The position numbers and the translations under genes are program-made. From Mariniflexile litorale (GTDB taxonomy: Bacteria > Bacteroidota > Bacteroidia > Flavobacteriales > Flavobacteriaceae): a stretch of DNA of 64,000 bases. Positions within the stretch are counted from its first letter, which is position 1, and each line of letters begins with the position of its first letter. This document shows positions 1 to 64,000 of the stretch, in pieces. A model generated the notes under the pieces. It was not told the DNA's origin, searched no databases, and worked only from the letters and a program-made list of their open reading frames with translations. Location of the stretch: contig NZ_CP155618.1 in NCBI RefSeq assembly GCF_031128465.2, positions 3,338,501 to 3,402,500 of the forward strand, given 5' to 3'.

Positions 1-2
1 TC

Positions 3-3000
3 AAAAAAATAGAAGCCGAAAAAAATATTTCTCAAATACCAGTGTCTTGTTTTACTGCAACAGCAAAACTTCAAGTTATTAAAGATATAAAATTTTACTT
101 TGAAGATCGTCTTGGCCTTGAATTGGATGAGTTTGTTACAAACAAAGGAAGGACGAATCTTTCATATGAAGTAGTTAATGTAGAAGACCCCGATAGAAAG
201 ATGAATCATTTGTTTCGAATCCTTCAAGATTGTGAAAAACCTGCTATTATATATGCTTCCAGAACTAAACAAGTAGAGAAAGTTAGCGCTTTGATTAACG
301 AGGCTGATTTTGATTCTACTTTTTTTCATGGTAAATTAGATAAGGAAGATAAAAAGGTTAACATGGATGCCTTTATCAATGAGCAAAAGGAAATCATAGT
401 AGCGACATCTGCTTTTGGGATGGGAGTTGATAAAGACAATGTAAAGACAGTTATTCACTATAATATTTCAGATTCACTCGAAAATTATGTGCAAGAAGCG
501 GGAAGGGCAGGAAGAGATGAGAAAATTGAAGCAAAGTGCTATATCTTATATAGTGAAGAAGATTTAAATAAGCATTTTAGTTTATTGCAGCAAACTAAAC
601 TTAACCATAAGGAGATAAAAGACATATGGAGAGCAATTAAAGGTCAAGCAAAATACAAGGATAAAATTAGTCAATCTGCACTAGAAATCGCCAAAAAATC
701 TGGTTGGGATGCAGAGATGTTGGACCTTGAAACTAAAGTGAAAACAGCTATTTCTGCATTAGAAGAACAGAGCTTTTTAATTAGATCTTTAAATTCACCT
801 AGAGTATTTGCAGACAGTCTATTGGTGAAAAGTTTTGGAAGTGGACAGGAAATACTTCGAAATAGTAATAGAATAACCGATCAAGATAAGAAAGACTGTG
901 CAATAGTATTAAAGAGGATAATTACTGATAATGAAACAAGGATAGATTATCTCGCAGATATTACTCAGTTGAATACTAAAAGAATTCAAGATGTCATCCG
1001 AATGCTAAGGGATCATTCTATACTAGGGGATGCTAAGGATTTAACAGCATTTTTAAGTTTACTTCAATCCAAAAACGGATCAAAGAAGATTTTAGATGCT
1101 TTTTTGAAAATTGAAAAAGGAATATTGGAAATTATAAAATCAAGAAAATTAGTAATTCCTTTAAGAGAACTAAACCAGAAGTTATTAGACAATGGGATTA
1201 TTGAGTCTAGTGTTGAACACATTAGATCTCTTCTTACATATTGGGACAAGAGACGATTTGTGAAAAAGAATAGAAAAGATAGAGAAAGGGATATTTATGA
1301 GATAGAATTTATTAGTCAAGAGGAACTAAAGGAGGACATAAACTGGAGACATGATTTATCACTAGCAACTTTTGGCTATTTGGAGAATTTGGCAAATAAC
1401 AATAAGACTCATAATGAAATAAAAGACGAAGTACCAGTTTCTTTTTCACTACTTGAATTGAAAGAATCTAACCAATTCATGGGAAATTTAGTAGAGGAAA
1501 ATACTAAAAAATATGAAACCTGCTTGTTATACTTAAATGATATAAAAACGATTAAGTTAGAGGGTGGTTTCATGGTATCCTATAACAAATTAAATATTTC
1601 TGATGTAGATAGAAGTAAGAGAGTATTTACCGTAGACAATTACAGTAAAATAAAAGAGTTTTATCTCCATAAGACAGAACAAATCCATATTGTAGGGGAG
1701 TACGCTAAGAAATGTGTTCAAAATTACGAATCGGCATTAGCATATGTTAATGACTACTTTACTTTAGATTATGAAGAGTTTTTAGCTCGATATTTTCCGC
1801 ATAGTAAGAAAAAAGAAATACAAAGGTCAATTACCCCTAAACGTTTTGTGGAAATTATTGGTGATTTAGATACTGATCAAAGTAACGTTATTGAAGATAA
1901 TAAATCAGACAATATTTTGGTTTATGCGGGACCCGGAAGTGGGAAAACGAAAGTTTTGGTTCATAAGATAGCTAGTTTATTATTAATCGAAGATATAAAA
2001 CCTGAGCAATTTATGATGCTTACATTTTCAAAAGCTGCTGCTTTAGAATTTAAACATCGAGTGAGGAATCTAGTTCCAGAATATTCTGGATTAATCAGAA
2101 TAACAACATTTCACGGTTTTTGTTTTCAATTACTAGGTCAACTAGGAGATCTATACAAATCACAAAATGTAATCCAAGATTGTATCAAAGCTATTAAGGA
2201 AGAAGAAATAGATATTACATCTATAGAAAATAAGAGTATTCTGATGTTTGACGAATTTCAAGATATTAATCAAGAAGAATGGGAATTAATAGAATTGATA
2301 ATTGAAAAAGCTGAAAAACCAAGAGTAATAGCAGTTGGAGATGATGATCAGAATATATATAGTTTCAGGGGGTCTTCGAATATTTTTATGAGTAAGTTTA
2401 AGAAAAACTACGCTGCGACTTTGTATACACTCCCGAAGAATTATAGAAGTAACTCAGAAATAGTAGAATTTAATAATCATCTTTTAGATTACCTTAAGAA
2501 TAGACTTAAAACCCAAAGATTAACCGCTAACCGTAACAAAGGGGAAGGAAGTGTTAACATTGTTAAATACAATGGAAAATATTTAGAGAAACCCTTAGTT
2601 GAGTATTTGGATGAAGTTCATTTACTTGGTAGTAAAGCCGTATTAACAAGAACAAATATACAAGCATTGCATATTTGTTCTATGCTAAAAGAATTGGGAT
2701 ATATGGTAAGGTTAATGGCAGGTTTTGAAGGGTTCCGTGTTTCAGATTTATTTGAAATAAGAAGTTTTGACCATCAGTTAAGTAAAGATATTGGAGAGTC
2801 GGGGATTATTTTAGAATCTAATTGGGAGCCAACTATTGATTGGTTTAGAGAAACTTTTAAAGATTCTTTGCATTATCAAACATGTATAGAATTGATTAAG
2901 AAGTTTGACTATTCTAATCCAGAAAAGAAACTTTTAGTAGATTGGCGGGAGTTTTGTAGAGAAATTAATATGGAGGATGCCATAAAAGCTGATTCAGAAA

Positions 3001-3572
3001 TTGTAGTAGTTTCAACCATGCATAAAGCTAAGGGCAAGGAGTATGATCATGTATATATGATGGTTGAGGATTATAATTATACTTCAAGTGAATCTAGGAG
3101 GTTGTTATATGTTGCCAGTACAAGGGCTAAAAAGACTTTACATATACATACTAATGTAAACTTCTTTGATCGAATTGAATCAAAGAATATTACTAGAAGC
3201 AAATTTGAAGGAGAACTGCATGAACCATTGCATTATGAAATGATCTTAAGCCATAGAGATATTAGTTTAAGTTCGCAGAACTATCCAGTACCATTATCGA
3301 TATTGAGGACTATTAAAACAGGAGATGTACTTGAAAAGGATGTTAAAGTTTTTGAATTTAGCGAGGTACCTGGTTTACAAAAAAAAACACAAGGAAATCT
3401 TTTACTATTTTCAAGGAAGTTTGTTGCAGAACAATACAATCCAATGCTTCAAAAAGGATATCAATTGATTGAGGCAAGTGTTGAATATATTGTCTATTGG
3501 TATAATAAAGATAATAACGAAGAATATAAGATTGTTTTACCCAGATTAAGGTTTGAGAAAATAGGAAGATAA
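3..3572 (+). CDS. RecQ-family / UvrD-family double DNA helicase (5' end outside window)
   Basis: The reading frame is open from base 3, so the true start lies upstream; the GTG at 42 falls inside the RecQ core, just before the motif III-like FTATA. The first part is the C-terminal half of an SF2 RecQ helicase, with motif VI QEAGRAGRD at about 491-517. After a middle region of about 400 residues with no family I recognise, a complete SF1 UvrD/Rep-type helicase follows: Walker A GPGSGKT at about 1928, Walker B DEFQD at about 2250, GDDDQNIYSFRG at about 2338, and a C-terminal STMHKAKGKEYDHV / YVASTRAKK block at about 3010-3130. Two opposite classes of ATP-driven helicase in one chain imply DNA repair, recombination or defence processing. 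The Walker A of the RecQ half and its DEAH box are not visible. The family is certain; the role is inferred. Confidence 0.9.
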   Translation, partial: KKIEAEKNISQIPVSCFTATAKLQVIKDIKFYFEDRLGLELDEFVTNKGRTNLSYEVVNVEDPDRKMNHLFRILQDCEKPAIIYASRTKQVEKVSALINEADFDSTFFHGKLDKEDKKVNMDAFINEQKEIIVATSAFGMGVDKDNVKTVIHYNISDSLENYVQEAGRAGRDEKIEAKCYILYSEEDLNKHFSLLQQTKLNHKEIKDIWRAIKGQAKYKDKISQSALEIAKKSGWDAEMLDLETKVKTAISALEEQSFLIRSLNSPRVFADSLLVKSFGSGQEILRNSNRITDQDKKDCAIVLKRIITDNETRIDYLADITQLNTKRIQDVIRMLRDHSILGDAKDLTAFLSLLQSKNGSKKILDAFLKIEKGILEIIKSRKLVIPLRELNQKLLDNGIIESSVEHIRSLLTYWDKRRFVKKNRKDRERDIYEIEFISQEELKEDINWRHDLSLATFGYLENLANNNKTHNEIKDEVPVSFSLLELKESNQFMGNLVEENTKKYETCLLYLNDIKTIKLEGGFMVSYNKLNISDVDRSKRVFTVDNYSKIKEFYLHKTEQIHIVGEYAKKCVQNYESALAYVNDYFTLDYEEFLARYFPHSKKKEIQRSITPKRFVEIIGDLDTDQSNVIEDNKSDNILVYAGPGSGKTKVLVHKIASLLLIEDIKPEQFMMLTFSKAAALEFKHRVRNLVPEYSGLIRITTFHGFCFQLLGQLGDLYKSQNVIQDCIKAIKEEEIDITSIENKSILMFDEFQDINQEEWELIELIIEKAEKPRVIAVGDDDQNIYSFRGSSNIFMSKFKKNYAATLYTLPKNYRSNSEIVEFNNHLLDYLKNRLKTQRLTANRNKGEGSVNIVKYNGKYLEKPLVEYLDEVHLLGSKAVLTRTNIQALHICSMLKELGYMVRLMAGFEGFRVSDLFEIRSFDHQLSKDIGESGIILESNWEPTIDWFRETFKDSLHYQTCIELIKKFDYSNPEKKLLVDWREFCREINMEDAIKADSEIVVVSTMHKAKGKEYDHVYMMVEDYNYTSSESRRLLYVASTRAKKTLHIHTNVNFFDRIESKNITRSKFEGELHEPLHYEMILSHRDISLSSQNYPVPLSILRTIKTGDVLEKDVKVFEFSEVPGLQKKTQGNLLLFSRKFVAEQYNPMLQKGYQLIEASVEYIVYWYNKDNNEEYKIVLPRLRFEKIGR

Positions 3573-3828
3573 TTGAAATTATTGAAAATAGTTAGTTATT
3601 CCTTAACCCTTTAAACCTATAATATAGATTTGATTTTATGGCACTATTTAAAATCGATTATAACTATGTTAATGAGAATTGTAATTTTTCACTTTCTAAT
3701 AGTATTGCACTTTTTTTAAACGCTTATTACCTTTGAGTAAAAATTTAATTCTGTCGATTTAACACAATCATTCTTGGATAACTTACTTTTTTTAGCGTCA
3801 TAGATAAAATGATTAATTTCTTTTAATA

Positions 3829-3930
3829 TACCCATTAGGGTATGATTTATGTTTAAAATAGTTGTTTTATACCCAAAAAGGTATAATTTATTAATATTTT
3901 TACTATATTGCAGCCTTAAAGGTATAATAT
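3829..3930 (+). promoter_or_regulatory. Candidate HipB operators upstream of hipBST
   Basis: Two inverted repeats precede hipB. The first, ATACCCATTAGGGTAT at 3829-3844, has 6-bp arms. The second, at 3868-3887, has arms TTATACC and GGTATAA around six bases. Their centres are 41 bp apart, about four helical turns, so two dimers would bind the same face. A further half-site, AGGTATAA, lies at 3920-3927, next to the start codon. E. coli HipB binds TATCC-N8-GGATA, and these sites have a similar layout, so autoregulation is likely. The rest of the 3573-3828 gap holds no gene I can support. Confidence 0.6.
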
Positions 3931-3931
3931 A

Positions 3932-4171
3932 ATGGAATGGGATAGAGAAAATGCAATAGCCCAATTTGTAAGGGATAGACGTAAAAAAACAAATCTAACA
4001 CAAGTAGAGTTATCAGACTTCACGGGTGTAGGCTTACGTTTTGTACGCGAACTAGAACAAGGAAAACCAAATGTAATGACCGATAAAGTAAACCAGGTAC
4101 TATTATTTTTTGGGCACACACTAACACCAACACCTATAAGTGATGAGACAAGGAGAAATATGGGTAAATAA
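3932..4171 (+). CDS. hipB: HipB-like XRE-family antitoxin/repressor
   Basis: This 79-residue protein is a single helix-turn-helix domain of the Xre/Y4mF type, with the DNA-binding helices at roughly residues 22-48 (LTQVELSDFTGVGLRFVREL). Proteins of this class bind operators upstream of their own operon and hold the partner kinase inactive. It begins the operon and its end overlaps the next gene by 29 bp, which indicates translational coupling. The operator-like inverted repeats directly upstream fit autoregulation. It is typical in length for HipB partners of Bacteroidota. Confidence 0.85.
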   Translation: MEWDRENAIAQFVRDRRKKTNLTQVELSDFTGVGLRFVRELEQGKPNVMTDKVNQVLLFFGHTLTPTPISDETRRNMGK

Positions 4172-4460
4172 ATCGTTAGCAGGTATATTAACCGAGGACG
4201 ATAATGGTTATTATTTCAAGTATGACAAAGCATATTTAGAAAATAAAAACGCACTAGCTATAAGTTTGACTTTACCATTAGGAGAAGAAGAATTTAATGC
4301 AGAGTATTTATTTCCATTTTTTGATGGTTTAATTCCTGAAGGTTGGTTATTAGACATCGCACATAAAAATTGGAAAATAAATCCAAGAGACCGCATGGGC
4401 TTATTATTAACCACCTGTAGAGATTGTATTGGTAATGTTAGTATTATAGAAAAAGTATGA
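4143..4460 (+). CDS. hipS: HipS-like protein (stand-alone HipA N-terminal subdomain)
   Basis: About 105 residues corresponding to the N-terminal subdomain 1 of HipA: WVNKSLAGILTE near the start, then FFDGLIPEGWLLD and RDRMGLLLTTCRDCIGNV near the end. In the HipBST system of E. coli O127 this piece is a separate gene whose product neutralises the HipT kinase. ATG at 4143 is preferred, though a GTG at 4140 is in frame. It overlaps hipB by 29 bp and its stop overlaps the start of the next gene (ATGA), so all three are coupled. Homology to the HipA N-domain is clear; the antitoxin role is inferred from gene order. Confidence 0.8.
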   Translation: MRQGEIWVNKSLAGILTEDDNGYYFKYDKAYLENKNALAISLTLPLGEEEFNAEYLFPFFDGLIPEGWLLDIAHKNWKINPRDRMGLLLTTCRDCIGNVSIIEKV

Positions 4461-5413
4461 ACTACTGTTTAGCATGTCATAAAAAACTAGAAGATGGAGA
4501 AATAAACTACCATCAAAACTGTTTAGCATCATTTTGGCAAGAAGACACGCCTGTACTAAAATTAGATTATGAGCTGTCTCAAATAGAAGCATTGGCAAAA
4601 GAAAATGTAGCACAACGCATCATTGTTACAGGTGTACAACCAAAATTATCATTGGGTTTCACCCAAGAAAACGCTCTAAATAGGTTAACTATTCTAGGTG
4701 CATTAAATGGCAGATATATACTAAAACCACCATTTCATACGTATCCACAAATGCCCGAAATTGAGGCACTATCCATGTTATTAGCTCAAACTTGTGGTAT
4801 AGCCACCGTATTCTTTTTATTAATCCCATTAAAAGATGGAGCTTTAGCCTATTTAACCAAGCGTATAGATCGTACTGCACAAAACGAAAAATACCCAATG
4901 GAAGATGCTTGCCAATTCACAGAACGACTCACAGAGCATAAATATCGTGGTTCTTACGAACAAATTGCAAAGGGTATTATAACCTATGCGCAAAACCCAT
5001 TGCTGGATGTGGTTAAATTTTATGAACAAGTGATTGTTTCTTTCCTAATTGGAAATAACGATATGCATTTAAAAAACTTTTCACTCATAGCAAAAGACAG
5101 TAAACACTATGCCTTGGCACCAGCCTATGATATGGTAGCGGTTAAATTATTAATTACAGAAGATCAAGAAGAATTAGCACTAAACCTCAATGGGAAAAAA
5201 CGTAAAATTAAACGTCAAGATTTTAATGAATCTATGACCAAAGCACAAATCCCTGCAAAGGCTATTGAAAACTTATGGAAACGTATAGAAAAAGGGATGG
5301 AAGAGTGGCAGGAGTTGATTATTTGCAGCTTTTTAAGTGATGAAAACAAAAGTGCTTTAAGAGGAATTATAGAAAATAGAGCAAAACAATTAGAGTTAAA
5401 AAGTTATCTATAA
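4457..5413 (+). CDS. hipT: HipT-like serine/threonine kinase toxin (HipA C-terminal kinase)
   Basis: This 318-residue HipA-fold kinase lacks the N-terminal subdomain, which is supplied by the preceding gene. The Gly-rich loop reads IVTGVQPKLSL (Thr at residue 58), the catalytic loop is NNDMHLKNFS with Asp202, and the metal-binding Asp225 is in AYDMVAV. The N-terminus has Cys4, Cys7, His19 and Cys22, a zinc-ribbon-like set seen in many Bacteroidota HipA C-terminal proteins. Known HipA and HipT toxins phosphorylate aminoacyl-tRNA synthetases (GltX and TrpS respectively) and so block translation. The E. coli HipT Gly-rich loop carries an SxS autophosphorylation pair; here only the Thr is present. 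The target cannot be deduced from sequence. Confidence 0.85.
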   Translation: MNYCLACHKKLEDGEINYHQNCLASFWQEDTPVLKLDYELSQIEALAKENVAQRIIVTGVQPKLSLGFTQENALNRLTILGALNGRYILKPPFHTYPQMPEIEALSMLLAQTCGIATVFFLLIPLKDGALAYLTKRIDRTAQNEKYPMEDACQFTERLTEHKYRGSYEQIAKGIITYAQNPLLDVVKFYEQVIVSFLIGNNDMHLKNFSLIAKDSKHYALAPAYDMVAVKLLITEDQEELALNLNGKKRKIKRQDFNESMTKAQIPAKAIENLWKRIEKGMEEWQELIICSFLSDENKSALRGIIENRAKQLELKSYL

Positions 5414-5676
5414 CCCTTAAACAAACATTAATTGAAATAAAATTAAAGTATTAAAAAAAATAGCAACAAAAAGAGAAACAAAATAATTCCCAATACAAAT
5501 TCTTAATGTGTTTTAAAACAGTACTATCATATTTAAACGTTTTATTAGGTGAAGAATGTTATTTAATATTTTATTCTAATATGGTGAAATGACTTATGAA
5601 CCTTAATGATGCTCACTTTTTTTCTTCAAGTTTGGTGTTTTACTGTAGATTTTTATAATATACTTGATAGAAAAAT

Positions 5677-5704
5677 AAAACCCCGACTTAAAATCGGGGT
5701 TTTT
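5677..5704. terminator. Bidirectional intrinsic terminator between hipT and susD
   Basis: A perfect 10-bp stem, AAAACCCCGA paired with TCGGGGTTTT around a 7-base loop, with A/T-rich tails on both sides. It can end transcripts arriving from hipT (plus) and from susD (minus). The remaining bases 5414-5676 contain no gene or signal I can support. Confidence 0.8.
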
Positions 5705-5714
5705 AACTTTTAAT

Positions 5715-7475
5715 TTAATATCCAAAATTTTGTGTTATTCCATCGGTTACATCAATGGTTGCTTGAGGAATAGCATAAACTCTTAAATAGGGTTCTGTTA
5801 CAGATTTTGCTGTGTAAGCTTTATCAAAAGTACCAAAGCGAATCATTTGTTTTCTTCGGTACATTTCCCAATACATTTCAAAACCAATTTCATTATAAAG
5901 AATTTCTTCTGATAGAGAAGGAATAGCTACACCAGATGCATTACCAAAGAGAGCTTCTCTGGTTCTACTGGTGCGAAGCATATTCATGTCAGCTAATGCA
6001 AGTCCTGGTTCTCCACTACGATAATAAGCTTCAGCTCTCATGCAATAAATCCCACCCAAGCGGTATAAAGGAATATCTACAGCACTTGTGCCATTGCCGT
6101 ATTCAGGATCAAATTCCCATTTAAAGTTTCGAACACCTCGGTTGATTTGATCTTGTGAAAATACAGCTTGCAATGGGTTATCAAAATTTAATTCGGGTGT
6201 AAAATCCATGGGGGTAGGGGTACTTTTTTCCATATATAACATGCTAACTGCAATTCTACCATCGCTAGTCATGTTAAATCCACCTTTACCATCAAGTGTA
6301 GGTCCATATTGTTGTCCTACTTGTAAGCCTCTATTAAAGTGAAACCAGTATTTACCCGTATCAGGTCGTATATCTTCAGCAGGAACACTAGTTGTAGTGC
6401 CATTGTTCATAAACCAAGTACCATCGGCATATTGGTAATATCTATGGAAACGCGGATCTTCATGGTTTCCGTCCCATGTGTGATAAAACTCAGGTTCTAC
6501 ACAAGAGGCATTGGTACCTCTGTTATCAGCGGTTTGTTTTTGGCCCCGTTCTGCAGACATATAAGCAAAATCGTTATCACTACTTCTAATATTATCATTT
6601 TCTTGAGCTACTGCAAAAATAATTTCAGATCCACCTGTATTATTTATAGAAAAATTATCAAAGTAATTACTCTCTAAGCTAAAGCTACCATTTATTAATA
6701 ATGATGTATAGTAAATTACTTTATCCATATCTGTACCATTATTATCTACTGCAGTTTCAGTAAAATTAAATGCAGATGTTGTATTATATCTATCCTTAAA
6801 AACTGCTCTATTTAGGTACATATCAGCAAGTAGCGCATAGGCAGCTTGCTTTGTAAATCGGCCATTATAAGTTTGCTGCTCTCCAAGATTTGCTAGATTA
6901 GGAATAATACTTTCAAGCTCTGAAATTAAATGATCAATTTCATCTTCCGCTTGAAGAATTACTAAGGAATCATCGTTAGAAAACGGATCTCTATAAGGTG
7001 CTTGGTTAAAGAGATCTAAAGTATTATATACATAAAAAGCTAATAAGCCCTTAGCTTCCGCTAAAAATAAATCATAATTTTCATAATCTGGATTTTCTTG
7101 TAAAGACTCAATAGCAGTTAACGTTTTTGTGATTCCACTTGTTAAGTTATTCCATGTAGAAGATACGGCGGCATTGCTTGTTCCCCATGTGAATTCGGTT
7201 AATGCTCGCCACTTACCGCCATCACCCCAGTCGCTTCCACGTGTTGGAAGCATACATTCATCCGTTGGGTATTCTTGTAAACCAAATACATTGCCGTGGT
7301 CTACAAATGTACCATTTGCTAACTGTCCATAAGCTGCTGCCATAGCACTTTCTGGATTTGAACTTTCACCTCCAATGACTTCATCTATTACTTCTTCACT
7401 TAAATCAGTACAACTGTATACTGCACCAAAAATTATAGCGAATGCTATTTTTAATAATATATTTGAAATTTTCAT
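5715..7475 (-). CDS. susD: RagB/SusD family outer-membrane lipoprotein
   Basis: A 586-residue SusD-like surface lipoprotein. The signal peptide ends in a lipobox (AVYSC) with the lipidated Cys at residue 22. SusD-typical features include the N-terminal SNPESAMAAAYGQL helix, the mid-protein LADMYLNRAVF segment and the C-terminal EAYYRSGEPGLALADMN helix pair. SusD proteins form a lid on the TonB-dependent SusC channel and bind the ligand outside the cell. The gene follows its susC by 3 bp and ends at a strong terminator. The neighbouring phosphodiesterase genes, rather than glycoside hydrolases, suggest a phosphorylated ligand, but this is inference. Confidence 0.93.
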   Translation of the reverse strand: MKISNILLKIAFAIIFGAVYSCTDLSEEVIDEVIGGESSNPESAMAAAYGQLANGTFVDHGNVFGLQEYPTDECMLPTRGSDWGDGGKWRALTEFTWGTSNAAVSSTWNNLTSGITKTLTAIESLQENPDYENYDLFLAEAKGLLAFYVYNTLDLFNQAPYRDPFSNDDSLVILQAEDEIDHLISELESIIPNLANLGEQQTYNGRFTKQAAYALLADMYLNRAVFKDRYNTTSAFNFTETAVDNNGTDMDKVIYYTSLLINGSFSLESNYFDNFSINNTGGSEIIFAVAQENDNIRSSDNDFAYMSAERGQKQTADNRGTNASCVEPEFYHTWDGNHEDPRFHRYYQYADGTWFMNNGTTTSVPAEDIRPDTGKYWFHFNRGLQVGQQYGPTLDGKGGFNMTSDGRIAVSMLYMEKSTPTPMDFTPELNFDNPLQAVFSQDQINRGVRNFKWEFDPEYGNGTSAVDIPLYRLGGIYCMRAEAYYRSGEPGLALADMNMLRTSRTREALFGNASGVAIPSLSEEILYNEIGFEMYWEMYRRKQMIRFGTFDKAYTAKSVTEPYLRVYAIPQATIDVTDGITQNFGY

Positions 7476-7478
7476 AAA

Positions 7479-10400
7479 TTATAATTTTAAAGTTGCACCT
7501 AACATATAAGATTTAGATGATGGGTATGTTGTGTAATCTATACCTATAGATTGATTACCACCGCTTGATCGTGGACTGTTTACTAAAGGATCAAAACCTG
7601 AATAGTTTGTAATTGTAAATACGTTTTGAGCACTTACATAAAGATTTAAACCTTTTAACCAATTGATGTTAAGGCTTTCAGTATTAAATGAATAGCCTAA
7701 ACGTGCATTGTTTAAACGGATAAAATCAGATTTTTCTAGGTAAAGAGTAGAAAGCTGTACGGTATTAGATGAGCTTGCACCTGCATTATAGTATTCGGAT
7801 AGTACATTTCTATCTGAAGCTATATTATTGATGTTTAAGGCTAAATTGGTGTTGTTTACCAATAAACCACCTGTTTGACCAATAAACGCAAGATTTAAAT
7901 TCCAACGTTTGTAATTTAAGTTACTGTTGATGCCAAAAGTAAAGTTTGGAAGTGCACCTTCAAATATTTGACGGTCATCACTGTTTATAACGGTGTCCTC
8001 ATTCAAATCCTCAAACATATCATTTCCATTCTCGTCAAAACCTAAGTGTTTCAACATAAAGAAAGAACCAGCTTCGTAACCACTTTTATAAATATTAGCA
8101 GCAACACCCGATAAACCAGGGCCTGCAACGCTACCCGAATATAATTCGGTTACAGGTAGGTCTTGCACTTCATTATTTAAAGTCGCTCCATTTAAATCTA
8201 ATGACCATGTAATATTATCAGTCTTTACTATTTCAGAACCTAAGGTGAATTCAAAACCTTTATTTACTATTTTACCATCAATATTTTTCCAAACAGTAGT
8301 CGTAGGACTTAAAGGTTCTGAAGGAATATTTAAAATAGGATCGGTAGTTGTTTTATTGTAATAATCTAAAGAACCGTATAATTTATTATTCCATAAACTA
8401 AAATCTGCTCCAATATTTAATTGTGTAACTACTTCCCATTTTAAATCTGGATTTGCAGTTCTATTTACCACAATGCCGTTAACTAAATTATAATCATCAT
8501 ACAAATAATATCCTCCAGAAGCCGATTGAGAATAACTTGCTTGGGTAATTTTATTTTGTACTTCTTGATTACCTGTTTGTCCCCAACTACCTCTTAATTT
8601 TAATTGGCTGATAACGTCTGTATTATTAAAAAAAGATTCTTTATCTAAGTTCCATCCTAAAGCAAAAGAAGGGAAATAGCCATATTTGTTATTTTCACCA
8701 AAACGGGTGGAACCATCGGCTCTTAAAGATGCTGTTAATAAATATTTATTATCAAAATTATAATTCAATCGACCAAAATAAGATTGAATTTCGTTTTCTT
8801 GTGCATAACCACTAACACCAGATTGTTCTCCAGAATATCCTGGATCATATTCTGGAGCAACACCAGTACCCATATCATCAATATTTGTAATAGAAAAAGA
8901 TGTTCCTGAAAAATTAAATTTTTGATAAGAAAACCCTCCTAAGATTTCAAAATTATTTTTGTCAAAACTAAAATTAGAGGTTAAATAATGCTCCATCAAA
9001 ATACTTTCTGAATCTAAATTATTTTGTACATAAGCACCATCTGGTGTTCTGTCTGTAAAATTAGGATAGATAGTAGAATTTCTTTCAGAAACAGAGCGAT
9101 CTATTCCATAATTGAATTTATACTCTAGTCCATTAACAATTCTAAAAGTTGTTTCAATATTTCCTAAAACACGCAGTGTTTGTGTATGGTCATCATAAAT
9201 ATGTAACAAGTACATAGGGTTATAATTTTGGTTTAAATTGAAGTTTATATAATTACCATTGGCATCAAATACTGGCTGTGTTGGGTTAGAAATTAAACTG
9301 TGTATAATTAATTGTCCATCCGAACCGGCATCAGCACCATTAGGTACACCAGTTTCGTTAATTTGACTAGCTGTTAAATTCACCTTTACTTTTAAACGTT
9401 TTCTATCAAAAAAGGATTCTTCAGCATTTAAGCGTGCTGTAGTTCTTTTAAACCCACTACTTTCAACAATACCATCTTGATCCATATATGATAATGATGT
9501 GTAGTAGTTACCACTCTCTGTTTTTTTTGAATAAGAAAAGTTTAAATTTTGTGTAATAGCATCACGGAATAGTTCCTCTTGCCAATCGGTACTTCCACCA
9601 TGGTCATAAGCACTATCTGTTATAGCATTTCGAAATTCACTGGCAGATAAAACATCAATCTTTTTTATTACCGAAGCAACACTCATATAAGAGTCTAAAG
9701 TAATAGAAGCATCACCTGTTTTTCCTTGCTTAGTTGTTATAATAACAACTCCATTAGAACCTCTTGCTCCATAAATAGCTGCTGCAGAAGCATCTTTTAA
9801 TACAGTAATAGATGCTATATCACTGGTGTTAAGAAAATTTAAAGGGTTTTTTGCGCTTGAATTTCCAAGTCCAAAATTTGGACTAGAAGCACTTACACTC
9901 TCGTTACTTAAAGGTACTCCGTCTACAACAAATAATGGAGTACTTCCGCTTCGGATAGATCCTACACCACGTATAGAAACATCTAATCCTGCACCAGGTT
10001 CTCCACTAGAAGCCACAACGCGTACACCTGCAATTTTACCTTGAATTAAATTATCTGCCGATATGTTAACGCCTTGTTTGAAATCGTCTGCTTTTAACTG
10101 AGCAAGAGCTCCGGTAACATCTGATTTTGTTTGGCTTCCATAACCTACAATTAAAACTTCATCTAAAGAAGCTGTTGACATTTCTAAAGCAATGGTTAGT
10201 ACTTTGGCATCAATTACAATTTCTTTAGTTTTATATCCTAAAAAAGAGATTTGAAGGGTTTGACCAATTTCTGCTTGAATGGAAAAGTTACCATCAAAAT
10301 CGGTAGTAGCACCACTCGTACTACCTTTTAATAAAATACTAGCTCCTGGTAAAGGTATTCCTGCCTCATCCAAAATTTTGCCGTTAATTGTTTTTTGAAC

Positions 10401-10526
10401 TGGAACATTAAAAAAGCCTGTTTTTATTAATGTTTTACTACTTGAATATCCTAATGGACACAATAGGATGGTTAAAATTAAAAAAACTGTGTTTTTTAAT
10501 CTGAAATAATTAATTTTACTATACAT
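7479..10526 (-). CDS. susC: SusC/RagA family TonB-dependent outer-membrane receptor
   Basis: This 1015-residue protein has a signal sequence, an N-terminal carboxypeptidase-regulatory-like beta-sandwich (INGKILDEAGIPLPGASILL), a TonB-box/plug start (LDEVLIVGYG), the plug signature ending GARGSNGVVIITTKQG, and a long C-terminal beta-barrel with YxxSK-type strands. It imports the ligand captured by the adjacent SusD using TonB energy. There is no N-terminal STN domain, so ECF-sigma/anti-sigma control is not indicated, and no such regulators are nearby. The two genes form a minimal pair, divergently placed from a PI-PLC-like gene. Confidence 0.94.
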   Translation of the reverse strand: MYSKINYFRLKNTVFLILTILLCPLGYSSSKTLIKTGFFNVPVQKTINGKILDEAGIPLPGASILLKGSTSGATTDFDGNFSIQAEIGQTLQISFLGYKTKEIVIDAKVLTIALEMSTASLDEVLIVGYGSQTKSDVTGALAQLKADDFKQGVNISADNLIQGKIAGVRVVASSGEPGAGLDVSIRGVGSIRSGSTPLFVVDGVPLSNESVSASSPNFGLGNSSAKNPLNFLNTSDIASITVLKDASAAAIYGARGSNGVVIITTKQGKTGDASITLDSYMSVASVIKKIDVLSASEFRNAITDSAYDHGGSTDWQEELFRDAITQNLNFSYSKKTESGNYYTSLSYMDQDGIVESSGFKRTTARLNAEESFFDRKRLKVKVNLTASQINETGVPNGADAGSDGQLIIHSLISNPTQPVFDANGNYINFNLNQNYNPMYLLHIYDDHTQTLRVLGNIETTFRIVNGLEYKFNYGIDRSVSERNSTIYPNFTDRTPDGAYVQNNLDSESILMEHYLTSNFSFDKNNFEILGGFSYQKFNFSGTSFSITNIDDMGTGVAPEYDPGYSGEQSGVSGYAQENEIQSYFGRLNYNFDNKYLLTASLRADGSTRFGENNKYGYFPSFALGWNLDKESFFNNTDVISQLKLRGSWGQTGNQEVQNKITQASYSQSASGGYYLYDDYNLVNGIVVNRTANPDLKWEVVTQLNIGADFSLWNNKLYGSLDYYNKTTTDPILNIPSEPLSPTTTVWKNIDGKIVNKGFEFTLGSEIVKTDNITWSLDLNGATLNNEVQDLPVTELYSGSVAGPGLSGVAANIYKSGYEAGSFFMLKHLGFDENGNDMFEDLNEDTVINSDDRQIFEGALPNFTFGINSNLNYKRWNLNLAFIGQTGGLLVNNTNLALNINNIASDRNVLSEYYNAGASSSNTVQLSTLYLEKSDFIRLNNARLGYSFNTESLNINWLKGLNLYVSAQNVFTITNYSGFDPLVNSPRSSGGNQSIGIDYTTYPSSKSYMLGATLKL

Positions 10527-10564
10527 TTTTAAGTGATTTGTTTTTTACAATGCTTAATGGTTAG

Positions 10565-10597
10565 ACCGTAATTGTTCGTAGCAATTGCGGTTTTTTT
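10565..10597 (+). terminator. Plus-strand terminator-like hairpin in the susC 5' leader
   Basis: A 10-bp stem (ACCGTAATTG with CAATTGCGGT, one G-U pair) and a 7-base loop is followed directly by seven T residues, only on the plus strand. It lies about 40 bp upstream of the minus-strand susC start. No plus-strand gene ends here, so it would terminate either an unannotated antisense transcript or act as leader structure in the susC mRNA. Confidence 0.55.
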
Positions 10598-10894
10598 AAT
10601 TTGTAAATAATACTGTTTAATCCATAGGGTTAGAGAATTTAGTGAGAGTTTTTTTTATAAGTATTCGTTTGTAACGAAGTGCTAAAAAATAAAAAAATGA
10701 GCAAGAATGTTTTAACTGAATGTTATAGAATTATTAAAAGAATCTTAGTGTGATTTATTAATGGTAAACCATATGTAATTGATTACTAATATTTTAATTG
10801 AGTTTAAAAAAATCAAATAACCATGTTATATTTTCATTTAGATAACATCTATTTAACTCACATCAATTACTTTCGTTGTCTAAAATTTTACAGT
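10598..10894. other. Divergent intergenic region between susC and PLC-like gene
   Basis: No gene is visible. It holds a small inverted repeat TTCGTT-TGT-AACGAA at 10664-10678 and a single TGGTAAACCA unit at 10762-10771, the same unit found in tandem at the alginate promoters. No clean TAnnTTTG box stands next to it, so promoter positions are not assigned. An in-frame ATG at 10823 exists for the following gene but would place 24 extra residues before the signal peptide. Confidence 0.4.
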
Positions 10895-11956
10895 ATGATG
10901 TATTATAGATTTGCTTTAATTCTTTTTTTGATGTTTTCCTATGGAAGTGCTCAACAAGATACTTTAAGAATAAATCAACTTCAAGTTATTGGATCTCACA
11001 ATAGCTATAAGAAAGCTATTAATCCGAAGCTTTTTGACTATTTGACTGAAAAAGATAGCACAAACCGTATGTATGCTTTACAATACCAGCATATTCCTAT
11101 TTTACAACAATTAGATATGGGCTTACGTAACTTGGAATTAGATGTATATGCAGATGCTGAGGGTGGGCGTTTTGCACACCCAAAAGGTTTAGATTTGGTT
11201 AAAGACCAACCTAGCTATGATTTAGAAGGAAAAATGAATATACCTGGTTTTAAAATGTTTCATGTTATGGATATTGATTTTAGAAGTGAGTATGATTTGT
11301 TTTCTGATTGTTTAGATGATTTAAAAAAATGGTCGGAAGCACATCCCAATCATGAACCTATTTTTATAACCTTAGAACCCAAAGAAGATAAAGCTAATAT
11401 GTTTGGCACCGCGGCAGAACCTTTTACAACGATGGTTTACGACGAATTAGATGCTACAATTACTAAACATTTAGGGAAAGAACATCTTATTACACCAGAT
11501 GATGTTAGAGGGCATTATTCGACTTTGGAAAAAGCAGTTTTACATAACAATTGGCCTGCAGTAAAAGATGTTAAAGGTAAATTCTTATTTATTTTAGATG
11601 CTGATGATGAAAAACAAGCATTTTATGTAAAAAATCATCCTTCTTTAAACAGCAGGGTATTATTTATAAATGCTAAAGCAGGAACACCCGAAGCTGCTAC
11701 TATGATTTTGAATAACCCTAAAGATGAGAACATTCCAAACCTAGTTCAAAAGGGATATATTATTAGAACACGTGCAGATGCGAATACTATACAGGCCAGA
11801 TCTAATGATTATACACATTTTGAAGCAGCAAAAAATTCGGGTGCACAAATAATAACAACCGATTATTATGTACCTAGTAAACTTTTTAAAAGTGACTATC
11901 ATGTTTCATTTGAAAACAAAACTTTTGTGAGAAAAAATCCTGTAACTGCAAAATAG
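10895..11956 (+). CDS. Secreted Ca2+-dependent PI-PLC-like phosphodiesterase
   Basis: About 353 residues. The start at 10895 is chosen because it puts a signal peptide (MMYYRFALILFLMFSYGSAQ) at the N-terminus. The fold is the PI-PLC X TIM barrel of the bacterial SaPLC1-like type: GSHNSYK with His35, ELDVYAD (metal ligands), FHVMDIDF with His123, and ITLEPKEDK. These match the two catalytic histidines and the acidic calcium site of eukaryote-like PLCs. Expected substrates are phosphoinositides or related phosphodiesters, hydrolysed in the periplasm or outside. Divergent from susC/susD and convergent with the GDPD-like/phosphoesterase gene, it supports a phosphodiester-degrading locus. The exact substrate is not known. 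Confidence 0.82.
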   Translation: MMYYRFALILFLMFSYGSAQQDTLRINQLQVIGSHNSYKKAINPKLFDYLTEKDSTNRMYALQYQHIPILQQLDMGLRNLELDVYADAEGGRFAHPKGLDLVKDQPSYDLEGKMNIPGFKMFHVMDIDFRSEYDLFSDCLDDLKKWSEAHPNHEPIFITLEPKEDKANMFGTAAEPFTTMVYDELDATITKHLGKEHLITPDDVRGHYSTLEKAVLHNNWPAVKDVKGKFLFILDADDEKQAFYVKNHPSLNSRVLFINAKAGTPEAATMILNNPKDENIPNLVQKGYIIRTRADANTIQARSNDYTHFEAAKNSGAQIITTDYYVPSKLFKSDYHVSFENKTFVRKNPVTAK

Positions 11957-11962
11957 CGAGCA

Positions 11963-14562
11963 TTAATCAAGATTTTTTAAAGCACCAGTATTATAATCAA
12001 TTATAAAATTGTTGGAAGGTGCCCCATTTAAAAATTGATAGAAAATATGATAAAATTCTAGTAGCTTTTGCTTGTTTAAATCTGTGTTTTTATACGTTAA
12101 ATTGTTTTTGTAATTTTTAAAAAGCCATTTATATAATGCAATTTGTTTAGCCCCAATATCATTAACGGCTAAAATGTCAGCATTTCGAACTCGATAAAAA
12201 TCAAAAATGATATCAAAACCATTCCAAGATTTAAAATCTTGAAATGTGTAATCAGTTTCTTTTAAAGCTAATTTAGCTTTTGTTTTGGCTTGTTTCCAGT
12301 TGCTTTTGTATAGGCTTTTATGGTTTATAAATGTATTAAATTCAACTTCAGAATCTAAAAAAGGTAGTAAAAGCAAGTCTTCTCCTGTAACATTCAGCAT
12401 GAAATCTTTAAACTGAGGAACCCAATCGTCTTCTAAAAAGCGTATACGCACAAGTTTTTTTAAATGAAACATGGTAAAATCGCGATACGAATCAGTCTTC
12501 AGGATATCATGATTCCATACTGGTTTTTTATGCTGTTTTAAATAGTTATATTCCTTTTCATATAAAGAAAATAGGTTGTTGAAGTTAGGAACACTATTAA
12601 TTGTAACCGTATTAACCTCTATTTGATTACTTGGTTTAATTTTTAAAATTTTATAACCAGGAATGTAAGCAGCTATAGAGGGCGTTTGAATGTTAACTAA
12701 CGACTTTCCTTTTGGAAAAGTTCTAACTCCCGTATCGTTTATGTGCATGTGTCCAGCTATATGAATTGTAATTCCCGCATCAGCAAATAGTTGCGCCACT
12801 TTTTCCTCTGGAACACGCTCTAATTGCCATTTGTTACCATCAAAAAAAGATTTTAGATTCTCAGAAGCATCATCATTAAAGTCAACCATAGGGTAATGGC
12901 TAAAAGCAATTAATGTTTTGTTCAATCGTTTTGCTTCTTTTGTTATCGTTTTTACCCAATTAATTAGGTGTGTTTTATGGTTAATTACATTGTTATATCC
13001 AATGCTTGCTCCCTTATAGTTCATGGGGTCTAAGGCATTGTTGTTTATTGTGTCTTTTGGTAAATAAACATTAGCGTCTAGAGCTAACAACCATACGTTG
13101 GGTGTAAATTCTACAAGATAACTAGCATCAGGGATAGCGTATGTAGGTAGCATATTATACATTCTTTTTTCAATAGGCGCATTTTCTAAAGCTTTTTTAT
13201 AAGTATAAGTTTCTGGTGTATAATTAGAAAAAGGTGTAGCCCAATATAATATAAATAGTGTTCAGCAGGAAAGAACCCAAAAGATTTTAAATAATTGAAA
13301 ACGCTATTATACCCCGCTTTTTTTATGTCATTTGAAATTATATAGGGTAAATCACCTTCTATTTGCTGCTTAATGTTAGATGTACTATAAATTCCTTGTT
13401 GTTGTCCATTTACACCCATAAAATCAGATTTACCATCTTCTTGGTCTAAAGGGCCAACAGGGTCATGATTTCCTGTGGTAATAAAAAATTGCATGCCATA
13501 GGTTGTTCTGTAGTGTTCTAAAACGTGTTGTAATCCTTTAAGGTGTATGGGTTGGCCATCATCTGTATAATCACCAGGTAAGGCTACATATTTTATGCCT
13601 TTATCAACCATATCATCTAAAACAGCAAAAAGAGCAAAGTAATTTTCATTAAAAATACGTGTAGAATGCAATTGAGCATCCATAGTTCGTAAGAGTGTAT
13701 ATTTATTGGTTTTTTCATTAAATATGCCATTGTAGTCACTATCAGAAAAGTGACCGTAGATATCTTGAAAATGAATATCGGATATGAACCCTATTTTTAC
13801 ATCATTAGTTGTTTTTAAAATTGTTTTAAAATAAGTAGAACATTCTAAGGGATGATCGGTGTTGATAAAGTCAACCCCCATAGTGTTAAAAGTTTTCCAA
13901 GCTAATTTTGTGTCTGGAGCTCCCCAAAAACGAAAAGGTTTGTTTAAAGTATGAGCTTGATTAACAAGAGCTTTTATGTTATTTAAATCACTTTTAGATA
14001 CATTTTCTATACCGTCCCAAGAGGAAAACTTGCCAAAACTTAAACTGATAAGAGCTATCTTGTTAAAACTTTCAGTTGGTATAGGATCTAAACTTTGGTA
14101 ATCAAATAAGATATAATTTGGGTAGTTTTTATAATCTTTTACTAAAGGCCTATATCCAGATATAACAAAAGTAAGTTTAGGGTTATTTGTGAGTTTTGGA
14201 TACTTTTTTAGTACGCTTTCTATTGCTTCTAAAGTTGAATAGGCTTCCGATTTTAAATCAATAAGTAATTGTAAATTATGTTCGTTACCAAGATGTGTTG
14301 AATATACTTTACTTAACGGTTTAAGATATAAAGATTCAAAGGTATTGTTTGGTTTAATGATGTTTTCAGTATGAGTAGCATATAATGTGTTGTCTTTTAA
14401 AAATACATCGACTTCAATAGAACTTAAACCACAATTATAAGCTTTCCAAAAAGGTATAAGTTGCTCGTAATCATTATGTGAATGTATTTTAATTGGTTGT
14501 TTAGCATATAAAAGGCGTGCAGCTAATAATAGTATAAAAAATAACAGTCGAAAAGAAAACAT
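11963..14562 (-). pseudogene. GDPD-like + calcineurin-like phosphoesterase, split by a frameshift
   Basis: Two consecutive minus-strand frames (13186-14562 and 11963-13162) form one protein of about 865 residues. It starts with a signal peptide and a GDPD/PI-PLC-like barrel (KIHSHNDYEQ, SIEVDVF, about residues 22-245). A metallophosphoesterase follows: GFISDIHFQD (Asp262, His264), LPGDYTDDG, TGNHDP, then, in the second frame, SHYP and GHMHIND. The reading frame is lost near 13240-13255: one frame reads LYYIGLHLF, while the other continues as WATPFSNYTPETYTYKK. A one-base loss or two-base gain at TATATTGGG explains it. The metal site is divided between the pieces, so neither should work alone. 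Either a genuine inactivation or a sequencing error. Confidence 0.85.
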
Positions 14563-14775
14563 ATACAGATTTTATTTGAAAATTAGAATGCATTTAATTT
14601 TCGAAAATACTATTAGTAGTTCTCTTAATTATTAATTAAAGATTAAATATGGATTATTAATAAAGGAGTGAAAATTAATTAAGAAAGAAATGTGTCCATG
14701 AAATATAAAAGGATAGGATTTTAGATCACAATTTAGGGGAGTCAGGAATACTGAATACTTCTTATATCGGTTGAT

Positions 14776-14783
14776 TAAATTAG
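14776..14783 (+). repeat. Left target-site duplication of the IS
   Basis: TAAATTAG directly outside the left inverted repeat. The identical octamer abuts the right end at 16957-16964. Confidence 0.8.
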
Positions 14784-14847
14784 GGATCATGACCAAAAGT
14801 TGTGTGTGAATTACCTATAGTTTTCGGATTTTTGCAAAAAAAAGATT

Positions 14848-15201
14848 TTGGACCATTATCTAGAACTACTCAAACTTATTTTACCTGAATTTCTAATCAA
14901 CCATTTTGATCTTGTAAAGCATACTAAAAATGGCGAAGTCATGCATCTTTACTTTGAAGAACAAAATGCAACACCTAAAGAAGAATCTAAACGCACATTA
15001 ATTGCGCATGGTTTTCATAAAGAAGTAACCATCCAAGATTTTCCTTTACGAGGCAATACAGTTTACCTGCATGTTAAGCGTCGCAGATGGTTAGACAAGA
15101 CCACCAAACAAGTCGTGCAGAGAGATTGGAACTTAGTAGCACAGGGAACTCGTATGACATCAGAGTTCGCTGCTTTTTTAAAAGAAATTAATCAATACTA
15201 G
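14848..15201 (+). CDS. ISAon1-type transposase N-terminal region protein
   Basis: About 117 residues with the conserved block FPLRGNTVYLHVKRRRW and a C-terminal DWNLVAQGTRMTSEFAAFLKEINQY. It corresponds to the N-terminal, probably DNA-binding, half of ISL3-like transposases of Bacteroidota, which is often annotated as a separate gene. No ATG is available; TTG at 14848 or ATT at 14845 would have to start it. It ends at TAG (15199-15201), exactly where the next frame (RASDCHTIGHFYG) takes over. Confidence 0.75.
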   Translation: MDHYLELLKLILPEFLINHFDLVKHTKNGEVMHLYFEEQNATPKEESKRTLIAHGFHKEVTIQDFPLRGNTVYLHVKRRRWLDKTTKQVVQRDWNLVAQGTRMTSEFAAFLKEINQY

Positions 15202-16174
15202 AGCTTCAGATTGTCATACCATAGGACATTTTTATGGCGTTGATGGTAAAAAACTACAACGTCAGTATAAAGATTATTTAAGTGATTTTAAAGACTGGAA
15301 TCAGAAGAAACATGCAAAACAATATCTCATCTTTCCTGAAAATATAGGAAGCCATTTATCTATTGATGAGACTGCTTTGTCAAAGGGAGAACTCTACACC
15401 ATCATTACCAACAAAAAAGCCAAAGGTAAAAAAGGAAGTATCGTTGCCATTTTTTCTGGCACTAAAGTAGAACCTATTATAGAACAGCTTCTTAAATTAT
15501 CAGCAAAGAAAAGAACGAAGGTTAAAGAGATTACACTAGACATGGCTAACTCAATGAAAACTATCGCTAAAAAATGTTTCCCAAAAGCCATACAGGTTAC
15601 TGATCGGTTTCATGTACAGAAATTAGCCTTGGAAGCACTACAAGATATAAGAATCAAATATAGGTGGGACGCCATAGATCTAGAAAACGAAAACATAAAA
15701 CTTGCCAGAGCAAATCACAAGACCTATAAACAAGAGGTCTTTGATAATGGAGATACCAGAAAACAACTCTTAGCAAGAAGCAGGTATTTACTCTACAAAG
15801 CACCCTCTAATTGGACGGAAAATCAATACCAGAGAAGCAAAATACTCTTCGATCAATATCCTGATATCCAACTAGCATTTAACCTAGTTCAAGGCCTTAG
15901 AAATATTTTCAATACAGCAAAATCAGTAGAAACTGCATACACAAAGCTAGCGCATTGGTATAAAGATGTTGAACAATCTGGATTTAGAGCATTCAATACA
16001 ATAGCAAATACGATAACCCTAAACTATAGATCTATACTTAACTATTTCATCAATCGAAGTACAAATGCTTCTGCTGAATCTTTTAACGCAAAGATAAAAG
16101 CCTTTAGAGCCCAGTTTAGAGGTGTCAAAAATATAGAATTTTTCCTTTTTAGATTAACCACTATTTTTGCTTAA
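15182..16174 (+). CDS. ISL3-like DDE transposase
   Basis: The frame is open from 15182. The protein begins in the region RASDCHTIGHFYGVDGKKLQ and contains SIDETALSKGELY, then LDMANSMKTIAKKCFPKA and VTDRFHVQKLA, and ends NASAESFNAKIKAFRAQFRG. This is the DDE_Tnp_ISL3 domain with its D, D and E positions (DETA, TLDMA and TDRFHV, AES). It lacks a normal start codon and lies in the +1 frame relative to the N-region gene, so it is expressed by frameshifting or coupling, or the element carries an indel. A 60-codon alternative start (TTG at 15377) would remove the first acidic residue. Confidence 0.8.
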   Translation, partial: KKLINTRASDCHTIGHFYGVDGKKLQRQYKDYLSDFKDWNQKKHAKQYLIFPENIGSHLSIDETALSKGELYTIITNKKAKGKKGSIVAIFSGTKVEPIIEQLLKLSAKKRTKVKEITLDMANSMKTIAKKCFPKAIQVTDRFHVQKLALEALQDIRIKYRWDAIDLENENIKLARANHKTYKQEVFDNGDTRKQLLARSRYLLYKAPSNWTENQYQRSKILFDQYPDIQLAFNLVQGLRNIFNTAKSVETAYTKLAHWYKDVEQSGFRAFNTIANTITLNYRSILNYFINRSTNASAESFNAKIKAFRAQFRGVKNIEFFLFRLTTIFA

Positions 16175-16196
16175 ACACAACTTTTAGCCTTGATCC

Positions 16197-16956
16197 AGTA
16201 TCGTTGCCATTTTTTCTGGCACTAAAGTAGAACCTATTATAGAACAGCTTCTTAAATTATCAGCAAAGAAAAGAACGAAGGTTAAAGAGATTACACTAGA
16301 CATGGCTAACTCAATGAAAACTATCGCTAAAAAATGTTTCCCAAAAGCCATACAGGTTACTGATCGGTTTCATGTACAGAAATTAGCCTTGGAAGCACTA
16401 CAAGATATAAGAATCAAATATAGGTGGGACGCCATAGATCTAGAAAACGAAAACATAAAACTTGCCAGAGCAAATCACAAGACCTATAAACAAGAGGTCT
16501 TTGATAATGGAGATACCAGAAAACAACTCTTAGCAAGAAGCAGGTATTTACTCTACAAAGCACCCTCTAATTGGACGGAAAATCAATACCAGAGAAGCAA
16601 AATACTCTTCGATCAATATCCTGATATCCAACTAGCATTTAACCTAGTTCAAGGCCTTAGAAATATTTTCAATACAGCAAAATCAGTAGAAACTGCATAC
16701 ACAAAGCTAGCGCATTGGTATAAAGATGTTGAACAATCTGGATTTAGAGCATTCAATACAATAGCAAATACGATAACCCTAAACTATAGATCTATACTTA
16801 ACTATTTCATCAATCGAAGTACAAATGCTTCTGCTGAATCTTTTAACGCAAAGATAAAAGCCTTTAGAGCCCAGTTTAGAGGTGTCAAAAATATAGAATT
16901 TTTCCTTTTTAGATTAACCACTATTTTTGCTTAAACACAACTTTTAGCCTTGATCC
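16197..16956 (+). pseudogene. Exact tandem copy of the 3' part of the transposase
   Basis: This stretch repeats 15437-16196 base for base and abuts the first right end (GATCC) directly. It encodes the last 210 or so residues of the transposase but lacks the first part of the catalytic domain and the whole N-region, so it cannot be functional. The perfect identity shows that the event is recent. Confidence 0.9.
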
Positions 16957-16960
16957 TAAA

Positions 16961-16998
16961 TTAGATTAACCACTATTTTTGCTTAAACACAACTTTTA
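16961..16998 (+). repeat. 38-bp remnant of a second IS right end
   Basis: Thirty-eight bases outside the element are identical to an internal part of its right end (from TTAGATTAACC to AACTTTTA, as at 16149-16186). They continue into unrelated sequence instead of the terminal GATCC. An older, truncated copy of the same IS probably formed the target site. Confidence 0.7.
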
Positions 16999-17078
16999 TT
17001 CATTTTCTTGATGATAATCATTTATTTTAAAAGAACCATTATAAATATGGGCTAATAGTGGGCTAATATATTAAATAA

Positions 17079-17117
17079 AAAACCCTAACTAATTGATTTT
17101 CAATTATTAGGGTTTAT
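17079..17117 (-). terminator. Intrinsic terminator downstream of tRNA-Ser
   Basis: On the minus strand the pair AACCCTAA/TTAGGGTT, extended by AATTG/CAATT, forms a long stem with a short loop, followed by a T-rich tract. It lies just past the 3' end of tRNA-Ser. Confidence 0.65.
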
Positions 17118-17123
17118 TTTCAG

Positions 17124-17208
17124 CGGAGAAAGAGGGATTCGAACCCCCGGAGGTGTGACCCTCAACAGTTTTCAAGACTGCCGCATTCGACCACTCTGCC
17201 ATTTCTCC
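17124..17208 (-). tRNA. tRNA-Ser (anticodon TGA)
   Basis: An 85-nt class II tRNA read on the minus strand. The acceptor stem GGAGAAA pairs with TTTCTCC and the discriminator is G. The D-arm has GGCAGAGTGGTCGAATG. The anticodon loop CTTGAAA carries TGA. An extended variable arm follows, then the T-arm GGTTCGAATCC. CCA is not encoded, as is usual here. Confidence 0.95.
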
Positions 17209-17243
17209 TTGAGTGCCTCATCAGGTATCCCTGAATGCGGGTG

Positions 17244-17274
17244 CAAATATAGAACCCTTTTTTAATTCTTTCAA
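17244..17274 (-). promoter_or_regulatory. Flavobacterial promoter of tRNA-Ser
   Basis: On the minus strand there is a TTG (17272-17274), 20 bases, then TATATTTG (17244-17251). This fits the Bacteroidota consensus TTG-N19/20-TAnnTTTG and lies about 35 bp upstream of the tRNA 5' end. Confidence 0.7.
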
Positions 17275-17324
17275 ATAAAATACTAATTTTTTAAAAATAA
17301 ATTTTCATGCTTTTACTATTAGCT

Positions 17325-17332
17325 TATTTTTG
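17325..17332 (+). promoter_or_regulatory. Candidate -7 box of the nitroreductase gene
   Basis: TATTTTTG matches TAnnTTTG and lies 19 bp before the ATG. No good TTG stands at the expected upstream distance, so the call rests on the -7 box alone. Confidence 0.4.
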
Positions 17333-17351
17333 TAAAAATTAAAACTCATAA

Positions 17352-17981
17352 ATGAATATTATTAAGCAACTTAAGTGGCGTTACGCTACCAAAAAGTTCG
17401 ATGTTACCAAAAAAGTATCTTCAGAAAAATTAGATATTTTAAAACAAGCATTTAATTTAACAGCTACATCCTTCGGTTTACAAACCATTAAACTAATAAT
17501 TGTAGAGAGTGAAACCTTAAGACAACCCCTTGTTGCACATGCTTATAATCAAAAACAAGTATTAGAAGCTTCACATTTATTGGTTATTTGTATGCAAGAG
17601 GATATTTTAGATACAGATGTTGTTGCTTATTACGATAATATCAAAAGCATACGAAATACTCCAGAAACCATTTTAAAACCTTATAGAGAAGACCTCGTTA
17701 ATATGATGGAGACGATGAGCATTTCACAACGCCATCAATGGTCCAAGAATCAAGCTTATATTGCATTGGGTAATTTAATGACCGTTTGTGCCGTAGAAAA
17801 TATCGATTCTTGCCCAATGGAAGGTTTTTCGCCGGAAGCCATCGACAAAGCGTTACAATTAAATAAAATGGGTTTAAAATCAGTTTTATTATTACCCGTA
17901 GGTTATAGGGACGAAACCGATATGTTTGCTGGCTTTGCCAAAGTAAGAAAATCAATTAATGAAGCAGTAATAGAATTATAA
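17352..17981 (+). CDS. NAD(P)H-dependent nitroreductase family oxidoreductase
   Basis: A 209-residue FMN-dependent nitroreductase of the NfsB/NfnB-like group. The N-terminal LKWRYATKKFD is the usual FMN-phosphate binding start, the middle carries TATSFGLQTIKLIIVES, and the C-terminal part has SCPMEGFSPEAIDKAL and LLPVGYRDE. Such enzymes reduce quinones, nitro compounds or related electrophiles with NAD(P)H in the cytoplasm. It is a single gene with its own candidate promoter. The physiological substrate cannot be told from sequence. Confidence 0.9.
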   Translation: MNIIKQLKWRYATKKFDVTKKVSSEKLDILKQAFNLTATSFGLQTIKLIIVESETLRQPLVAHAYNQKQVLEASHLLVICMQEDILDTDVVAYYDNIKSIRNTPETILKPYREDLVNMMETMSISQRHQWSKNQAYIALGNLMTVCAVENIDSCPMEGFSPEAIDKALQLNKMGLKSVLLLPVGYRDETDMFAGFAKVRKSINEAVIEL

Positions 17982-17996
17982 ATAAAACAAAATATT

Positions 17997-18073
17997 GGGG
18001 CGTTACCACAAGGGTCGGGCTTTCGGCAGTCGCTCTCTGCGAGGAGCTCCAACAAGGCCTCAATCCCTAACGC
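17997..18073 (+). repeat. Intergenic GC-rich repeat-like element (GCGTTA ... TAACGC)
   Basis: A 77-bp block, much richer in GC than its surroundings, starts GGGGCGTTACC, contains AGGGTCGGGC, and ends TCCCTAACGC, so its ends are inverted (GCGTTA at 18000-18005, TAACGC at 18068-18073). From memory, similar blocks recur between genes in many Flavobacteriaceae genomes. It has no coding potential and lies between two plus-strand genes. Confidence 0.6.
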
Positions 18074-18101
18074 AAACAAATAAGTACTAAAAAATATAAA
18101 T

Positions 18102-19295
18102 ATGCCAGGATTTGAATTATTTGGAGATTTAGAAAAAAAAGAAGTAAACGACGTTTTAGAAAATGGCGTCCTAATGCGTTATGGTTTTGATGGCATGCGT
18201 AATGGCCATTGGAAAGCCAAAGAATTAGAGAAAGCATTAGAATCCACATTTCAAGTAAATCATGCACAATTAGTATCCAGTGGTACAGCAGCGATATCGG
18301 TAGCTTTAGCAGCAGCAGGCGTTGGAGCAGGCGATGAGGTTATTTTACCAACATTTACTTTTGTTGCCAGTTTTGAAGCTGTTATGATGCTCGGTGCCAT
18401 ACCTATTTTGGTAGATATAGATGACACTTTAACACTCAGTCCTAAAGCAGTAGAAAGTGCCGTTACCCAAAAAACAAAAGCAGTTATGGTCGTGCATATG
18501 TGTGGTAGCATGGGGCATATAGATGCACTTAAAGACATTTGTAATAAGCATAATTTATTATTGATAGAGGATGCTTGTCAAGCCATTGGAGCTACCTATA
18601 AAAGCAAACCGCTTGGAAGTATTGGTGATTTAGGGTGTTTTTCGTTCGATTTTGTTAAAACCATCACCTGTGGAGAAGGCGGAGCAGTAATAACAAACAA
18701 TGATGGTTATTATCTCAATTCCGATCATTACAGTGATCACGGTCATGACCATGCTGGAAACGACAGAGGCGCAGAAGCACATCCGCTTTTAGGGTATAAC
18801 TTCCGTATTTCAGAGCTTCATGCAGCGGTTGGTTTAGCACAAATAAAACGTTTGCCCGAAATTTTAAAAATTCAAAAATTAAATTATACGATTTTAAGAG
18901 AGGCTCTATCTCAAATACCCACAGTAAGTTTTAGAACCGTACCCGAAGGAGGTGAAGAAAACTATAGTTTTTTAAACTTCTTTTTACCTGATTTAGAAAG
19001 GTCATTAAAAGTTTCAGAAGCATTTAAAACCCAAGGTGTAGATGCTTGTTTTCAGTATTATAATAACAATTGGCATTACATTCGTAAATGGAATCATTTA
19101 AAGGAATTAAAATCATTATATCCCATTCCAGCAGAAGTAAAAACAGGATTAGAGTATCTTAAAACTAAAGAATTTCCTCAATCAGACCATTATATTGGTA
19201 GAAATATTTCATGCTTAATAAAATTATCTTGGACAGAAGCCGAGGTAAAAGCCAGAGCTTCTAAAATGGTTGAAATTATTAAGTCTGTTTTATAA
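18102..19295 (+). CDS. kdnA: DegT/DnrJ-family aminotransferase, KdnA-like (Kdo8N synthesis)
   Basis: A 397-residue PLP-dependent sugar aminotransferase with LVSSGTAAISVAL (PLP phosphate site), EDACQAIGATY, and the PLP-binding Lys186 in SFDFVKTITCGEGGA. It starts MPGFELFG and contains YSDHGHDHAGNDRGAEAHP and LIKLSWTEAEV, features I recognise from KdnA of Shewanella, which aminates the 8-position of oxidised Kdo to make 8-amino-Kdo for LPS. The usual partner, the alcohol dehydrogenase KdnB, is not in this window, so the specific assignment is less certain than the family. Confidence 0.7.
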   Translation: MPGFELFGDLEKKEVNDVLENGVLMRYGFDGMRNGHWKAKELEKALESTFQVNHAQLVSSGTAAISVALAAAGVGAGDEVILPTFTFVASFEAVMMLGAIPILVDIDDTLTLSPKAVESAVTQKTKAVMVVHMCGSMGHIDALKDICNKHNLLLIEDACQAIGATYKSKPLGSIGDLGCFSFDFVKTITCGEGGAVITNNDGYYLNSDHYSDHGHDHAGNDRGAEAHPLLGYNFRISELHAAVGLAQIKRLPEILKIQKLNYTILREALSQIPTVSFRTVPEGGEENYSFLNFFLPDLERSLKVSEAFKTQGVDACFQYYNNNWHYIRKWNHLKELKSLYPIPAEVKTGLEYLKTKEFPQSDHYIGRNISCLIKLSWTEAEVKARASKMVEIIKSVL

Positions 19296-19320
19296 AAATT
19301 CCTATCAAAACTTAAATTAT

Positions 19321-22300
19321 ATGAAAAATAAATTACTCGTTTTTTTTGTTCTTGTTTGTAATATTGCTCAGGTTTTTTCACAAAATAAACAGGATAAATT
19401 TTGGGAAGCACTTCTTAAAAACGATAGAGTTTTAGCTGATAAAATTCTAAAATCAGAAAAAAATAACGACTTAGAGTTTCTAATTACAAATGAAATTTTG
19501 CGAGAAGAAATGGGGAAATTTGTTGAGCATCCCGTATTTACGGAAGCATTTTTACAACAACCTGATTTTGAATATTATTTATATGCGTTATGGAACGAAT
19601 CGTATGTGTTTGATGTTTATTTAGAAACTGGTTTTGATAAGAGAAATAAGGATGTATTAGAAGCAGTGTCTCAAAGTACTATTAAAAATCAAGATATAAA
19701 AGATGCTCTTAGTTATTTAAATTCTGTTGTAAGTAGAGAGAATAATGCATGGGATAAATATTTTGCTTTAAATGATTCTATTCCATCTATTAAAGATTGG
19801 CAATATTGTGGTGTGTTTGAAAATTTAAATGAAAGTGGTTTAGATAGGTATTATGAGCCCGAATCTAAAGCCTATTCAAAAACACCTTTTGATGCTAAAA
19901 GCAACGGACTTGTTAATTGGTATACATCAAAAAGCACCAAAGAAGCGTATCAATTTTTCACTAATCATGAGTCTTATGGCGCTGGGGTAAATTATGCACA
20001 AACATTTTTATCGGCTAAAGAAGAACAACGTGCTATTATTAGAATAGGTAGTGGATCGTCCTTTAAACTATGGCTTAATGATGTTTTAATTTATCAAAAC
20101 AATGAAGATGTTTCTACCGATTTGAATGCTTATAAAGTTCTAGTAACAATTCCTAAAGGTGAAAATAGATTACTTTTAAAACTAGCTGAAAGTGGTTACG
20201 GTAGTTATTTTATAACAAGTATTTTAAATGAAGATGGTAGCCCAAATGCAAATTTATCATATAGTTCAGAATTTAAGCCTTATAATGCGTCAACTTTAAA
20301 TCAAATAAATCCGGAAGTAATTGATAATACTTTTGAAGTGTATTTCAAGAATAAAGTAAAAGAAAATCCAAACAATTTCTTTTATAGTTACTGTTTAGCA
20401 AACACCTATTTAAGAAATTCAAAATATGAGGAAGCAAAAAATGTTTTGAAACCATTTTATACGAAGTATCCTAAAAGTTCTTTAATAAGAAAAATACTCA
20501 TTCAAGCCTATTTGTTTGAAGGAGATAATACATCATTTAATGAATTAAAAAAGAATATAGAGCTAGATGATCCCGATTATTATTTACCTCTTGTATATAA
20601 AATTATAGAGTTTAGCGACTTAAATAGAATGACCGTTGCTGAATTAAAAATATTTTTAGAAAAGTTTAAAAAATCTGTAGATAACAAAATGCTTGTTCAC
20701 ATGTCCGATTTCATATATAACGCCAGAAAAGAAGACATGAAGGCTTTAAGAGAAAATTTGGACGATTTGTTTAAGGTTTCTAAAAACAATGTGAAAATGT
20801 TATTGCGTTGTGCTCCTTTATACGGATCATTATTAAATGAAGATGAAAAGACTATTAAACTTTTAGAAGAAATAAACACTAATTATTTTAGTTATTCAGG
20901 CATCACAACATTATCCAGCTATTATGCTAATAGGAAAGAAAAAGATAAATCGTTAAAAATTATTTCAAAAGATTTAAATAACTTTTCTTCAGATAATACT
21001 TATATCATTCCAATAATTGAAAAATTACATAATTACCAAAATTATAAAGAGTCTATAGACTACATAAATATGGGGCTTGAAAATTATCCCTATTCATTTA
21101 AATTGCTTGAGTTAAAAGGAGATGCACTTCTTAAGTTAAATGATGAAAAAAATGCTTTAGCGTCATTTGAAAAATCATTAAAGCACGATAGCGGTAATAG
21201 TCAACTAAGAAAGAAAATTAAAGATTTAAAAAGTGAAACAAATGTTTTAAATGATATTTCTTTTACTGATGTCTATAAGTTTATTGGATTAAATAGAGGG
21301 AAAACCTTAACTAATAATTATGGTTATAATATTTTAAATGATGATTCTAATATAGAGTTGTTTAATGAAGGAGGAGGGAAGTATCGTTTTATTATCCTTT
21401 ACGAGGTTACTTCTAATAACGGTATAGAGTTTTTTAAAGAGTATAATTTAGACCTTTCGGGCAGTTATCATATTGTAAAATCAGAAATAGTTAAACCAGA
21501 TGGTAGCATTGTACCTGCAGATAAAAGTGGTTCAAATCTGGTATTCAAAGGGTTGGCCGTTGGTGATGTTATCTATATCGATTATGAAGGATCGTTTTTG
21601 AGTTCAGGACGTTTTTATAAAGATTATACAGATAGTTTTATGTTCGATTCGTTTCATCCTACATTAAAATCTTCATTAAAAATTATAACACCAAAGAATC
21701 ATAAACTCTTTTATAAAACTATTAATGGTGCATTAGAACCAAAAATTTCTAAGTTAGAAAATTATGACTTGTATGAATGGAAAGTAGAGAATTTACCAGA
21801 AATACCACAAGAAGAATATTATATGCCAAGTACAGTAGATGTTGCAAAATACTTACATATAAGTACCATCTCTAATTGGAATGATATATCCATGTGGTAT
21901 TCAGATTTGGTAAGGTCTAGTGTTGAAGTAGACACAAGGGTTAAGGATGTTTTTAACACTTTATTTCCTAAGGGCTACAAGCACTTAAAAGAAGAAGAAA
22001 AAGCTAAAATTATTTATAACTATATAAAAAATAATTTCACATATAGTTATGTAAGTTTTAGACAAAGTGGTTATGTGCCTCAAAAACCATCTAAAACCAT
22101 TAAAACAAGTTTAGGTGATTGTAAAGATTTTTCAACCTTATATGTAACCTTGGCAAATATGGCAGAGCTTAAAGCAAATTTGGTACTTGTTTTAACTTCA
22201 GATTATGGTAGAAATGAAATCGTTTTACCAAATACAGATTTTAATCATTGTATTGCCAAAGTTGAAATTGATGGTAAGGAACAGTTTTTAGAGCTCACTA

Positions 22301-23070
22301 ATAAATATTTGCCCTTTAAATCGTTACCAACATCATTAAGAGGGGCAACAGCTTTAGAAATTCCATTTCATTCAGACACCACTATAAAATATGATTTATT
22401 TAAGTTAGATAATGTATTGAGAGATTCATCTGTATTTACAAATGATGTTAAAATTAAAGTGAATAATGATAAAGTAACCATGTCCATTGATACTAAATTT
22501 ACGGGACATATAAATTCATACTATGCCAGTATTTTAGAAGAACCTAATCCTGAGGTAGTTAAAAAATCTGTTTATGACGATTTAAATAACCAGATTGAAG
22601 ATGATTTTGTTTTAGATGAATTAATTAACATTGAAAGAATAGACGATGATAATGCTATTAAATATACAGCCAACATCACTTTAGATAAAAAACCAAGTAA
22701 AATTGGTTCTATCAATATCTTTCAATTACCTGTGGTTTCTCATCCATATACTAGTGATATTATAAGTTTTGAAAAGCGACACTATCCTATTGAATATATT
22801 CAATATGAAAATCTTGATGAATATTTTAATACCTATAATTTATTCATAGATGAAGGCATGAGCTTTACAGAAATTCCAAAAAATCAAAAACTAACCTTTA
22901 AAGATCATCTATACGAAATAGTATATACTAAAGTAGAAGAAAATCATTTACAAATAAACATGCATGCAAAACCATCATTAGAAAACATTTCTGTAGAGGA
23001 ATATGAAGCTTTTAAAGTATATGTAAAATCTATTTTAGAAGCAGAAAAAGAGTTTATTGGCTATAAATAA
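19321..23070 (+). CDS. Secreted DUF3857 / transglutaminase-like protein with TPR region
   Basis: A protein of 1249 residues counted from ATG 19321, chosen because a signal peptide (MKNKLLVFFVLVCNIAQVFSQ) follows; an in-frame ATG at 19270 lies inside the previous gene. Order: unknown N-terminal part with a beta-rich segment, TPR-like helices (about 360-640), a DUF3857 domain (FKEYNLDLSGSYHIVKSEIV, about 700-790), and a transglutaminase core with Cys934 in GDCKDFSTLY and His in DFNHCIAKV. The usual Asp position reads LELTNKY, so the third catalytic residue is uncertain. Proteins of this type are large periplasmic or surface proteins of unknown role in Bacteroidota. It lies between the aminotransferase gene and a broken copy of its 3' end. 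Confidence 0.85.
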   Translation: MKNKLLVFFVLVCNIAQVFSQNKQDKFWEALLKNDRVLADKILKSEKNNDLEFLITNEILREEMGKFVEHPVFTEAFLQQPDFEYYLYALWNESYVFDVYLETGFDKRNKDVLEAVSQSTIKNQDIKDALSYLNSVVSRENNAWDKYFALNDSIPSIKDWQYCGVFENLNESGLDRYYEPESKAYSKTPFDAKSNGLVNWYTSKSTKEAYQFFTNHESYGAGVNYAQTFLSAKEEQRAIIRIGSGSSFKLWLNDVLIYQNNEDVSTDLNAYKVLVTIPKGENRLLLKLAESGYGSYFITSILNEDGSPNANLSYSSEFKPYNASTLNQINPEVIDNTFEVYFKNKVKENPNNFFYSYCLANTYLRNSKYEEAKNVLKPFYTKYPKSSLIRKILIQAYLFEGDNTSFNELKKNIELDDPDYYLPLVYKIIEFSDLNRMTVAELKIFLEKFKKSVDNKMLVHMSDFIYNARKEDMKALRENLDDLFKVSKNNVKMLLRCAPLYGSLLNEDEKTIKLLEEINTNYFSYSGITTLSSYYANRKEKDKSLKIISKDLNNFSSDNTYIIPIIEKLHNYQNYKESIDYINMGLENYPYSFKLLELKGDALLKLNDEKNALASFEKSLKHDSGNSQLRKKIKDLKSETNVLNDISFTDVYKFIGLNRGKTLTNNYGYNILNDDSNIELFNEGGGKYRFIILYEVTSNNGIEFFKEYNLDLSGSYHIVKSEIVKPDGSIVPADKSGSNLVFKGLAVGDVIYIDYEGSFLSSGRFYKDYTDSFMFDSFHPTLKSSLKIITPKNHKLFYKTINGALEPKISKLENYDLYEWKVENLPEIPQEEYYMPSTVDVAKYLHISTISNWNDISMWYSDLVRSSVEVDTRVKDVFNTLFPKGYKHLKEEEKAKIIYNYIKNNFTYSYVSFRQSGYVPQKPSKTIKTSLGDCKDFSTLYVTLANMAELKANLVLVLTSDYGRNEIVLPNTDFNHCIAKVEIDGKEQFLELTNKYLPFKSLPTSLRGATALEIPFHSDTTIKYDLFKLDNVLRDSSVFTNDVKIKVNNDKVTMSIDTKFTGHINSYYASILEEPNPEVVKKSVYDDLNNQIEDDFVLDELINIERIDDDNAIKYTANITLDKKPSKIGSINIFQLPVVSHPYTSDIISFEKRHYPIEYIQYENLDEYFNTYNLFIDEGMSFTEIPKNQKLTFKDHLYEIVYTKVEENHLQINMHAKPSLENISVEEYEAFKVYVKSILEAEKEFIGYK

Positions 23071-23077
23071 CAAGGTT

Positions 23078-23366
23078 TTAATAGTATTTAAAACCCAAGA
23101 TATAGATGCTTGCTTTCAGTATTATAATAACAATGGGCATTATATACGTAAATGGAATCATTTAAAAAAAATCATTATTTCCCATTTTAGCCGAAGTTAA
23201 AACGGGGTTAGAGTATCTTAAAACTAGGAATTTCCTCCAGTCAACTCATTATATTGGTAGAAACATTTCTTATTTAATAAAATTATCTGAGACAGAAGAA
23301 CAGGAAAAAGAACGCGCACATAAAATAGTACATGCAACAAAGAGTATTCTTTTAACCTCTCATTAA
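23078..23366 (+). pseudogene. Decayed duplicate of the 3' end of the KdnA-like aminotransferase gene
   Basis: This stretch aligns with 19018-19295: both share AAAACCCAAG, GATGCTTG(T/C)TTTCAGTATT, AAATGGAATCATTTAAA, TTAGAGTATCTTAAAACTA and CATTATATTGGTAGAAA. Small deletions and substitutions break the frame, and the last 60 bases are more diverged. No start or N-terminal part is present. It shows that the DUF3857 gene sits between two copies of the aminotransferase 3' end. Confidence 0.85.
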
Positions 23367-23374
23367 TAATTAAG

Positions 23375-23415
23375 CTATAATTCATGTAACGAACTATTTG
23401 TTACATGAATTATAG
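23375..23415. repeat. 16-bp inverted repeat upstream of the hybrid kinase
   Basis: Arms CTATAATTCATGTAAC and GTTACATGAATTATAG are perfectly complementary around a 9-base loop. There is no immediate T-run (TTTTTT comes about 15 bases later), so it may be a regulator site or a weak terminator of the preceding unit. Confidence 0.6.
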
Positions 23416-23450
23416 TTATAATCATCGGTTTTTTATATAATTGCTTATTT

Positions 23451-23470
23451 TTATATGAATATTCATATAA
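23451..23470. promoter_or_regulatory. Perfect 20-bp palindrome before the hybrid kinase start
   Basis: TTATATGAATATTCATATAA is its own reverse complement, 14 bp before the ATG of the hybrid kinase. It is followed by three TGATA repeats leading into the start codon. A dimeric regulator site is likely; the binding protein is unknown. Confidence 0.5.
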
Positions 23471-23484
23471 TGATATGATATGAT

Positions 23485-26286
23485 ATGAAATTACACCTCT
23501 TACTTGTTTTTGGATTTATAACTACTATTTCATTTTGCCAAAAACAGAACAATGAACACTTTTTGTCACCATTAATAATTGAAAAACTTGATGAGTTTTA
23601 TGAATTACAGGATTATGTACAGTATTATATAGATAAAAACCGCTCTCTTTCATTTGAAGAGGTAAAAAATAAAAAATTTAGTTCTGGAGAATTTCCAGTT
23701 AATTTAAACCATAGCTATTGGTTTAAATTTAAGCTTAAACCTAATAAAGAGGCTGATTTTCTATTAGTGTGTCCAGCTATGTCAGATCTTCTAACTATTT
23801 ATGTGCCTCAGATTAATAGTAAGAATTATCGAGCAGTTGAATTGGGTCAATTAAAAAAAGGGACTACGATACACATTGATATTGCTGAAGCATCTGTATT
23901 GAGTAATGATTACAAATCCATAGATTTTTCAAGACCTTTTTATATAAAAAAAGAAGCAGTTACAGATTGGGGAGAAATATATTTTAAAAACCCCATGTTT
24001 GTTATATTAACAGATAATAAAGATTTTATTAAAGATTATATGGAAATATATAGTCTTTCTGATAAATTTCAGGTTTACAGTATAATAATATTTATGTCTT
24101 TTGTTTTTTTTCTTGTAAACTTTCTTGTTTCTAAAGATAAAAATTATCTTAATTACAGTTTATATTTATTAACTACAGTCTTAATATTCATATTTAGAAT
24201 TCCTTACGTATTCAATTTCTTTAATAGTATTGAGCCAAAACTATTTCATTACATCAGAGTTTTTAGTATTGCATTTGCTTCTGGTTTTTATTTTTACTTC
24301 GTGGTTTCCTTTCTAAATTTTAAACAGCATTTTTCCAAACTATATAAATGGTCTATAATTACCCTTAAAGGGATCTGCTTATTTACTGCTTTATATATTA
24401 TTCTAATAATTGTATTTCCATTTTTTCCTTATAAGGTTTTAGTAATGAATATTTTTAAGGTAAGTTTTACTTTAATATCATTGTATATTTTTATTTTTCT
24501 TCTCTTTAAAAAAGGTGATAAAATATATAAAGCGGTATTAATTAGTAGCTTATTATTAATATTAGGAAATTTTCTAAGTATAGTAACCAATTCCTCGTTC
24601 TTTTTTTTGAATACAGTTTTAATTGAGATAATTATTTTTACAGCAATTGTAAGCTATAATAATAAGATAAATTCCAAAAAACGCTTTGAAAATAAACTTT
24701 TGTTAGAGCAAGAGCAAATTAATAGCCAAAATTTGATAGAAATAAATGAAGTGAAATCGAAATTTTTCGCGAATATATCTCATGAATTCCGAACCCCACT
24801 AACCTTAATATCTAATCCAATTGATGAAATTATAGAAGATGAAACAATTTCAGAAGAGAAACGCCAAAAATTTATTATGGCTAAGCGTAATTCGGATAGA
24901 CTTTTATCATTAGTTAATCAATTATTAGACCTTTCGAAAATAGATGCAGGCCAATTAAAACTTCATATTCAAAAAGGAAACATTCAAGATCTTATTTCTG
25001 GACTTGCAGAATCTTTTAATTATTCAGCAGAACAAAACACTATTGATTACGATGTGAATATTGAAAAAAAGGATGAAGAATCATGGTTTGATAAAGATGC
25101 TGTGGAAAAAATAACAGTTAATTTAATTTCAAATGCTATTAAATACACTCCAAAAAATGGTTCTATAATATGCAAATCATTTATAAAAAATGATAAATTG
25201 TACTTTAGTGTAAAGAATACTGGTACAGGCTTAACGAAAATTGAAATTGAGAATATCTTTATCCGTTTTTACCAAACCGATGAGCAAAATCAAGGCACAG
25301 GGGTCGGTTTAGCATTGGTAAAAGAATTAGTAGAACTTCATAAAGGAACTATTAAAGTGGAGAGTAATGCTCATGATTGGATTGACTTTTTGGTAATACT
25401 TCCAGTAGATAAAGAAAGTTTTAAAAATGAAATGTTCATTGATTCCACAAAAATAGACTCAACTTATAAAGTGCCTAATTTTGAGAAAGCTCTAGAAATT
25501 GATGATGTTTTTGAAAATAATGATAAACCAATTCTCTTACTAGTTGAAGATAATAATGATATAAGAACACTTCTTAAACAAACCTTTGAAGCTGATTTTA
25601 ACATTTTGACAGCTGAAAATGGGCAACTGGGTATTGATTTAGCTTTGGAGCGAGTACCAGATATTATAATTTCAGATATTATGATGCCTGTAAAAGACGG
25701 TGTAACATTAACCAAAGTGTTAAAAAAAAATGAGCTTACAAACCATATTCCAATTATATTATTAACAGCAAAAGCAGGAGAAATAAACGAAATAAAAGGG
25801 ATAGAAGTTGGTGCAGACGATTATATAACAAAACCATTTAATTCTAAACTTTTAAAAACGAAAGCCTTTAATCTATTAGAAATAAGGCGTAAGCTTCAAA
25901 GCAAGTATAGACAAGAAATAATATTGACCCCCAAAGATGTTGCTATTCCTAATTTAGACGAACAATTTTTAAATAAAGTACAGCAAGTGCTTGAAGTTAA
26001 ACTTACCGAATCGTGCTTTAGTGTAGAAGATTTTAGTAAATCAGTAGGAGTGAGTCGTATGCAACTACATAGAAAAATTAAAGCACTTACAGGTTTATCA
26101 GCTTCAGAATTTGTAAGGTCACAACGTTTAAAACTAGCAGCTGAATTATTAAAAACTTCCAATATTAATATCTCTCAAGTTGGTTATTCGGTTGGATTTA
26201 ATGACCATTCCTATTTTGCAAAATGTTTTAAAGAGACTTTTAATTGTACACCAACAGCATATGCTACAAAGCATGATGGAAAATAA
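23485..26286 (+). CDS. Hybrid two-component regulator: 7TM-DISM sensor, kinase, receiver, AraC DNA-binding
   Basis: A 933-residue one-protein two-component system. A signal peptide (residues 1-18) leads to an extracellular beta-rich sensor (about 20-190), then seven predicted membrane helices of 7TM-DISM type (about 195-395). Next come HisKA with His433 in ISHEFRTPLT, HATPase with NLISNAIKY and GTGVGLALVKEL, a receiver with LVEDNND and phosphoacceptor Asp731, and a C-terminal AraC helix-turn-helix pair (about 835-930). It senses an outside or membrane signal and controls transcription directly. The same-strand lipoprotein cluster 0.6 kb downstream is the likeliest target, inferred from position. 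Confidence 0.92.
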   Translation: MKLHLLLVFGFITTISFCQKQNNEHFLSPLIIEKLDEFYELQDYVQYYIDKNRSLSFEEVKNKKFSSGEFPVNLNHSYWFKFKLKPNKEADFLLVCPAMSDLLTIYVPQINSKNYRAVELGQLKKGTTIHIDIAEASVLSNDYKSIDFSRPFYIKKEAVTDWGEIYFKNPMFVILTDNKDFIKDYMEIYSLSDKFQVYSIIIFMSFVFFLVNFLVSKDKNYLNYSLYLLTTVLIFIFRIPYVFNFFNSIEPKLFHYIRVFSIAFASGFYFYFVVSFLNFKQHFSKLYKWSIITLKGICLFTALYIILIIVFPFFPYKVLVMNIFKVSFTLISLYIFIFLLFKKGDKIYKAVLISSLLLILGNFLSIVTNSSFFFLNTVLIEIIIFTAIVSYNNKINSKKRFENKLLLEQEQINSQNLIEINEVKSKFFANISHEFRTPLTLISNPIDEIIEDETISEEKRQKFIMAKRNSDRLLSLVNQLLDLSKIDAGQLKLHIQKGNIQDLISGLAESFNYSAEQNTIDYDVNIEKKDEESWFDKDAVEKITVNLISNAIKYTPKNGSIICKSFIKNDKLYFSVKNTGTGLTKIEIENIFIRFYQTDEQNQGTGVGLALVKELVELHKGTIKVESNAHDWIDFLVILPVDKESFKNEMFIDSTKIDSTYKVPNFEKALEIDDVFENNDKPILLLVEDNNDIRTLLKQTFEADFNILTAENGQLGIDLALERVPDIIISDIMMPVKDGVTLTKVLKKNELTNHIPIILLTAKAGEINEIKGIEVGADDYITKPFNSKLLKTKAFNLLEIRRKLQSKYRQEIILTPKDVAIPNLDEQFLNKVQQVLEVKLTESCFSVEDFSKSVGVSRMQLHRKIKALTGLSASEFVRSQRLKLAAELLKTSNINISQVGYSVGFNDHSYFAKCFKETFNCTPTAYATKHDGK

Positions 26287-26535
26287 TATCTACACATCTA
26301 TTTAATACCATTCACTTCTTAAAAATAACGTTTTTTATTTCTAACTTTTTGGGGTTTGTTATACTATAATTAGAGTTTTTTTTTAATTATTAGTTAAAAT
26401 ACAGTCTTCCTAAGTCCTTACTATTACTTGCTTGTTACATAATTCATAGCTATTGTTACGTACGTTATAAACAATTATTTGTAACACGTTTACATTTGGA
26501 AAAATTAATAGCAATGGTGTTTACTTAATTAATAA
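26287..26535. other. Intergenic region with candidate regulator sites before the lipoprotein cluster
   Basis: No gene is visible. It contains TTGTTACATAATTCATAG (26432-26449), similar to the GTTACATGAATTATAG arm upstream of the hybrid kinase. A TGTTAC (26454-26459) and GTAACA (26481-26486) inverted pair follows. TACATTTG at 26491-26498 matches a -7 box and could begin the cluster transcript. Confidence 0.4.
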
Positions 26536-26688
26536 GTGATTGAAAAAAATAAAACTTTTAAGGGAGAAATAGAATCACTTCCACGGCATAATATATATCT
26601 AAATGTTAATCATTTAGAAAAAGGAGTGTACACTTTAATAATTCTTTATAAAAATAAAGTGATTAAAAAAATAAACTTTAATAAGTAA
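26536..26688 (+). pseudogene. Short frame with a beta-strand tail, probably a gene remnant
   Basis: A 50-codon frame from GTG ends in IYLNVNHLEKGVYTLIILYK followed by NKVIKKINFNK. That pattern (strand, HLxKGxYxL, strand, Lys-rich end) resembles the last strands of a small beta-sandwich or a type IX secretion C-terminal domain. No signal peptide or upstream part exists, so it is probably a leftover 3' end, though a tiny gene cannot be excluded. Confidence 0.35.
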
Positions 26689-26880
26689 TCATCATGAAAT
26701 GGACTTATTCATTATACCATTTTTCAACTTTAATGCACAAACCAGTTTTAGGAAAGATTCCATGCATCGCTCTCAATGGGATAATAATATAGATGATGAG
26801 CAACATAATACTAAGTATCCCACATATAATAATGTAGGATCGTCTAACTATAAACATAATAATTACTTAAAAATAACCAT

Positions 26881-27900
26881 ATGAAAATTTTAATACTTAG
26901 TTTATATTCAGTAGTACTATTCTTAATTTTTACATCTTGTTCGAACGATGGTAACAAAAATAAAGATGATACGAAGGACTTTACATTATCTTTTAATGTA
27001 GAAACCAATCAAGACCAAATGGGAGACTTCTCTCATAATAAAATGGTTGTTTTTAATAATGAAGTCTGGTCCGTTGGTGGTTTAAACGATTATAATACAA
27101 GTACTAATAGTGATGTTTGGAAGAGCACGAATGGAGTAAACTGGGTGTCTGTAACTAGTGATGAATTTCCAAATAGAGTAGGACATACACTTACGGTTTT
27201 TGATAATAAAATGTGGGTAATAGGTGGCTTTACAGAAAATGACTCTGGCACCTATGAAGCATTAAGTGATGTATGGTACTCTTCAGATGGTGAAAATTGG
27301 ACTCTAGCTACCAACGACATTATTGGTACATCAACTATAGGATTCCATAGCACTATAGCTTTTGATAACAAATTATATCTTATTAAAGATGGTTATTACG
27401 AAAGTGCCCCAGGTTGTACCGTTTGGTCTTCTAGTGATGGAATGTCTTGGGCTAGAGAAACCGATAACGCATTCCCTTACAGAGATGATTTTAGTGTAAC
27501 TGTATTTAATAACGAAATTTATGTAACTGGTGGCAGTTGGGGGTCTAACTTTTTTAATGAAATATGGAAAAGTTCAGATGGGATAAACTGGACGCAAGTA
27601 AGTACCAGTGGTACTATTTTTTCGCCAAGAGCTAGTAACGCCTTTCTTGTTTACGAAAATAAACTGTGGGTTTTTGGAGGTAGAAACGGTAATGCAATAA
27701 TTACGGGGATGGGACTTTGGTATTCTAACAATGGTGAAGAATGGTTTAGATATGAGCCACTTCCAGCAGAGGATGGTCTTTATGACTTTGCTGCTTTAAA
27801 CTACAATAATGCGATTTGGGTTTTTGGAGGTTTACGTCAAGAACCAAGTTCCGTTATAGCAAATAGAGTAGGTACTATAAATACGATAACACAAGACTAA
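26881..27900 (+). CDS. Kelch-repeat-like lipoprotein
   Basis: A 339-residue lipoprotein with lipobox FTSC (Cys20). The body is made of about six Kelch-type blades: repeated motifs such as VFNNEVWSVGGL, VFDNKMWVIGGF, VFNNEIYVTGGS and VYENKLWVFGGR, each followed by a DVWxSxxGxxW strand. This predicts a surface or periplasmic beta-propeller that binds a ligand or protein; no enzyme signature is visible. It is first in a run of same-strand genes with short gaps, and it follows the hybrid regulator. Confidence 0.85.
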   Translation: MKILILSLYSVVLFLIFTSCSNDGNKNKDDTKDFTLSFNVETNQDQMGDFSHNKMVVFNNEVWSVGGLNDYNTSTNSDVWKSTNGVNWVSVTSDEFPNRVGHTLTVFDNKMWVIGGFTENDSGTYEALSDVWYSSDGENWTLATNDIIGTSTIGFHSTIAFDNKLYLIKDGYYESAPGCTVWSSSDGMSWARETDNAFPYRDDFSVTVFNNEIYVTGGSWGSNFFNEIWKSSDGINWTQVSTSGTIFSPRASNAFLVYENKLWVFGGRNGNAIITGMGLWYSNNGEEWFRYEPLPAEDGLYDFAALNYNNAIWVFGGLRQEPSSVIANRVGTINTITQD

Positions 27901-27926
27901 TACAACAATATAAAATCTTACTATGT

Positions 27927-28463
27927 ATGAAAAATCTAATGTGTCTTTTTTTTATATTCTTAATATTAACTGTAACACAAAGCTGTGAAACCGATATTCC
28001 AGTAACTGATGATACTCCACCAGCATTTACATTTAGAGTTACAGGTGATGGTTTTGAACATGTATTTAATCAAGATACAGATTATAGTAACATACAACTT
28101 AATTTAAAACATGATGCCGAATACGATTTTATACTTTCAGGTAGTGATGCAGGAGGTGTTAAGCTTATACAATGGCAACTACCGGGCGACGATTTTATAG
28201 AGTTTGAAACCGCAGTACAAAGTCCTTGGGCGGTAACAAACCCAACAATCTCAACTAAGGTCATAGAATGGGAAGGTAACTATAATAACCCATTAACAGG
28301 AAATATACTAGCGGGAACTTTTGAATCTAATGGCGAAAATATATCAATGTCATTTCGGTTTTTAATCTCAGATTTTGGAGGAGAATCTGGAATTTCAAAC
28401 ACCACATCAAAAGAGCTTACCCTATACATAGGCGAACACGACACAGAAATTATTTCATTATAA
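27927..28463 (+). CDS. Small lipoprotein of unknown function
   Basis: A 178-residue protein with a signal peptide ending VTQSC (Cys22). The rest is predicted beta-rich (FTFRVTGDGFEHVF, KVIEWEGNYNNPL), Ig-like in appearance, with no family I can name. It starts 26 bp after the Kelch-like gene and 18 bp before the next, so it belongs to the same transcript. Confidence 0.75.
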   Translation: MKNLMCLFFIFLILTVTQSCETDIPVTDDTPPAFTFRVTGDGFEHVFNQDTDYSNIQLNLKHDAEYDFILSGSDAGGVKLIQWQLPGDDFIEFETAVQSPWAVTNPTISTKVIEWEGNYNNPLTGNILAGTFESNGENISMSFRFLISDFGGESGISNTTSKELTLYIGEHDTEIISL

Positions 28464-28481
28464 AACCAAAAACCTAAACCT

Positions 28482-29063
28482 ATGAAAAATATATTTAAAA
28501 TCATTTTATTTCTAACAAGTATACTTACACTATCTAGTTGTAGTAAAAACGATGCAGATAATTCACAAGCCATAGAGATTGGTGATTTTTACGAAGGTGG
28601 TATTGTGTTTTACTTAGATGATACAGGCGAACATGGTCTCGTTTGCGCAACTAAAGATCTGATCCAACCTATGCGGTGGGGTTATAACGATGTATTATTA
28701 AATAATACACAACAAACTATAGGTTCTGGGCTTGCAAATACTCAGGCTATTGCCGCTGCATATCCAGATATTGAAACTGCTGCAAAATTGTGTTTAAACT
28801 TTGAATATAATGAGTATGACGATTGGTACTTGCCTAGTTTGGATGAGCTTAACCTAATATACATAAATAAAAATAAGATTAACCCAACAGCTATTGCCAA
28901 TGACGGCGAAGCATTTCAGGCTTTAGACGACGACAGATCGAACTATTGGAGCTCTAGTGAAGGAGGTGAAATGAATGCTTGGTTAATACAATTTGATACA
29001 GGCGTAACAAAAACATATTACAAAACATACATACAACATATGAGAGCCATTAGAGCTTTTTAA
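28482..29063 (+). CDS. Lcl/DUF1566-domain lipoprotein
   Basis: This 193-residue lipoprotein (LSSC lipobox, Cys21) has the Lcl_C/DUF1566 pattern: GGIVFYLDDTGEHGLVCA, then DDWYLPSLDELNLIY, NYWSSSEG and AWLIQFDTGV, ending MRAIRAF. The domain is related to the formylglycine-enzyme-like/C-type-lectin-like surface fold and occurs in surface proteins, often next to other lipoproteins. No catalytic role is known. It lies in the middle of the lipoprotein run. Confidence 0.85.
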   Translation: MKNIFKIILFLTSILTLSSCSKNDADNSQAIEIGDFYEGGIVFYLDDTGEHGLVCATKDLIQPMRWGYNDVLLNNTQQTIGSGLANTQAIAAAYPDIETAAKLCLNFEYNEYDDWYLPSLDELNLIYINKNKINPTAIANDGEAFQALDDDRSNYWSSSEGGEMNAWLIQFDTGVTKTYYKTYIQHMRAIRAF

Positions 29064-29074
29064 TTAAATGACAC

Positions 29075-29932
29075 ATGAAAAATTTAAGAATACTCTTAAT
29101 TATTACAATCGTTATTCTAGCTAGTTGCAGTAGAAATGATAATTTATCAGATAAAAACATACGCTTAAATATGTATAGCGTTGGAGATAATGACTATGAA
29201 TTAACCTATAACAGCAACAACCAATTAACGGGTTTTGAAACAAACACTCGTAGTAATAGTGTAATCTACAACGCAGATAATCAAATCATACAAACAGGGG
29301 CTTACCGTTATACTTATAACGAGCTAGGTAAACTTTCAAAAATTGAAGAAGATGGTAACCAAGCCGAATTAATTTACAACACACAAGGTTTATTAGCGAC
29401 CATGAATTTTAGGTTTATTTCTGGTTCAACAAGAAATGTTACAAGAACATATAAGTATGATACAAATAATAAACTCATTGAAATTGAAGAAAAAGGTAAT
29501 ACGGACAGTTATAAAACCAGAGTGCTTTTAACCTATGATGTAAACGACAATATAGTACAAGTAATCAATCAAACTAGTGCAGATTTAATTACTTATATAG
29601 ACCGAAACGTGATTTCTTATACTTATGATAACAAAAAGAATCCATATAAGTTAATGTTAGAAAAAGCAGGTATTAATAACCCTATTACGTATTATTTTTT
29701 TTACCCATTTGAAACCATGTATTTTGGTAATTATGTCTTTTTTGTAACATTTTATTTTAGCGAAAATAATTTACTTACAATAACTAATACATACTCCTCA
29801 GGTATAAGCACAACTCAATACAGCTATTCTTATAATGAGCGTAATTATCCCATTTCAGGAGAAAAAATCACAAAAAATAGTTTAGGAGAAACACAAACAA
29901 CATATTACAACTGGACTTACGAAACATATTAA
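29075..29932 (+). CDS. YD/RHS-like repeat lipoprotein
   Basis: A 285-residue lipoprotein (LASC lipobox, Cys18). It carries degenerate YD-type repeats: LTYNSNNQLTGFE, YTYNELGKLSKIEE, LIYNTQGLLATM, YKYDTNNKLIEIEE and YTYDNKKNPYKL. Such repeats form an extended beta-shell in secreted proteins; here there are too few to make a toxin-delivery RHS cage. It begins 11 bp after the previous gene. The function is unknown. Confidence 0.8.
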   Translation: MKNLRILLIITIVILASCSRNDNLSDKNIRLNMYSVGDNDYELTYNSNNQLTGFETNTRSNSVIYNADNQIIQTGAYRYTYNELGKLSKIEEDGNQAELIYNTQGLLATMNFRFISGSTRNVTRTYKYDTNNKLIEIEEKGNTDSYKTRVLLTYDVNDNIVQVINQTSADLITYIDRNVISYTYDNKKNPYKLMLEKAGINNPITYYFFYPFETMYFGNYVFFVTFYFSENNLLTITNTYSSGISTTQYSYSYNERNYPISGEKITKNSLGETQTTYYNWTYETY

Positions 29933-29935
29933 AAC

Positions 29936-30286
29936 ATGATGAAATTATTTCAAAGATTATTAATGGTACTTAGCATAAGTATAACAGCTATGACCCAGGC
30001 TCAAGAGAAAAAAAAGGACAGTACCCTAGTTAATAAAAACAACTACTTAGATATGGGAGCAGGAACCCTAACCGATATTTTTGGGAGCAATTTAGATGGC
30101 AATAAAGACGGAAAAAAATTAAGTTTTTTAGAAATGGTAGAAAAAATGGATTTACCCGCTGAACAAAAAACAGAATACAAAAATCTATATTATTTACAAT
30201 CCAAAAATCTTACTGAAAAACAAAAAGACTCTTTAGGAAAAGCAATTAGTAAAAAAATAAAAGAAGCTAAACCAGTTGGTGAATAA
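29936..30286 (+). CDS. Small secreted protein of unknown function
   Basis: A 116-residue protein with a signal peptide (about residues 1-22, ending MTQAQ). The mature part is charged and lysine-rich, with a helical second half (FLEMVEKMDLPAEQKTEYKN). I recognise no family. It starts 3 bp after the preceding stop, so it is cotranscribed. Confidence 0.65.
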   Translation: MMKLFQRLLMVLSISITAMTQAQEKKKDSTLVNKNNYLDMGAGTLTDIFGSNLDGNKDGKKLSFLEMVEKMDLPAEQKTEYKNLYYLQSKNLTEKQKDSLGKAISKKIKEAKPVGE

Positions 30287-30308
30287 TTAATCCATAAAAC
30301 TAAAAAAA

Positions 30309-31169
30309 ATGAAAACCTCAAAAAACAATACAAGCATATTATTAAACATTTCAAAGGCTGTTTTCCTGGTTATTGTATTCTGTTTTACAACAATTACAAA
30401 TGCGCAATTTTTAAAAAAATTAGGTAATAAAATAGAAAATGCTGCACAAAAAACAGTAGAGAAAAAGGTAGAGGCAAAAACAGAAAAAGAAACCAATAAA
30501 GCATTTGATTCTACCTTTAATAAAACTTCAAAAAAAAAGAATAAAGAAAATAGTCCAATAGTATCAAAATCAGCTGTAGCGCCAGCAAGTACTTATTCAT
30601 TTACCCACATATATACCATGCAAATGGTAGATAATAAACGCAGTACCAATTTAGAATATTATTTAACACCATCGGGGAATTATTTTGCAACACGAATATT
30701 AGATGGTAATGATAAAAACACCACAATCAGTGTTATGGATTTGACTCAAAAAACCATACATACATTAATGGATAATAAGGGTGATAAGTCGCGTATATCC
30801 ATGGCTCTTAATTTGAATAAGTCTTCAAATTATATGATTGACCAAACTAATATTAAAGTCACCCCTACAGGAACAACAAAAACAATAGTTGGTTACACGT
30901 GTGAAGGTTATAAAGTAGTAGGGGGTACGGTAGAAGGCACCGTATGGGTAACGCAAGATGCTGGAATATCATTTTCGAAGCATATGTACAAATCAGACCC
31001 ATCACAGCCTCAAGATGCTATTTTTAAAAAACTAATAACGGGCTTAACATTAGAAATGGATATGGTGGATACCTCTAGAAAAAAAGATAAACCTATACAT
31101 ATGATGTGTATAAAATTAGAAAAAAGTAGCACGACAATAAATACGAGTAGTTATAAAAAACTCATGTAG
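30309..31169 (+). CDS. DUF4412-domain secreted protein
   Basis: This 286-residue exported protein starts with a signal peptide ending TNAQ. It continues FLKKLGNKIENAAQKTVEKK, a helical stretch typical of the DUF4412 group in Bacteroidota, then a beta-rich domain with GYTCEGYKVVGGTVEGTVWV. The DUF4412 core often resembles LolA/LppX-like sheets, but no activity is known. It lies 22 bp after the previous gene in the lipoprotein run. Confidence 0.75.
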   Translation: MKTSKNNTSILLNISKAVFLVIVFCFTTITNAQFLKKLGNKIENAAQKTVEKKVEAKTEKETNKAFDSTFNKTSKKKNKENSPIVSKSAVAPASTYSFTHIYTMQMVDNKRSTNLEYYLTPSGNYFATRILDGNDKNTTISVMDLTQKTIHTLMDNKGDKSRISMALNLNKSSNYMIDQTNIKVTPTGTTKTIVGYTCEGYKVVGGTVEGTVWVTQDAGISFSKHMYKSDPSQPQDAIFKKLITGLTLEMDMVDTSRKKDKPIHMMCIKLEKSSTTINTSSYKKLM

Positions 31170-31214
31170 TCAAATCAATAAAAAACTCAAATTAAAACCT
31201 TAAAACAAATTTTA

Positions 31215-32270
31215 ATGAAAAATACTCTTAAATACACAACCTTAATATTACTATCTATATTGCTTTTTAATTGTGGAGGTGGAGATGATGACACCTCTGG
31301 TAATAATAATGATGATAAACCATTTATTACCACATGGCTAACTACTACTGATAATGAAACTATTGTAATCCCTATAAATAGTAGATATACTTATAACTAT
31401 AATGTAAAATGGGGAGACGGTACTACTAGTAATAATCTAACAGATAATGCCAGACATAGTTATGAAATACCGGGAACATATACTGTTGAAATCTCAGGAA
31501 CCTTTCCTGCTATTTCTTTTAGTGGTGGAGGAACTAACAGCACCCCAAACGCATTACGAACTATAGCACAGTGGGGTGGTATAAAATGGGAATCTATGGT
31601 AGATGCTTTCGATGGATGTAGATATTTAACATACACAGCTACTGATGCTCCTAACTTAAGTAATGTAACAAATATGTCTTCTATGTTTGCATTTGCATGG
31701 GAGTTTAATGGAGATCTTAGTAATTGGGATGTTAGTAATGTAACAGTTATGACTGGTATGTTTGCTCATGCAAGAGCTTTTAATGGAGATATTAGTACTT
31801 GGGACACCAGTAATGTAACAGAAATGGGGTCTATGTTTAGCTCAGCAAGAGCTTTTAATGGAGATATAAGCAACTGGGATGTTAGTAATGTAACAGTTAT
31901 GGGGTCTATGTTCGCAGGAGCAACCGTTTTTAATGGAGACCTTAGTAATTGGGATGTTAGTAATGTAATACAAATGGGAGGTATGTTCGGATTTACAAGT
32001 GCTTTTAACGGAGACCTCAGTACTTGGGATGTTGGCAATGTAACACTTATGGATGGTATGTTTGGAGATGCAAGTGCTTTTAATGGGGATATTAGTAATT
32101 GGGATGTTAGTAAAGTAGAATATATGAGAAATATGTTTGCATATGCAACTGTTTTTAATCAAAATCTATCTAGCTGGAATACAAATAACGTAATGAGGTG
32201 TGAAAATTTCTCAGTAGCTTCTGCATTAACAGAAGCCAATCTCCCTGAGCAAGGATGTTTTGGTTTATAA
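31215..32270 (+). CDS. BspA-like DUF285 repeat surface lipoprotein
   Basis: A 351-residue lipoprotein (lipobox LFNC, Cys20) with a PKD-like part (YNYNVKWGDGTTSNN) and at least seven 25-residue DUF285 repeats of the form FNGD(I/L)S(N/T)WDVSNVTxMxxMF. Repeats of this type form leucine-rich-repeat-like solenoids on surface proteins and often work in adhesion or protein binding. The 75-bp DNA repeats are similar but not identical. Antisense frames across them are shadows. Confidence 0.9.
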   Translation: MKNTLKYTTLILLSILLFNCGGGDDDTSGNNNDDKPFITTWLTTTDNETIVIPINSRYTYNYNVKWGDGTTSNNLTDNARHSYEIPGTYTVEISGTFPAISFSGGGTNSTPNALRTIAQWGGIKWESMVDAFDGCRYLTYTATDAPNLSNVTNMSSMFAFAWEFNGDLSNWDVSNVTVMTGMFAHARAFNGDISTWDTSNVTEMGSMFSSARAFNGDISNWDVSNVTVMGSMFAGATVFNGDLSNWDVSNVIQMGGMFGFTSAFNGDLSTWDVGNVTLMDGMFGDASAFNGDISNWDVSKVEYMRNMFAYATVFNQNLSSWNTNNVMRCENFSVASALTEANLPEQGCFGL

Positions 32271-32355
32271 GGTTACATAATTATATATAAAAAGTAAAAA
32301 AGAAAAATGGACTGATTCCTTGTGCCGCTGCCCTATATCTTAAAAATACATAATA

Positions 32356-33408
32356 ATGAAAAATATACTTAAAAACACACTATTAATTTTAGTATCTATA
32401 ATGCTTTTTAATTGTGCAGATGATGATAATAATGAAAATACAGGCCAAAATGACATAATTGGTGAATGGCGTTTAACCTCTGGGTCTTTTTATAATGGAG
32501 CCGATAAGTTTGCTTTTTTTAATGAAGATAACACTTTAGATATACTTAGAGAAACTACCGATAATTTTAAAGGAAATTACCATACCAGCTACACCATTGA
32601 TGGCTCTGAAATAACTATAGAAGGACTTTCTCAATCGGGGTCCATAACTTATACATACATTTTAGAAAATGGTATTTTAGCTCTTACCAGTGAGTTTACT
32701 AGTGCTACATTAGAAAAAGTAGCTTCTAATACGCCCATTTTATCCGATTGGATAACACCATTAGAAATTCAAGAAGAAGGTAACGCACCCTGGGAAGGTA
32801 GTGTAGACATCGCTTTTAATTACAATAAAACGCAATTACTTTATGGAACAACTAATGGTGGTGATTATATCGCTTTAATAAGCCCTACAACTTTTAAGGA
32901 AGTTGGTCAAATCACAACGACTCGTGCTGCTTATGCTGTGGAAGTTGAAAAATATAGCGGATCAGATAAATATATTTTTCAAAGTGATAATGGTTTTGAT
33001 AGGTTTTATGGATACTTTGAAAATATCAATACACTTGGTGTTACATCGGCAGCATTAGGTAGTTGGATAAAAGGTTTGGCTTCTGTAAATAACACGCAAA
33101 TTTGGGTAGCCAGTAGTAATCAAGCGCGCTTATATTTATATAATTATTTTACTATGGAAATTGAGGATTCAATAGCGCTAGAAGTTCAACCAAAAGGTCT
33201 CGATTATCAAAATGGTTTATTATATGTGTGTGATGGAAATTTTCTACATAAGTGTCAAACCACCCCAAATTTTGAAGTTATTGAAAGTTATGGTATTTCA
33301 AATTTTAAAATAAAAGGTGCTGCTTTTGATGGCACTAATTTTTGGGTAAATGGTTATAACTCTAATGAAGAAGTTTACAAAATTATAAAAACAAACCTCA
33401 CGCTATAA
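32356..33408 (+). CDS. Lipoprotein with lipocalin-like domain and beta-propeller-like region
   Basis: A 350-residue lipoprotein (LFNC lipobox, Cys20). Residues about 30-120 resemble small lipocalin-like domains of Bacteroidota (IIGEWRLTSGSF, ITYTYILENGILAL). From about 130 there are propeller-like repeats (KTQLLYGTTNGGDYIALISP, TQIWVASSNQARLYLYNYF, FDGTNFWVNGYN). It ends the lipoprotein run. Its function is unknown; the layout suggests ligand binding at the surface or in the periplasm. Confidence 0.75.
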   Translation: MKNILKNTLLILVSIMLFNCADDDNNENTGQNDIIGEWRLTSGSFYNGADKFAFFNEDNTLDILRETTDNFKGNYHTSYTIDGSEITIEGLSQSGSITYTYILENGILALTSEFTSATLEKVASNTPILSDWITPLEIQEEGNAPWEGSVDIAFNYNKTQLLYGTTNGGDYIALISPTTFKEVGQITTTRAAYAVEVEKYSGSDKYIFQSDNGFDRFYGYFENINTLGVTSAALGSWIKGLASVNNTQIWVASSNQARLYLYNYFTMEIEDSIALEVQPKGLDYQNGLLYVCDGNFLHKCQTTPNFEVIESYGISNFKIKGAAFDGTNFWVNGYNSNEEVYKIIKTNLTL

Positions 33409-33574
33409 AGAGTTTTTTTTCTTCAGAAACCAAAAAAATACACGATAAAATATTGATTTAAAAGCAGAGTTTATAATTTAACCTTTAGAGTCAACTTTTA
33501 AGTTTCAAGGAAACAGAACCATATCTGGAAATATAAAAATATAGGATATGAGGTTTTATGTTTCTGAAATAAAT

Positions 33575-34735
33575 TTAATAATTTACATATTCAACAATTT
33601 CTAAACCATAACCAATTAAACCAACACGTTTAGTTTGTTTGGTGTTAGAAATTAAGCGCAGTTTGTGAATGTTTAAATCGTGTAATATTTGAGCGCCGAT
33701 ACCAAAATCACGGGTATCCATATCTATTTTTGGTGCTTTGTAAACAGTATTGGGTTGTTGATTTTCTTTTATTACAGACAATCTGTTTAGGATGTTCATG
33801 GATTGTGATTCTTGATTAATAAAGATGATAGCTCCTTTTCCTTCATTATTAATCACCTGAAACATATTGTCTAATTGAGCATCAACATTATTAGTAAGTG
33901 TGCCTAGAATATCATTATTTATTAATGTGGAATTTATTCTTGTAAGTACTTCTTCATTATCTTTCCAAGTACCTTTGGTTAGTGCTATATGTATTTGATT
34001 ATTAGTGGTTTGTTTATAAGCTCTTAATCTAAAATGCCCAAAACGAGTTTCTATTTCAAAATCTTCTTTTTTCTCAATTAATGAGTCGTGTTGCATTCTG
34101 TAGGCCACTAAATCTTCAATAGAAACTATTTTGACATCTAGTTTTTTTGCGACTAACATGAGTTCAGGCAAGCGTGCCATGGTACCATCTTCATTCATAA
34201 TTTCAACAATAACTCCAGCAGGTTTTAACCCTGCAAGTCTCGCAAAATCGATGGCAGCTTCGGTGTGTCCTGTGCGTCTTAATACACCACCTTCTTTAGC
34301 AACTAAAGGAAAAATATGCCCTGGTCTTGACAAATCAAATGATTTGGTATTTAGATCTGTAAGTGCTTTTACGGTTTTAGATCGATCGCTTGCTGAAATT
34401 CCTGTAGTAACACCTTGACCTCTTAAATCTACCGAAACAGTAAAAGCTGTTTCCATATGGTCGGTATTGTTACGTACCATCATATCTAAATCTAATTCTT
34501 TACAACGGTTTTCAGTAAGTGGTGCGCATATTAAGCCACGACCTTCGGTAGCCATAAAGTTTATCATTTCTGGAGTAACTTTATCAGCAGCCGCTACAAA
34601 ATCACCTTCATTTTCACGATTAGCATCATCTACAACTATAATAACTTTACCATTTCTAATGGCTTCAATGGCATCGTGAATGGTATCAAGTTTAAACTTC
34701 GAATTTGTATTTTGTGTCATGGTATCATTAATCAT
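33575..34735 (-). CDS. ribB: 3,4-dihydroxy-2-butanone 4-phosphate synthase with degenerate GTP cyclohydrolase II domain (RibBX-type)
   Basis: A 386-residue protein. Residues about 15-215 are a full RibB with DDANRENEGDFV, ATEGRGLIC, RPGHIFPL and RRTGHTEAA, which makes the four-carbon precursor of riboflavin from ribulose 5-phosphate. The C-terminal half aligns with GTP cyclohydrolase II but has lost all three zinc cysteines (the usual ECLTGDVFGSLRCDCG reads TLINNDILGTLTNNVD) and the RQEGRG loop (here NQESQSMN). It cannot be an active RibA. It lies 16 bp after the permease gene in the ftsK-lolA-lptF run. An ATG 15 bp further in (34720) is an alternative start. Confidence 0.92.
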   Translation of the reverse strand: MINDTMTQNTNSKFKLDTIHDAIEAIRNGKVIIVVDDANRENEGDFVAAADKVTPEMINFMATEGRGLICAPLTENRCKELDLDMMVRNNTDHMETAFTVSVDLRGQGVTTGISASDRSKTVKALTDLNTKSFDLSRPGHIFPLVAKEGGVLRRTGHTEAAIDFARLAGLKPAGVIVEIMNEDGTMARLPELMLVAKKLDVKIVSIEDLVAYRMQHDSLIEKKEDFEIETRFGHFRLRAYKQTTNNQIHIALTKGTWKDNEEVLTRINSTLINNDILGTLTNNVDAQLDNMFQVINNEGKGAIIFINQESQSMNILNRLSVIKENQQPNTVYKAPKIDMDTRDFGIGAQILHDLNIHKLRLISNTKQTKRVGLIGYGLEIVEYVNY

Positions 34736-34751
34736 TTTGCAAAGGTATTGC

Positions 34752-36713
34752 TTATTTTAAAGATTCTAAACAATTTTGTTTTAAGTCTTCCTTCAATTTA
34801 TTGTTTAAAAATAAGTATACAATTAAGTATAAAGGGATTCCGATAGCTATAAGAATTGGGGTAGGTCTTTTTTCTTTTTTATCAATGTGACTGTAAAATT
34901 TGAATACATTAAGAAAAGATTTTACATAGTAAACCAAATATAATATGAATGAGGTGATGCTAAGTTTTATTGAAATAGAGGCTAAAGAGGGCATTTTATT
35001 ATTGTTAAAAACAAAATAAAGTATAAGTAAAATAGCTCCAATACAATAGCATGTTATAGCAAATTTTGTCTGGTTTTTGTAGCTTTTAATTATATTTATA
35101 GAGGTATCATAGCTATTATTTATAGAAACACCTTCTTCTCTTAATTGTTCGGTATGTATGCCACGTTCATTTAATACATGTATAGCTTCATAGCGACTCT
35201 CTTCTAAATGGCCAAGGGCTTCATAGTTACTAATAACATTAATTAATTCTTCGTGTTTATAGGTAGAAAGAAACTTATAATCCACACTGTCTTTTTCTTT
35301 TATATTGAATATTTTTTTTAAGGGATCAAAAAGACTATCAAACTCAAATAAGCCTTTATCGGCTGTAGCGCGTCTTGTTAAAAAAATGCCGAGAGGCAAC
35401 ATAATAAGTGTAGAAAACCAACTGGCAACGATAGGGTTGAAGCTACCGTTTTTGGCACTGTTTGTGGCAAAAATGCCAATAAAGTGATAAGTTAAAAATA
35501 GTACGATAGCTATAACCATTGGTAAACCGATACCTCCTTTACGTATTAAAGCACCAAGGGGTGCTCCCACAAAAAATAATATAATACATGCAAATGCTAA
35601 AGCAAATTTTTCGTGAAAAGAAATGATATGTTTGTTTAACCACTCTTTAGACATTTTTCTAGTGGCTTCATTTGTTGTGACAACTTGTTTTGCACTTGCT
35701 ATGGTTTTTAAAGAAACATCAACGAGTTCAAATTTTTCATTTGTATTGAAGATATTTAGAATGGGACCAAGGTAAATAGAATCTGTAGCCGTTTTTTTAA
35801 CTTTCTTATGTACTATAACATTGGAGCGTTGAGATAAATTTTTTGATATTATTTCGTGTGAAGCTATTTCTTTTTTAGATAAAGAATCGATGGTTTTATA
35901 TAAACCAACGACATCCAACATATTGTATTTGTCGGTTTGAGATTGTTCATCAAAATCTACATTATTAATTTGCGACAAGTCGATGTTAATTGTATATTTT
36001 TTAAAGGTGCTTTTGGCAAAAGGTTTTTTGTTACGAGATTTAGGGTTCTTTGCAGAGACATCGCTGTAATAATTTCCATCAAATAAAATAAGTTTTAAAA
36101 CATTGGAATCTTCTTTACTAGCAAGTTCTCCACTTTTAGACTTTATAGTTGTAGCGTTGGTTCTACCATCATTTCCTTTTATATGAATAGTAACATTTTC
36201 AAGATATTGATCTCTATCGCCATGTTTGTCGTCAAATTTAATATTATAAGTACCCACTTCATTGAACTGACCTTCAGCAAGTAACATGGCGGGTTTTAAT
36301 TTTGCTATATTACTGCGTAAGTTGAAAGATTTAAATTCAGCCCAAGGAATTACATTATTAGAAAAGAAAAAGGTTACAATCCCTAAAATAACAATGAAAA
36401 TACTTAGCCCAGACATGGCACGTTGCAGCGAAATTCCTGTGGATTTCATAGCAGCAAACTCATAGTTCTCGGCAAAACTACCAAATACCATTATAGATGC
36501 TAAAAGGATGGTTAGAGGTAATACTAGCGGTATCAGTTTTGGTAAGAAAAAAAATAAAAACTTAAAGATAACACCTATATCTAGATCTTTACCAGACAAT
36601 TCTTTAATGTATAACCAAATGGTTTGTAAAACAAAAATTAGCATGAGTATAATAAACACGCTGAAAAAAGTTTTAAGGTAAGTCGTTAGTATGTATCGGT
36701 CTAGTATTTTCAC
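34752..36713 (-). CDS. LptF/LptG family permease (YjgP/YjgQ)
   Basis: A 653-residue inner-membrane protein of the LptF/G family. The first helices (FFSVFIILMLIFVLQTIWLY) are followed by a periplasmic beta-jellyroll domain (about 130-340), three helices near 370-460 (FALAFACIILFFVGAPLGAL), and an extra C-terminal cytoplasmic and membrane segment usual in Flavobacteriia. With LptB it drives lipopolysaccharide transport from the inner membrane to the outer membrane. Which of LptF or LptG it represents is not clear. It is in the housekeeping minus-strand run between lolA and ribB. Confidence 0.9.
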   Translation of the reverse strand: MKILDRYILTTYLKTFFSVFIILMLIFVLQTIWLYIKELSGKDLDIGVIFKFLFFFLPKLIPLVLPLTILLASIMVFGSFAENYEFAAMKSTGISLQRAMSGLSIFIVILGIVTFFFSNNVIPWAEFKSFNLRSNIAKLKPAMLLAEGQFNEVGTYNIKFDDKHGDRDQYLENVTIHIKGNDGRTNATTIKSKSGELASKEDSNVLKLILFDGNYYSDVSAKNPKSRNKKPFAKSTFKKYTINIDLSQINNVDFDEQSQTDKYNMLDVVGLYKTIDSLSKKEIASHEIISKNLSQRSNVIVHKKVKKTATDSIYLGPILNIFNTNEKFELVDVSLKTIASAKQVVTTNEATRKMSKEWLNKHIISFHEKFALAFACIILFFVGAPLGALIRKGGIGLPMVIAIVLFLTYHFIGIFATNSAKNGSFNPIVASWFSTLIMLPLGIFLTRRATADKGLFEFDSLFDPLKKIFNIKEKDSVDYKFLSTYKHEELINVISNYEALGHLEESRYEAIHVLNERGIHTEQLREEGVSINNSYDTSINIIKSYKNQTKFAITCYCIGAILLILYFVFNNNKMPSLASISIKLSITSFILYLVYYVKSFLNVFKFYSHIDKKEKRPTPILIAIGIPLYLIVYLFLNNKLKEDLKQNCLESLK

Positions 36714-36797
36714 CTTTTAAATCTCAATAATCTAATTATTAAATCTGCTTTAAAAAACAGATTAATATGCCAAGTAAATACGATAATTTGTGCTTAA

Positions 36798-37436
36798 TTA
36801 CAGCTTATTAATGTAATAGCCTTTGTATTTATTGGCATCAAAGGTAAATAGGTTTTTTGATAAAGGCTCGTTTGTTTTAAAAGAATTAACGGTTAATGTA
36901 GTTTTTGTTCCGTTTTTGCCAATTTGTATTAAATTGTAAATATGTTTTGTTTGAGTATCGATGCCTAAAAGGATGTACTTTATTTCAGATTTTGAATCAA
37001 TGGGGGTAAGTTTTACTAATTGTATTTTTCTACCATTCATATTTTGCTCAATATCCATTGCGTAAACATAGCCATCTTCGTAAAATGATAGCATTTTACT
37101 AGGTGTTATAGCTCCTTCTTCACTATTTGTTTCAGAAGAAATTGTTACTTCTTCATCCTCAGTACTAATACTGTAAAGCTTTTTTCCATCGAAAAGACGT
37201 GTTACTCCAAGAATATTTAGTTTATACTTTTCACCTTGCATAATAACATCACCTTTGGTTTCTTGTTTTATTTTTTCGGTGGTATTTTCTAGAACGTACT
37301 TGAATTCTATAGAAATATTATTATAGCTTTTTACTTTTTGAGATACTTGATTTAAAAGTGTTTTAGCTTTATTTTGAGCAAAACCATTAAACGATACTGC
37401 TACTATTAATGCTAAAATGATATTCTTAATTTTCAT
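36798..37436 (-). CDS. lolA: Outer-membrane lipoprotein carrier protein LolA
   Basis: About 212 residues from the ATG at 37436, chosen because it gives a clean signal peptide (MKIKNIILALIVAVSFNGFAQ) and starts 10 bp after ftsK; an earlier ATG at 37460 would overlap ftsK. The body has the LolA fold: SFNNISIEFKYVL-type strand, GDVIMQGEKYKL, LFDGKKLYS and late NLFTFDANKYKG. LolA carries lipoproteins through the periplasm to the outer membrane. Confidence 0.88.
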   Translation of the reverse strand: MKIKNIILALIVAVSFNGFAQNKAKTLLNQVSQKVKSYNNISIEFKYVLENTTEKIKQETKGDVIMQGEKYKLNILGVTRLFDGKKLYSISTEDEEVTISSETNSEEGAITPSKMLSFYEDGYVYAMDIEQNMNGRKIQLVKLTPIDSKSEIKYILLGIDTQTKHIYNLIQIGKNGTKTTLTVNSFKTNEPLSKNLFTFDANKYKGYYINKL

Positions 37437-37446
37437 AATTTTTTTA

Positions 37447-39840
37447 TTATAAAGTTTCATTTTCTAAATGTTTATCTAAAGCAACAAGGTCGGTTATTAA
37501 TACCATTCTCGCTTTGCTACCTTCAAATGGACCTACGATACCAGAGGCTTCTAATTGGTCTATTAATCGCCCTGCGCGATTATAGCCTAATTTTAATTTA
37601 CGCTGTAATAAAGAAGCAGAACCTTGTTGTGCTGTAACAATAACTTCGGCAGCTTCTCTAAATAGTTTATCTCGATCTGAGATATCTATATCAAGACTTG
37701 TGCCACTTTCCTCTCCAACATACTCGGGAAGTAAGTATGCATCTGGGTATGCTTTTTGCGAACCAATATAATCGGTTATTTTTTCAACTTCAGGCGTATC
37801 TACAAATGCGCATTGTACGCGGATTAAATCGTTGCCTTGGGTGTACAGCATGTCTCCTCGACCAATAAGTTGGTCGGCACCCGAGCCATCTAAAATGGTT
37901 CTAGAATCTATTTTAGATGTTACTCTAAAAGCAATACGCGCGGGAAAATTGGCTTTAATAATACCTGTAATAACGTTTACAGAGGGTCGTTGCGTAGCAA
38001 TAATTAAATGAATACCAATAGCACGTGCTAATTGTGCTAAACGTGCAATAGGTGTTTCAACTTCTTTGCCGGCAGTCATAATTAAATCGGCAAACTCATC
38101 AACCACTAAAACTATATATGGTAAGAATTGGTGGCCATCATTTGGGTTTAATTTACGTGCTTTAAATTTCACGTTATATTCGGCAATATTTCTACATAAG
38201 GCATTTTTTAATAACTCGTAGCGGTTATCCATTTCAATACAAAGTGAATTTAAGGTGTTTATAACCTTTGTATTGTCGGTAATTATAGCATCTTCACTAT
38301 CAGGTAATTTTGCTAAATAATGACGTTCAATTTTATTAAAAAGGGTTAATTCCACTTTTTTAGGATCGACCAAGACAAATTTTACTTCGGCAGGATGCTT
38401 TTTATAAAGTAATGATGTTAGTACTGCATTTAAACCAACCGATTTTCCTTGCCCTGTTGCACCAGCCATAAGCAAGTGGGGCATTTTTGCTAAATCAACA
38501 ACAAACGTTTCGTTGCTAATGGTTTTTCCTAAAGCAATTGGTAATTGCATATCGGAGGTTTGAAACCTTTTTGAAGCAATTACTGAGCGCATAGATACAA
38601 TGGTAGCATTTTTATTAGGAACCTCAATACCAATAGTTCCTTTTCCCGGAATTGGTGCAATAATACGAATACCTAATGCAGAAAGTGATAAAGCAATATC
38701 ATCTTCTAAATTTTTGATTTTTGAAATTCGAATTCCAGCATCTGGTACAATTTCATAAAGAGTTACGGTAGGACCAATAGTGGCTTTAATACTTGCAATC
38801 CCAATATTGTAGTTCTTTAAAGTTTCTACAATTTTATTTTTATTTTCTTCTAATTCTGTTTGGTTGATGGTGATGCCTTCAGAATCATATTTTTTAAGAA
38901 GGTCTAACGGAGGAAATTGATATTTTGATAATTCAAGAGTGGGGTCGAATTGTCCAAAATCTTCCACTAATTTATTAGATAAGTTGTTGTCTTCCGAAAG
39001 TTCTTCTGCTACTTTTTCAACCTCTATTTCAATTCCTAAATCGTCATCTTCAACCTCTTCTTTAATAGGGGGTTTAACAACTAAAGTAGCTGTGTCAATA
39101 ACAGGCTTTGGATCTTTATTTGTAATAGCTTCGTTATTTTTTAAAGGAATATCAAAAGCCGATTTAATAGCAGCAGCTTCTTCCGAAAGGTTATTGTCTA
39201 AAGCAATTATCGGCTCATCATCATTAGATAAATCGTTTTTAATCTTGTTTTTAGCCGATTTGAAAATAGTCGTAAAACTTTCAAAAGTAACTTTAAAGCG
39301 AATCGCTAAATAAGTAATTAATCCAAATAAGAGTAGGAGTGAAGTGCCTATTTTTCCAATATAATCTTGGAGATACATATTCACTTCAAAACCAATGGTG
39401 CCACCAAGTATATCATTTGTGTTTCCAAAAAAACCTAATAATATGGATAACCAAATTACAATAAGTATTCCCCAAAACCAGTGCGTTCTTAGTTTAGCCT
39501 TACTTAGATTCATTAAAACATAAATGCCCGATAAAAATATAAGCCCTGAAATAATGAATGATGCTACACCAAACCCGCGCTGAATAAAAAAGTCGCTTAG
39601 CCATGCACCAGATTTACTTACCCAATTTTCTGTTTTTACATTACGTGATGCAAAATCAGATAAACTACTTTGGTCTGCTTCGCCAGTAAAAAGAAACGAA
39701 AAAAATGCCATGAAAAGTATAAAGCCAAATATGACTAAAAAACTGCCATATACAAGTTTTTGCTGACTTGATAACTTAAAGCTTGGCTTTCTGATTTTTT
39801 TTCTAGGTTGTTTGTTTGTGTCGTTTTTTTTCTTCGCCAT
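37447..39840 (-). CDS. ftsK: FtsK/SpoIIIE DNA translocase
   Basis: A 797-residue DNA translocase. Four membrane helices lie in the first 190 residues, then an acidic linker, then the motor domain with Walker A GATGQGKS (Lys466) and Walker B YIVLVVDEFADL. A C-terminal winged-helix gamma domain (SLLQRKLKLGYNRAGRLIDQ) recognises polar sequences. It moves and resolves chromosomes at the division septum. Its length and gene order (dgkA-ftsK-lolA) are standard for Flavobacteriaceae. Confidence 0.95.
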   Translation of the reverse strand: MAKKKNDTNKQPRKKIRKPSFKLSSQQKLVYGSFLVIFGFILFMAFFSFLFTGEADQSSLSDFASRNVKTENWVSKSGAWLSDFFIQRGFGVASFIISGLIFLSGIYVLMNLSKAKLRTHWFWGILIVIWLSILLGFFGNTNDILGGTIGFEVNMYLQDYIGKIGTSLLLLFGLITYLAIRFKVTFESFTTIFKSAKNKIKNDLSNDDEPIIALDNNLSEEAAAIKSAFDIPLKNNEAITNKDPKPVIDTATLVVKPPIKEEVEDDDLGIEIEVEKVAEELSEDNNLSNKLVEDFGQFDPTLELSKYQFPPLDLLKKYDSEGITINQTELEENKNKIVETLKNYNIGIASIKATIGPTVTLYEIVPDAGIRISKIKNLEDDIALSLSALGIRIIAPIPGKGTIGIEVPNKNATIVSMRSVIASKRFQTSDMQLPIALGKTISNETFVVDLAKMPHLLMAGATGQGKSVGLNAVLTSLLYKKHPAEVKFVLVDPKKVELTLFNKIERHYLAKLPDSEDAIITDNTKVINTLNSLCIEMDNRYELLKNALCRNIAEYNVKFKARKLNPNDGHQFLPYIVLVVDEFADLIMTAGKEVETPIARLAQLARAIGIHLIIATQRPSVNVITGIIKANFPARIAFRVTSKIDSRTILDGSGADQLIGRGDMLYTQGNDLIRVQCAFVDTPEVEKITDYIGSQKAYPDAYLLPEYVGEESGTSLDIDISDRDKLFREAAEVIVTAQQGSASLLQRKLKLGYNRAGRLIDQLEASGIVGPFEGSKARMVLITDLVALDKHLENETL

Positions 39841-39904
39841 TAATGCGCTGTTAATTTTAACAAAAATACAAATTACTAACGTTTAACCTATAGGTTATAG
39901 TATT

Positions 39905-40273
39905 TTAAAAAATCTTTGGTAAATAAATGATGAGTCCGATAATAATAGCGAAAATAGAAGAAAAAAATACCGCACCTGCAGCAATATCTTTTATTAAGCC
40001 AATTTTTTGGTGATGCTCTGGGTGAATAAAATTTGCCATTTCTTCAATAGCCGTATTAATACCTTCCATACTCATTACCAAACCTATTGCCAAAAGTTGT
40101 GTAATCCATTCGGTTGAAGAAATATGAAAAAAGAATCCTGCGACTGTAACAAATAAAGCTATAGTAAGCTGGACTTTTACGCTAGCTTCATTTTTTAAAA
40201 GTAGTATAGCTCCTTTAAAAGCGTAACCAATACTTTTTATGCGGTTGGCAACGAAGGATTCTTTTTTAATCAT
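39905..40273 (-). CDS. dgkA: Diacylglycerol kinase family protein
   Basis: A 122-residue membrane protein with three helices and the prokaryotic DgkA/undecaprenol kinase signature EGINTAIEEMANFI and KDIAAGAVFFSS. It phosphorylates diacylglycerol or undecaprenol in the inner membrane. It follows tpx by 16 bp and precedes ftsK by 64 bp on the same strand. Confidence 0.9.
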   Translation of the reverse strand: MIKKESFVANRIKSIGYAFKGAILLLKNEASVKVQLTIALFVTVAGFFFHISSTEWITQLLAIGLVMSMEGINTAIEEMANFIHPEHHQKIGLIKDIAAGAVFFSSIFAIIIGLIIYLPKIF

Positions 40274-40289
40274 TTAATTTTATTGCTAA

Positions 40290-40793
40290 TTAAGCATATA
40301 AAGCTTCTAATGCCGCTTTATAATTAGGCTCGTTTACTGTTTCTGCAACTTGTTCGGTGTATAAAACAGTACCATTTTCATCTAAAACAACAACACTACG
40401 AGAATGTAATGCTTCTAATGGGCCTGTAATAAAGTTTACACCATAACTTTTTCCAAAGGTGCCCTCCTTATAATCTGATAAGCTTATAACATTATTTAAG
40501 CCTTCAGCACCACAAAATCGGTTTAAAGCAAAAGGTAAATCGTGTGATATACATAGCACTTTCGTGTTTTTTAGTTCGCTAGCTTCTTGATTAAATTGTC
40601 TAACAGATTGAGCACAAGTTCCCGTATCAACACTAGGGAAAATATTTAAAACTAATTTATTTCCAGCAAAATCACTTAAACTTTTTGAAGATAAATCGGT
40701 TGCTGTTAGAGTGAAATCAGGTGCTTTTGTTCCAACTTTAGGTAGTTCACCCGAGGTTTCTATTGGAGTTCCTTTTAATGTTACTGTAGCCAT
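40290..40793 (-). CDS. tpx: Thiol peroxidase Tpx
   Basis: This 167-residue atypical 2-Cys peroxiredoxin has the peroxidatic Cys60 in SVDTGTCAQSVRQF and the resolving Cys94 in RFCGAEGLNN, both at standard Tpx positions. It reduces hydrogen peroxide and alkyl hydroperoxides using thioredoxin. It has no signal peptide and is first in the minus-strand tpx-dgkA-ftsK run. Confidence 0.95.
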   Translation of the reverse strand: MATVTLKGTPIETSGELPKVGTKAPDFTLTATDLSSKSLSDFAGNKLVLNIFPSVDTGTCAQSVRQFNQEASELKNTKVLCISHDLPFALNRFCGAEGLNNVISLSDYKEGTFGKSYGVNFITGPLEALHSRSVVVLDENGTVLYTEQVAETVNEPNYKAALEALYA

Positions 40794-40898
40794 TATTTTT
40801 TTTTAAAATTAAGGTATAAAAATAGTAATTATTAGAGACCTTAAGTTGAGATTGGGCACATAATTTTTTAATCGATTTGTTAATATTTTGTTAAAGGA

Positions 40899-41066
40899 AT
40901 GGTTTCTGAAAACCGCTATTTATTTAACGTTTCCGTTTTTGTAATCATACTTTTGGTAGGTCAAGGATTAAATGCCCAAAACAATATGATGAAAGAAGAG
41001 ACAAAAATGGTTACTATTGCAGATGTAAACGAACCTAATGGTGTGATACATTGTATTATTACCTAA
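40899..41066 (+). pseudogene. Fasciclin-domain protein with internal deletion
   Basis: A 55-codon frame. It starts with a signal-peptide-like segment (VFVIILLVGQGLNAQ) and KEETKMV, and jumps directly to VTIADVNEPNGVIH, which looks like the last strand block of a fasciclin (FAS1) domain. The tail then stops early at CIIT instead of the usual VIDxVLLP. The roughly 120 central residues are missing, so it is a remnant, or a short secreted peptide derived from one. Confidence 0.55.
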
Positions 41067-41104
41067 GTTTGAAAAGATTGATATTTGGACTAATAGGGTT
41101 AATT

Positions 41105-41143
41105 AAGAAAAGCCGTTTCAATGTAGATGAAGCGGCTTTTCTT
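41105..41143. terminator. Bidirectional intrinsic terminator downstream of galT
   Basis: AAGAAAAGCCG (41105-41115) pairs perfectly with CGGCTTTTCTT (41133-41143), extended by TTCA/TGAA. T-rich runs follow on both strands. It ends the minus-strand gal operon and can also end plus-strand transcripts of the fasciclin remnant. Confidence 0.8.
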
Positions 41144-41165
41144 TTGTTAAAAATGGCTTGTTTTA

Positions 41166-42197
41166 TTATGCTTTTGAAGTTATCAACTTCGTTAACATTT
41201 TAGCAGCAAGTTCAGGTGTAATATCGCGTTGTGGTGACCCAAACATTTCATAGCCAACCATGAATTTTTTAACAGTTGCACTACGTAATAAAGGAGGGTA
41301 AAAACTCATGTGCCAATGCCAATGATTGTTGTCTTTCCCGTTAGTTGGTGCTTGATGAATACCGCTTGAATAAGGAAACGACGTGTTGAATAATTTATCA
41401 TAAGCTTTTGTTATTACAGAAATAGCTTCAGCAAAAAGGAATGACTCCTTGTCCTTTAAATCTAAGATGCTATGTTGTTGTTCTTTAGGAACTATCATGG
41501 TTTCGAAAGGCCAAATAGCCCAGAATGGTATGATAACAACAAAAGCATCATTCTCAAAAAGAATACGTTCTTTTTTTGCTAGTTCTTGCTTGATATAGTC
41601 ACCTAATAAGCTCGATTTATTTTTATTGAAATAATCCAACTGTTGTTGGTCTTTTTTGTCAACTTCGTTGGGTAAGGTTGTTTGACTCCAAATTTGTCCA
41701 TGTGGGTGTGGATTGCTACACCCCATTACAGCGCCTTTGTTTTCGAATATTTGAACGTAGTTAATAAGCTTATTATCTCCAAGTTCTTTATATTCTTTTT
41801 GCCATGCAAATACTACTTTTTCAATATCTTTGGCAGTCATGTCTGCCAAACTTTTAGAGTGGTCGGGACTAAAACAAATAACTTTACAAATGCCTTGTTC
41901 GCTTTGTGCGATTAATAAACCATCATCAACAGTAAAGCTTTTTGAGCCCGTTTGCAGGGCTGCAAAATCGTTAGTGAAAACAAAAACATCTTTGTATTTA
42001 GGATTTATTTCACCATTAATTCTTGTATTTCTAGCACATAAGTAACAACTAGGGTCGTAAGTTGGTCTCACTTCATTTGAAACAGCTTCATTTTGCCCTT
42101 GCCATGGGCGTTTAGCACGGTGTGGTGAAACTAAAACCCACTCGCCCGTTAATATATTATAACGTTTATGAGAATAATCTTGTAAATCGGTATGCAT
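41166..42197 (-). CDS. galT: Galactose-1-phosphate uridylyltransferase
   Basis: A 343-residue Leloir pathway enzyme that swaps UMP between UDP-glucose and galactose 1-phosphate. The active-site motif SNPHPHGQIW gives the nucleophile His166, the same position as in E. coli. Metal-ligand Cys residues are in YLCARN, and HWHWHMSFYPP is the second conserved His block. It is 11 bp downstream of galK and is the last gene before a terminator. Confidence 0.96.
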   Translation of the reverse strand: MHTDLQDYSHKRYNILTGEWVLVSPHRAKRPWQGQNEAVSNEVRPTYDPSCYLCARNTRINGEINPKYKDVFVFTNDFAALQTGSKSFTVDDGLLIAQSEQGICKVICFSPDHSKSLADMTAKDIEKVVFAWQKEYKELGDNKLINYVQIFENKGAVMGCSNPHPHGQIWSQTTLPNEVDKKDQQQLDYFNKNKSSLLGDYIKQELAKKERILFENDAFVVIIPFWAIWPFETMIVPKEQQHSILDLKDKESFLFAEAISVITKAYDKLFNTSFPYSSGIHQAPTNGKDNNHWHWHMSFYPPLLRSATVKKFMVGYEMFGSPQRDITPELAAKMLTKLITSKA

Positions 42198-42208
42198 TTT
42201 TTTTAATT

Positions 42209-43357
42209 TTATTTAATTAGATGTGTTCCGTTAGAAAGTTTAACAGAATATATTGAACAGTCTGTGCCAAATTTATTTTTATAGGCTTCAGAAATAAAAA
42301 TTTTGAATGATGCTGTTTCTGTTTTCTCTATCAAATTGATAGTACAGCCACCAAAACCACCACCCATCATTCTAGCTCCTAAAATCTGCTTATTTAACTT
42401 AGCTTGTTGTACAAGAAAATCCAATTCATCACAACTCACTTTATATTGTTTGGATAAGCCTTCGTGTGAATCATAAATTAAAGCTCCTAAAATTTCTAGA
42501 TCGTCATCTAATATAGCTTGTGAGGCTTGTATAGCTCTATTGTTTTCTTGAATAACATATAATGCTTTTTGATAGTTTTCAGGAGTTACTTGAGCTTTAA
42601 TTTTAAGTAAATCGGCTTCCGAAGCATCCCTTAATGCTTTAATACCTAATAATGAAGCAATATTTTCACAAGCAGAACGTCTATCGTTATAGGCACTATC
42701 AGACAAACTGTGCTTTACGTTGGTATTAATAAGTATTAATTCATGTTCATTAAAGTTAATTTTAAAAGGTTTGGCTTCTACCGTTCTGCAATCTAATAAT
42801 AATGCATTGTTTTCAATGCCAAACATACTAGCATATTGATCCATAATGCCACAGTTAACACCCACATAATTATGTTCGGCTTTTTGTGAGATGAGAATCA
42901 TTTCAGTTTTAGACAATCCTAAATTAAAAAGTTCATTCAAACCAAACACCACGCTGTTTTCCAATGCGGCAGAGGAAGACATTCCAGAACCTGCTGGAAT
43001 ATCACCACTAAAGGCAATATTAAAATTTTGAATAACTTTATTTCTATTTTGTATTTCGGCAACAACGCCCAACACGTAATTTTCCCAACTGCCTACAGAG
43101 GAAGGTTTAAGTTTGTCTAATTCAAACGTTATACTTTCGTTCATATCTATAGCATAAGCCGTAGATGTTTTTGCGTCATTTTTTTGAATGGCGGCTATAA
43201 TACCTTTATCTACGGCTGCGGGAAACACAAAACCATCATTATAATCGGTATGTTCGCCAATAATGTTTATTCTTCCAGGAGAAAAAATCATTAACGGTTC
43301 TGATTGGAATTTATTAACGAAGCTTTTTTTTACTTTATCAATTAGTGCTGTATTCAT
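42209..43357 (-). CDS. galK: Galactokinase
   Basis: This 382-residue GHMP kinase carries the galactokinase signature GRINIIGEHTDYNDGFVFP, the ATP loop PAGSGMSSSAALEN, and GARMMGGGFGGC near the C-terminus. It makes galactose 1-phosphate for GalT. It lies 19 bp after the gntR gene in the same transcript. No galactose transporter or mutarotase is in the window. Confidence 0.96.
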   Translation of the reverse strand: MNTALIDKVKKSFVNKFQSEPLMIFSPGRINIIGEHTDYNDGFVFPAAVDKGIIAAIQKNDAKTSTAYAIDMNESITFELDKLKPSSVGSWENYVLGVVAEIQNRNKVIQNFNIAFSGDIPAGSGMSSSAALENSVVFGLNELFNLGLSKTEMILISQKAEHNYVGVNCGIMDQYASMFGIENNALLLDCRTVEAKPFKINFNEHELILINTNVKHSLSDSAYNDRRSACENIASLLGIKALRDASEADLLKIKAQVTPENYQKALYVIQENNRAIQASQAILDDDLEILGALIYDSHEGLSKQYKVSCDELDFLVQQAKLNKQILGARMMGGGFGGCTINLIEKTETASFKIFISEAYKNKFGTDCSIYSVKLSNGTHLIK

Positions 43358-43376
43358 TTTTAGTAGGTTATATTAT

Positions 43377-44375
43377 TTATAATGAATTTCTTAGTATTAA
43401 ATCATTTATATTTTCTATTTGTAATTGTTCTTTGTTAAGTATCATTTTTGCTAATCGTTCGCCCATTTTATTAAAATCTGTAGAAATTGTTGTAATCCCA
43501 CCTTCAACTATTTCTTTTAATAAGGTGTCATTATATGAGATGATACCAATGTCTTTTGAAAGGATTAATTTTCCTTCTTTAATTTTTTTGATAATTCGTA
43601 ACAAGTTCTTATCATCTGGTATCACATAAGCTTCTCCTTTAATATAGCTTCTGTTTTGTAAAGAGTTAATAACATCATGATTTATTTTATTGGTTTTGCA
43701 AAATTTTTTAAACCCCTTAAGTAGGCCTTTAGGTTGTCGATCTTCAGAAAAAAGGAAAATTAATTTAGTGTATTTTTTAATTAGTGCTAATGCTTTACTA
43801 AGGTTGTTATAAATGTCTTTTTCAAAATTTTGATAGATACCTGAATATTGTGATAATTCAGGGTGTGTTTGATCTAAAATATAAACCTTGTCTTTAGGTA
43901 ATTTTTCAATAGCCAAGTTGGTGTTCTTTAAATTAGCGGGCATGATGATGTAATAATTGTAAGCTCCCATGTTCTCGTAAATTAGTTTACCAAACATTTC
44001 ATCATTAAAATGATGGAAATAGGTATCTACGCGTATGCGGTCTCCAAGGTTATTAATAAAGGAACTATAAAGATCTTCTTTAAATGAATTGAGCTCGTCA
44101 AATAACAAGAATACTTTTTGCTCAACATCTATCGTGTCGTTTAAAACGTAATAACCTTTACCTACTATTGATTGAATGATGCCTCTTGTTTTTAGGTCGT
44201 TGAACGCTGTTAAAACAGTATCTCTTGAAAGTTTGTGAGAATCTCTAATGCTATTTATAGATGGTAGTTGGTCTCCTTTTTTTAGAGCGCCAGAAACTAT
44301 GGCATTTTCAATAGATGCTATAATTTGTCTATATTTAGGAGTTCCTGTTTTTTTTCTTACGCTAATTAGACTCAT
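43377..44375 (-). CDS. GntR-family regulator with LacI-type sensor domain
   Basis: A 332-residue protein. Residues about 10-75 form a GntR winged helix (PKYRQIIASIENAIVSGALK, LSRDTVLTAFNDLKTRGII). The rest is a periplasmic-binding-protein-like sensor (YNYYIIMPANL, IISYNDTLLKEIVEGGITTI). It is the first gene of the gal operon and probably controls it in response to galactose or a related sugar. An inverted repeat upstream may be its own operator. Its sensor type makes it an unlikely regulator of the alginate genes on the other strand, though this is not excluded. Confidence 0.88.
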   Translation of the reverse strand: MSLISVRKKTGTPKYRQIIASIENAIVSGALKKGDQLPSINSIRDSHKLSRDTVLTAFNDLKTRGIIQSIVGKGYYVLNDTIDVEQKVFLLFDELNSFKEDLYSSFINNLGDRIRVDTYFHHFNDEMFGKLIYENMGAYNYYIIMPANLKNTNLAIEKLPKDKVYILDQTHPELSQYSGIYQNFEKDIYNNLSKALALIKKYTKLIFLFSEDRQPKGLLKGFKKFCKTNKINHDVINSLQNRSYIKGEAYVIPDDKNLLRIIKKIKEGKLILSKDIGIISYNDTLLKEIVEGGITTISTDFNKMGERLAKMILNKEQLQIENINDLILRNSL

Positions 44376-44405
44376 GTTGTAAATATATATAAACTTTTAA
44401 AACAA

Positions 44406-44421
44406 ACTAGTAGGTGCTAGT
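44406..44421 (-). promoter_or_regulatory. Candidate operator of the gntR-galK-galT operon
   Basis: ACTAG-TAGGTG-CTAGT is an inverted repeat (and a CTAGTA direct repeat) 30-45 bp upstream of the gntR start. It fits the position for autoregulation. The same bases contain an imperfect -7 box on the minus strand (TAGTTTG). Confidence 0.4.
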
Positions 44422-44474
44422 ATGTTTTTTATAATATTTTACTTATTAAGTTCAGAATCTTTTAGTTAAAATAT

Positions 44475-44525
44475 TTGTTTAATACTATAATTTGTTTATT
44501 TTTGGAAAACCAATCTGGTTTACCA
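44475..44525 (+). promoter_or_regulatory. Alginate unit 1 promoter with tandem 13-bp operator
   Basis: TTG (44475-44477), 19 bases, then TATTTTTG (44497-44504) forms a flavobacterial promoter. The operator units TGGAAAACCA (44503-44512) and TGGTTTACCA (44516-44525) are spaced 13 bp apart and begin inside the -7 box. Binding here would block initiation. Two other promoters of this locus have the same layout. Confidence 0.75.
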
Positions 44526-44553
44526 ATTTTTTTCACCGAAAAATTTTCTATAT

Positions 44554-44688
44554 AAGAGGCTGTCTGAAAAGTGCCATTCTGGGTCATATTGAGCCTGTCG
44601 ACATATTTAAACGTATTGATAATCCATATCAGTTTCGACAAGCTCAACCTGACAAAGTAAATAAAATACACTTTTCAGACAGCCTCTT
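44554..44688. mobile_element. 135-bp MITE-like element in the unit 1 leader
   Basis: Perfect 20-bp terminal inverted repeats AAGAGGCTGTCTGAAAAGTG and CACTTTTCAGACAGCCTCTT enclose 95 bp. Inside, GTCATATTGAGCCTGTCGA and TCGACAAGCTCAACCTGAC form a second, imperfect inverted pair (16 of 19). No transposase is encoded, so it must be mobilised in trans; the GAGGCTGTCT ends recall IS1182-like elements. No clear target duplication is seen. It lies between the unit 1 operator and its first gene. Confidence 0.75.
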
Positions 44689-44726
44689 TTAATTTAAAGA
44701 AATGAGATAACATTAAACTAGACTCT

Positions 44727-45671
44727 ATGATAACGAGACGAGACTTTATATCAAAAACAGCTTGTGCAGCAGGTTTTCTACCTTTTTCTGTTTTGCCTTA
44801 TCAGCAGTTTATGAGTGAGCAATCAGACAGCGGATTGGATATAAATATTTTCTCAAAGCATCTTCAATTTTTAGATTACCAAACTACAGGAGAAATGGCT
44901 GCAGAAATGGGTTTTTCAGGAGTAGATTTAACTGTACGGCCTAATGGGCATGTACTTCCAAAATTGGTAAAAACCGATCTCCCAAAAGCGGTTCATGCGA
45001 TTAAAGCAAGTGGTGTTAACTGTAAAATGATTACTACTAGTATCGAAAGTGTTGAAAACCCCTTAGATATCGATATTTTGGAAACTGCAGCTTCAGAACA
45101 TATTTCTTATTACAGAACGAATTGGTTTAAATATAAAGAAGAGGTATCCCTGCCGGATTCTTTATTATTCTATCAGAATGAAATAAAAAAGTTAGGTGAT
45201 TTAAACAAAAAACTAGGATTGATAGGTTGTTATCAAAATCATGCAGGGGTTAGTGTAGGCGCATCATATTGGGAAATACGAAAAATTCTAGAAACTGTAA
45301 ATTCTAAATATTTTGGAACACAATATGACATTCGTCATGCTATGGTAGAAGGAGGCTATTCTTGGGAAAACGGATTCCAGCTTTTACATCCAAATATAAA
45401 AGTTATTGTTTTAAAAGATTATAAATGGGGCAAAGTAAATGGGAAATGGGAAGCCATAAATGTGCCTATAGGAGAAGGTATGGTAGACTTTAATAAATAT
45501 TTTAAATTACTTAAGAAACATAATTTAAAACCTCCTGTATCATTGCATTTGGAATACGATTTAGGAGGAGCTGAACAAGGAGATCGAGAAATATCTGTTG
45601 ATAAAAAAGTAGTGTTCGATGCCATGAAATGCGACTTGAAAAAAGTAAAACAATTATGGGAAAATGCCTAG
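44727..45671 (+). CDS. Sugar phosphate isomerase/epimerase-like TIM-barrel protein with Tat signal
   Basis: A 314-residue protein of the xylose-isomerase-like TIM barrel (AP endonuclease 2) family: FSGVDLTVRPNGHV near the start, GCYQNHAG and TQYDIRHAMVEGG in the middle, and VSLHLEYDLGGAEQG near the end, with His/Glu/Asp residues of a metal site. A twin-arginine start (MITRRDFISKTA) and hydrophobic stretch point to Tat export. The first gene of alginate unit 1, it lies 47 bp before a PL6 lyase gene. The substrate is unknown; a uronate or aldonate epimerase is possible. Confidence 0.78.
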   Translation: MITRRDFISKTACAAGFLPFSVLPYQQFMSEQSDSGLDINIFSKHLQFLDYQTTGEMAAEMGFSGVDLTVRPNGHVLPKLVKTDLPKAVHAIKASGVNCKMITTSIESVENPLDIDILETAASEHISYYRTNWFKYKEEVSLPDSLLFYQNEIKKLGDLNKKLGLIGCYQNHAGVSVGASYWEIRKILETVNSKYFGTQYDIRHAMVEGGYSWENGFQLLHPNIKVIVLKDYKWGKVNGKWEAINVPIGEGMVDFNKYFKLLKKHNLKPPVSLHLEYDLGGAEQGDREISVDKKVVFDAMKCDLKKVKQLWENA

Positions 45672-45717
45672 AATAATTAAAATTATAAAATATTAATTCA
45701 GAATTAAAAATACAAAA

Positions 45718-48024
45718 ATGAAAAGATTTTTTTATACCTATAGCATGCTTATTTTTTTGGTGTCATGCCAATTAGTAGCTCAAACAAACAGTATAAAAGT
45801 TACTAACACAATTGAGCTAAACCGCGCTATTAAAAATAGCAAAGCTGGAGACCATATTGTGATGGCAAATGGTATCTGGAAGGACATTGAAATTAAGTTT
45901 TATGGGAATGGTACTAAAGAAAACCCTATTACGCTAACAGCAGAAGAAATTGGAAAAGTAACTATGGAAGGTATTTCTAATTTAAAACTAGGAGGCAGCT
46001 ATTTAATAGTAAACGGTTTATATTTCAAAAATGGATATACACCTTCTAAAAACGTTATTCAATTTAAAATAGATAACGATTTAATTGCTAATAACTGTAA
46101 AGTAACCCAGTGTGTAATTGAAGAGTTTACGCAACTAGACCGTGATATTAGCGACCATTGGGTAGAATTTTGGGGAAGGCATAATGAGTTAAGTCATTGT
46201 TACCTTACTGGAAAATCCAATTTTGGACCTACCTTAATGGTGCAGTTAAAAGGCAATGAGCATGTAAAAAATTACCATCAAATCATCAACAATCATTTCG
46301 GACCCCGACCTCGCAAAGGAGGTCCGCATGGAGAAACTATTCAAATAGGTGACAGTGGTACGTCTATGACGCCTTCACATACTTTTGTTGCAAACAATTT
46401 GTTTGAACGTTGTAACGGTGAAATTGAAATTATTTCAAGCAAATCTAATTTTAATGAATTTAGGAATAATGTGTTTTTTGAAAGTGAAGGTTCTTTGGTG
46501 TTAAGACATGGGAACTACGCAACCATAGATGGAAACATTTTTATAGGCAACGATAATTCAGATAATATTGGAGGTATTCGTGTTATTAATACAGGGCATT
46601 GGATTACTAATAACTATTTCTACAAAATAAAAGGTAACGAATTTAGGAGTGCTTTAGCAGTGATGAATGGTATTCCAAAATCACCTTTAAATAGATACAA
46701 TCAGGTTACTGATGTGGTTGTAGCTTACAATTCGTTTATAGATTGTAAATCGCCTTGGCAATTTAGTGTGGGATCTAATGTGAGTCAAAGTGATGTATTA
46801 CCAGCTACCGAAATTCGTTCGGCTAGACCAGAGCGTGTTGTGATTGCTAATAATTTCATCTACAACCAGATTGTAGATGAAAACCCGATAGTAAATTATG
46901 ATAAAGTTGATGGTGTGACTTTTAAAAACAACATCATAAACAATGAAAATAAAAGCGAGGTAAAACCAGAAGGTTTAGAAAATAAAACTGTTTCAATTGC
47001 TAAAAAGGGTAGTAACTTATTTGTTTCAAATGAAAACATACATGATATTTATGCTGGTTTCGATTTTGAAACGGTTACTAAAGATTTATTTGGAAATAGC
47101 AGAACGTCAAAAAATAATAACATTGGTGCCATTGTAAATCCTGTTAAAGAGAATGCCGTTTTAATTGATAAAACCAAATATGGTACCAATTGGTTTTTGT
47201 CTAACCACGTAAAAACCAAATCTAAAACGATCAACGTTTCAACATCTGAAGAGCTTATTAGTGCACTTGAAAAAGCTAATAAAAACGATGTGATTGCACT
47301 TAAAAATGGTGTCTATCAATTAAAATCTAGTTTAGTAATTAAAAAGCAAGTTTCAATTATATCTACTAAAAAGAATAAAAAAACGGAGTTGATTTTTTCT
47401 TCAGATAATACAGCTTTCGAGATGCTTCCTAAAGGAAACTTAATTCTTGAAAATGTTATTCTAACAGGAAATAAAACTCAAAACACCTTTAACACTTTAG
47501 ATAAAAACATGAGTAAGGCTTATAATTTATTCCTTGATAATGTTGAAATTAAAAATTTTAAATCTGTTTTAGAAGTGTCTAAAGGATCGTTTGCAGATAC
47601 TATTTTAGTTGCTAATTCTACTATTAAAAACTGCGAACGTGGTTTTATGCTGAATAAAGAAACCAACGATGGAGGTGATTATAATGCAGAATTTGTAACC
47701 ATTACCAACACTACTTTTGATAACATACAAGAAACAGTTTTAGATTATTATCGAGGAGGTTACGATGAATCTACCATAGGTGGGAATTTAACATTAACAA
47801 ACAACACCATCACCAATTCTGGAAAAGCTGAAAAAGACAGTATTTTAATAAAAAATAGAGGTATCGTAAATGTAGAGTTATCTAAAAATACTTTTAAGAA
47901 TAACTCCGTAAAGCTCATCGCTATTCTATGGGGTGAGAAGGGTCAGGAGCCAGGAGAAAACACCATTTTGAATTCAGGTAAAATAGAAGTGGTTCAAAAC
48001 TTGGAATTGAAGTTAATGTATTAA
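45718..48024 (+). CDS. PL6 family alginate lyase, two-domain
   Basis: A 768-residue parallel beta-helix lyase. The N-terminal PL6/chondroitinase-B domain (about 25-400) contains FGPRPRKGGPHGETIQIG, EIISSKSNFNEFRNN with the Bronsted-base Lys242, and VLRHGN with the catalytic Arg263. A second beta-helix domain occupies about 500-768 (NLILENVILTGN, YDESTIGGNL), as in two-domain PL6 enzymes such as AlyGC. It has a signal peptide whose LVSC could also be a lipobox (Cys17). PL6 enzymes cleave alginate, often polyG or polyMG, giving unsaturated products. Confidence 0.92.
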   Translation: MKRFFYTYSMLIFLVSCQLVAQTNSIKVTNTIELNRAIKNSKAGDHIVMANGIWKDIEIKFYGNGTKENPITLTAEEIGKVTMEGISNLKLGGSYLIVNGLYFKNGYTPSKNVIQFKIDNDLIANNCKVTQCVIEEFTQLDRDISDHWVEFWGRHNELSHCYLTGKSNFGPTLMVQLKGNEHVKNYHQIINNHFGPRPRKGGPHGETIQIGDSGTSMTPSHTFVANNLFERCNGEIEIISSKSNFNEFRNNVFFESEGSLVLRHGNYATIDGNIFIGNDNSDNIGGIRVINTGHWITNNYFYKIKGNEFRSALAVMNGIPKSPLNRYNQVTDVVVAYNSFIDCKSPWQFSVGSNVSQSDVLPATEIRSARPERVVIANNFIYNQIVDENPIVNYDKVDGVTFKNNIINNENKSEVKPEGLENKTVSIAKKGSNLFVSNENIHDIYAGFDFETVTKDLFGNSRTSKNNNIGAIVNPVKENAVLIDKTKYGTNWFLSNHVKTKSKTINVSTSEELISALEKANKNDVIALKNGVYQLKSSLVIKKQVSIISTKKNKKTELIFSSDNTAFEMLPKGNLILENVILTGNKTQNTFNTLDKNMSKAYNLFLDNVEIKNFKSVLEVSKGSFADTILVANSTIKNCERGFMLNKETNDGGDYNAEFVTITNTTFDNIQETVLDYYRGGYDESTIGGNLTLTNNTITNSGKAEKDSILIKNRGIVNVELSKNTFKNNSVKLIAILWGEKGQEPGENTILNSGKIEVVQNLELKLMY

Positions 48025-48033
48025 GTTTTTAAA

Positions 48034-50280
48034 ATGAATTGGCTAAAAAACGTTCTGATTATTATCTGTTTCATTTGTTTCCAAATAACGAATGCTCAAA
48101 CGATTCTTTCAAATGAAGTTATTGAAACAAATAAACTTGCAAAGTTATTAAAATCCGATGTGCAACAATCTTTAGGAGGTATTACTACTATTTCAAAAGG
48201 CAGATTAGCACAATATTTTCGTGAGAAATTTTCTGAACGTTATTTTTATAATTGGAAGCAGTTTAATACGCGATTTGAAGCATACAAATCCATTTACCCA
48301 AATGCAGAAATTGCACATACAGAAAATGCCTTAGATCACCTTTCAAAATTTGCTGATGCTACAACATGGAAATTACCATTTGATTATCAAAATGGAGCAC
48401 CTGTTAATGCTTATGCACTACGCCATTTGGCACGTCAACATAAAATGTTAGACATTGCTTTTTATTACAACTATCAAAATAAAAACGCAGACTATTTAAA
48501 CTATTTCAAAACCCAATTAAAATCATTAAACACGGCTTTATTGGCTCATGATTATGAAACCATTGAAGACGGTAATGGGGTTTATGAAGCGTTTAGGTCG
48601 GGATATCGTATTTTAAACTGGCTAGAAATTCATAATATGTTTTTGGGTGAAAATGGTTATTCTGATGAAGACCAGTTAGTAACCATCGCTACTTTATTAC
48701 AACACGGAGCACATTTGTATGAGACGAATGAGGCGTTTGTGCCTGGTAACCATCAAACAAGAGGCATGTCGGCATTGGCCATGCTTTCCATTCTGTTTAG
48801 AGATTTTAAAGGGACGAACAAATGGTATGAACGTGCCATGAACCAATTGGAAGCGCATTTAAATAAAGAAATAAATGAAGATGGGTTTCAGTTTGAACGT
48901 TCAGTACATTACCACATGAGCGACATTGATAATTATTACTATGTATATCAACTAGCAAAAAATAGTCAGATAAACGTGAGTGATTTCTGGGAAAGCAAGT
49001 TGAAATCATTATTTACAACCTTAACAAAAATTGCTTATCCAGATAAATCGGCTCCCGTATTCTCAGATGACACATCGCCGCCCTGGTCTGAAAAAAATGA
49101 TATAGCAGGTGCATTAACATTAGGGTATTTGTTATTTGAAGATCCTGAAATGGGCTATTTTGCTAATAACCATGTAGACCAAAAAATATTTTGGTATGTA
49201 AGCGATTCACAATTAAAAATGCTAAATAATATTGAATCGAAAACTCCACATTTTAAATCGGTTATATTTCCAACAACAGGATATTACATTATGAGGGAAG
49301 GTTGGAAAAACCATGACAAAGTGATGGTTATTTCTAACGGATTGGATAAGGACAAACCAGACCATCAACATGGCGACATGTTGGGTGTGCAGGCTATGGC
49401 AAATGGGCAGGTTATTTTGCCTAATTATCAGGTTCGGTATTCGCTTAAAGATTTAGAATTCTTTAAAAACTCCATGGTTAAAAATGTGGCTTTGGTTGAT
49501 AATGAGTTACAAGGAAAACAGTACACATCAAATCAAGGCGGTAGTGGTTTTGGTAAGTTTAAAGAATTACCCCAACCAAAAACGATTGCATGGAACAGTA
49601 CTGAAAATTTAGATGTTTATATAGGAAGTCATGATGGTTTTGAAAACATAAATGTAAAATACACAAGGCAAGTTATTTATTTAAAAGACGATTTTTGGAT
49701 TGTAAAAGATAATTTTAAATCTGATAAACCGCACACTTACAAGCAAATTTGGCAAGGACATTACAGTTTAGAAACAGCGCCAAATTTATTGCGTTCTACT
49801 TTTAATGATGGTTCTGGTAGTGATATTTATCAATTAATGGGTGTAGATTCTGTAGTTACTTCTGGTGCCAGAGGAAAGGAATGGGCAATAGTTTCAAAAA
49901 GGAATAAAACTGATTTCAACTTTATAACGGTTATTTTTCCTTTTGCTAAATATGATAGTAGGATTGATGAAGAAAAAAACGATCCTGAATTAAAAGGATG
50001 GAAATTAAATAATTCCAAATGGAAAACTGAAAGTAATCAAGCAACATCGTTAACCAAAGGAGATTGTACTGTATTCTTTTCAGTAAAAAAAATAGAATTA
50101 AGTAAGCTTAAAATAACGTTTTCAGAAGCAGCAGATGTGTTTGTAAAACGAGATGATAATACACTAACCATTCAATCTTTAAACACGAAATCATTACAGT
50201 TAGAGGTTTTAGGTGTGAAGGAGAAAGGTAAAGCCTCTTTAATTCCAGGAAACCAGTTAATTTTTACATTAAAACTATAG
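48034..50280 (+). CDS. Heparinase II/III-like polysaccharide lyase (likely alginate lyase)
   Basis: A 748-residue protein with a signal peptide (MNWLKNVLIIICFICFQITNAQ). It has an (alpha/alpha) toroid with PGNHQTRGMSALAML and QFERSVHYHMSDIDNYYYVY and, from about 400, the heparinase II/III beta-sandwich with DKPDHQHGDMLGVQAMANGQ and WIVKDNF. The His/Tyr/Asn candidates for catalysis are in these motifs. It is not close to the PL17 protein in the same locus and may belong to a PL39-like or unclassified group. It starts 10 bp after PL6 and abuts the next gene. Confidence 0.82.
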   Translation: MNWLKNVLIIICFICFQITNAQTILSNEVIETNKLAKLLKSDVQQSLGGITTISKGRLAQYFREKFSERYFYNWKQFNTRFEAYKSIYPNAEIAHTENALDHLSKFADATTWKLPFDYQNGAPVNAYALRHLARQHKMLDIAFYYNYQNKNADYLNYFKTQLKSLNTALLAHDYETIEDGNGVYEAFRSGYRILNWLEIHNMFLGENGYSDEDQLVTIATLLQHGAHLYETNEAFVPGNHQTRGMSALAMLSILFRDFKGTNKWYERAMNQLEAHLNKEINEDGFQFERSVHYHMSDIDNYYYVYQLAKNSQINVSDFWESKLKSLFTTLTKIAYPDKSAPVFSDDTSPPWSEKNDIAGALTLGYLLFEDPEMGYFANNHVDQKIFWYVSDSQLKMLNNIESKTPHFKSVIFPTTGYYIMREGWKNHDKVMVISNGLDKDKPDHQHGDMLGVQAMANGQVILPNYQVRYSLKDLEFFKNSMVKNVALVDNELQGKQYTSNQGGSGFGKFKELPQPKTIAWNSTENLDVYIGSHDGFENINVKYTRQVIYLKDDFWIVKDNFKSDKPHTYKQIWQGHYSLETAPNLLRSTFNDGSGSDIYQLMGVDSVVTSGARGKEWAIVSKRNKTDFNFITVIFPFAKYDSRIDEEKNDPELKGWKLNNSKWKTESNQATSLTKGDCTVFFSVKKIELSKLKITFSEAADVFVKRDDNTLTIQSLNTKSLQLEVLGVKEKGKASLIPGNQLIFTLKL

Positions 50281-52170
50281 ATGAATTTAAACAAGGTCAT
50301 ATTTATAATGGGAGTTTCAGGTGTTGGAAAAAGTACTATTGGTGCATTACTTTCTGCCGAATTGAATATACCATATTTTGATGGAGACGATTTTCATTCA
50401 GAAGAGAATATTTCAAAAATGTCTAACGGAATGGCCTTAAATGATGAGGATCGGCAAGGTTGGCTAAAAATATTAAATAACCTTGCGAAAGAGCAAATTA
50501 AAACGACTGGCTGTATTATAGTGTGTTCTGCCTTAAAGCAAAAATATCGCGATATTCTAAATCAAGATATTATAGAGAAAACAAATTGGGTTTATTTAAA
50601 GGGAAGTTTCCAGCAAATTAAAGAACGCATGGAATCGCGCTCAGGTCATTTCATGTCGCCGCAATTACTCGTTTCTCAATTTGAAACTTTAGAAGCACCT
50701 AAAAATGCTATTGATATAGATATAAGTTTAACCCCTTTAGAAATTATAAATACATTGAAAAACACATTGGTAGAAAAGTCTGAATTCGGATTATTTGGAT
50801 TGGGAGTTATGGGAAAAAGTTTAGCTAGAAATTTAGCTAGTAAGGGATTCAAACTCTCTATGTTTAACAGACATGTTGCAGGCGCAGAAGAAGATGTTGC
50901 AATTAATTTTAAAAATGAGTTTGAAGAATTAGCAACATCAAAAGCCTTTGATGATTTAGAGTTTTTTGTAAACTCGTTGCAAACTCCTCGGAAAATGATG
51001 CTCATGGTAAATGCTGGAAAAATAATAGATAGCGTTATTGAAGATCTATTACCATATTTATCCGAAGGTGATATTTTAATTGATGGAGGCAATTCCAATT
51101 ATAAAAACACCAAAGAACGTTGTGATTATTTAAAATCTAAAAACATCTATTTTATAGGTGCTGGCATATCGGGAGGTGAGGAAGGCGCCTTAAAAGGACC
51201 CTCTATTATGCCTGGAGGGAATAAAGAAATTTACAAACAAGTACAGCCATTTTTAGAAGTCATTGCAGCTAAAGACATGAATAATTTACCCTGTTGTACT
51301 TATATTGGAGAAGAAGGTAGCGGACATTTTGTAAAAATGGTACACAATGGTATCGAGTATGTTGAAATGCAATTATTAGCAGAAGTTTCAACCATTTTAA
51401 AAACCTTGGGAAATAATCCAGATCAAATAGCTGCTATTTTAGAATCATGGAAACCAAGCGTTAATAGTTATCTGCTGGAAATTACTATTGATATTTTTAG
51501 AAAGAAAGAAGAAAACGACTGGCTAGTTAATAAAATAATGGACAAAGCAGGTAATAAAGGCACCGGAAACTGGACGACCATTACTACTGCAGAATTGGGT
51601 GTTCCGAGTACTTTAATCGCATCGGCTTTGTTTGCACGTTATACTTCATTTTATAAAGAAGAAAGAGTAGTTGCTAATAAAAATTTTGGAGGAAATAGAA
51701 ACCTCAAACCATCATTAACTGGTGATGAAATTTTAAAAGCGTACCAATTTTCTAGAATTATTAACCATTACCAAGGATTAAAATTGATTTTTGATGCGGC
51801 AAAATCGTATCAATGGGATTTAAATTTAAGTGAGATAGCGCGTATCTGGACCAATGGGTGCATCATTAAATCTGATTTAATGTTCGACTTGGTGGATATT
51901 TTAAGAGAAGCTCACAATATTCTTACAAACCAAAAAATTGTTCACACATTAACTGAGTTGAAACCATCCGTAAACAAGGTGGTTTCAGAATGTGTTTTAG
52001 CAGAAATACCGATTTCATGTTTAAGTGAGTCTGTGAATTTTCTAAACATGTATTCAACTGCAAATTCTTCTGCAAATATCATTCAAGCTCAACGTGATTA
52101 TTTTGGTGCTCATACATACCAAAGAATAGATGACGATTCAGGAAAATTCCATCACAGCATTTGGAAATAA
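50281..52170 (+). CDS. Gluconokinase-6-phosphogluconate dehydrogenase fusion
   Basis: A 629-residue bifunctional protein. Residues 1-165 are a GntK-type gluconokinase with P-loop GVSGVGKST (11-19) and DGDDFHSEENISKMSNG. From about 168 a full decarboxylating 6-phosphogluconate dehydrogenase follows: GLFGLGVMGKSLARN, DGGNSNYKNT, GAGISGGEEGA, GHFVKMVHNGIEY and the C-terminal RDYFGAHTYQRID. The two steps turn gluconate to 6-phosphogluconate to ribulose 5-phosphate. One oddity is GTGNWT, with Asn430 where the phosphate-binding Lys (GTGKWT) usually stands. It is directly joined to the upstream lyase gene. Confidence 0.9.
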   Translation: MNLNKVIFIMGVSGVGKSTIGALLSAELNIPYFDGDDFHSEENISKMSNGMALNDEDRQGWLKILNNLAKEQIKTTGCIIVCSALKQKYRDILNQDIIEKTNWVYLKGSFQQIKERMESRSGHFMSPQLLVSQFETLEAPKNAIDIDISLTPLEIINTLKNTLVEKSEFGLFGLGVMGKSLARNLASKGFKLSMFNRHVAGAEEDVAINFKNEFEELATSKAFDDLEFFVNSLQTPRKMMLMVNAGKIIDSVIEDLLPYLSEGDILIDGGNSNYKNTKERCDYLKSKNIYFIGAGISGGEEGALKGPSIMPGGNKEIYKQVQPFLEVIAAKDMNNLPCCTYIGEEGSGHFVKMVHNGIEYVEMQLLAEVSTILKTLGNNPDQIAAILESWKPSVNSYLLEITIDIFRKKEENDWLVNKIMDKAGNKGTGNWTTITTAELGVPSTLIASALFARYTSFYKEERVVANKNFGGNRNLKPSLTGDEILKAYQFSRIINHYQGLKLIFDAAKSYQWDLNLSEIARIWTNGCIIKSDLMFDLVDILREAHNILTNQKIVHTLTELKPSVNKVVSECVLAEIPISCLSESVNFLNMYSTANSSANIIQAQRDYFGAHTYQRIDDDSGKFHHSIWK

Positions 52171-52209
52171 TATCCAATAATTAACTATTAAATACTAAAA
52201 ATTGACACG

Positions 52210-53484
52210 ATGCCAACACCACAAACTAAAAATTCATTTTTGAAAAAAATTATTGCGATTGTTTTGGGTTTTGGTCCGGGCATTTTTGCAATAGGTTATA
52301 CTATTGGTACAGGTAGTGTTACTTCCATGATTGTAGCAGGAAGTAAATTTGGTATGCAGCTGTTGTGGGTTCTTTTATTAAGCTGTTTTTTTTCAGGAGT
52401 GCTCATGTTTGCCTATGGTAATTATGCCTTAATTACAGGTGAAACGGCACTTTATGGTTTTAAAAAGCATTTAAAGTTTGGAAAGGTTTTAGCTATTTTA
52501 ATTATTGTTGGTATCACTTTTGGACAATGGAATTCACTCATGGGGATTTTAGGAATTTCTTCCAATATTATCTATGAAATTTTAGCCATTAATTATGAAG
52601 GTATCGTGGCATATAAATATGAAACTGTATTAGCTATAGCCGTTTTAGTAATTGTTATTTTTTATGCCCTCATGCTAGTCGGTAAATATACTTTCTTTGA
52701 AAAAATTCTGGTCATTTTCGTTACGTTGATGGGGTTGTCTTTTATTATTTCTCTCTTTTTTGTGCAACCACTTCCAATAGATGTTGTTAAAGGATTAATA
52801 CCAACCATTCCAGAAGTACCAGGAGGTAAAATGTTAGTAGCCGCTTTTGTTGGAACGACTATGGCTTCAGCAACGTTTTTATCAAGACCGCTTTTTGTAA
52901 AAGGAAAGGGATGGACAATCAAAAATTTAGATCAACAAAAGAAGGATTCAATTACCGCAGCCATATTAATTTTTATAATTAGCGGAACTATTATGGCAGT
53001 TGCCTGCGGAGCTTTGTATCATCAAGGTAAAGTTGTAACACAAGTGTTAGATATGGCGAATACGTTAGAGCCCGTAGCCGGTAATTTGGCGGTCAGCATT
53101 TTCTTTTTTGGAGCTTTAAGTGCGGGATTATCTTCTATTTTTCCATGCTTATTAATTGCACCTTTATTGGTAGCCGATTACCAATCGGGTGAATTAGATA
53201 CCAATTCTAAGCAATTTAGAATTATTACAGCCATTGCGTGTATGGTTGCTTTAATTGGCCCATTATTGGGAACTAATCCAATACAAATTCAAATTTTGTC
53301 GCAAGTTTTTAATGTGTTTGTTTTACCTATTGTGGTACTTGGAATCATCTTAATGGTCAATAATAAAAAAATAATGGATGGTTATAAAACGGGTATGGCA
53401 GTAAATTTAGGCTTATTTTCTGCATTTATTTTTTCCTGTATTATTTCATATAATGGTGTTTTAGGCTTGTTAGAGTATTTCTAA
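52210..53484 (+). CDS. NRAMP-family membrane transporter lacking metal-site residues
   Basis: A 424-residue protein with about eleven helices and the NRAMP fold. The first helix reads GPGIFAIGYTIGTGSV, where canonical members have DPGN at the position of residues 32-35. Helix 6 reads FVGTTMASATF (residues 218-221), where MPH is expected. All four usual metal-coordinating side chains are therefore missing. It follows the GntK-Gnd gene in alginate unit 1, so an organic acid or sugar acid substrate (for example gluconate or an alginate-derived uronate) is a reasonable guess. The fold is clear; the substrate is not known. Confidence 0.85.
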   Translation: MPTPQTKNSFLKKIIAIVLGFGPGIFAIGYTIGTGSVTSMIVAGSKFGMQLLWVLLLSCFFSGVLMFAYGNYALITGETALYGFKKHLKFGKVLAILIIVGITFGQWNSLMGILGISSNIIYEILAINYEGIVAYKYETVLAIAVLVIVIFYALMLVGKYTFFEKILVIFVTLMGLSFIISLFFVQPLPIDVVKGLIPTIPEVPGGKMLVAAFVGTTMASATFLSRPLFVKGKGWTIKNLDQQKKDSITAAILIFIISGTIMAVACGALYHQGKVVTQVLDMANTLEPVAGNLAVSIFFFGALSAGLSSIFPCLLIAPLLVADYQSGELDTNSKQFRIITAIACMVALIGPLLGTNPIQIQILSQVFNVFVLPIVVLGIILMVNNKKIMDGYKTGMAVNLGLFSAFIFSCIISYNGVLGLLEYF

Positions 53485-53517
53485 AGACTCTTCAAACGTT
53501 AAAATTAGTTCCAAATT

Positions 53518-53568
53518 TTGTCAGCTCATTTAATAAATGTATATTTGGTAAACCAGTTTGGTAAACCA
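53518..53568 (+). promoter_or_regulatory. Alginate unit 2 promoter with tandem 13-bp operator
   Basis: TTG (53518-53520), 19 bases, then TATATTTG (53540-53547). Operator units TGGTAAACCA lie at 53546-53555 and 53559-53568, 13 bp apart, the first starting inside the -7 box. The next gene starts 17 bp later. Confidence 0.8.
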
Positions 53569-53584
53569 ATTTTAAAAAATAGCT

Positions 53585-55924
53585 ATGTTTTCTCGAAAAT
53601 CACTGATAATAGTAGGACTTATTTTTTGTTGTTTAATTTCATGTAATACCAAGAAAAATAACGAAGGTTTAGTTACAAATATTTCAGAATTCAACGAAGC
53701 GGTATCAAAAGCAAAACCCGGGACAACAATAACTTTAGCCAATGGTGTATGGCATAATACTGAATTAATTTTTGAAGGTAAAGGAACTAAAGAAAATCCA
53801 ATTACACTTACAGTTGAAAATAAAGGACAAGTAACTTTAGAAGGTGCTTCGAACTTAAAAATAGCAGGGGAGTATTTAGTAGTTGAAAGTTTAGTTTTTA
53901 AAAACGGATTTACACCTACTAACGAAGTTATCTCTTTCAGGAAGAATGAGAATGAATTGGCAAACTATAGCCGCTTAACAGAATGTGTGATTGATAATTT
54001 TAGCAATCCGCAACGTGACGAACAAGATTATTGGATAGCTATTTATGGAAAAAACAATAGAATAGATCATAACCATATTTCAGGAAAAAGAAACTTAGGA
54101 GTGACCCTGATTGTTGGTTTAGATACCGAAGCGAGTAGAGAAAATTACCATCAAATAGACCATAATTATTTTGGACCACGACCCACTTTTGGAAATAATG
54201 GGGGTGAAACACTAAGAATTGGCACGAGCCACCATGCTTTAGAGAATTCCAATACGTTAGTGGAATCAAATTACTTTGATAGATGTAATGGCGAGCATGA
54301 AATTATTTCAAACAAATCCTGTAAAAACACCTTTAAATATAATACGTTTTTTGAATGTACAGGAACTTTAACCATGCGTCATGGTAATGAAACTATGGTA
54401 GATGGTAACATGTTTATCGGAAACGGAAAACCAAGCACTGGAGGAGTACGGGTAATAAACGAGAAACAAACAGTTATAAATAATTATCACATAGGATTAA
54501 CAGGATACCGCTTTAGAGGGGCGTTTGTTATGATGAATGGAGTGCCAAACTCCCCCCCAAACCGTTATGTACAAGTTACAGATGCCGTTGTAAAAAATAA
54601 TACCTTCATTAATTGCGATAATATTCAATTATGTGCTGGAAGTGATGCTGAACGAAGTGCCCCACCTATTAATTCTGAAATAGCTGATAATATTTTTTAT
54701 CACGAATCAAAATCTAATTTATTTACAGTTTATGATGATATAAGTGGAGTTACTTTTAAAGATAACATTTCAGGCTTAAATATTGAAACAGGTATTTCTA
54801 ACGGTTTTGGAAAAGCAGATATCAAATTAGTAAAAAATGAAGCCGGATATTTAATCCCAGAATCTAATGGTATACCATATAAAGTAGTTATTAGCTCTCG
54901 TATTGCTACTAAAGAAAATACAGGAATAAGCTGGTATTCTAAATCAGATAATAACATGGCTTTAAATTCTGGAACAACTATTAAAGTAAATCCAGGATTA
55001 AACACTTTGTTCGATGTGGTTCAAAATTCAGAAGCAGGTGATATTATTGAACTTTCATCAGGTACATCATATTATTTAACCAAAACAATCAATATAAAGC
55101 ATCCATTGTCATTTACAACTGGGGGAAATGAAAATGCAGTTATTTTCTTTGAAAAAATGGCCGCTTTTGAAATACAAAATAACGGGAGTCTGTCTTTAGA
55201 AGGTTTAACCTTCGATGGAGCCAAATCTCCTGATTATGCAGGGAATTCTGTTATCAGAACAAGTAAGAACTCTATGATTAATAACTACAAATTGTTTATT
55301 AGCAATTGTAGTTTTAAAAACTTAATAGTGAACCATTCGTTTGATGTGGTTAAAGTATCTAAAAATACTTTTGCAGACACTTTAAGTATTCAAAATTCAA
55401 CATTCAATAATATTACAGGGCATATTATAGCCTTGGATAAGGAAACTGATGATATTGGGGCCTACAATGCCGAATATGTTATCTTGAAAAATAATGTTTT
55501 CAAAGATGTTCAAGGTGCCGCTTTAAGACTTTATAGAGGAGGTACAGACGAAAGTACTTTTGGACCATTTTTAGAATTACAACATAATGTGTTTGATAAT
55601 GTTGGACATGGAAAACGAAATAAATATAATGCGTCTGTTTCGTTATATGGGGTTCAGGAAAATGATATTTCAAACAATATTTTCGTCAATTCGAAAGCCA
55701 TAAATATGTATTTGGTAGTTGGAGAGCCTATCGTTAACGTCTTAAGCAATAATCTGTTTAATTCGGATAACCTTGTTGTTACAGGCGAGCAAAAATATAC
55801 TGTTAAGGATTTATGGAATTTAAATCCTGAATTTATAGAAGGTACTTATCAATTGCATGATAAATCACCTTTAAAAGGTAAGGGATCAGATGGTTTGGAC
55901 CTTGGTTTAATTTCTAAAAAATAA
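53585..55924 (+). CDS. PL6 family alginate lyase, two-domain lipoprotein
   Basis: A 779-residue lipoprotein with lipobox LISC (Cys20). The N-terminal PL6 domain has FGPRPTFGNNGGETLRIG, EIISNKSCKNTFKYN with Lys244, and MRHGNETMVDGN with Arg265. A second beta-helix follows (NGSLSLEGLTFDGA, GGTDESTFGPF). It is a paralogue of the first PL6 but differs in anchoring and probably in block preference. As a surface lipoprotein it would cut alginate next to the SusC/D import complex. First gene of unit 2, 2 bp before the PL17 gene. Confidence 0.92.
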   Translation: MFSRKSLIIVGLIFCCLISCNTKKNNEGLVTNISEFNEAVSKAKPGTTITLANGVWHNTELIFEGKGTKENPITLTVENKGQVTLEGASNLKIAGEYLVVESLVFKNGFTPTNEVISFRKNENELANYSRLTECVIDNFSNPQRDEQDYWIAIYGKNNRIDHNHISGKRNLGVTLIVGLDTEASRENYHQIDHNYFGPRPTFGNNGGETLRIGTSHHALENSNTLVESNYFDRCNGEHEIISNKSCKNTFKYNTFFECTGTLTMRHGNETMVDGNMFIGNGKPSTGGVRVINEKQTVINNYHIGLTGYRFRGAFVMMNGVPNSPPNRYVQVTDAVVKNNTFINCDNIQLCAGSDAERSAPPINSEIADNIFYHESKSNLFTVYDDISGVTFKDNISGLNIETGISNGFGKADIKLVKNEAGYLIPESNGIPYKVVISSRIATKENTGISWYSKSDNNMALNSGTTIKVNPGLNTLFDVVQNSEAGDIIELSSGTSYYLTKTINIKHPLSFTTGGNENAVIFFEKMAAFEIQNNGSLSLEGLTFDGAKSPDYAGNSVIRTSKNSMINNYKLFISNCSFKNLIVNHSFDVVKVSKNTFADTLSIQNSTFNNITGHIIALDKETDDIGAYNAEYVILKNNVFKDVQGAALRLYRGGTDESTFGPFLELQHNVFDNVGHGKRNKYNASVSLYGVQENDISNNIFVNSKAINMYLVVGEPIVNVLSNNLFNSDNLVVTGEQKYTVKDLWNLNPEFIEGTYQLHDKSPLKGKGSDGLDLGLISKK

Positions 55925-55926
55925 AT

Positions 55927-58218
55927 ATGTTTTTAAAAAATAAGATACAACTGGTTTTAGTTATTTTAATATTCACTGTGATTTCTAGCAAAGCACAAAC
56001 AAGTCCAATTTCTAACGTAAAAAAATCAAACAAACAAGAACATCCAAGCTTAATATTAACAAAAGTAGGTGTTGAAAAAATAAAAGCTCAATTAGGTACG
56101 GTACCTCTGTTCGATGAAACTTTAGCCAAAGTAAAAGCCGAAGTAGATACTGAGATTTCAAATGGTATTGAAGTACCTATTCCAAAAGATTTTTCTGGTG
56201 GTTATACACATGAACGACACAAAAAAAACTTTCTAATATTGCAAAAGGCAGGTGTTTTATATCAGATTTTAGATGATGAAACTTATGCTAAATACGTAAA
56301 GGATATGCTTTTGGAATATGCTAGAATCTATCCAACACTTCCTGTGCACCCACAAACAAGATCGTATGCACGAGGCAAATTATTTTGGCAATGCTTAAAC
56401 GATTCTAACTGGTTAGTATATGTGAGTCAAGCTTATGATTGTGTATATAATTATTTAAGCAAAAAAGAACGCGAACATTTAGAAAAAGACCTTTTTAAAC
56501 CTTTTGCAAATTTTATTTCAGTTGGAAACCCACAGTTTTTTAACCGTGTGCATAACCACAGTACTTGGGGAAATGTAGCAGTTGGCATGATTGCATTGGT
56601 TATGGAGGATGATAAGTTATTAGAAACCGCTTTATATGGATTAAAAACAGATAATATAGATCCTAATGCCAAAGATAATGATGGTGGTTTCATAAAAAAG
56701 AAGGGTCAAAAAGTGGGATTTCTAGCCAATTTAGAAGAACCTTTTTCACCAGACGGCTATTATACAGAAGGCCCATATTACCAACGCTATGCTATGTATC
56801 CATTTTTGGTTTTTGCTGAAGCCTTACAAAATGTAAAACCAGAACTTAAAATTTTTGAATATAAAAAAGGCGTACTACTAAAATCGATAAATACTCTATT
56901 GAACTTAACGGATGCCGATGGTCATTTTTTCCCATTAAATGATGGGCAAAAAGGAATGTCATATTATTCTAGAGAATTAGTTTCGGCGGTAGATATTGGC
57001 TACTATTTTGGAGGCAATAAAACAGATCTATTATCCATTGCGAAAGATCAAGGCGAAGTGTTGTTAGATGATACAGGTTTATCTGTAGCTCTTGGAATCC
57101 GAGATGGATTAGAAACACCATTCATTAAAAAGTCCATTGATTTATCTGACGGAAAAAATGGTGATGAAGGAGGGGTTGCCATCTTAAGAGCAAATAGTAC
57201 AAAAAGAGAGCTTAGTTTGGTGATGAAATATTCGGCTCAAGGCTTAAGTCATGGGCATTACGACAAATTATCTTTTTCTTTATACGAAGGAGGGAATGAA
57301 GTGATTCAAGATTATGGAATGACACGTTTTGTAAATATACAACAAAAGGGTGGCGGTAATTATTTAAAAGAGAATACCACATGGGCAAAACAAACTATTG
57401 CTCATAATACTATAAATCAAGATGAAACATCGCATTTTGGTGGTGAATTTGAAACGGGAAGTTTGCATCATTCTGAAAAATATGTGTTTGATGTTTCTAA
57501 TCCCAATCTGCAAATTATAAGTGCTAAAGAAGAAAATGCGTACCCAGGCACTAAAATGCATAGAACTATGGTGCTTATAAAAGAGGCGTCTTTCGAGAAC
57601 CCATATCTTCTTGATATTATTAAAATTAATGCAGAACATGAGCATCAATATGATTTACCTTATTATTATTTAGGGCAATTAATGACCACAAATTTTGATT
57701 ATATAATACCTGAAACTTTAAAACCTTTAGGAACTAAAAATGGGTATCAACATTTATGGAATGAGGCTGAAGGCAAATCGGAAACAAGTAATGCAAAAGT
57801 TTCTTGGTTCAATAAACAACGTTTTTATACACTTACATCGTTAGTTTCAAATGAAGATGACTTAATATTAGTAAGAACAGGGGCTAACGATCCCGATTTT
57901 AACCTAAGAAGAGATCCTGGGTTTATCATCAGAAAAAAAAATAACAAAGACACTTACTTCATCAGCTTGATAGAATCGCACGGACATTACGATCCCGTTA
58001 GTGAAATAGCCACCAATGCATTTAGTAACATCCTAAATTTAAATATGATATTCAGTAATGATGAATATTTAGTAATAAGTATTGAAACTAAAAATGAACA
58101 AAAAAGCTTGTTTTTGTTTTCAATAAAAGACAATTTAAAAACTAGTAAACATCAAATAAAAACACAAGATAAAACCTATGAATGGGTGGGTGCTTATCAA
58201 TTAATTAAAAATTATTAA
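55927..58218 (+). CDS. PL17 oligoalginate lyase (Alg17C-like)
   Basis: A 763-residue exo-type lyase with a signal peptide (VISSKAQ). It matches Alg17C of Saccharophagus: HPSLILTKVGVEKI, GGYTHERHKKNFLILQKAG, RVHNHSTWGN with Asn210 and His211, PDGYYTEGPYYQRYAMYPF, and SHGHYDKLSF with Tyr445. These are the neutraliser and base/acid residues of PL17. The product is the unsaturated monouronate that becomes DEH. Probably periplasmic. It is followed 11 bp later by kdgF, the next step. Confidence 0.95.
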   Translation: MFLKNKIQLVLVILIFTVISSKAQTSPISNVKKSNKQEHPSLILTKVGVEKIKAQLGTVPLFDETLAKVKAEVDTEISNGIEVPIPKDFSGGYTHERHKKNFLILQKAGVLYQILDDETYAKYVKDMLLEYARIYPTLPVHPQTRSYARGKLFWQCLNDSNWLVYVSQAYDCVYNYLSKKEREHLEKDLFKPFANFISVGNPQFFNRVHNHSTWGNVAVGMIALVMEDDKLLETALYGLKTDNIDPNAKDNDGGFIKKKGQKVGFLANLEEPFSPDGYYTEGPYYQRYAMYPFLVFAEALQNVKPELKIFEYKKGVLLKSINTLLNLTDADGHFFPLNDGQKGMSYYSRELVSAVDIGYYFGGNKTDLLSIAKDQGEVLLDDTGLSVALGIRDGLETPFIKKSIDLSDGKNGDEGGVAILRANSTKRELSLVMKYSAQGLSHGHYDKLSFSLYEGGNEVIQDYGMTRFVNIQQKGGGNYLKENTTWAKQTIAHNTINQDETSHFGGEFETGSLHHSEKYVFDVSNPNLQIISAKEENAYPGTKMHRTMVLIKEASFENPYLLDIIKINAEHEHQYDLPYYYLGQLMTTNFDYIIPETLKPLGTKNGYQHLWNEAEGKSETSNAKVSWFNKQRFYTLTSLVSNEDDLILVRTGANDPDFNLRRDPGFIIRKKNNKDTYFISLIESHGHYDPVSEIATNAFSNILNLNMIFSNDEYLVISIETKNEQKSLFLFSIKDNLKTSKHQIKTQDKTYEWVGAYQLIKNY

Positions 58219-58229
58219 AATAACATAAT

Positions 58230-58577
58230 ATGAAAACTTTTGGAGCAAGTAAAGAATTTTTAATGGGAGACGAGATTCAATGGGAAACTGTTGGAGCTGG
58301 TGTTCAAAGAAAAATAATGGGATATGATGACAAAATCATGCTAGTAGATGTGAATTTTGCTGAAGGTGGTGTAGGAACAATGCATGAACATTACCATTCG
58401 CAAGTTACGTATGTAGTAAGCGGCGAATTTGAGCTTACTATAGGTGATAAAACAAAACTTATGAAAGCAGGTGATGCCTTTTATATACCACCACATGTTA
58501 TGCATGGTGCCATTTGCAAAAAAGCAGGAAAATTAATTGATGTTTTTAGTCCAATAAGGGAAGATTTTATGCAGTAA
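58230..58577 (+). CDS. kdgF: KdgF-like cupin (unsaturated uronate linearisation)
   Basis: A 115-residue single-domain cupin. The metal site MHEHYHSQVTYVVSGEFE gives His52, His54 and Gln58, with His92 in PPHVMHGA, as in KdgF. KdgF speeds conversion of cyclic 4,5-unsaturated monouronates from alginate or pectin to the linear ketone form used by the cytoplasmic pathway. It has no signal peptide. It ends unit 2, downstream of PL17, which makes its substrate. Confidence 0.9.
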   Translation: MKTFGASKEFLMGDEIQWETVGAGVQRKIMGYDDKIMLVDVNFAEGGVGTMHEHYHSQVTYVVSGEFELTIGDKTKLMKAGDAFYIPPHVMHGAICKKAGKLIDVFSPIREDFMQ

Positions 58578-58643
58578 ATTCATTTTATTCAGAGCTTGTT
58601 TTTGTTAAATATGTGTATTGTGACATTTTTTTTATTAAAAAAA

Positions 58644-58707
58644 TTGTTTTTAAAATTTTTTTGCGTATATTTGGTAAACCAATCTGGTAAACCAATTTGG
58701 TTTTCCA
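58644..58707 (+). promoter_or_regulatory. Alginate unit 3 promoter with triple 13-bp operator
   Basis: TTG (58644-58646), 19 bases, TATATTTG (58666-58673). Operator units TGGTAAACCA (58672-58681), TGGTAAACCA (58685-58694) and TGGTTTTCCA (58698-58707) repeat every 13 bp. Three units instead of two may give tighter control of susC. The rest of the 58578-58970 gap is leader with two hairpins. Confidence 0.8.
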
Positions 58708-58753
58708 GAACAATAAATTACAGAAACTATATTCTATAATTTATAAAATAAAA

Positions 58754-58813
58754 AAAAGGACAGGTGCACACCTATCCTTTTGAGTAATTTACTTCTTTTA
58801 GGAGGGAAGTAAA
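58754..58813 (+). other. Two consecutive hairpins in the susC leader
   Basis: Hairpin 1 (58754-58781): AAAAGGA and AGGT pair with ACCT and TCCTTTT with one mismatch and a 4-base loop; the T-run after it is weak. Hairpin 2 (58788-58813): TTTACTTC pairs perfectly with GAAGTAAA around TTTTAGGAGG. Both lie between the unit 3 promoter and susC, so they would be in the leader RNA and could affect stability or attenuation. Confidence 0.45.
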
Positions 58814-58970
58814 ACATAACACATGTATCACTTTAATAAAACATGCTTAGCAAAAATACAAAAAAAATGTTGAGAATTAAGTTGTTTTAAAGGGTGAATA
58901 TTTTTAATTAAGTTGTACTAAAACATGTGAATGGTGCAGCAAAAACTAAACAAACTTTAAACATTTAATT

Positions 58971-61900
58971 ATGAATTTAAAAAACAAGTTGGCTCTTATT
59001 GCAATATTGCTTTTCAATGTTTCAGTATTTGCACAAAACATCACTGTAAAAGGTCAAGTTGTGTCGGCAACAGATAATATACCAATTCCTGGTGTAAATG
59101 TTATTGTTGCCAATACAACTACAGGTACTACTACCGATTTTGATGGAAACTATCAAATTCAAGTGAACAGTGGAGATGTATTACAATTCTCTTATATTGG
59201 ATTTGTTACCCAAGTTCAAGAAATTAAAGATCAAAAAACTATTAATGTTTCTTTAAAAGAAGATCTAGCAACTTTAGATGAAGTTGTTGTGATTGGTTAT
59301 GGTACTCAAAAGAAAAGTCATACTACAGGTTCAATTTCTAAAGTAGTAAATGATGATTTAGATCAAATAGCAATGGCAAGGGTAGATGATGCATTGATAG
59401 GGCAAGTTTCTGGGGTTAATATTCAAGCAACTGATGGTGAAGCAGGAGCAGCGCCTACTATAAGTATTAGAGGTGTGGGATCTATGGCCGGTGATTCAAC
59501 GCCCTTAGTAGTTGTTGATGGTGTGATTGTAGGTTCTGATTTTTTAGGGTCTTTAAATATGAACGATGTAGAATCGTTTGAGATTTTAAAAGATGCTGCT
59601 TCTTCAGCGATTTACGGTTCAAAAGGTGCTAATGGTATTATCATGATTACTACAAAAAGTGGTAAAGAAGGAAAAACAAAATTTAGTTATGGTACGTTTA
59701 CAGGTTATAAAACAGCAAGACATAGTGATGCTTATACGTTTTCAATAGCAGAGACTGCAGCAGCAGAAATGGCAGAAAATGGTGTTCTTTCTAATCAAAC
59801 GTTGTATAAAACTTTAATTGGAGTAGACCGTTCATGGCAAGATGTGATTTTCGATGGAGGTCTAATAAAAAATCATTCTTTAAGTGTAAGAGGTGGAAAC
59901 GATAAAACAAAGTTTAGTGTGGGTGCTAATTACCTACATGATGAAGGTGTTTTATTGACTGACGATTATAAAAAGTATGGGATAAGCCTTAAAGTGGATA
60001 CGAAGGTTAATGAAAAATTCTCGTTTGGAGCAAACCTTTCACCATCTTATACCAACAGAAGGCGTTTTGACGGTTCTACCCATGATATATTAAGACAAAC
60101 CAACTGGTTGCCACTGTATCATGATGCGAATACTATACGATTTGTAGATAGAAATGCATATCCAGACGTTCAAGTTGGAGATTATGCACTTCAATATCAT
60201 TTTGATAATTATGATTTATTTGGTGATGGAACAACATCTGTTGATATTAGCAATACATCTAATACAAACCCTGCGGCAAAAGTTTTAGAGCGAAATCGTA
60301 AGGATAAAAAGTTTAAACTTTATGGAAGTATATATGGTAAATATCAAATTATTGATGGTTTAAATTTTAGAACAACATTATCTGGATCTTTTCAAGATAC
60401 TAAAAGAATTAGATGGCAAGGTGTATTATCTAGTAGAAATGGAGCTTCAGGAGCTGAGATGAATGAAATTAGTCAAAGAGAAATTTATATGATTTCTGAT
60501 AATTTCTTGTCTTATGATAAATCTTTTGGAAAACATGATTTAAGTATTCTTGGGGGTTTTTCAGCAGAAAAAAGAGATGCATTTTTCTCAACTATTACAG
60601 GTACAGGATATACATCAGATGCTGTACAGCAAATAACAAATGCTACATTAATTGCTAATGCAGATGCTTTTGAATGGCAAAAAACAGGACTTTCTTATGT
60701 CTCAAGGTTAAACTATGCTTATGCAGATAAGTATTTGGCCTCTTTCAGTTTTAGAAGAGATGGTAGTTCTATTTTTGGTAAGGATTTTAAATATGGTAAT
60801 TTTCCAGCTGCATCTATTGGATGGAATATAGGTAAAGAGGACTTTTTACAAGATAGTGATGTTGTAAGTTCTTTAAAGCTTAGAGCTAGTTATGGTGTAA
60901 CTGGTAATGACATCCTTAACACGGGTAGTGTTGATCCTGATTCAAGTAGTAGTACAAGTTCTTTAAGTACAGGTAATGTTTTAGTTGATTATTATCCATC
61001 ATTAGGTTTATTGGGAGCGACAACAGCAGTAGTTGGAGGAAACTTGGTTGCTGGATTTAACCCCATAAATGTTGCAAATGCAGAATTACAATGGGAACGA
61101 TTAGTAGAAATTAACCCTGGTATCGACTTTGGGTTTTTTAACAATAGAATTTCAGGGTCTGTAGATTGGTATCAAAGAACGAGTGACCAATTACTCTTGA
61201 ATAATCCAATTTCAGTAACAACAGGTTTTAACGCAGCTCTAGTAAATCTTGGAGAGGTGAGAAATGAAGGTATTGAAGTTGAATTTAGAACCAGAAATAT
61301 TACTAACGAAAAATTTAGATGGTCTTCAACAATTATTGCCACGTCAAACAAAAACACGTTAGTTGATTTTGCTGATTCAAATGGACAAATTACCAATGTA
61401 GATGAGAAAAGAGCAGCAGAGTGGATTAACTTAGAAGGGCAACCCATATCCACTTTCTATGGTTGGGTAGTTGATAGAGATATACCTTTAGAATATATTA
61501 ATAATCCATACCATCCAGTAGGAGGAGAGGCACAAGATGTGTATGTGAAAGATTTAAATGGAGATGGTATTATTGATGATGAAGATAAAGCAGCTCTTGG
61601 GGATCCATATCCTAACTTAATATGGAGTTTTACTAACGAATTTAAAATAGGAGCTTTCGATTTTAGTTTTATGTTTCAAGGTTCTCACGGTGCTGAGGTT
61701 AGAAATATGGGAGACCAATATATTTTCAACCATTTTAATAGTAGTCAAGATTTTAATCCATCTACAACACCTGATCAGCAATTCATTAAAGAAAAAATAT
61801 TTACTGACGATATCATTCAAGATGCATCTTATATCGCTTTAAGAAATGTAAATATAGGATATGAATTTCCTAAAGATATGATTTCAAAATATGGTATTTC

Positions 61901-62072
61901 TGGTTTGCGAATTTATGCTTCTGGACAAAATTTAATGTACAAAACAGCAGATGATTATACTGGTTTTAACCCAGAGTCTATAGACAGAACAAGCCCAACT
62001 TCATATGGATATCAAAGAGGAGGATCACCTATTTATAGTACAATATCTTTAGGACTAAATCTTGATTTTTAA
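58971..62072 (+). CDS. susC: SusC/RagA family TonB-dependent receptor (alginate oligomers)
   Basis: This 1033-residue receptor has a signal peptide (ALIAILLFNVSVFAQ), a carboxypeptidase-regulatory-like domain (VKGQVVSATDNIPIPGVNVI), the TonB box/plug start LDEVVVIGYGTQKKS, the plug signature YGSKGANGIIMITTKSG, and a long barrel. It imports alginate oligosaccharides, inferred from neighbouring PL6, PL17 and KdgF genes. It shares little with the first SusC in the window beyond family motifs. It is first in unit 3 and is followed by susD. Confidence 0.94.
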   Translation: MNLKNKLALIAILLFNVSVFAQNITVKGQVVSATDNIPIPGVNVIVANTTTGTTTDFDGNYQIQVNSGDVLQFSYIGFVTQVQEIKDQKTINVSLKEDLATLDEVVVIGYGTQKKSHTTGSISKVVNDDLDQIAMARVDDALIGQVSGVNIQATDGEAGAAPTISIRGVGSMAGDSTPLVVVDGVIVGSDFLGSLNMNDVESFEILKDAASSAIYGSKGANGIIMITTKSGKEGKTKFSYGTFTGYKTARHSDAYTFSIAETAAAEMAENGVLSNQTLYKTLIGVDRSWQDVIFDGGLIKNHSLSVRGGNDKTKFSVGANYLHDEGVLLTDDYKKYGISLKVDTKVNEKFSFGANLSPSYTNRRRFDGSTHDILRQTNWLPLYHDANTIRFVDRNAYPDVQVGDYALQYHFDNYDLFGDGTTSVDISNTSNTNPAAKVLERNRKDKKFKLYGSIYGKYQIIDGLNFRTTLSGSFQDTKRIRWQGVLSSRNGASGAEMNEISQREIYMISDNFLSYDKSFGKHDLSILGGFSAEKRDAFFSTITGTGYTSDAVQQITNATLIANADAFEWQKTGLSYVSRLNYAYADKYLASFSFRRDGSSIFGKDFKYGNFPAASIGWNIGKEDFLQDSDVVSSLKLRASYGVTGNDILNTGSVDPDSSSSTSSLSTGNVLVDYYPSLGLLGATTAVVGGNLVAGFNPINVANAELQWERLVEINPGIDFGFFNNRISGSVDWYQRTSDQLLLNNPISVTTGFNAALVNLGEVRNEGIEVEFRTRNITNEKFRWSSTIIATSNKNTLVDFADSNGQITNVDEKRAAEWINLEGQPISTFYGWVVDRDIPLEYINNPYHPVGGEAQDVYVKDLNGDGIIDDEDKAALGDPYPNLIWSFTNEFKIGAFDFSFMFQGSHGAEVRNMGDQYIFNHFNSSQDFNPSTTPDQQFIKEKIFTDDIIQDASYIALRNVNIGYEFPKDMISKYGISGLRIYASGQNLMYKTADDYTGFNPESIDRTSPTSYGYQRGGSPIYSTISLGLNLDF

Positions 62073-62104
62073 TTAAAATGGTTAATAAATTAATAAAATA
62101 TATT

Positions 62105-63544
62105 ATGAAACATATAAAAGTATTAGTAATGCTTTTGCTAGGAATAATAATTATTTCCTGTCAAAGCGATTTTTTAGAACCAGAGCTTACATCTGGTGTT
62201 GTCTCAGCGGAGTACTACACAACAACAGAAGAGGTTGAAACAGCGGTTATTAATATGTATGATGGCATTCAAGGAGTAAATTCAACCAATACAGATGACA
62301 ATCATGGTATCCAGATTGAATTTTATGTTACTGAAATGCGAAGTGATAATACGAGAACCAAAAGTCAAGAAGGTGAAGCTGCACAGTTTGAATCTTATAG
62401 AGTTGCAGCAACCAATGGTATTGTATCTGATTATTATGCAAGCTTTTATAACGTTATTTTTAGAGCTAATATCGTATTAGATAATTTGGGAGTAGTAACC
62501 GATCCTAGTAAGGCAGCAGCTTTCGAATCCGAAGCTAAATTCGTTAGAGCTTATGCTTATTTTAATTTGGTGCGTTTGTTTGGAGATCTACCCTTAGTAG
62601 ATAGAGTGATCTCTCGTTTCGAAACTGATATACAATTTACAAGGGTGTCCACGGACAAAATTTACGATCTCATAATAAGTGATCTAGGAACAGCAGTTAC
62701 AGGTTTGGATAATACTTATAAAACAAGAGCATCAAAGGCAGCAGCTCAGGGCTTGTTAGCTAAAGTATATTTAACTAGAGGAGAATATCTTAAGGCACAA
62801 GTTTTATGTGAAAGCATTATTAGTCTTAGTCCAGGAACTTTTGGTTTGTTAGATAATTATAACGACGTGTTTTATACCGAACGCCATAAAGAAATCCTCT
62901 TCGCTATAGGGTTTACGCCTTCATTAACCAGTGACAGTCAAAGCTTTTCTGCAGAAATGATGAATGGTGTAGGTCGAACTTCGGGTGTTAATTATGTTAC
63001 AGATGATGCTAAGGCCATCTTTGCACAATATGGAGGTAATAGAACTCAATATTCATTAAGAACCGATCCAAGTCAAACAACTCAAACACAAGTAGCAAAA
63101 TACTTTCCTAATGGTGACAGCGGAGGATCAACTGGGAAAAAATTTACTGAAGGAGATCCCACACTAGCCGGTAACGACTGGATTGTGTTGCGTTATGCTG
63201 ATGTGTTATTAATGCATGTAGAAGCTATTATGGGAGCAGGTACAGAAACCAATACGGATGCGGCATTAACGTCTTTTAACTTAATTAGAAATAGAGCCGC
63301 CATGCCACTTAAAACAATAGGTGTTGATAAAATTACCAAGCAAGAGTTATTGGATGAAAGACGTGTTGAGCTTGCTTTTGAAAATCATCGTTTATTTGAT
63401 CTTATAAGATTTGGAGAAGCAGAATCTGTACTGTCTGCTTTATCAGCCGCAAATGGTTATGGATATACTTCATCTGATCTTTTACTACCAATTCCCCAAA
63501 ATGAAATTAATATAAGCCAAGGGGTAATGAAACAGAACCCATGA
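62105..63544 (+). CDS. susD: RagB/SusD family lipoprotein (alginate binding)
   Basis: About 479 residues from the ATG at 62105, which gives a clean lipoprotein signal (MKHIKVLVMLLLGIIIISC); an in-frame ATG at 62078 adds nine residues. The fold is SusD: SAEYYTTTEEVETAVINMYD, AKFVRAYAYFNLVRLFGDLP, SKAAAQGLLAKVYLTRGEY, and the C-terminal LDERRVELAFENHRLFDLIR. It binds alginate oligomers at the surface and lids the adjacent SusC. Confidence 0.94.
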   Translation: MKHIKVLVMLLLGIIIISCQSDFLEPELTSGVVSAEYYTTTEEVETAVINMYDGIQGVNSTNTDDNHGIQIEFYVTEMRSDNTRTKSQEGEAAQFESYRVAATNGIVSDYYASFYNVIFRANIVLDNLGVVTDPSKAAAFESEAKFVRAYAYFNLVRLFGDLPLVDRVISRFETDIQFTRVSTDKIYDLIISDLGTAVTGLDNTYKTRASKAAAQGLLAKVYLTRGEYLKAQVLCESIISLSPGTFGLLDNYNDVFYTERHKEILFAIGFTPSLTSDSQSFSAEMMNGVGRTSGVNYVTDDAKAIFAQYGGNRTQYSLRTDPSQTTQTQVAKYFPNGDSGGSTGKKFTEGDPTLAGNDWIVLRYADVLLMHVEAIMGAGTETNTDAALTSFNLIRNRAAMPLKTIGVDKITKQELLDERRVELAFENHRLFDLIRFGEAESVLSALSAANGYGYTSSDLLLPIPQNEINISQGVMKQNP

Positions 63545-63584
63545 TATTAAAAAATAATTTTCATAATAATTAAAAAAAATAATC

Positions 63585-64000
63585 ATGAAAAATAAACTAA
63601 AAATTATAACTACATTCCATAGGTCTATATCGATGAGTTTAATGGTCTTGACATTATTTCTTATGTCATCATGCGACCCTTCGTTAAGCGGTTTGGAATA
63701 TGATTTGCCAGAAACAAATTCTAAGGCAGACGAAAACCCTCCAGAGGCAAATTTTCTTATTTCTGTAACAAAAAATTATTTGGCATATACATTTGCAAAT
63801 AGTTCTACAAGTTCTACAGATTATATTTGGGATTATGGTGATGGAAATACATCTACGGGTGTAGATGGTTCTAATACTTTTCCAGGAGAAGGTACCTATG
63901 TTGTAACCTTAACAGCTACGGACAAACTAGGAGTTTCAAGTACAAAATCTGTAGAGGTTATTGTTGTAATGCCTCCTGTTTCAGATAAGTTGCTTCCTAT
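63585..64000 (+). CDS. PKD-domain lipoprotein (3' end outside window)
   Basis: The visible 138 residues start with a lipoprotein signal ending SSC (about Cys30). They then contain a PKD domain: PPEANFLISVTKNYLAYTFA, DYIWDYGDGNTS and GEGTYVVTLTATD. Lipoproteins at this position, right after susC/susD, are usually surface glycan-binding proteins; here alginate is the likely ligand. The rest of the protein is beyond the window. Confidence 0.85.
   Translation, partial: MKNKLKIITTFHRSISMSLMVLTLFLMSSCDPSLSGLEYDLPETNSKADENPPEANFLISVTKNYLAYTFANSSTSSTDYIWDYGDGNTSTGVDGSNTFPGEGTYVVTLTATDKLGVSSTKSVEVIVVMPPVSDKLLP

Follow-up and report, generated by a model that had tools for sequence, protein, structure and literature searches.

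What is a membrane protein with the fold of metal transporters doing inside an alginate operon? The question is raised by the gene at positions 52210 to 53484 of a 64,000-nucleotide stretch of the Mariniflexile litorale genome (NZ_CP155618.1; this whole stretch is referred to as the window). A sequence-only reading had seen in its product an Nramp fold stripped of its metal ligands and had proposed a carrier for a sugar acid that could fill an otherwise vacant import step for the alginate monomer. We find that most of the observations behind this idea hold, that the vacancy does not, and that the gene context points to a sugar acid as the probable substrate.

The Nramp-related gene and its operon

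The gene at 52210-53484 is a genuine Nramp-like gene. Its product matches the Pfam Nramp family (PF01566) with 210.7 bits (cut-off 29.8; E 4e-62) over profile positions 1 to 355 of 357 and thus at full length; this is the sole Pfam family matched at E 1e-3, and the same search gives no match to GntP (PF02447). Among NCBIfam models, the protein exceeds the cut-off of Nramp_1, "Nramp family divalent metal transporter" (80.7 vs. 50 bits), and stays far under that of the MntH subfamily (85 vs. 430 bits). Genes like this one are therefore likely to be named as metal carriers. By sequence (phmmer), the closest solved structure is 7qia (EleNRMT; E 2e-18), followed by 10ky (Bacteroides fragilis Nramp, BfraNramp) and then DraNramp. 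A predicted fold (mean pLDDT 65.1, pTM 0.65) has DraNramp, BfraNramp, EleNRMT, and YcsG as its first PDB matches, and the best chains reach TM-scores of 0.71 to 0.74 by query length (0.74 for EleNRMT and 0.73 for DraNramp, with the YcsG model 9a52 also among the best). Because all first matches are of this kind, the protein has the Nramp-family (LeuT-type) topology, in line with the retained fold that had been claimed; the model is usable for topology alone, and binding-site geometry is not taken from it because pLDDT falls below 50 across much of TM1 and TM6.

The gene lies within a run of same-strand genes that comprises the following features in the window:

44727..45671, plus strand: xylose-isomerase-like TIM barrel protein at the 5' end of the run (PF01261)
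45718..48024, plus strand: PL6-type lyase (Pfam chondroitinase B, PF14592)
48034..50280, plus strand: heparinase II/III-type protein with an apparent signal peptide, judged by eye (PF16889, PF07940)
50281..52170, plus strand: gluconokinase (GntK) fused to 6-phosphogluconate dehydrogenase (Gnd), 629 amino acids (TIGR01313, TIGR00873, and NF006765, all over cut-off)
52210..53484, plus strand: Nramp-related (PF01566) membrane protein, 424 amino acids (open reading frame, Pfam, alignments, fold model)
53585..55924, plus strand: second PL6-type protein with a lipoprotein-like N-terminus, judged by eye (PF14592)
55927..58218, plus strand: PL17-type oligoalginate lyase with an apparent signal peptide, judged by eye (PF05426, PF07940; NF042990 at E 3e-198, under cut-off)
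58230..58577, plus strand: cupin, putatively of KdgF type (sequence cluster shared with L042:5799-6173, Pfam cupin)
58971..62072, plus strand: SusC-type TonB-dependent outer-membrane transporter (TIGR04056)
62078..63544, plus strand: SusD-type lipoprotein (PF07980, PF14322)

The two PF14592 proteins (45718..48024 and 53585..55924) are presumably of class PL6. The GntK-Gnd fusion ends 39 bases 5' of the Nramp-related gene. With two PL6-type proteins, a PL17-type and a KdgF-type protein, a SusC/D pair, and this fusion, the neighbors for alginate cleavage and aldonate catabolism that had been read from the sequence are indeed there. On the minus strand (41166-44375), galT, galK, and a GntR/periplasmic-binding-domain regulator directly adjoin the operon, and a DUF285 repeat protein is encoded at 31215-32270.

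The same-strand run continues past base 64000, and the next 5 kb (L033) hold a PL7 lyase, a GntR-FCD regulator, an MFS_1 transporter, and an SDR. The MFS_1 gene would occupy window positions 66462-67745, 2.5 kb beyond the window end. The absence of an MFS carrier, on which the idea of a vacant step had been built, is thus true of the 64-kb window only and an artifact of its edge. Given this gene and the joint occurrence of MFS and Nramp-related carriers in 12 further loci (see below), the Nramp-related protein is not the sole candidate for alginate monomers. The window operon has no SDR gene within 8 kb of the Nramp-related gene; the nearest one seen lies beyond the MFS gene.

Metal-site residues and the GTGS branch

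Both phmmer alignments to solved structures and an alignment of 94 rows place the D-P-G-N motif of canonical Nramps on G33-T34-G35-S36 of the protein and their M-P-H motif on A219-S220-A221. The two altered stretches, established by alignments and column counts, are:

52306..52323, plus strand: TM1 motif G33-T-G-S-V-T38 replacing D-P-G-N (Asp to Gly, Asn to Ser)
52852..52887, plus strand: TM6 stretch G215-T-T-M-A-S-A ... R226, with M-P-H lost and Arg replacing His

In the 94-row alignment, the protein has none of the Asp, Asn, Met, His, and TM3 Glu residues of canonical Nramps, the last being Ile113. The reported loss of the four metal ligands therefore stands, as does the reported TM6 string, in which A-S-A within TMASA replaces M-P-H; the TM1 string needs correction to GTGS, since the IGTG given originally is one residue off. 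The columns of Asp, Pro, Asn, Met, His, and TM3 Glu are invariant in all 23 canonical rows. By contrast, the group to which the protein belongs (the GTGS group) has G, T, and S at positions 33, 34, and 36 and V, I, or L at the TM3 Glu position in 41 of 41 rows. The column of R226 holds Arg in all of these 41 rows and His in all canonical (23/23) and PxpT-type (27/27) rows; R226 may lie in the substrate path or serve as an anion anchor.

A tree of homologues with a list of their gene neighborhoods had been suggested as a check on the sugar-acid idea. In the 94-row tree, the 41 GTGS rows form one side of a branch with an SH-aLRT value of 100, apart from PxpT-type proteins, NRMTs, and canonical Nramps; this tree comes from a quick search with no bootstrap, has its root set on E. 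coli MntH, and includes some long branches. One very long row, OWN2, attaches to the base of the GTGS group at a support of 89. Before tree building and column counts, 18 GTGS-group rows (mostly close copies) were removed and the C-terminal extensions of long canonical rows were trimmed at 460 residues. Alignment A2 takes 46 of the 80 named loci described below, with L138 (stop codon) and L143 left out. The source genome encodes a second, very divergent PF01566 match (49.5 bits; L002:1501-2565, corresponding to G000:C1:917967-919031) with neither the canonical nor the GTGS motif.

By itself, the loss of DPGN and MPH is weak evidence for a non-metal role. It is general among "Nramp-related proteins" without metal and proton motifs, described in a 2026 preprint as a large, diverse, and paraphyletic group (PMC12873925), and for one PF01566 protein, YcsG, there are reports both of a requirement in 5-oxoproline use and of Mn2+ import (PMC13274462, PMC10448178). 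Decay of one lone copy as the cause of motif loss is ruled out by the existence of 80 homologues of 75% to 86% identity.

Gene neighborhoods across genomes

These 80 homologues are the best of 575 confirmed relatives in named genomes. Up to 8 kb were read on each side, marker genes were assigned by BLAST to genes of the window and its relatives at 1e-12, and this named set overlaps with the set from 299 genomes of the family described further below. Homologues without any association with carbohydrate loci had been named as what would speak against a sugar-acid carrier, and this objection does not apply: PL6-, PL7-, PL17-, heparinase-, or KdgF-type genes lie within 8 kb in 73 of the 80 named loci, GntK and/or Gnd in 68, and an SDR in 59. 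GntK/Gnd is located directly upstream on the same strand in 67 loci, and 58 of these 67 gaps measure 3 to 45 bases. Most named loci come from Flavobacteriaceae genera, and Carboxylicivirga, Ancylomarina, and Labilibaculum, which we take to be members of other families, are represented too. It is this gene context (alginate locus and gluconokinase pairing) that is the new part of the finding, the motif loss being already known.

Seven named loci have no lyase or KdgF markers (L088, L117, L118, L138, L139, L148, and L151). Kinase, carrier, and SDR are still kept in L117, L118, and L138, and L151 keeps MFS, SDR, KdgK-, PFK-, and KdgA-type genes; the carrier copies of L088 (adjoining a DHFR gene), L139, and L148 lie away from kinase and lyases. 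In L138, which comes from Wenyingzhuangia, the carrier gene (5542-6813) is broken by an in-frame stop. The SDR next to the carrier in L118 (L118:9338-10099) matches the DEH reductases 4w7i and 4tkl among many SDRs, of which others score higher. An MFS gene and the Nramp-related gene occur together in 12 other fetched loci, some of which possibly belong to one and the same genome (L046-L052, L114, L133, L140, L151, and L192), and the Nramp-related gene directly follows KdgK-, PFK-, and/or KDPG-aldolase-type genes in L046-L048, L050, L051, L151, and L192. With an MFS carrier in the M. litorale locus and in these 12, the proposal that the protein fills a vacant DEH-import step is not supported.

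A homologue of 55% to 100% identity is found in 39 of the 299 genomes of the family, along with at least 26 further matches at 33% to 40%. PL17 genes (E 1e-100) are present in 32 of these 39 genomes vs. 29 of the 260 others (Fisher 1.3e-19) and gluconokinase genes (E 1e-10) in 39 of 39 vs. 88 of 260 (Fisher 6e-17), though these values overstate independence and are too small as probabilities because the genomes are related and the GntP pattern follows related lineages. The 29 genomes with PL17 and no close homologue imply that the carrier is not needed for alginate use generally. One genome without a close carrier homologue contains a gluconokinase-like stretch with many stops approximately 8.5 kb from its PL17 gene (G071:C1:2740169-2740444), which may be the decayed remnant of a kinase gene.

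What stands beside the kinase when the carrier does not was read from 20 unpaired gluconokinase loci that were chosen by hand and not at random. A membrane protein of a single sequence cluster directly adjoins the kinase in 11 of them, and all 6 of these 11 proteins that were scanned are GntP permeases (437 to 485 bits); neither GntP nor an Nramp-related carrier is found beside the kinase in the other 9. In L217, one of these 9, the kinase fusion adjoins a PL7-type lyase. The kinase has a gluconolactonase-like neighbor (SGL) in L225 by Pfam match and in L223, L229, L230, and L234 by cluster membership. When the 39 genomes that encode a close homologue are divided by the distance between kinase and carrier, 13 of the 17 with the two genes no more than 3.5 kb apart lack GntP, and each of the 22 remaining genomes has it. 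The 4 exceptions with GntP despite a kinase-carrier pair are the source genome (G000), G034, G185, and G249, of which the last two have GntP and carrier in one locus. GntP and the Nramp-related carrier share a locus in the divergent members L052 and L053 (59% and 55% identity), so the two are not plain substitutes there.

More distant members were read in two sets, the first with 19 loci of 33% to 40% identity (L054-L072; 21 of the 26 listed matches in this range were fetched) and the second with 20 loci (L175-L194), namely 17 from outside the family, one 73% member within it, and two of the 33% to 40% set. Genes of a strict sugar list lie within 5 kb of the carrier in 17 of 19 and 15 of 20 loci, respectively, vs. 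0 of 20 PxpT-type control loci, and genes of a loose list in 18 of 19 and 18 of 20 vs. 1 of 20, all measured with a yardstick that was partly drawn from the GTGS group's own neighborhoods and is biased toward this group. L065, L178, and L191 have no gene of the sugar list within 5 kb. Nine loci (L054-L062) stand out by NagA and NagB types within 5 kb (both in 7, NagA only in 1, and NagB only in 1). In their recurrent cluster (e.g., L055:5597-12536), the GTGS carrier is accompanied by oxidoreductases of Gfo/Idh/MocA type, a NagA-type deacetylase, and a NagB-type isomerase, to which L055 adds a NanA-like lyase. The cluster looks like an amino-sugar path; in NCBIfam, the nagA score of 223 bits narrowly misses the cut-off of 225.65, and the nagB score falls far short of the cut-off for nagB. 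Elsewhere, the carrier is adjoined by UxaC, an SDR, and a UxuA-type gene that scores under cut-off (L068 and L069), by KdgK- and KDPG-aldolase-type genes (L067), or, in other distant loci, by GH2, GH20, GH84, or SSF genes.

The 20 control loci (L195-L214) are matches of 25% to 30% identity in Flavobacteriaceae, and all encode PxpT-type proteins (IGPG ... VPYN). PxpA, PxpB, and PxpC genes follow the carrier in L195, the one control locus that was typed, and judged on gene size no pxpABC-like trio follows in L204. The best NCBIfam match of the L195 carrier is MntH, under cut-off. The strict count of these controls rejects the notion that placement in sugar loci is common to any Nramp relative in such genomes. 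The viral contigs searched contain no relative of the protein, and the 30 listed of 40 plasmid records comprise one match at 35%, the rest being at 23% to 28% and mostly from halophilic archaea. The 35% match is unannotated (CP054241.1:807175-808418) and lies on an 834-kb record that is labeled as an E. coli plasmid and may include DNA from another source through an error of labeling or assembly.

Proposed function and known systems

We propose that the protein is probably an inner-membrane carrier with the Nramp fold and a replaced metal site that imports a small sugar acid from the periplasm for the upstream GntK-Gnd; transport, its direction, and its substrate are what we infer from the observations above. 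Candidate substrates are D-gluconate or saturated L-guluronate from alginate chain ends. Lyases release DEH together with a saturated uronate that stems from the non-reducing end of each chain, and both are expected in the periplasm because the PL17-type enzyme has an apparent signal peptide. DEH would be taken in by the MFS carrier of the same locus, so that the Nramp-related carrier would sit beside and not in place of a DEH carrier. Stereochemistry, derived here by reversing the chain, makes C1-reduced L-guluronate identical to D-gluconate and C1-reduced D-mannuronate identical to D-mannonate, and SDR-family DEH reductases act on the same C1 aldehyde. A putative reductase would thus convert L-guluronate to D-gluconate, which GntK and Gnd would take via 6-phosphogluconate to ribulose-5-phosphate, with the carrier as the gate of this path. 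Import of gluconate as by GntP is a simpler reading that fits the gene order equally well; it leaves the loss of GntP unexplained, which mildly favors a substrate that GntP does not take.

The proposed role as a sugar-acid carrier is well supported by gene context. Its genes are strongly and specifically linked to carbohydrate loci, and an aldonate or uronate is suggested by the GntP that other loci have at this site next to gluconokinase. In addition, growth on a carboxylate, 5-oxoproline, requires another PF01566 protein, PxpT (PMC13274462). Points that count against it are the window operon without an SDR in 8 kb vs. the many relatives with one, the kinase loci without either carrier (9/20), the genomes with PL17 and no close homologue, the carrier copies away from kinase and lyases, the loci that hold GntP and the carrier together, the Mn2+ report on YcsG, and the presence of GntP in the source genome as well; furthermore, little of the alginate carbon should reside in saturated ends.

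It seems unlikely that the protein is instead a divalent-cation carrier (for Mg2+, Mn2+, or Ca2+) whose rebuilt site serves metal needs of the alginate locus. Membership in PF01566, the exceeded Nramp_1 cut-off, and a top solved match that is described as an Mg2+/Mn2+ transporter (EleNRMT; PMC8806188) agree with such a role, as do the report of YcsG as an Mn2+ importer (PMC10448178) and the fact that NRMTs carry metal despite a changed site. However, none of Asp, Asn, Met, His, and the TM3 Glu is retained, the DxxG motif of NRMTs is not matched either, and the neighbors across the group (kinases, NagA/NagB, UxaC, and GH20) share a sugar theme and apparently no one metal enzyme; GntP as occupant of the same place beside the kinase also argues against a metal.

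Import of DEH or unsaturated alginate oligomers across the inner membrane would suit the alginate-lyase- or KdgF-type genes of the 73 named loci and the position directly after KdgK-, PFK-, and/or KDPG-aldolase-type genes in some loci. This is nevertheless quite improbable with genes for both an MFS carrier and an SDR shortly past the window end in this locus, an MFS gene accompanying the carrier in the 12 loci listed above (some maybe from the same genome), and GntK/Gnd as a usual direct neighbor that suits gluconate rather than DEH. MFS is also the named inner-membrane partner of SusC/D in alginate use by Flavobacteriaceae (PMC13390454). Most doubtful of all is a protein that is no nutrient importer, whether it exports a pathway product or acts as a sensor that transports nothing: copies beside unrelated genes would allow for an occurrence outside the pathway, but the full-length protein with its conserved core positions, a fold model like working transporters, and a position where other genomes have an importer make this highly improbable.

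Extending the proposed sugar-acid carrier to its relatives, we tentatively suggest, as a possibility that we rate below the role of the protein itself, that the GTGS group is a carbohydrate-carrier branch across several Bacteroidota families, marked by a TM6 Arg at the position of the His of metal transporters. Its substrates would be aldonates or saturated uronates for members in alginate loci, glucuronate for those next to UxaC-UxuA, and amino sugars for those next to NagA-NagB, and in alginate loci it would form, together with GntK-Gnd and SDR, an unrecognized side path from L-guluronate via D-gluconate to ribulose-5-phosphate. If the group carries sugar acids, names as metal carriers are wrong across marine and other Bacteroidota, alginate use has an extra inner-membrane step, and 5-oxoproline is joined by a second kind of organic substrate for the SLC11/Nramp fold. 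Gly for Asp and Arg for His may then offer a clean comparison for the interconversion of metal and carboxylate sites in one fold.

Among known systems, canonical Nramp/MntH/SLC11 transporters share Pfam family and fold with the protein but differ at the four metal-ligand positions and the TM3 Glu. EleNRMT, its top solved relative by sequence and among the top by fold, is likewise devoid of DPGN and MPH and carries Mg2+ and Mn2+; however, the site motif given for NRMTs (DxxG - TxxA/T; PMC8806188) keeps the TM1 Asp where the protein has Gly33, with Ser36 at the fourth position, and NRMTs fall on another branch. A possible relative is an "Nramp, metal-ion transporter" that a figure legend on alginate clusters of Alteromonas sp. 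76-1 lists under this name alone (PMC6431674). Full-text searches of a largely open-access literature listed no paper with a sugar-acid role assigned to an Nramp-related protein. GntP belongs to an unrelated family and stands beside GntK or GntK-Gnd in related genomes, i.e., in the place of the carrier in alginate loci.

PxpT and YcsG are of the same Pfam family, and on the PxpT side the operon is one for a small carboxylate. Corynebacterium glutamicum cannot do without its PxpT when it grows on 5-oxoproline, and YcsG of B. subtilis, 50% identical to PxpT, is cited as needed for 5-oxoproline use (PMC13274462); a report by another group has YcsG raising cellular Mn2+ (PMC10448178). PxpT-type rows, tied to this name through the pxpABC genes of L195, likewise replace the metal-binding Asp by Gly, and their TM6 reads GTT (27/27). 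Yet their TM1 reads G-P-G-T (with S in one row) against T34 and S36 of the protein, their TM6 keeps the His where the GTGS group has Arg, and the GTGS group is a separate branch. Nor are pxpABC genes next to the gene at 52210-53484, whose neighbors are those for alginate and gluconate.
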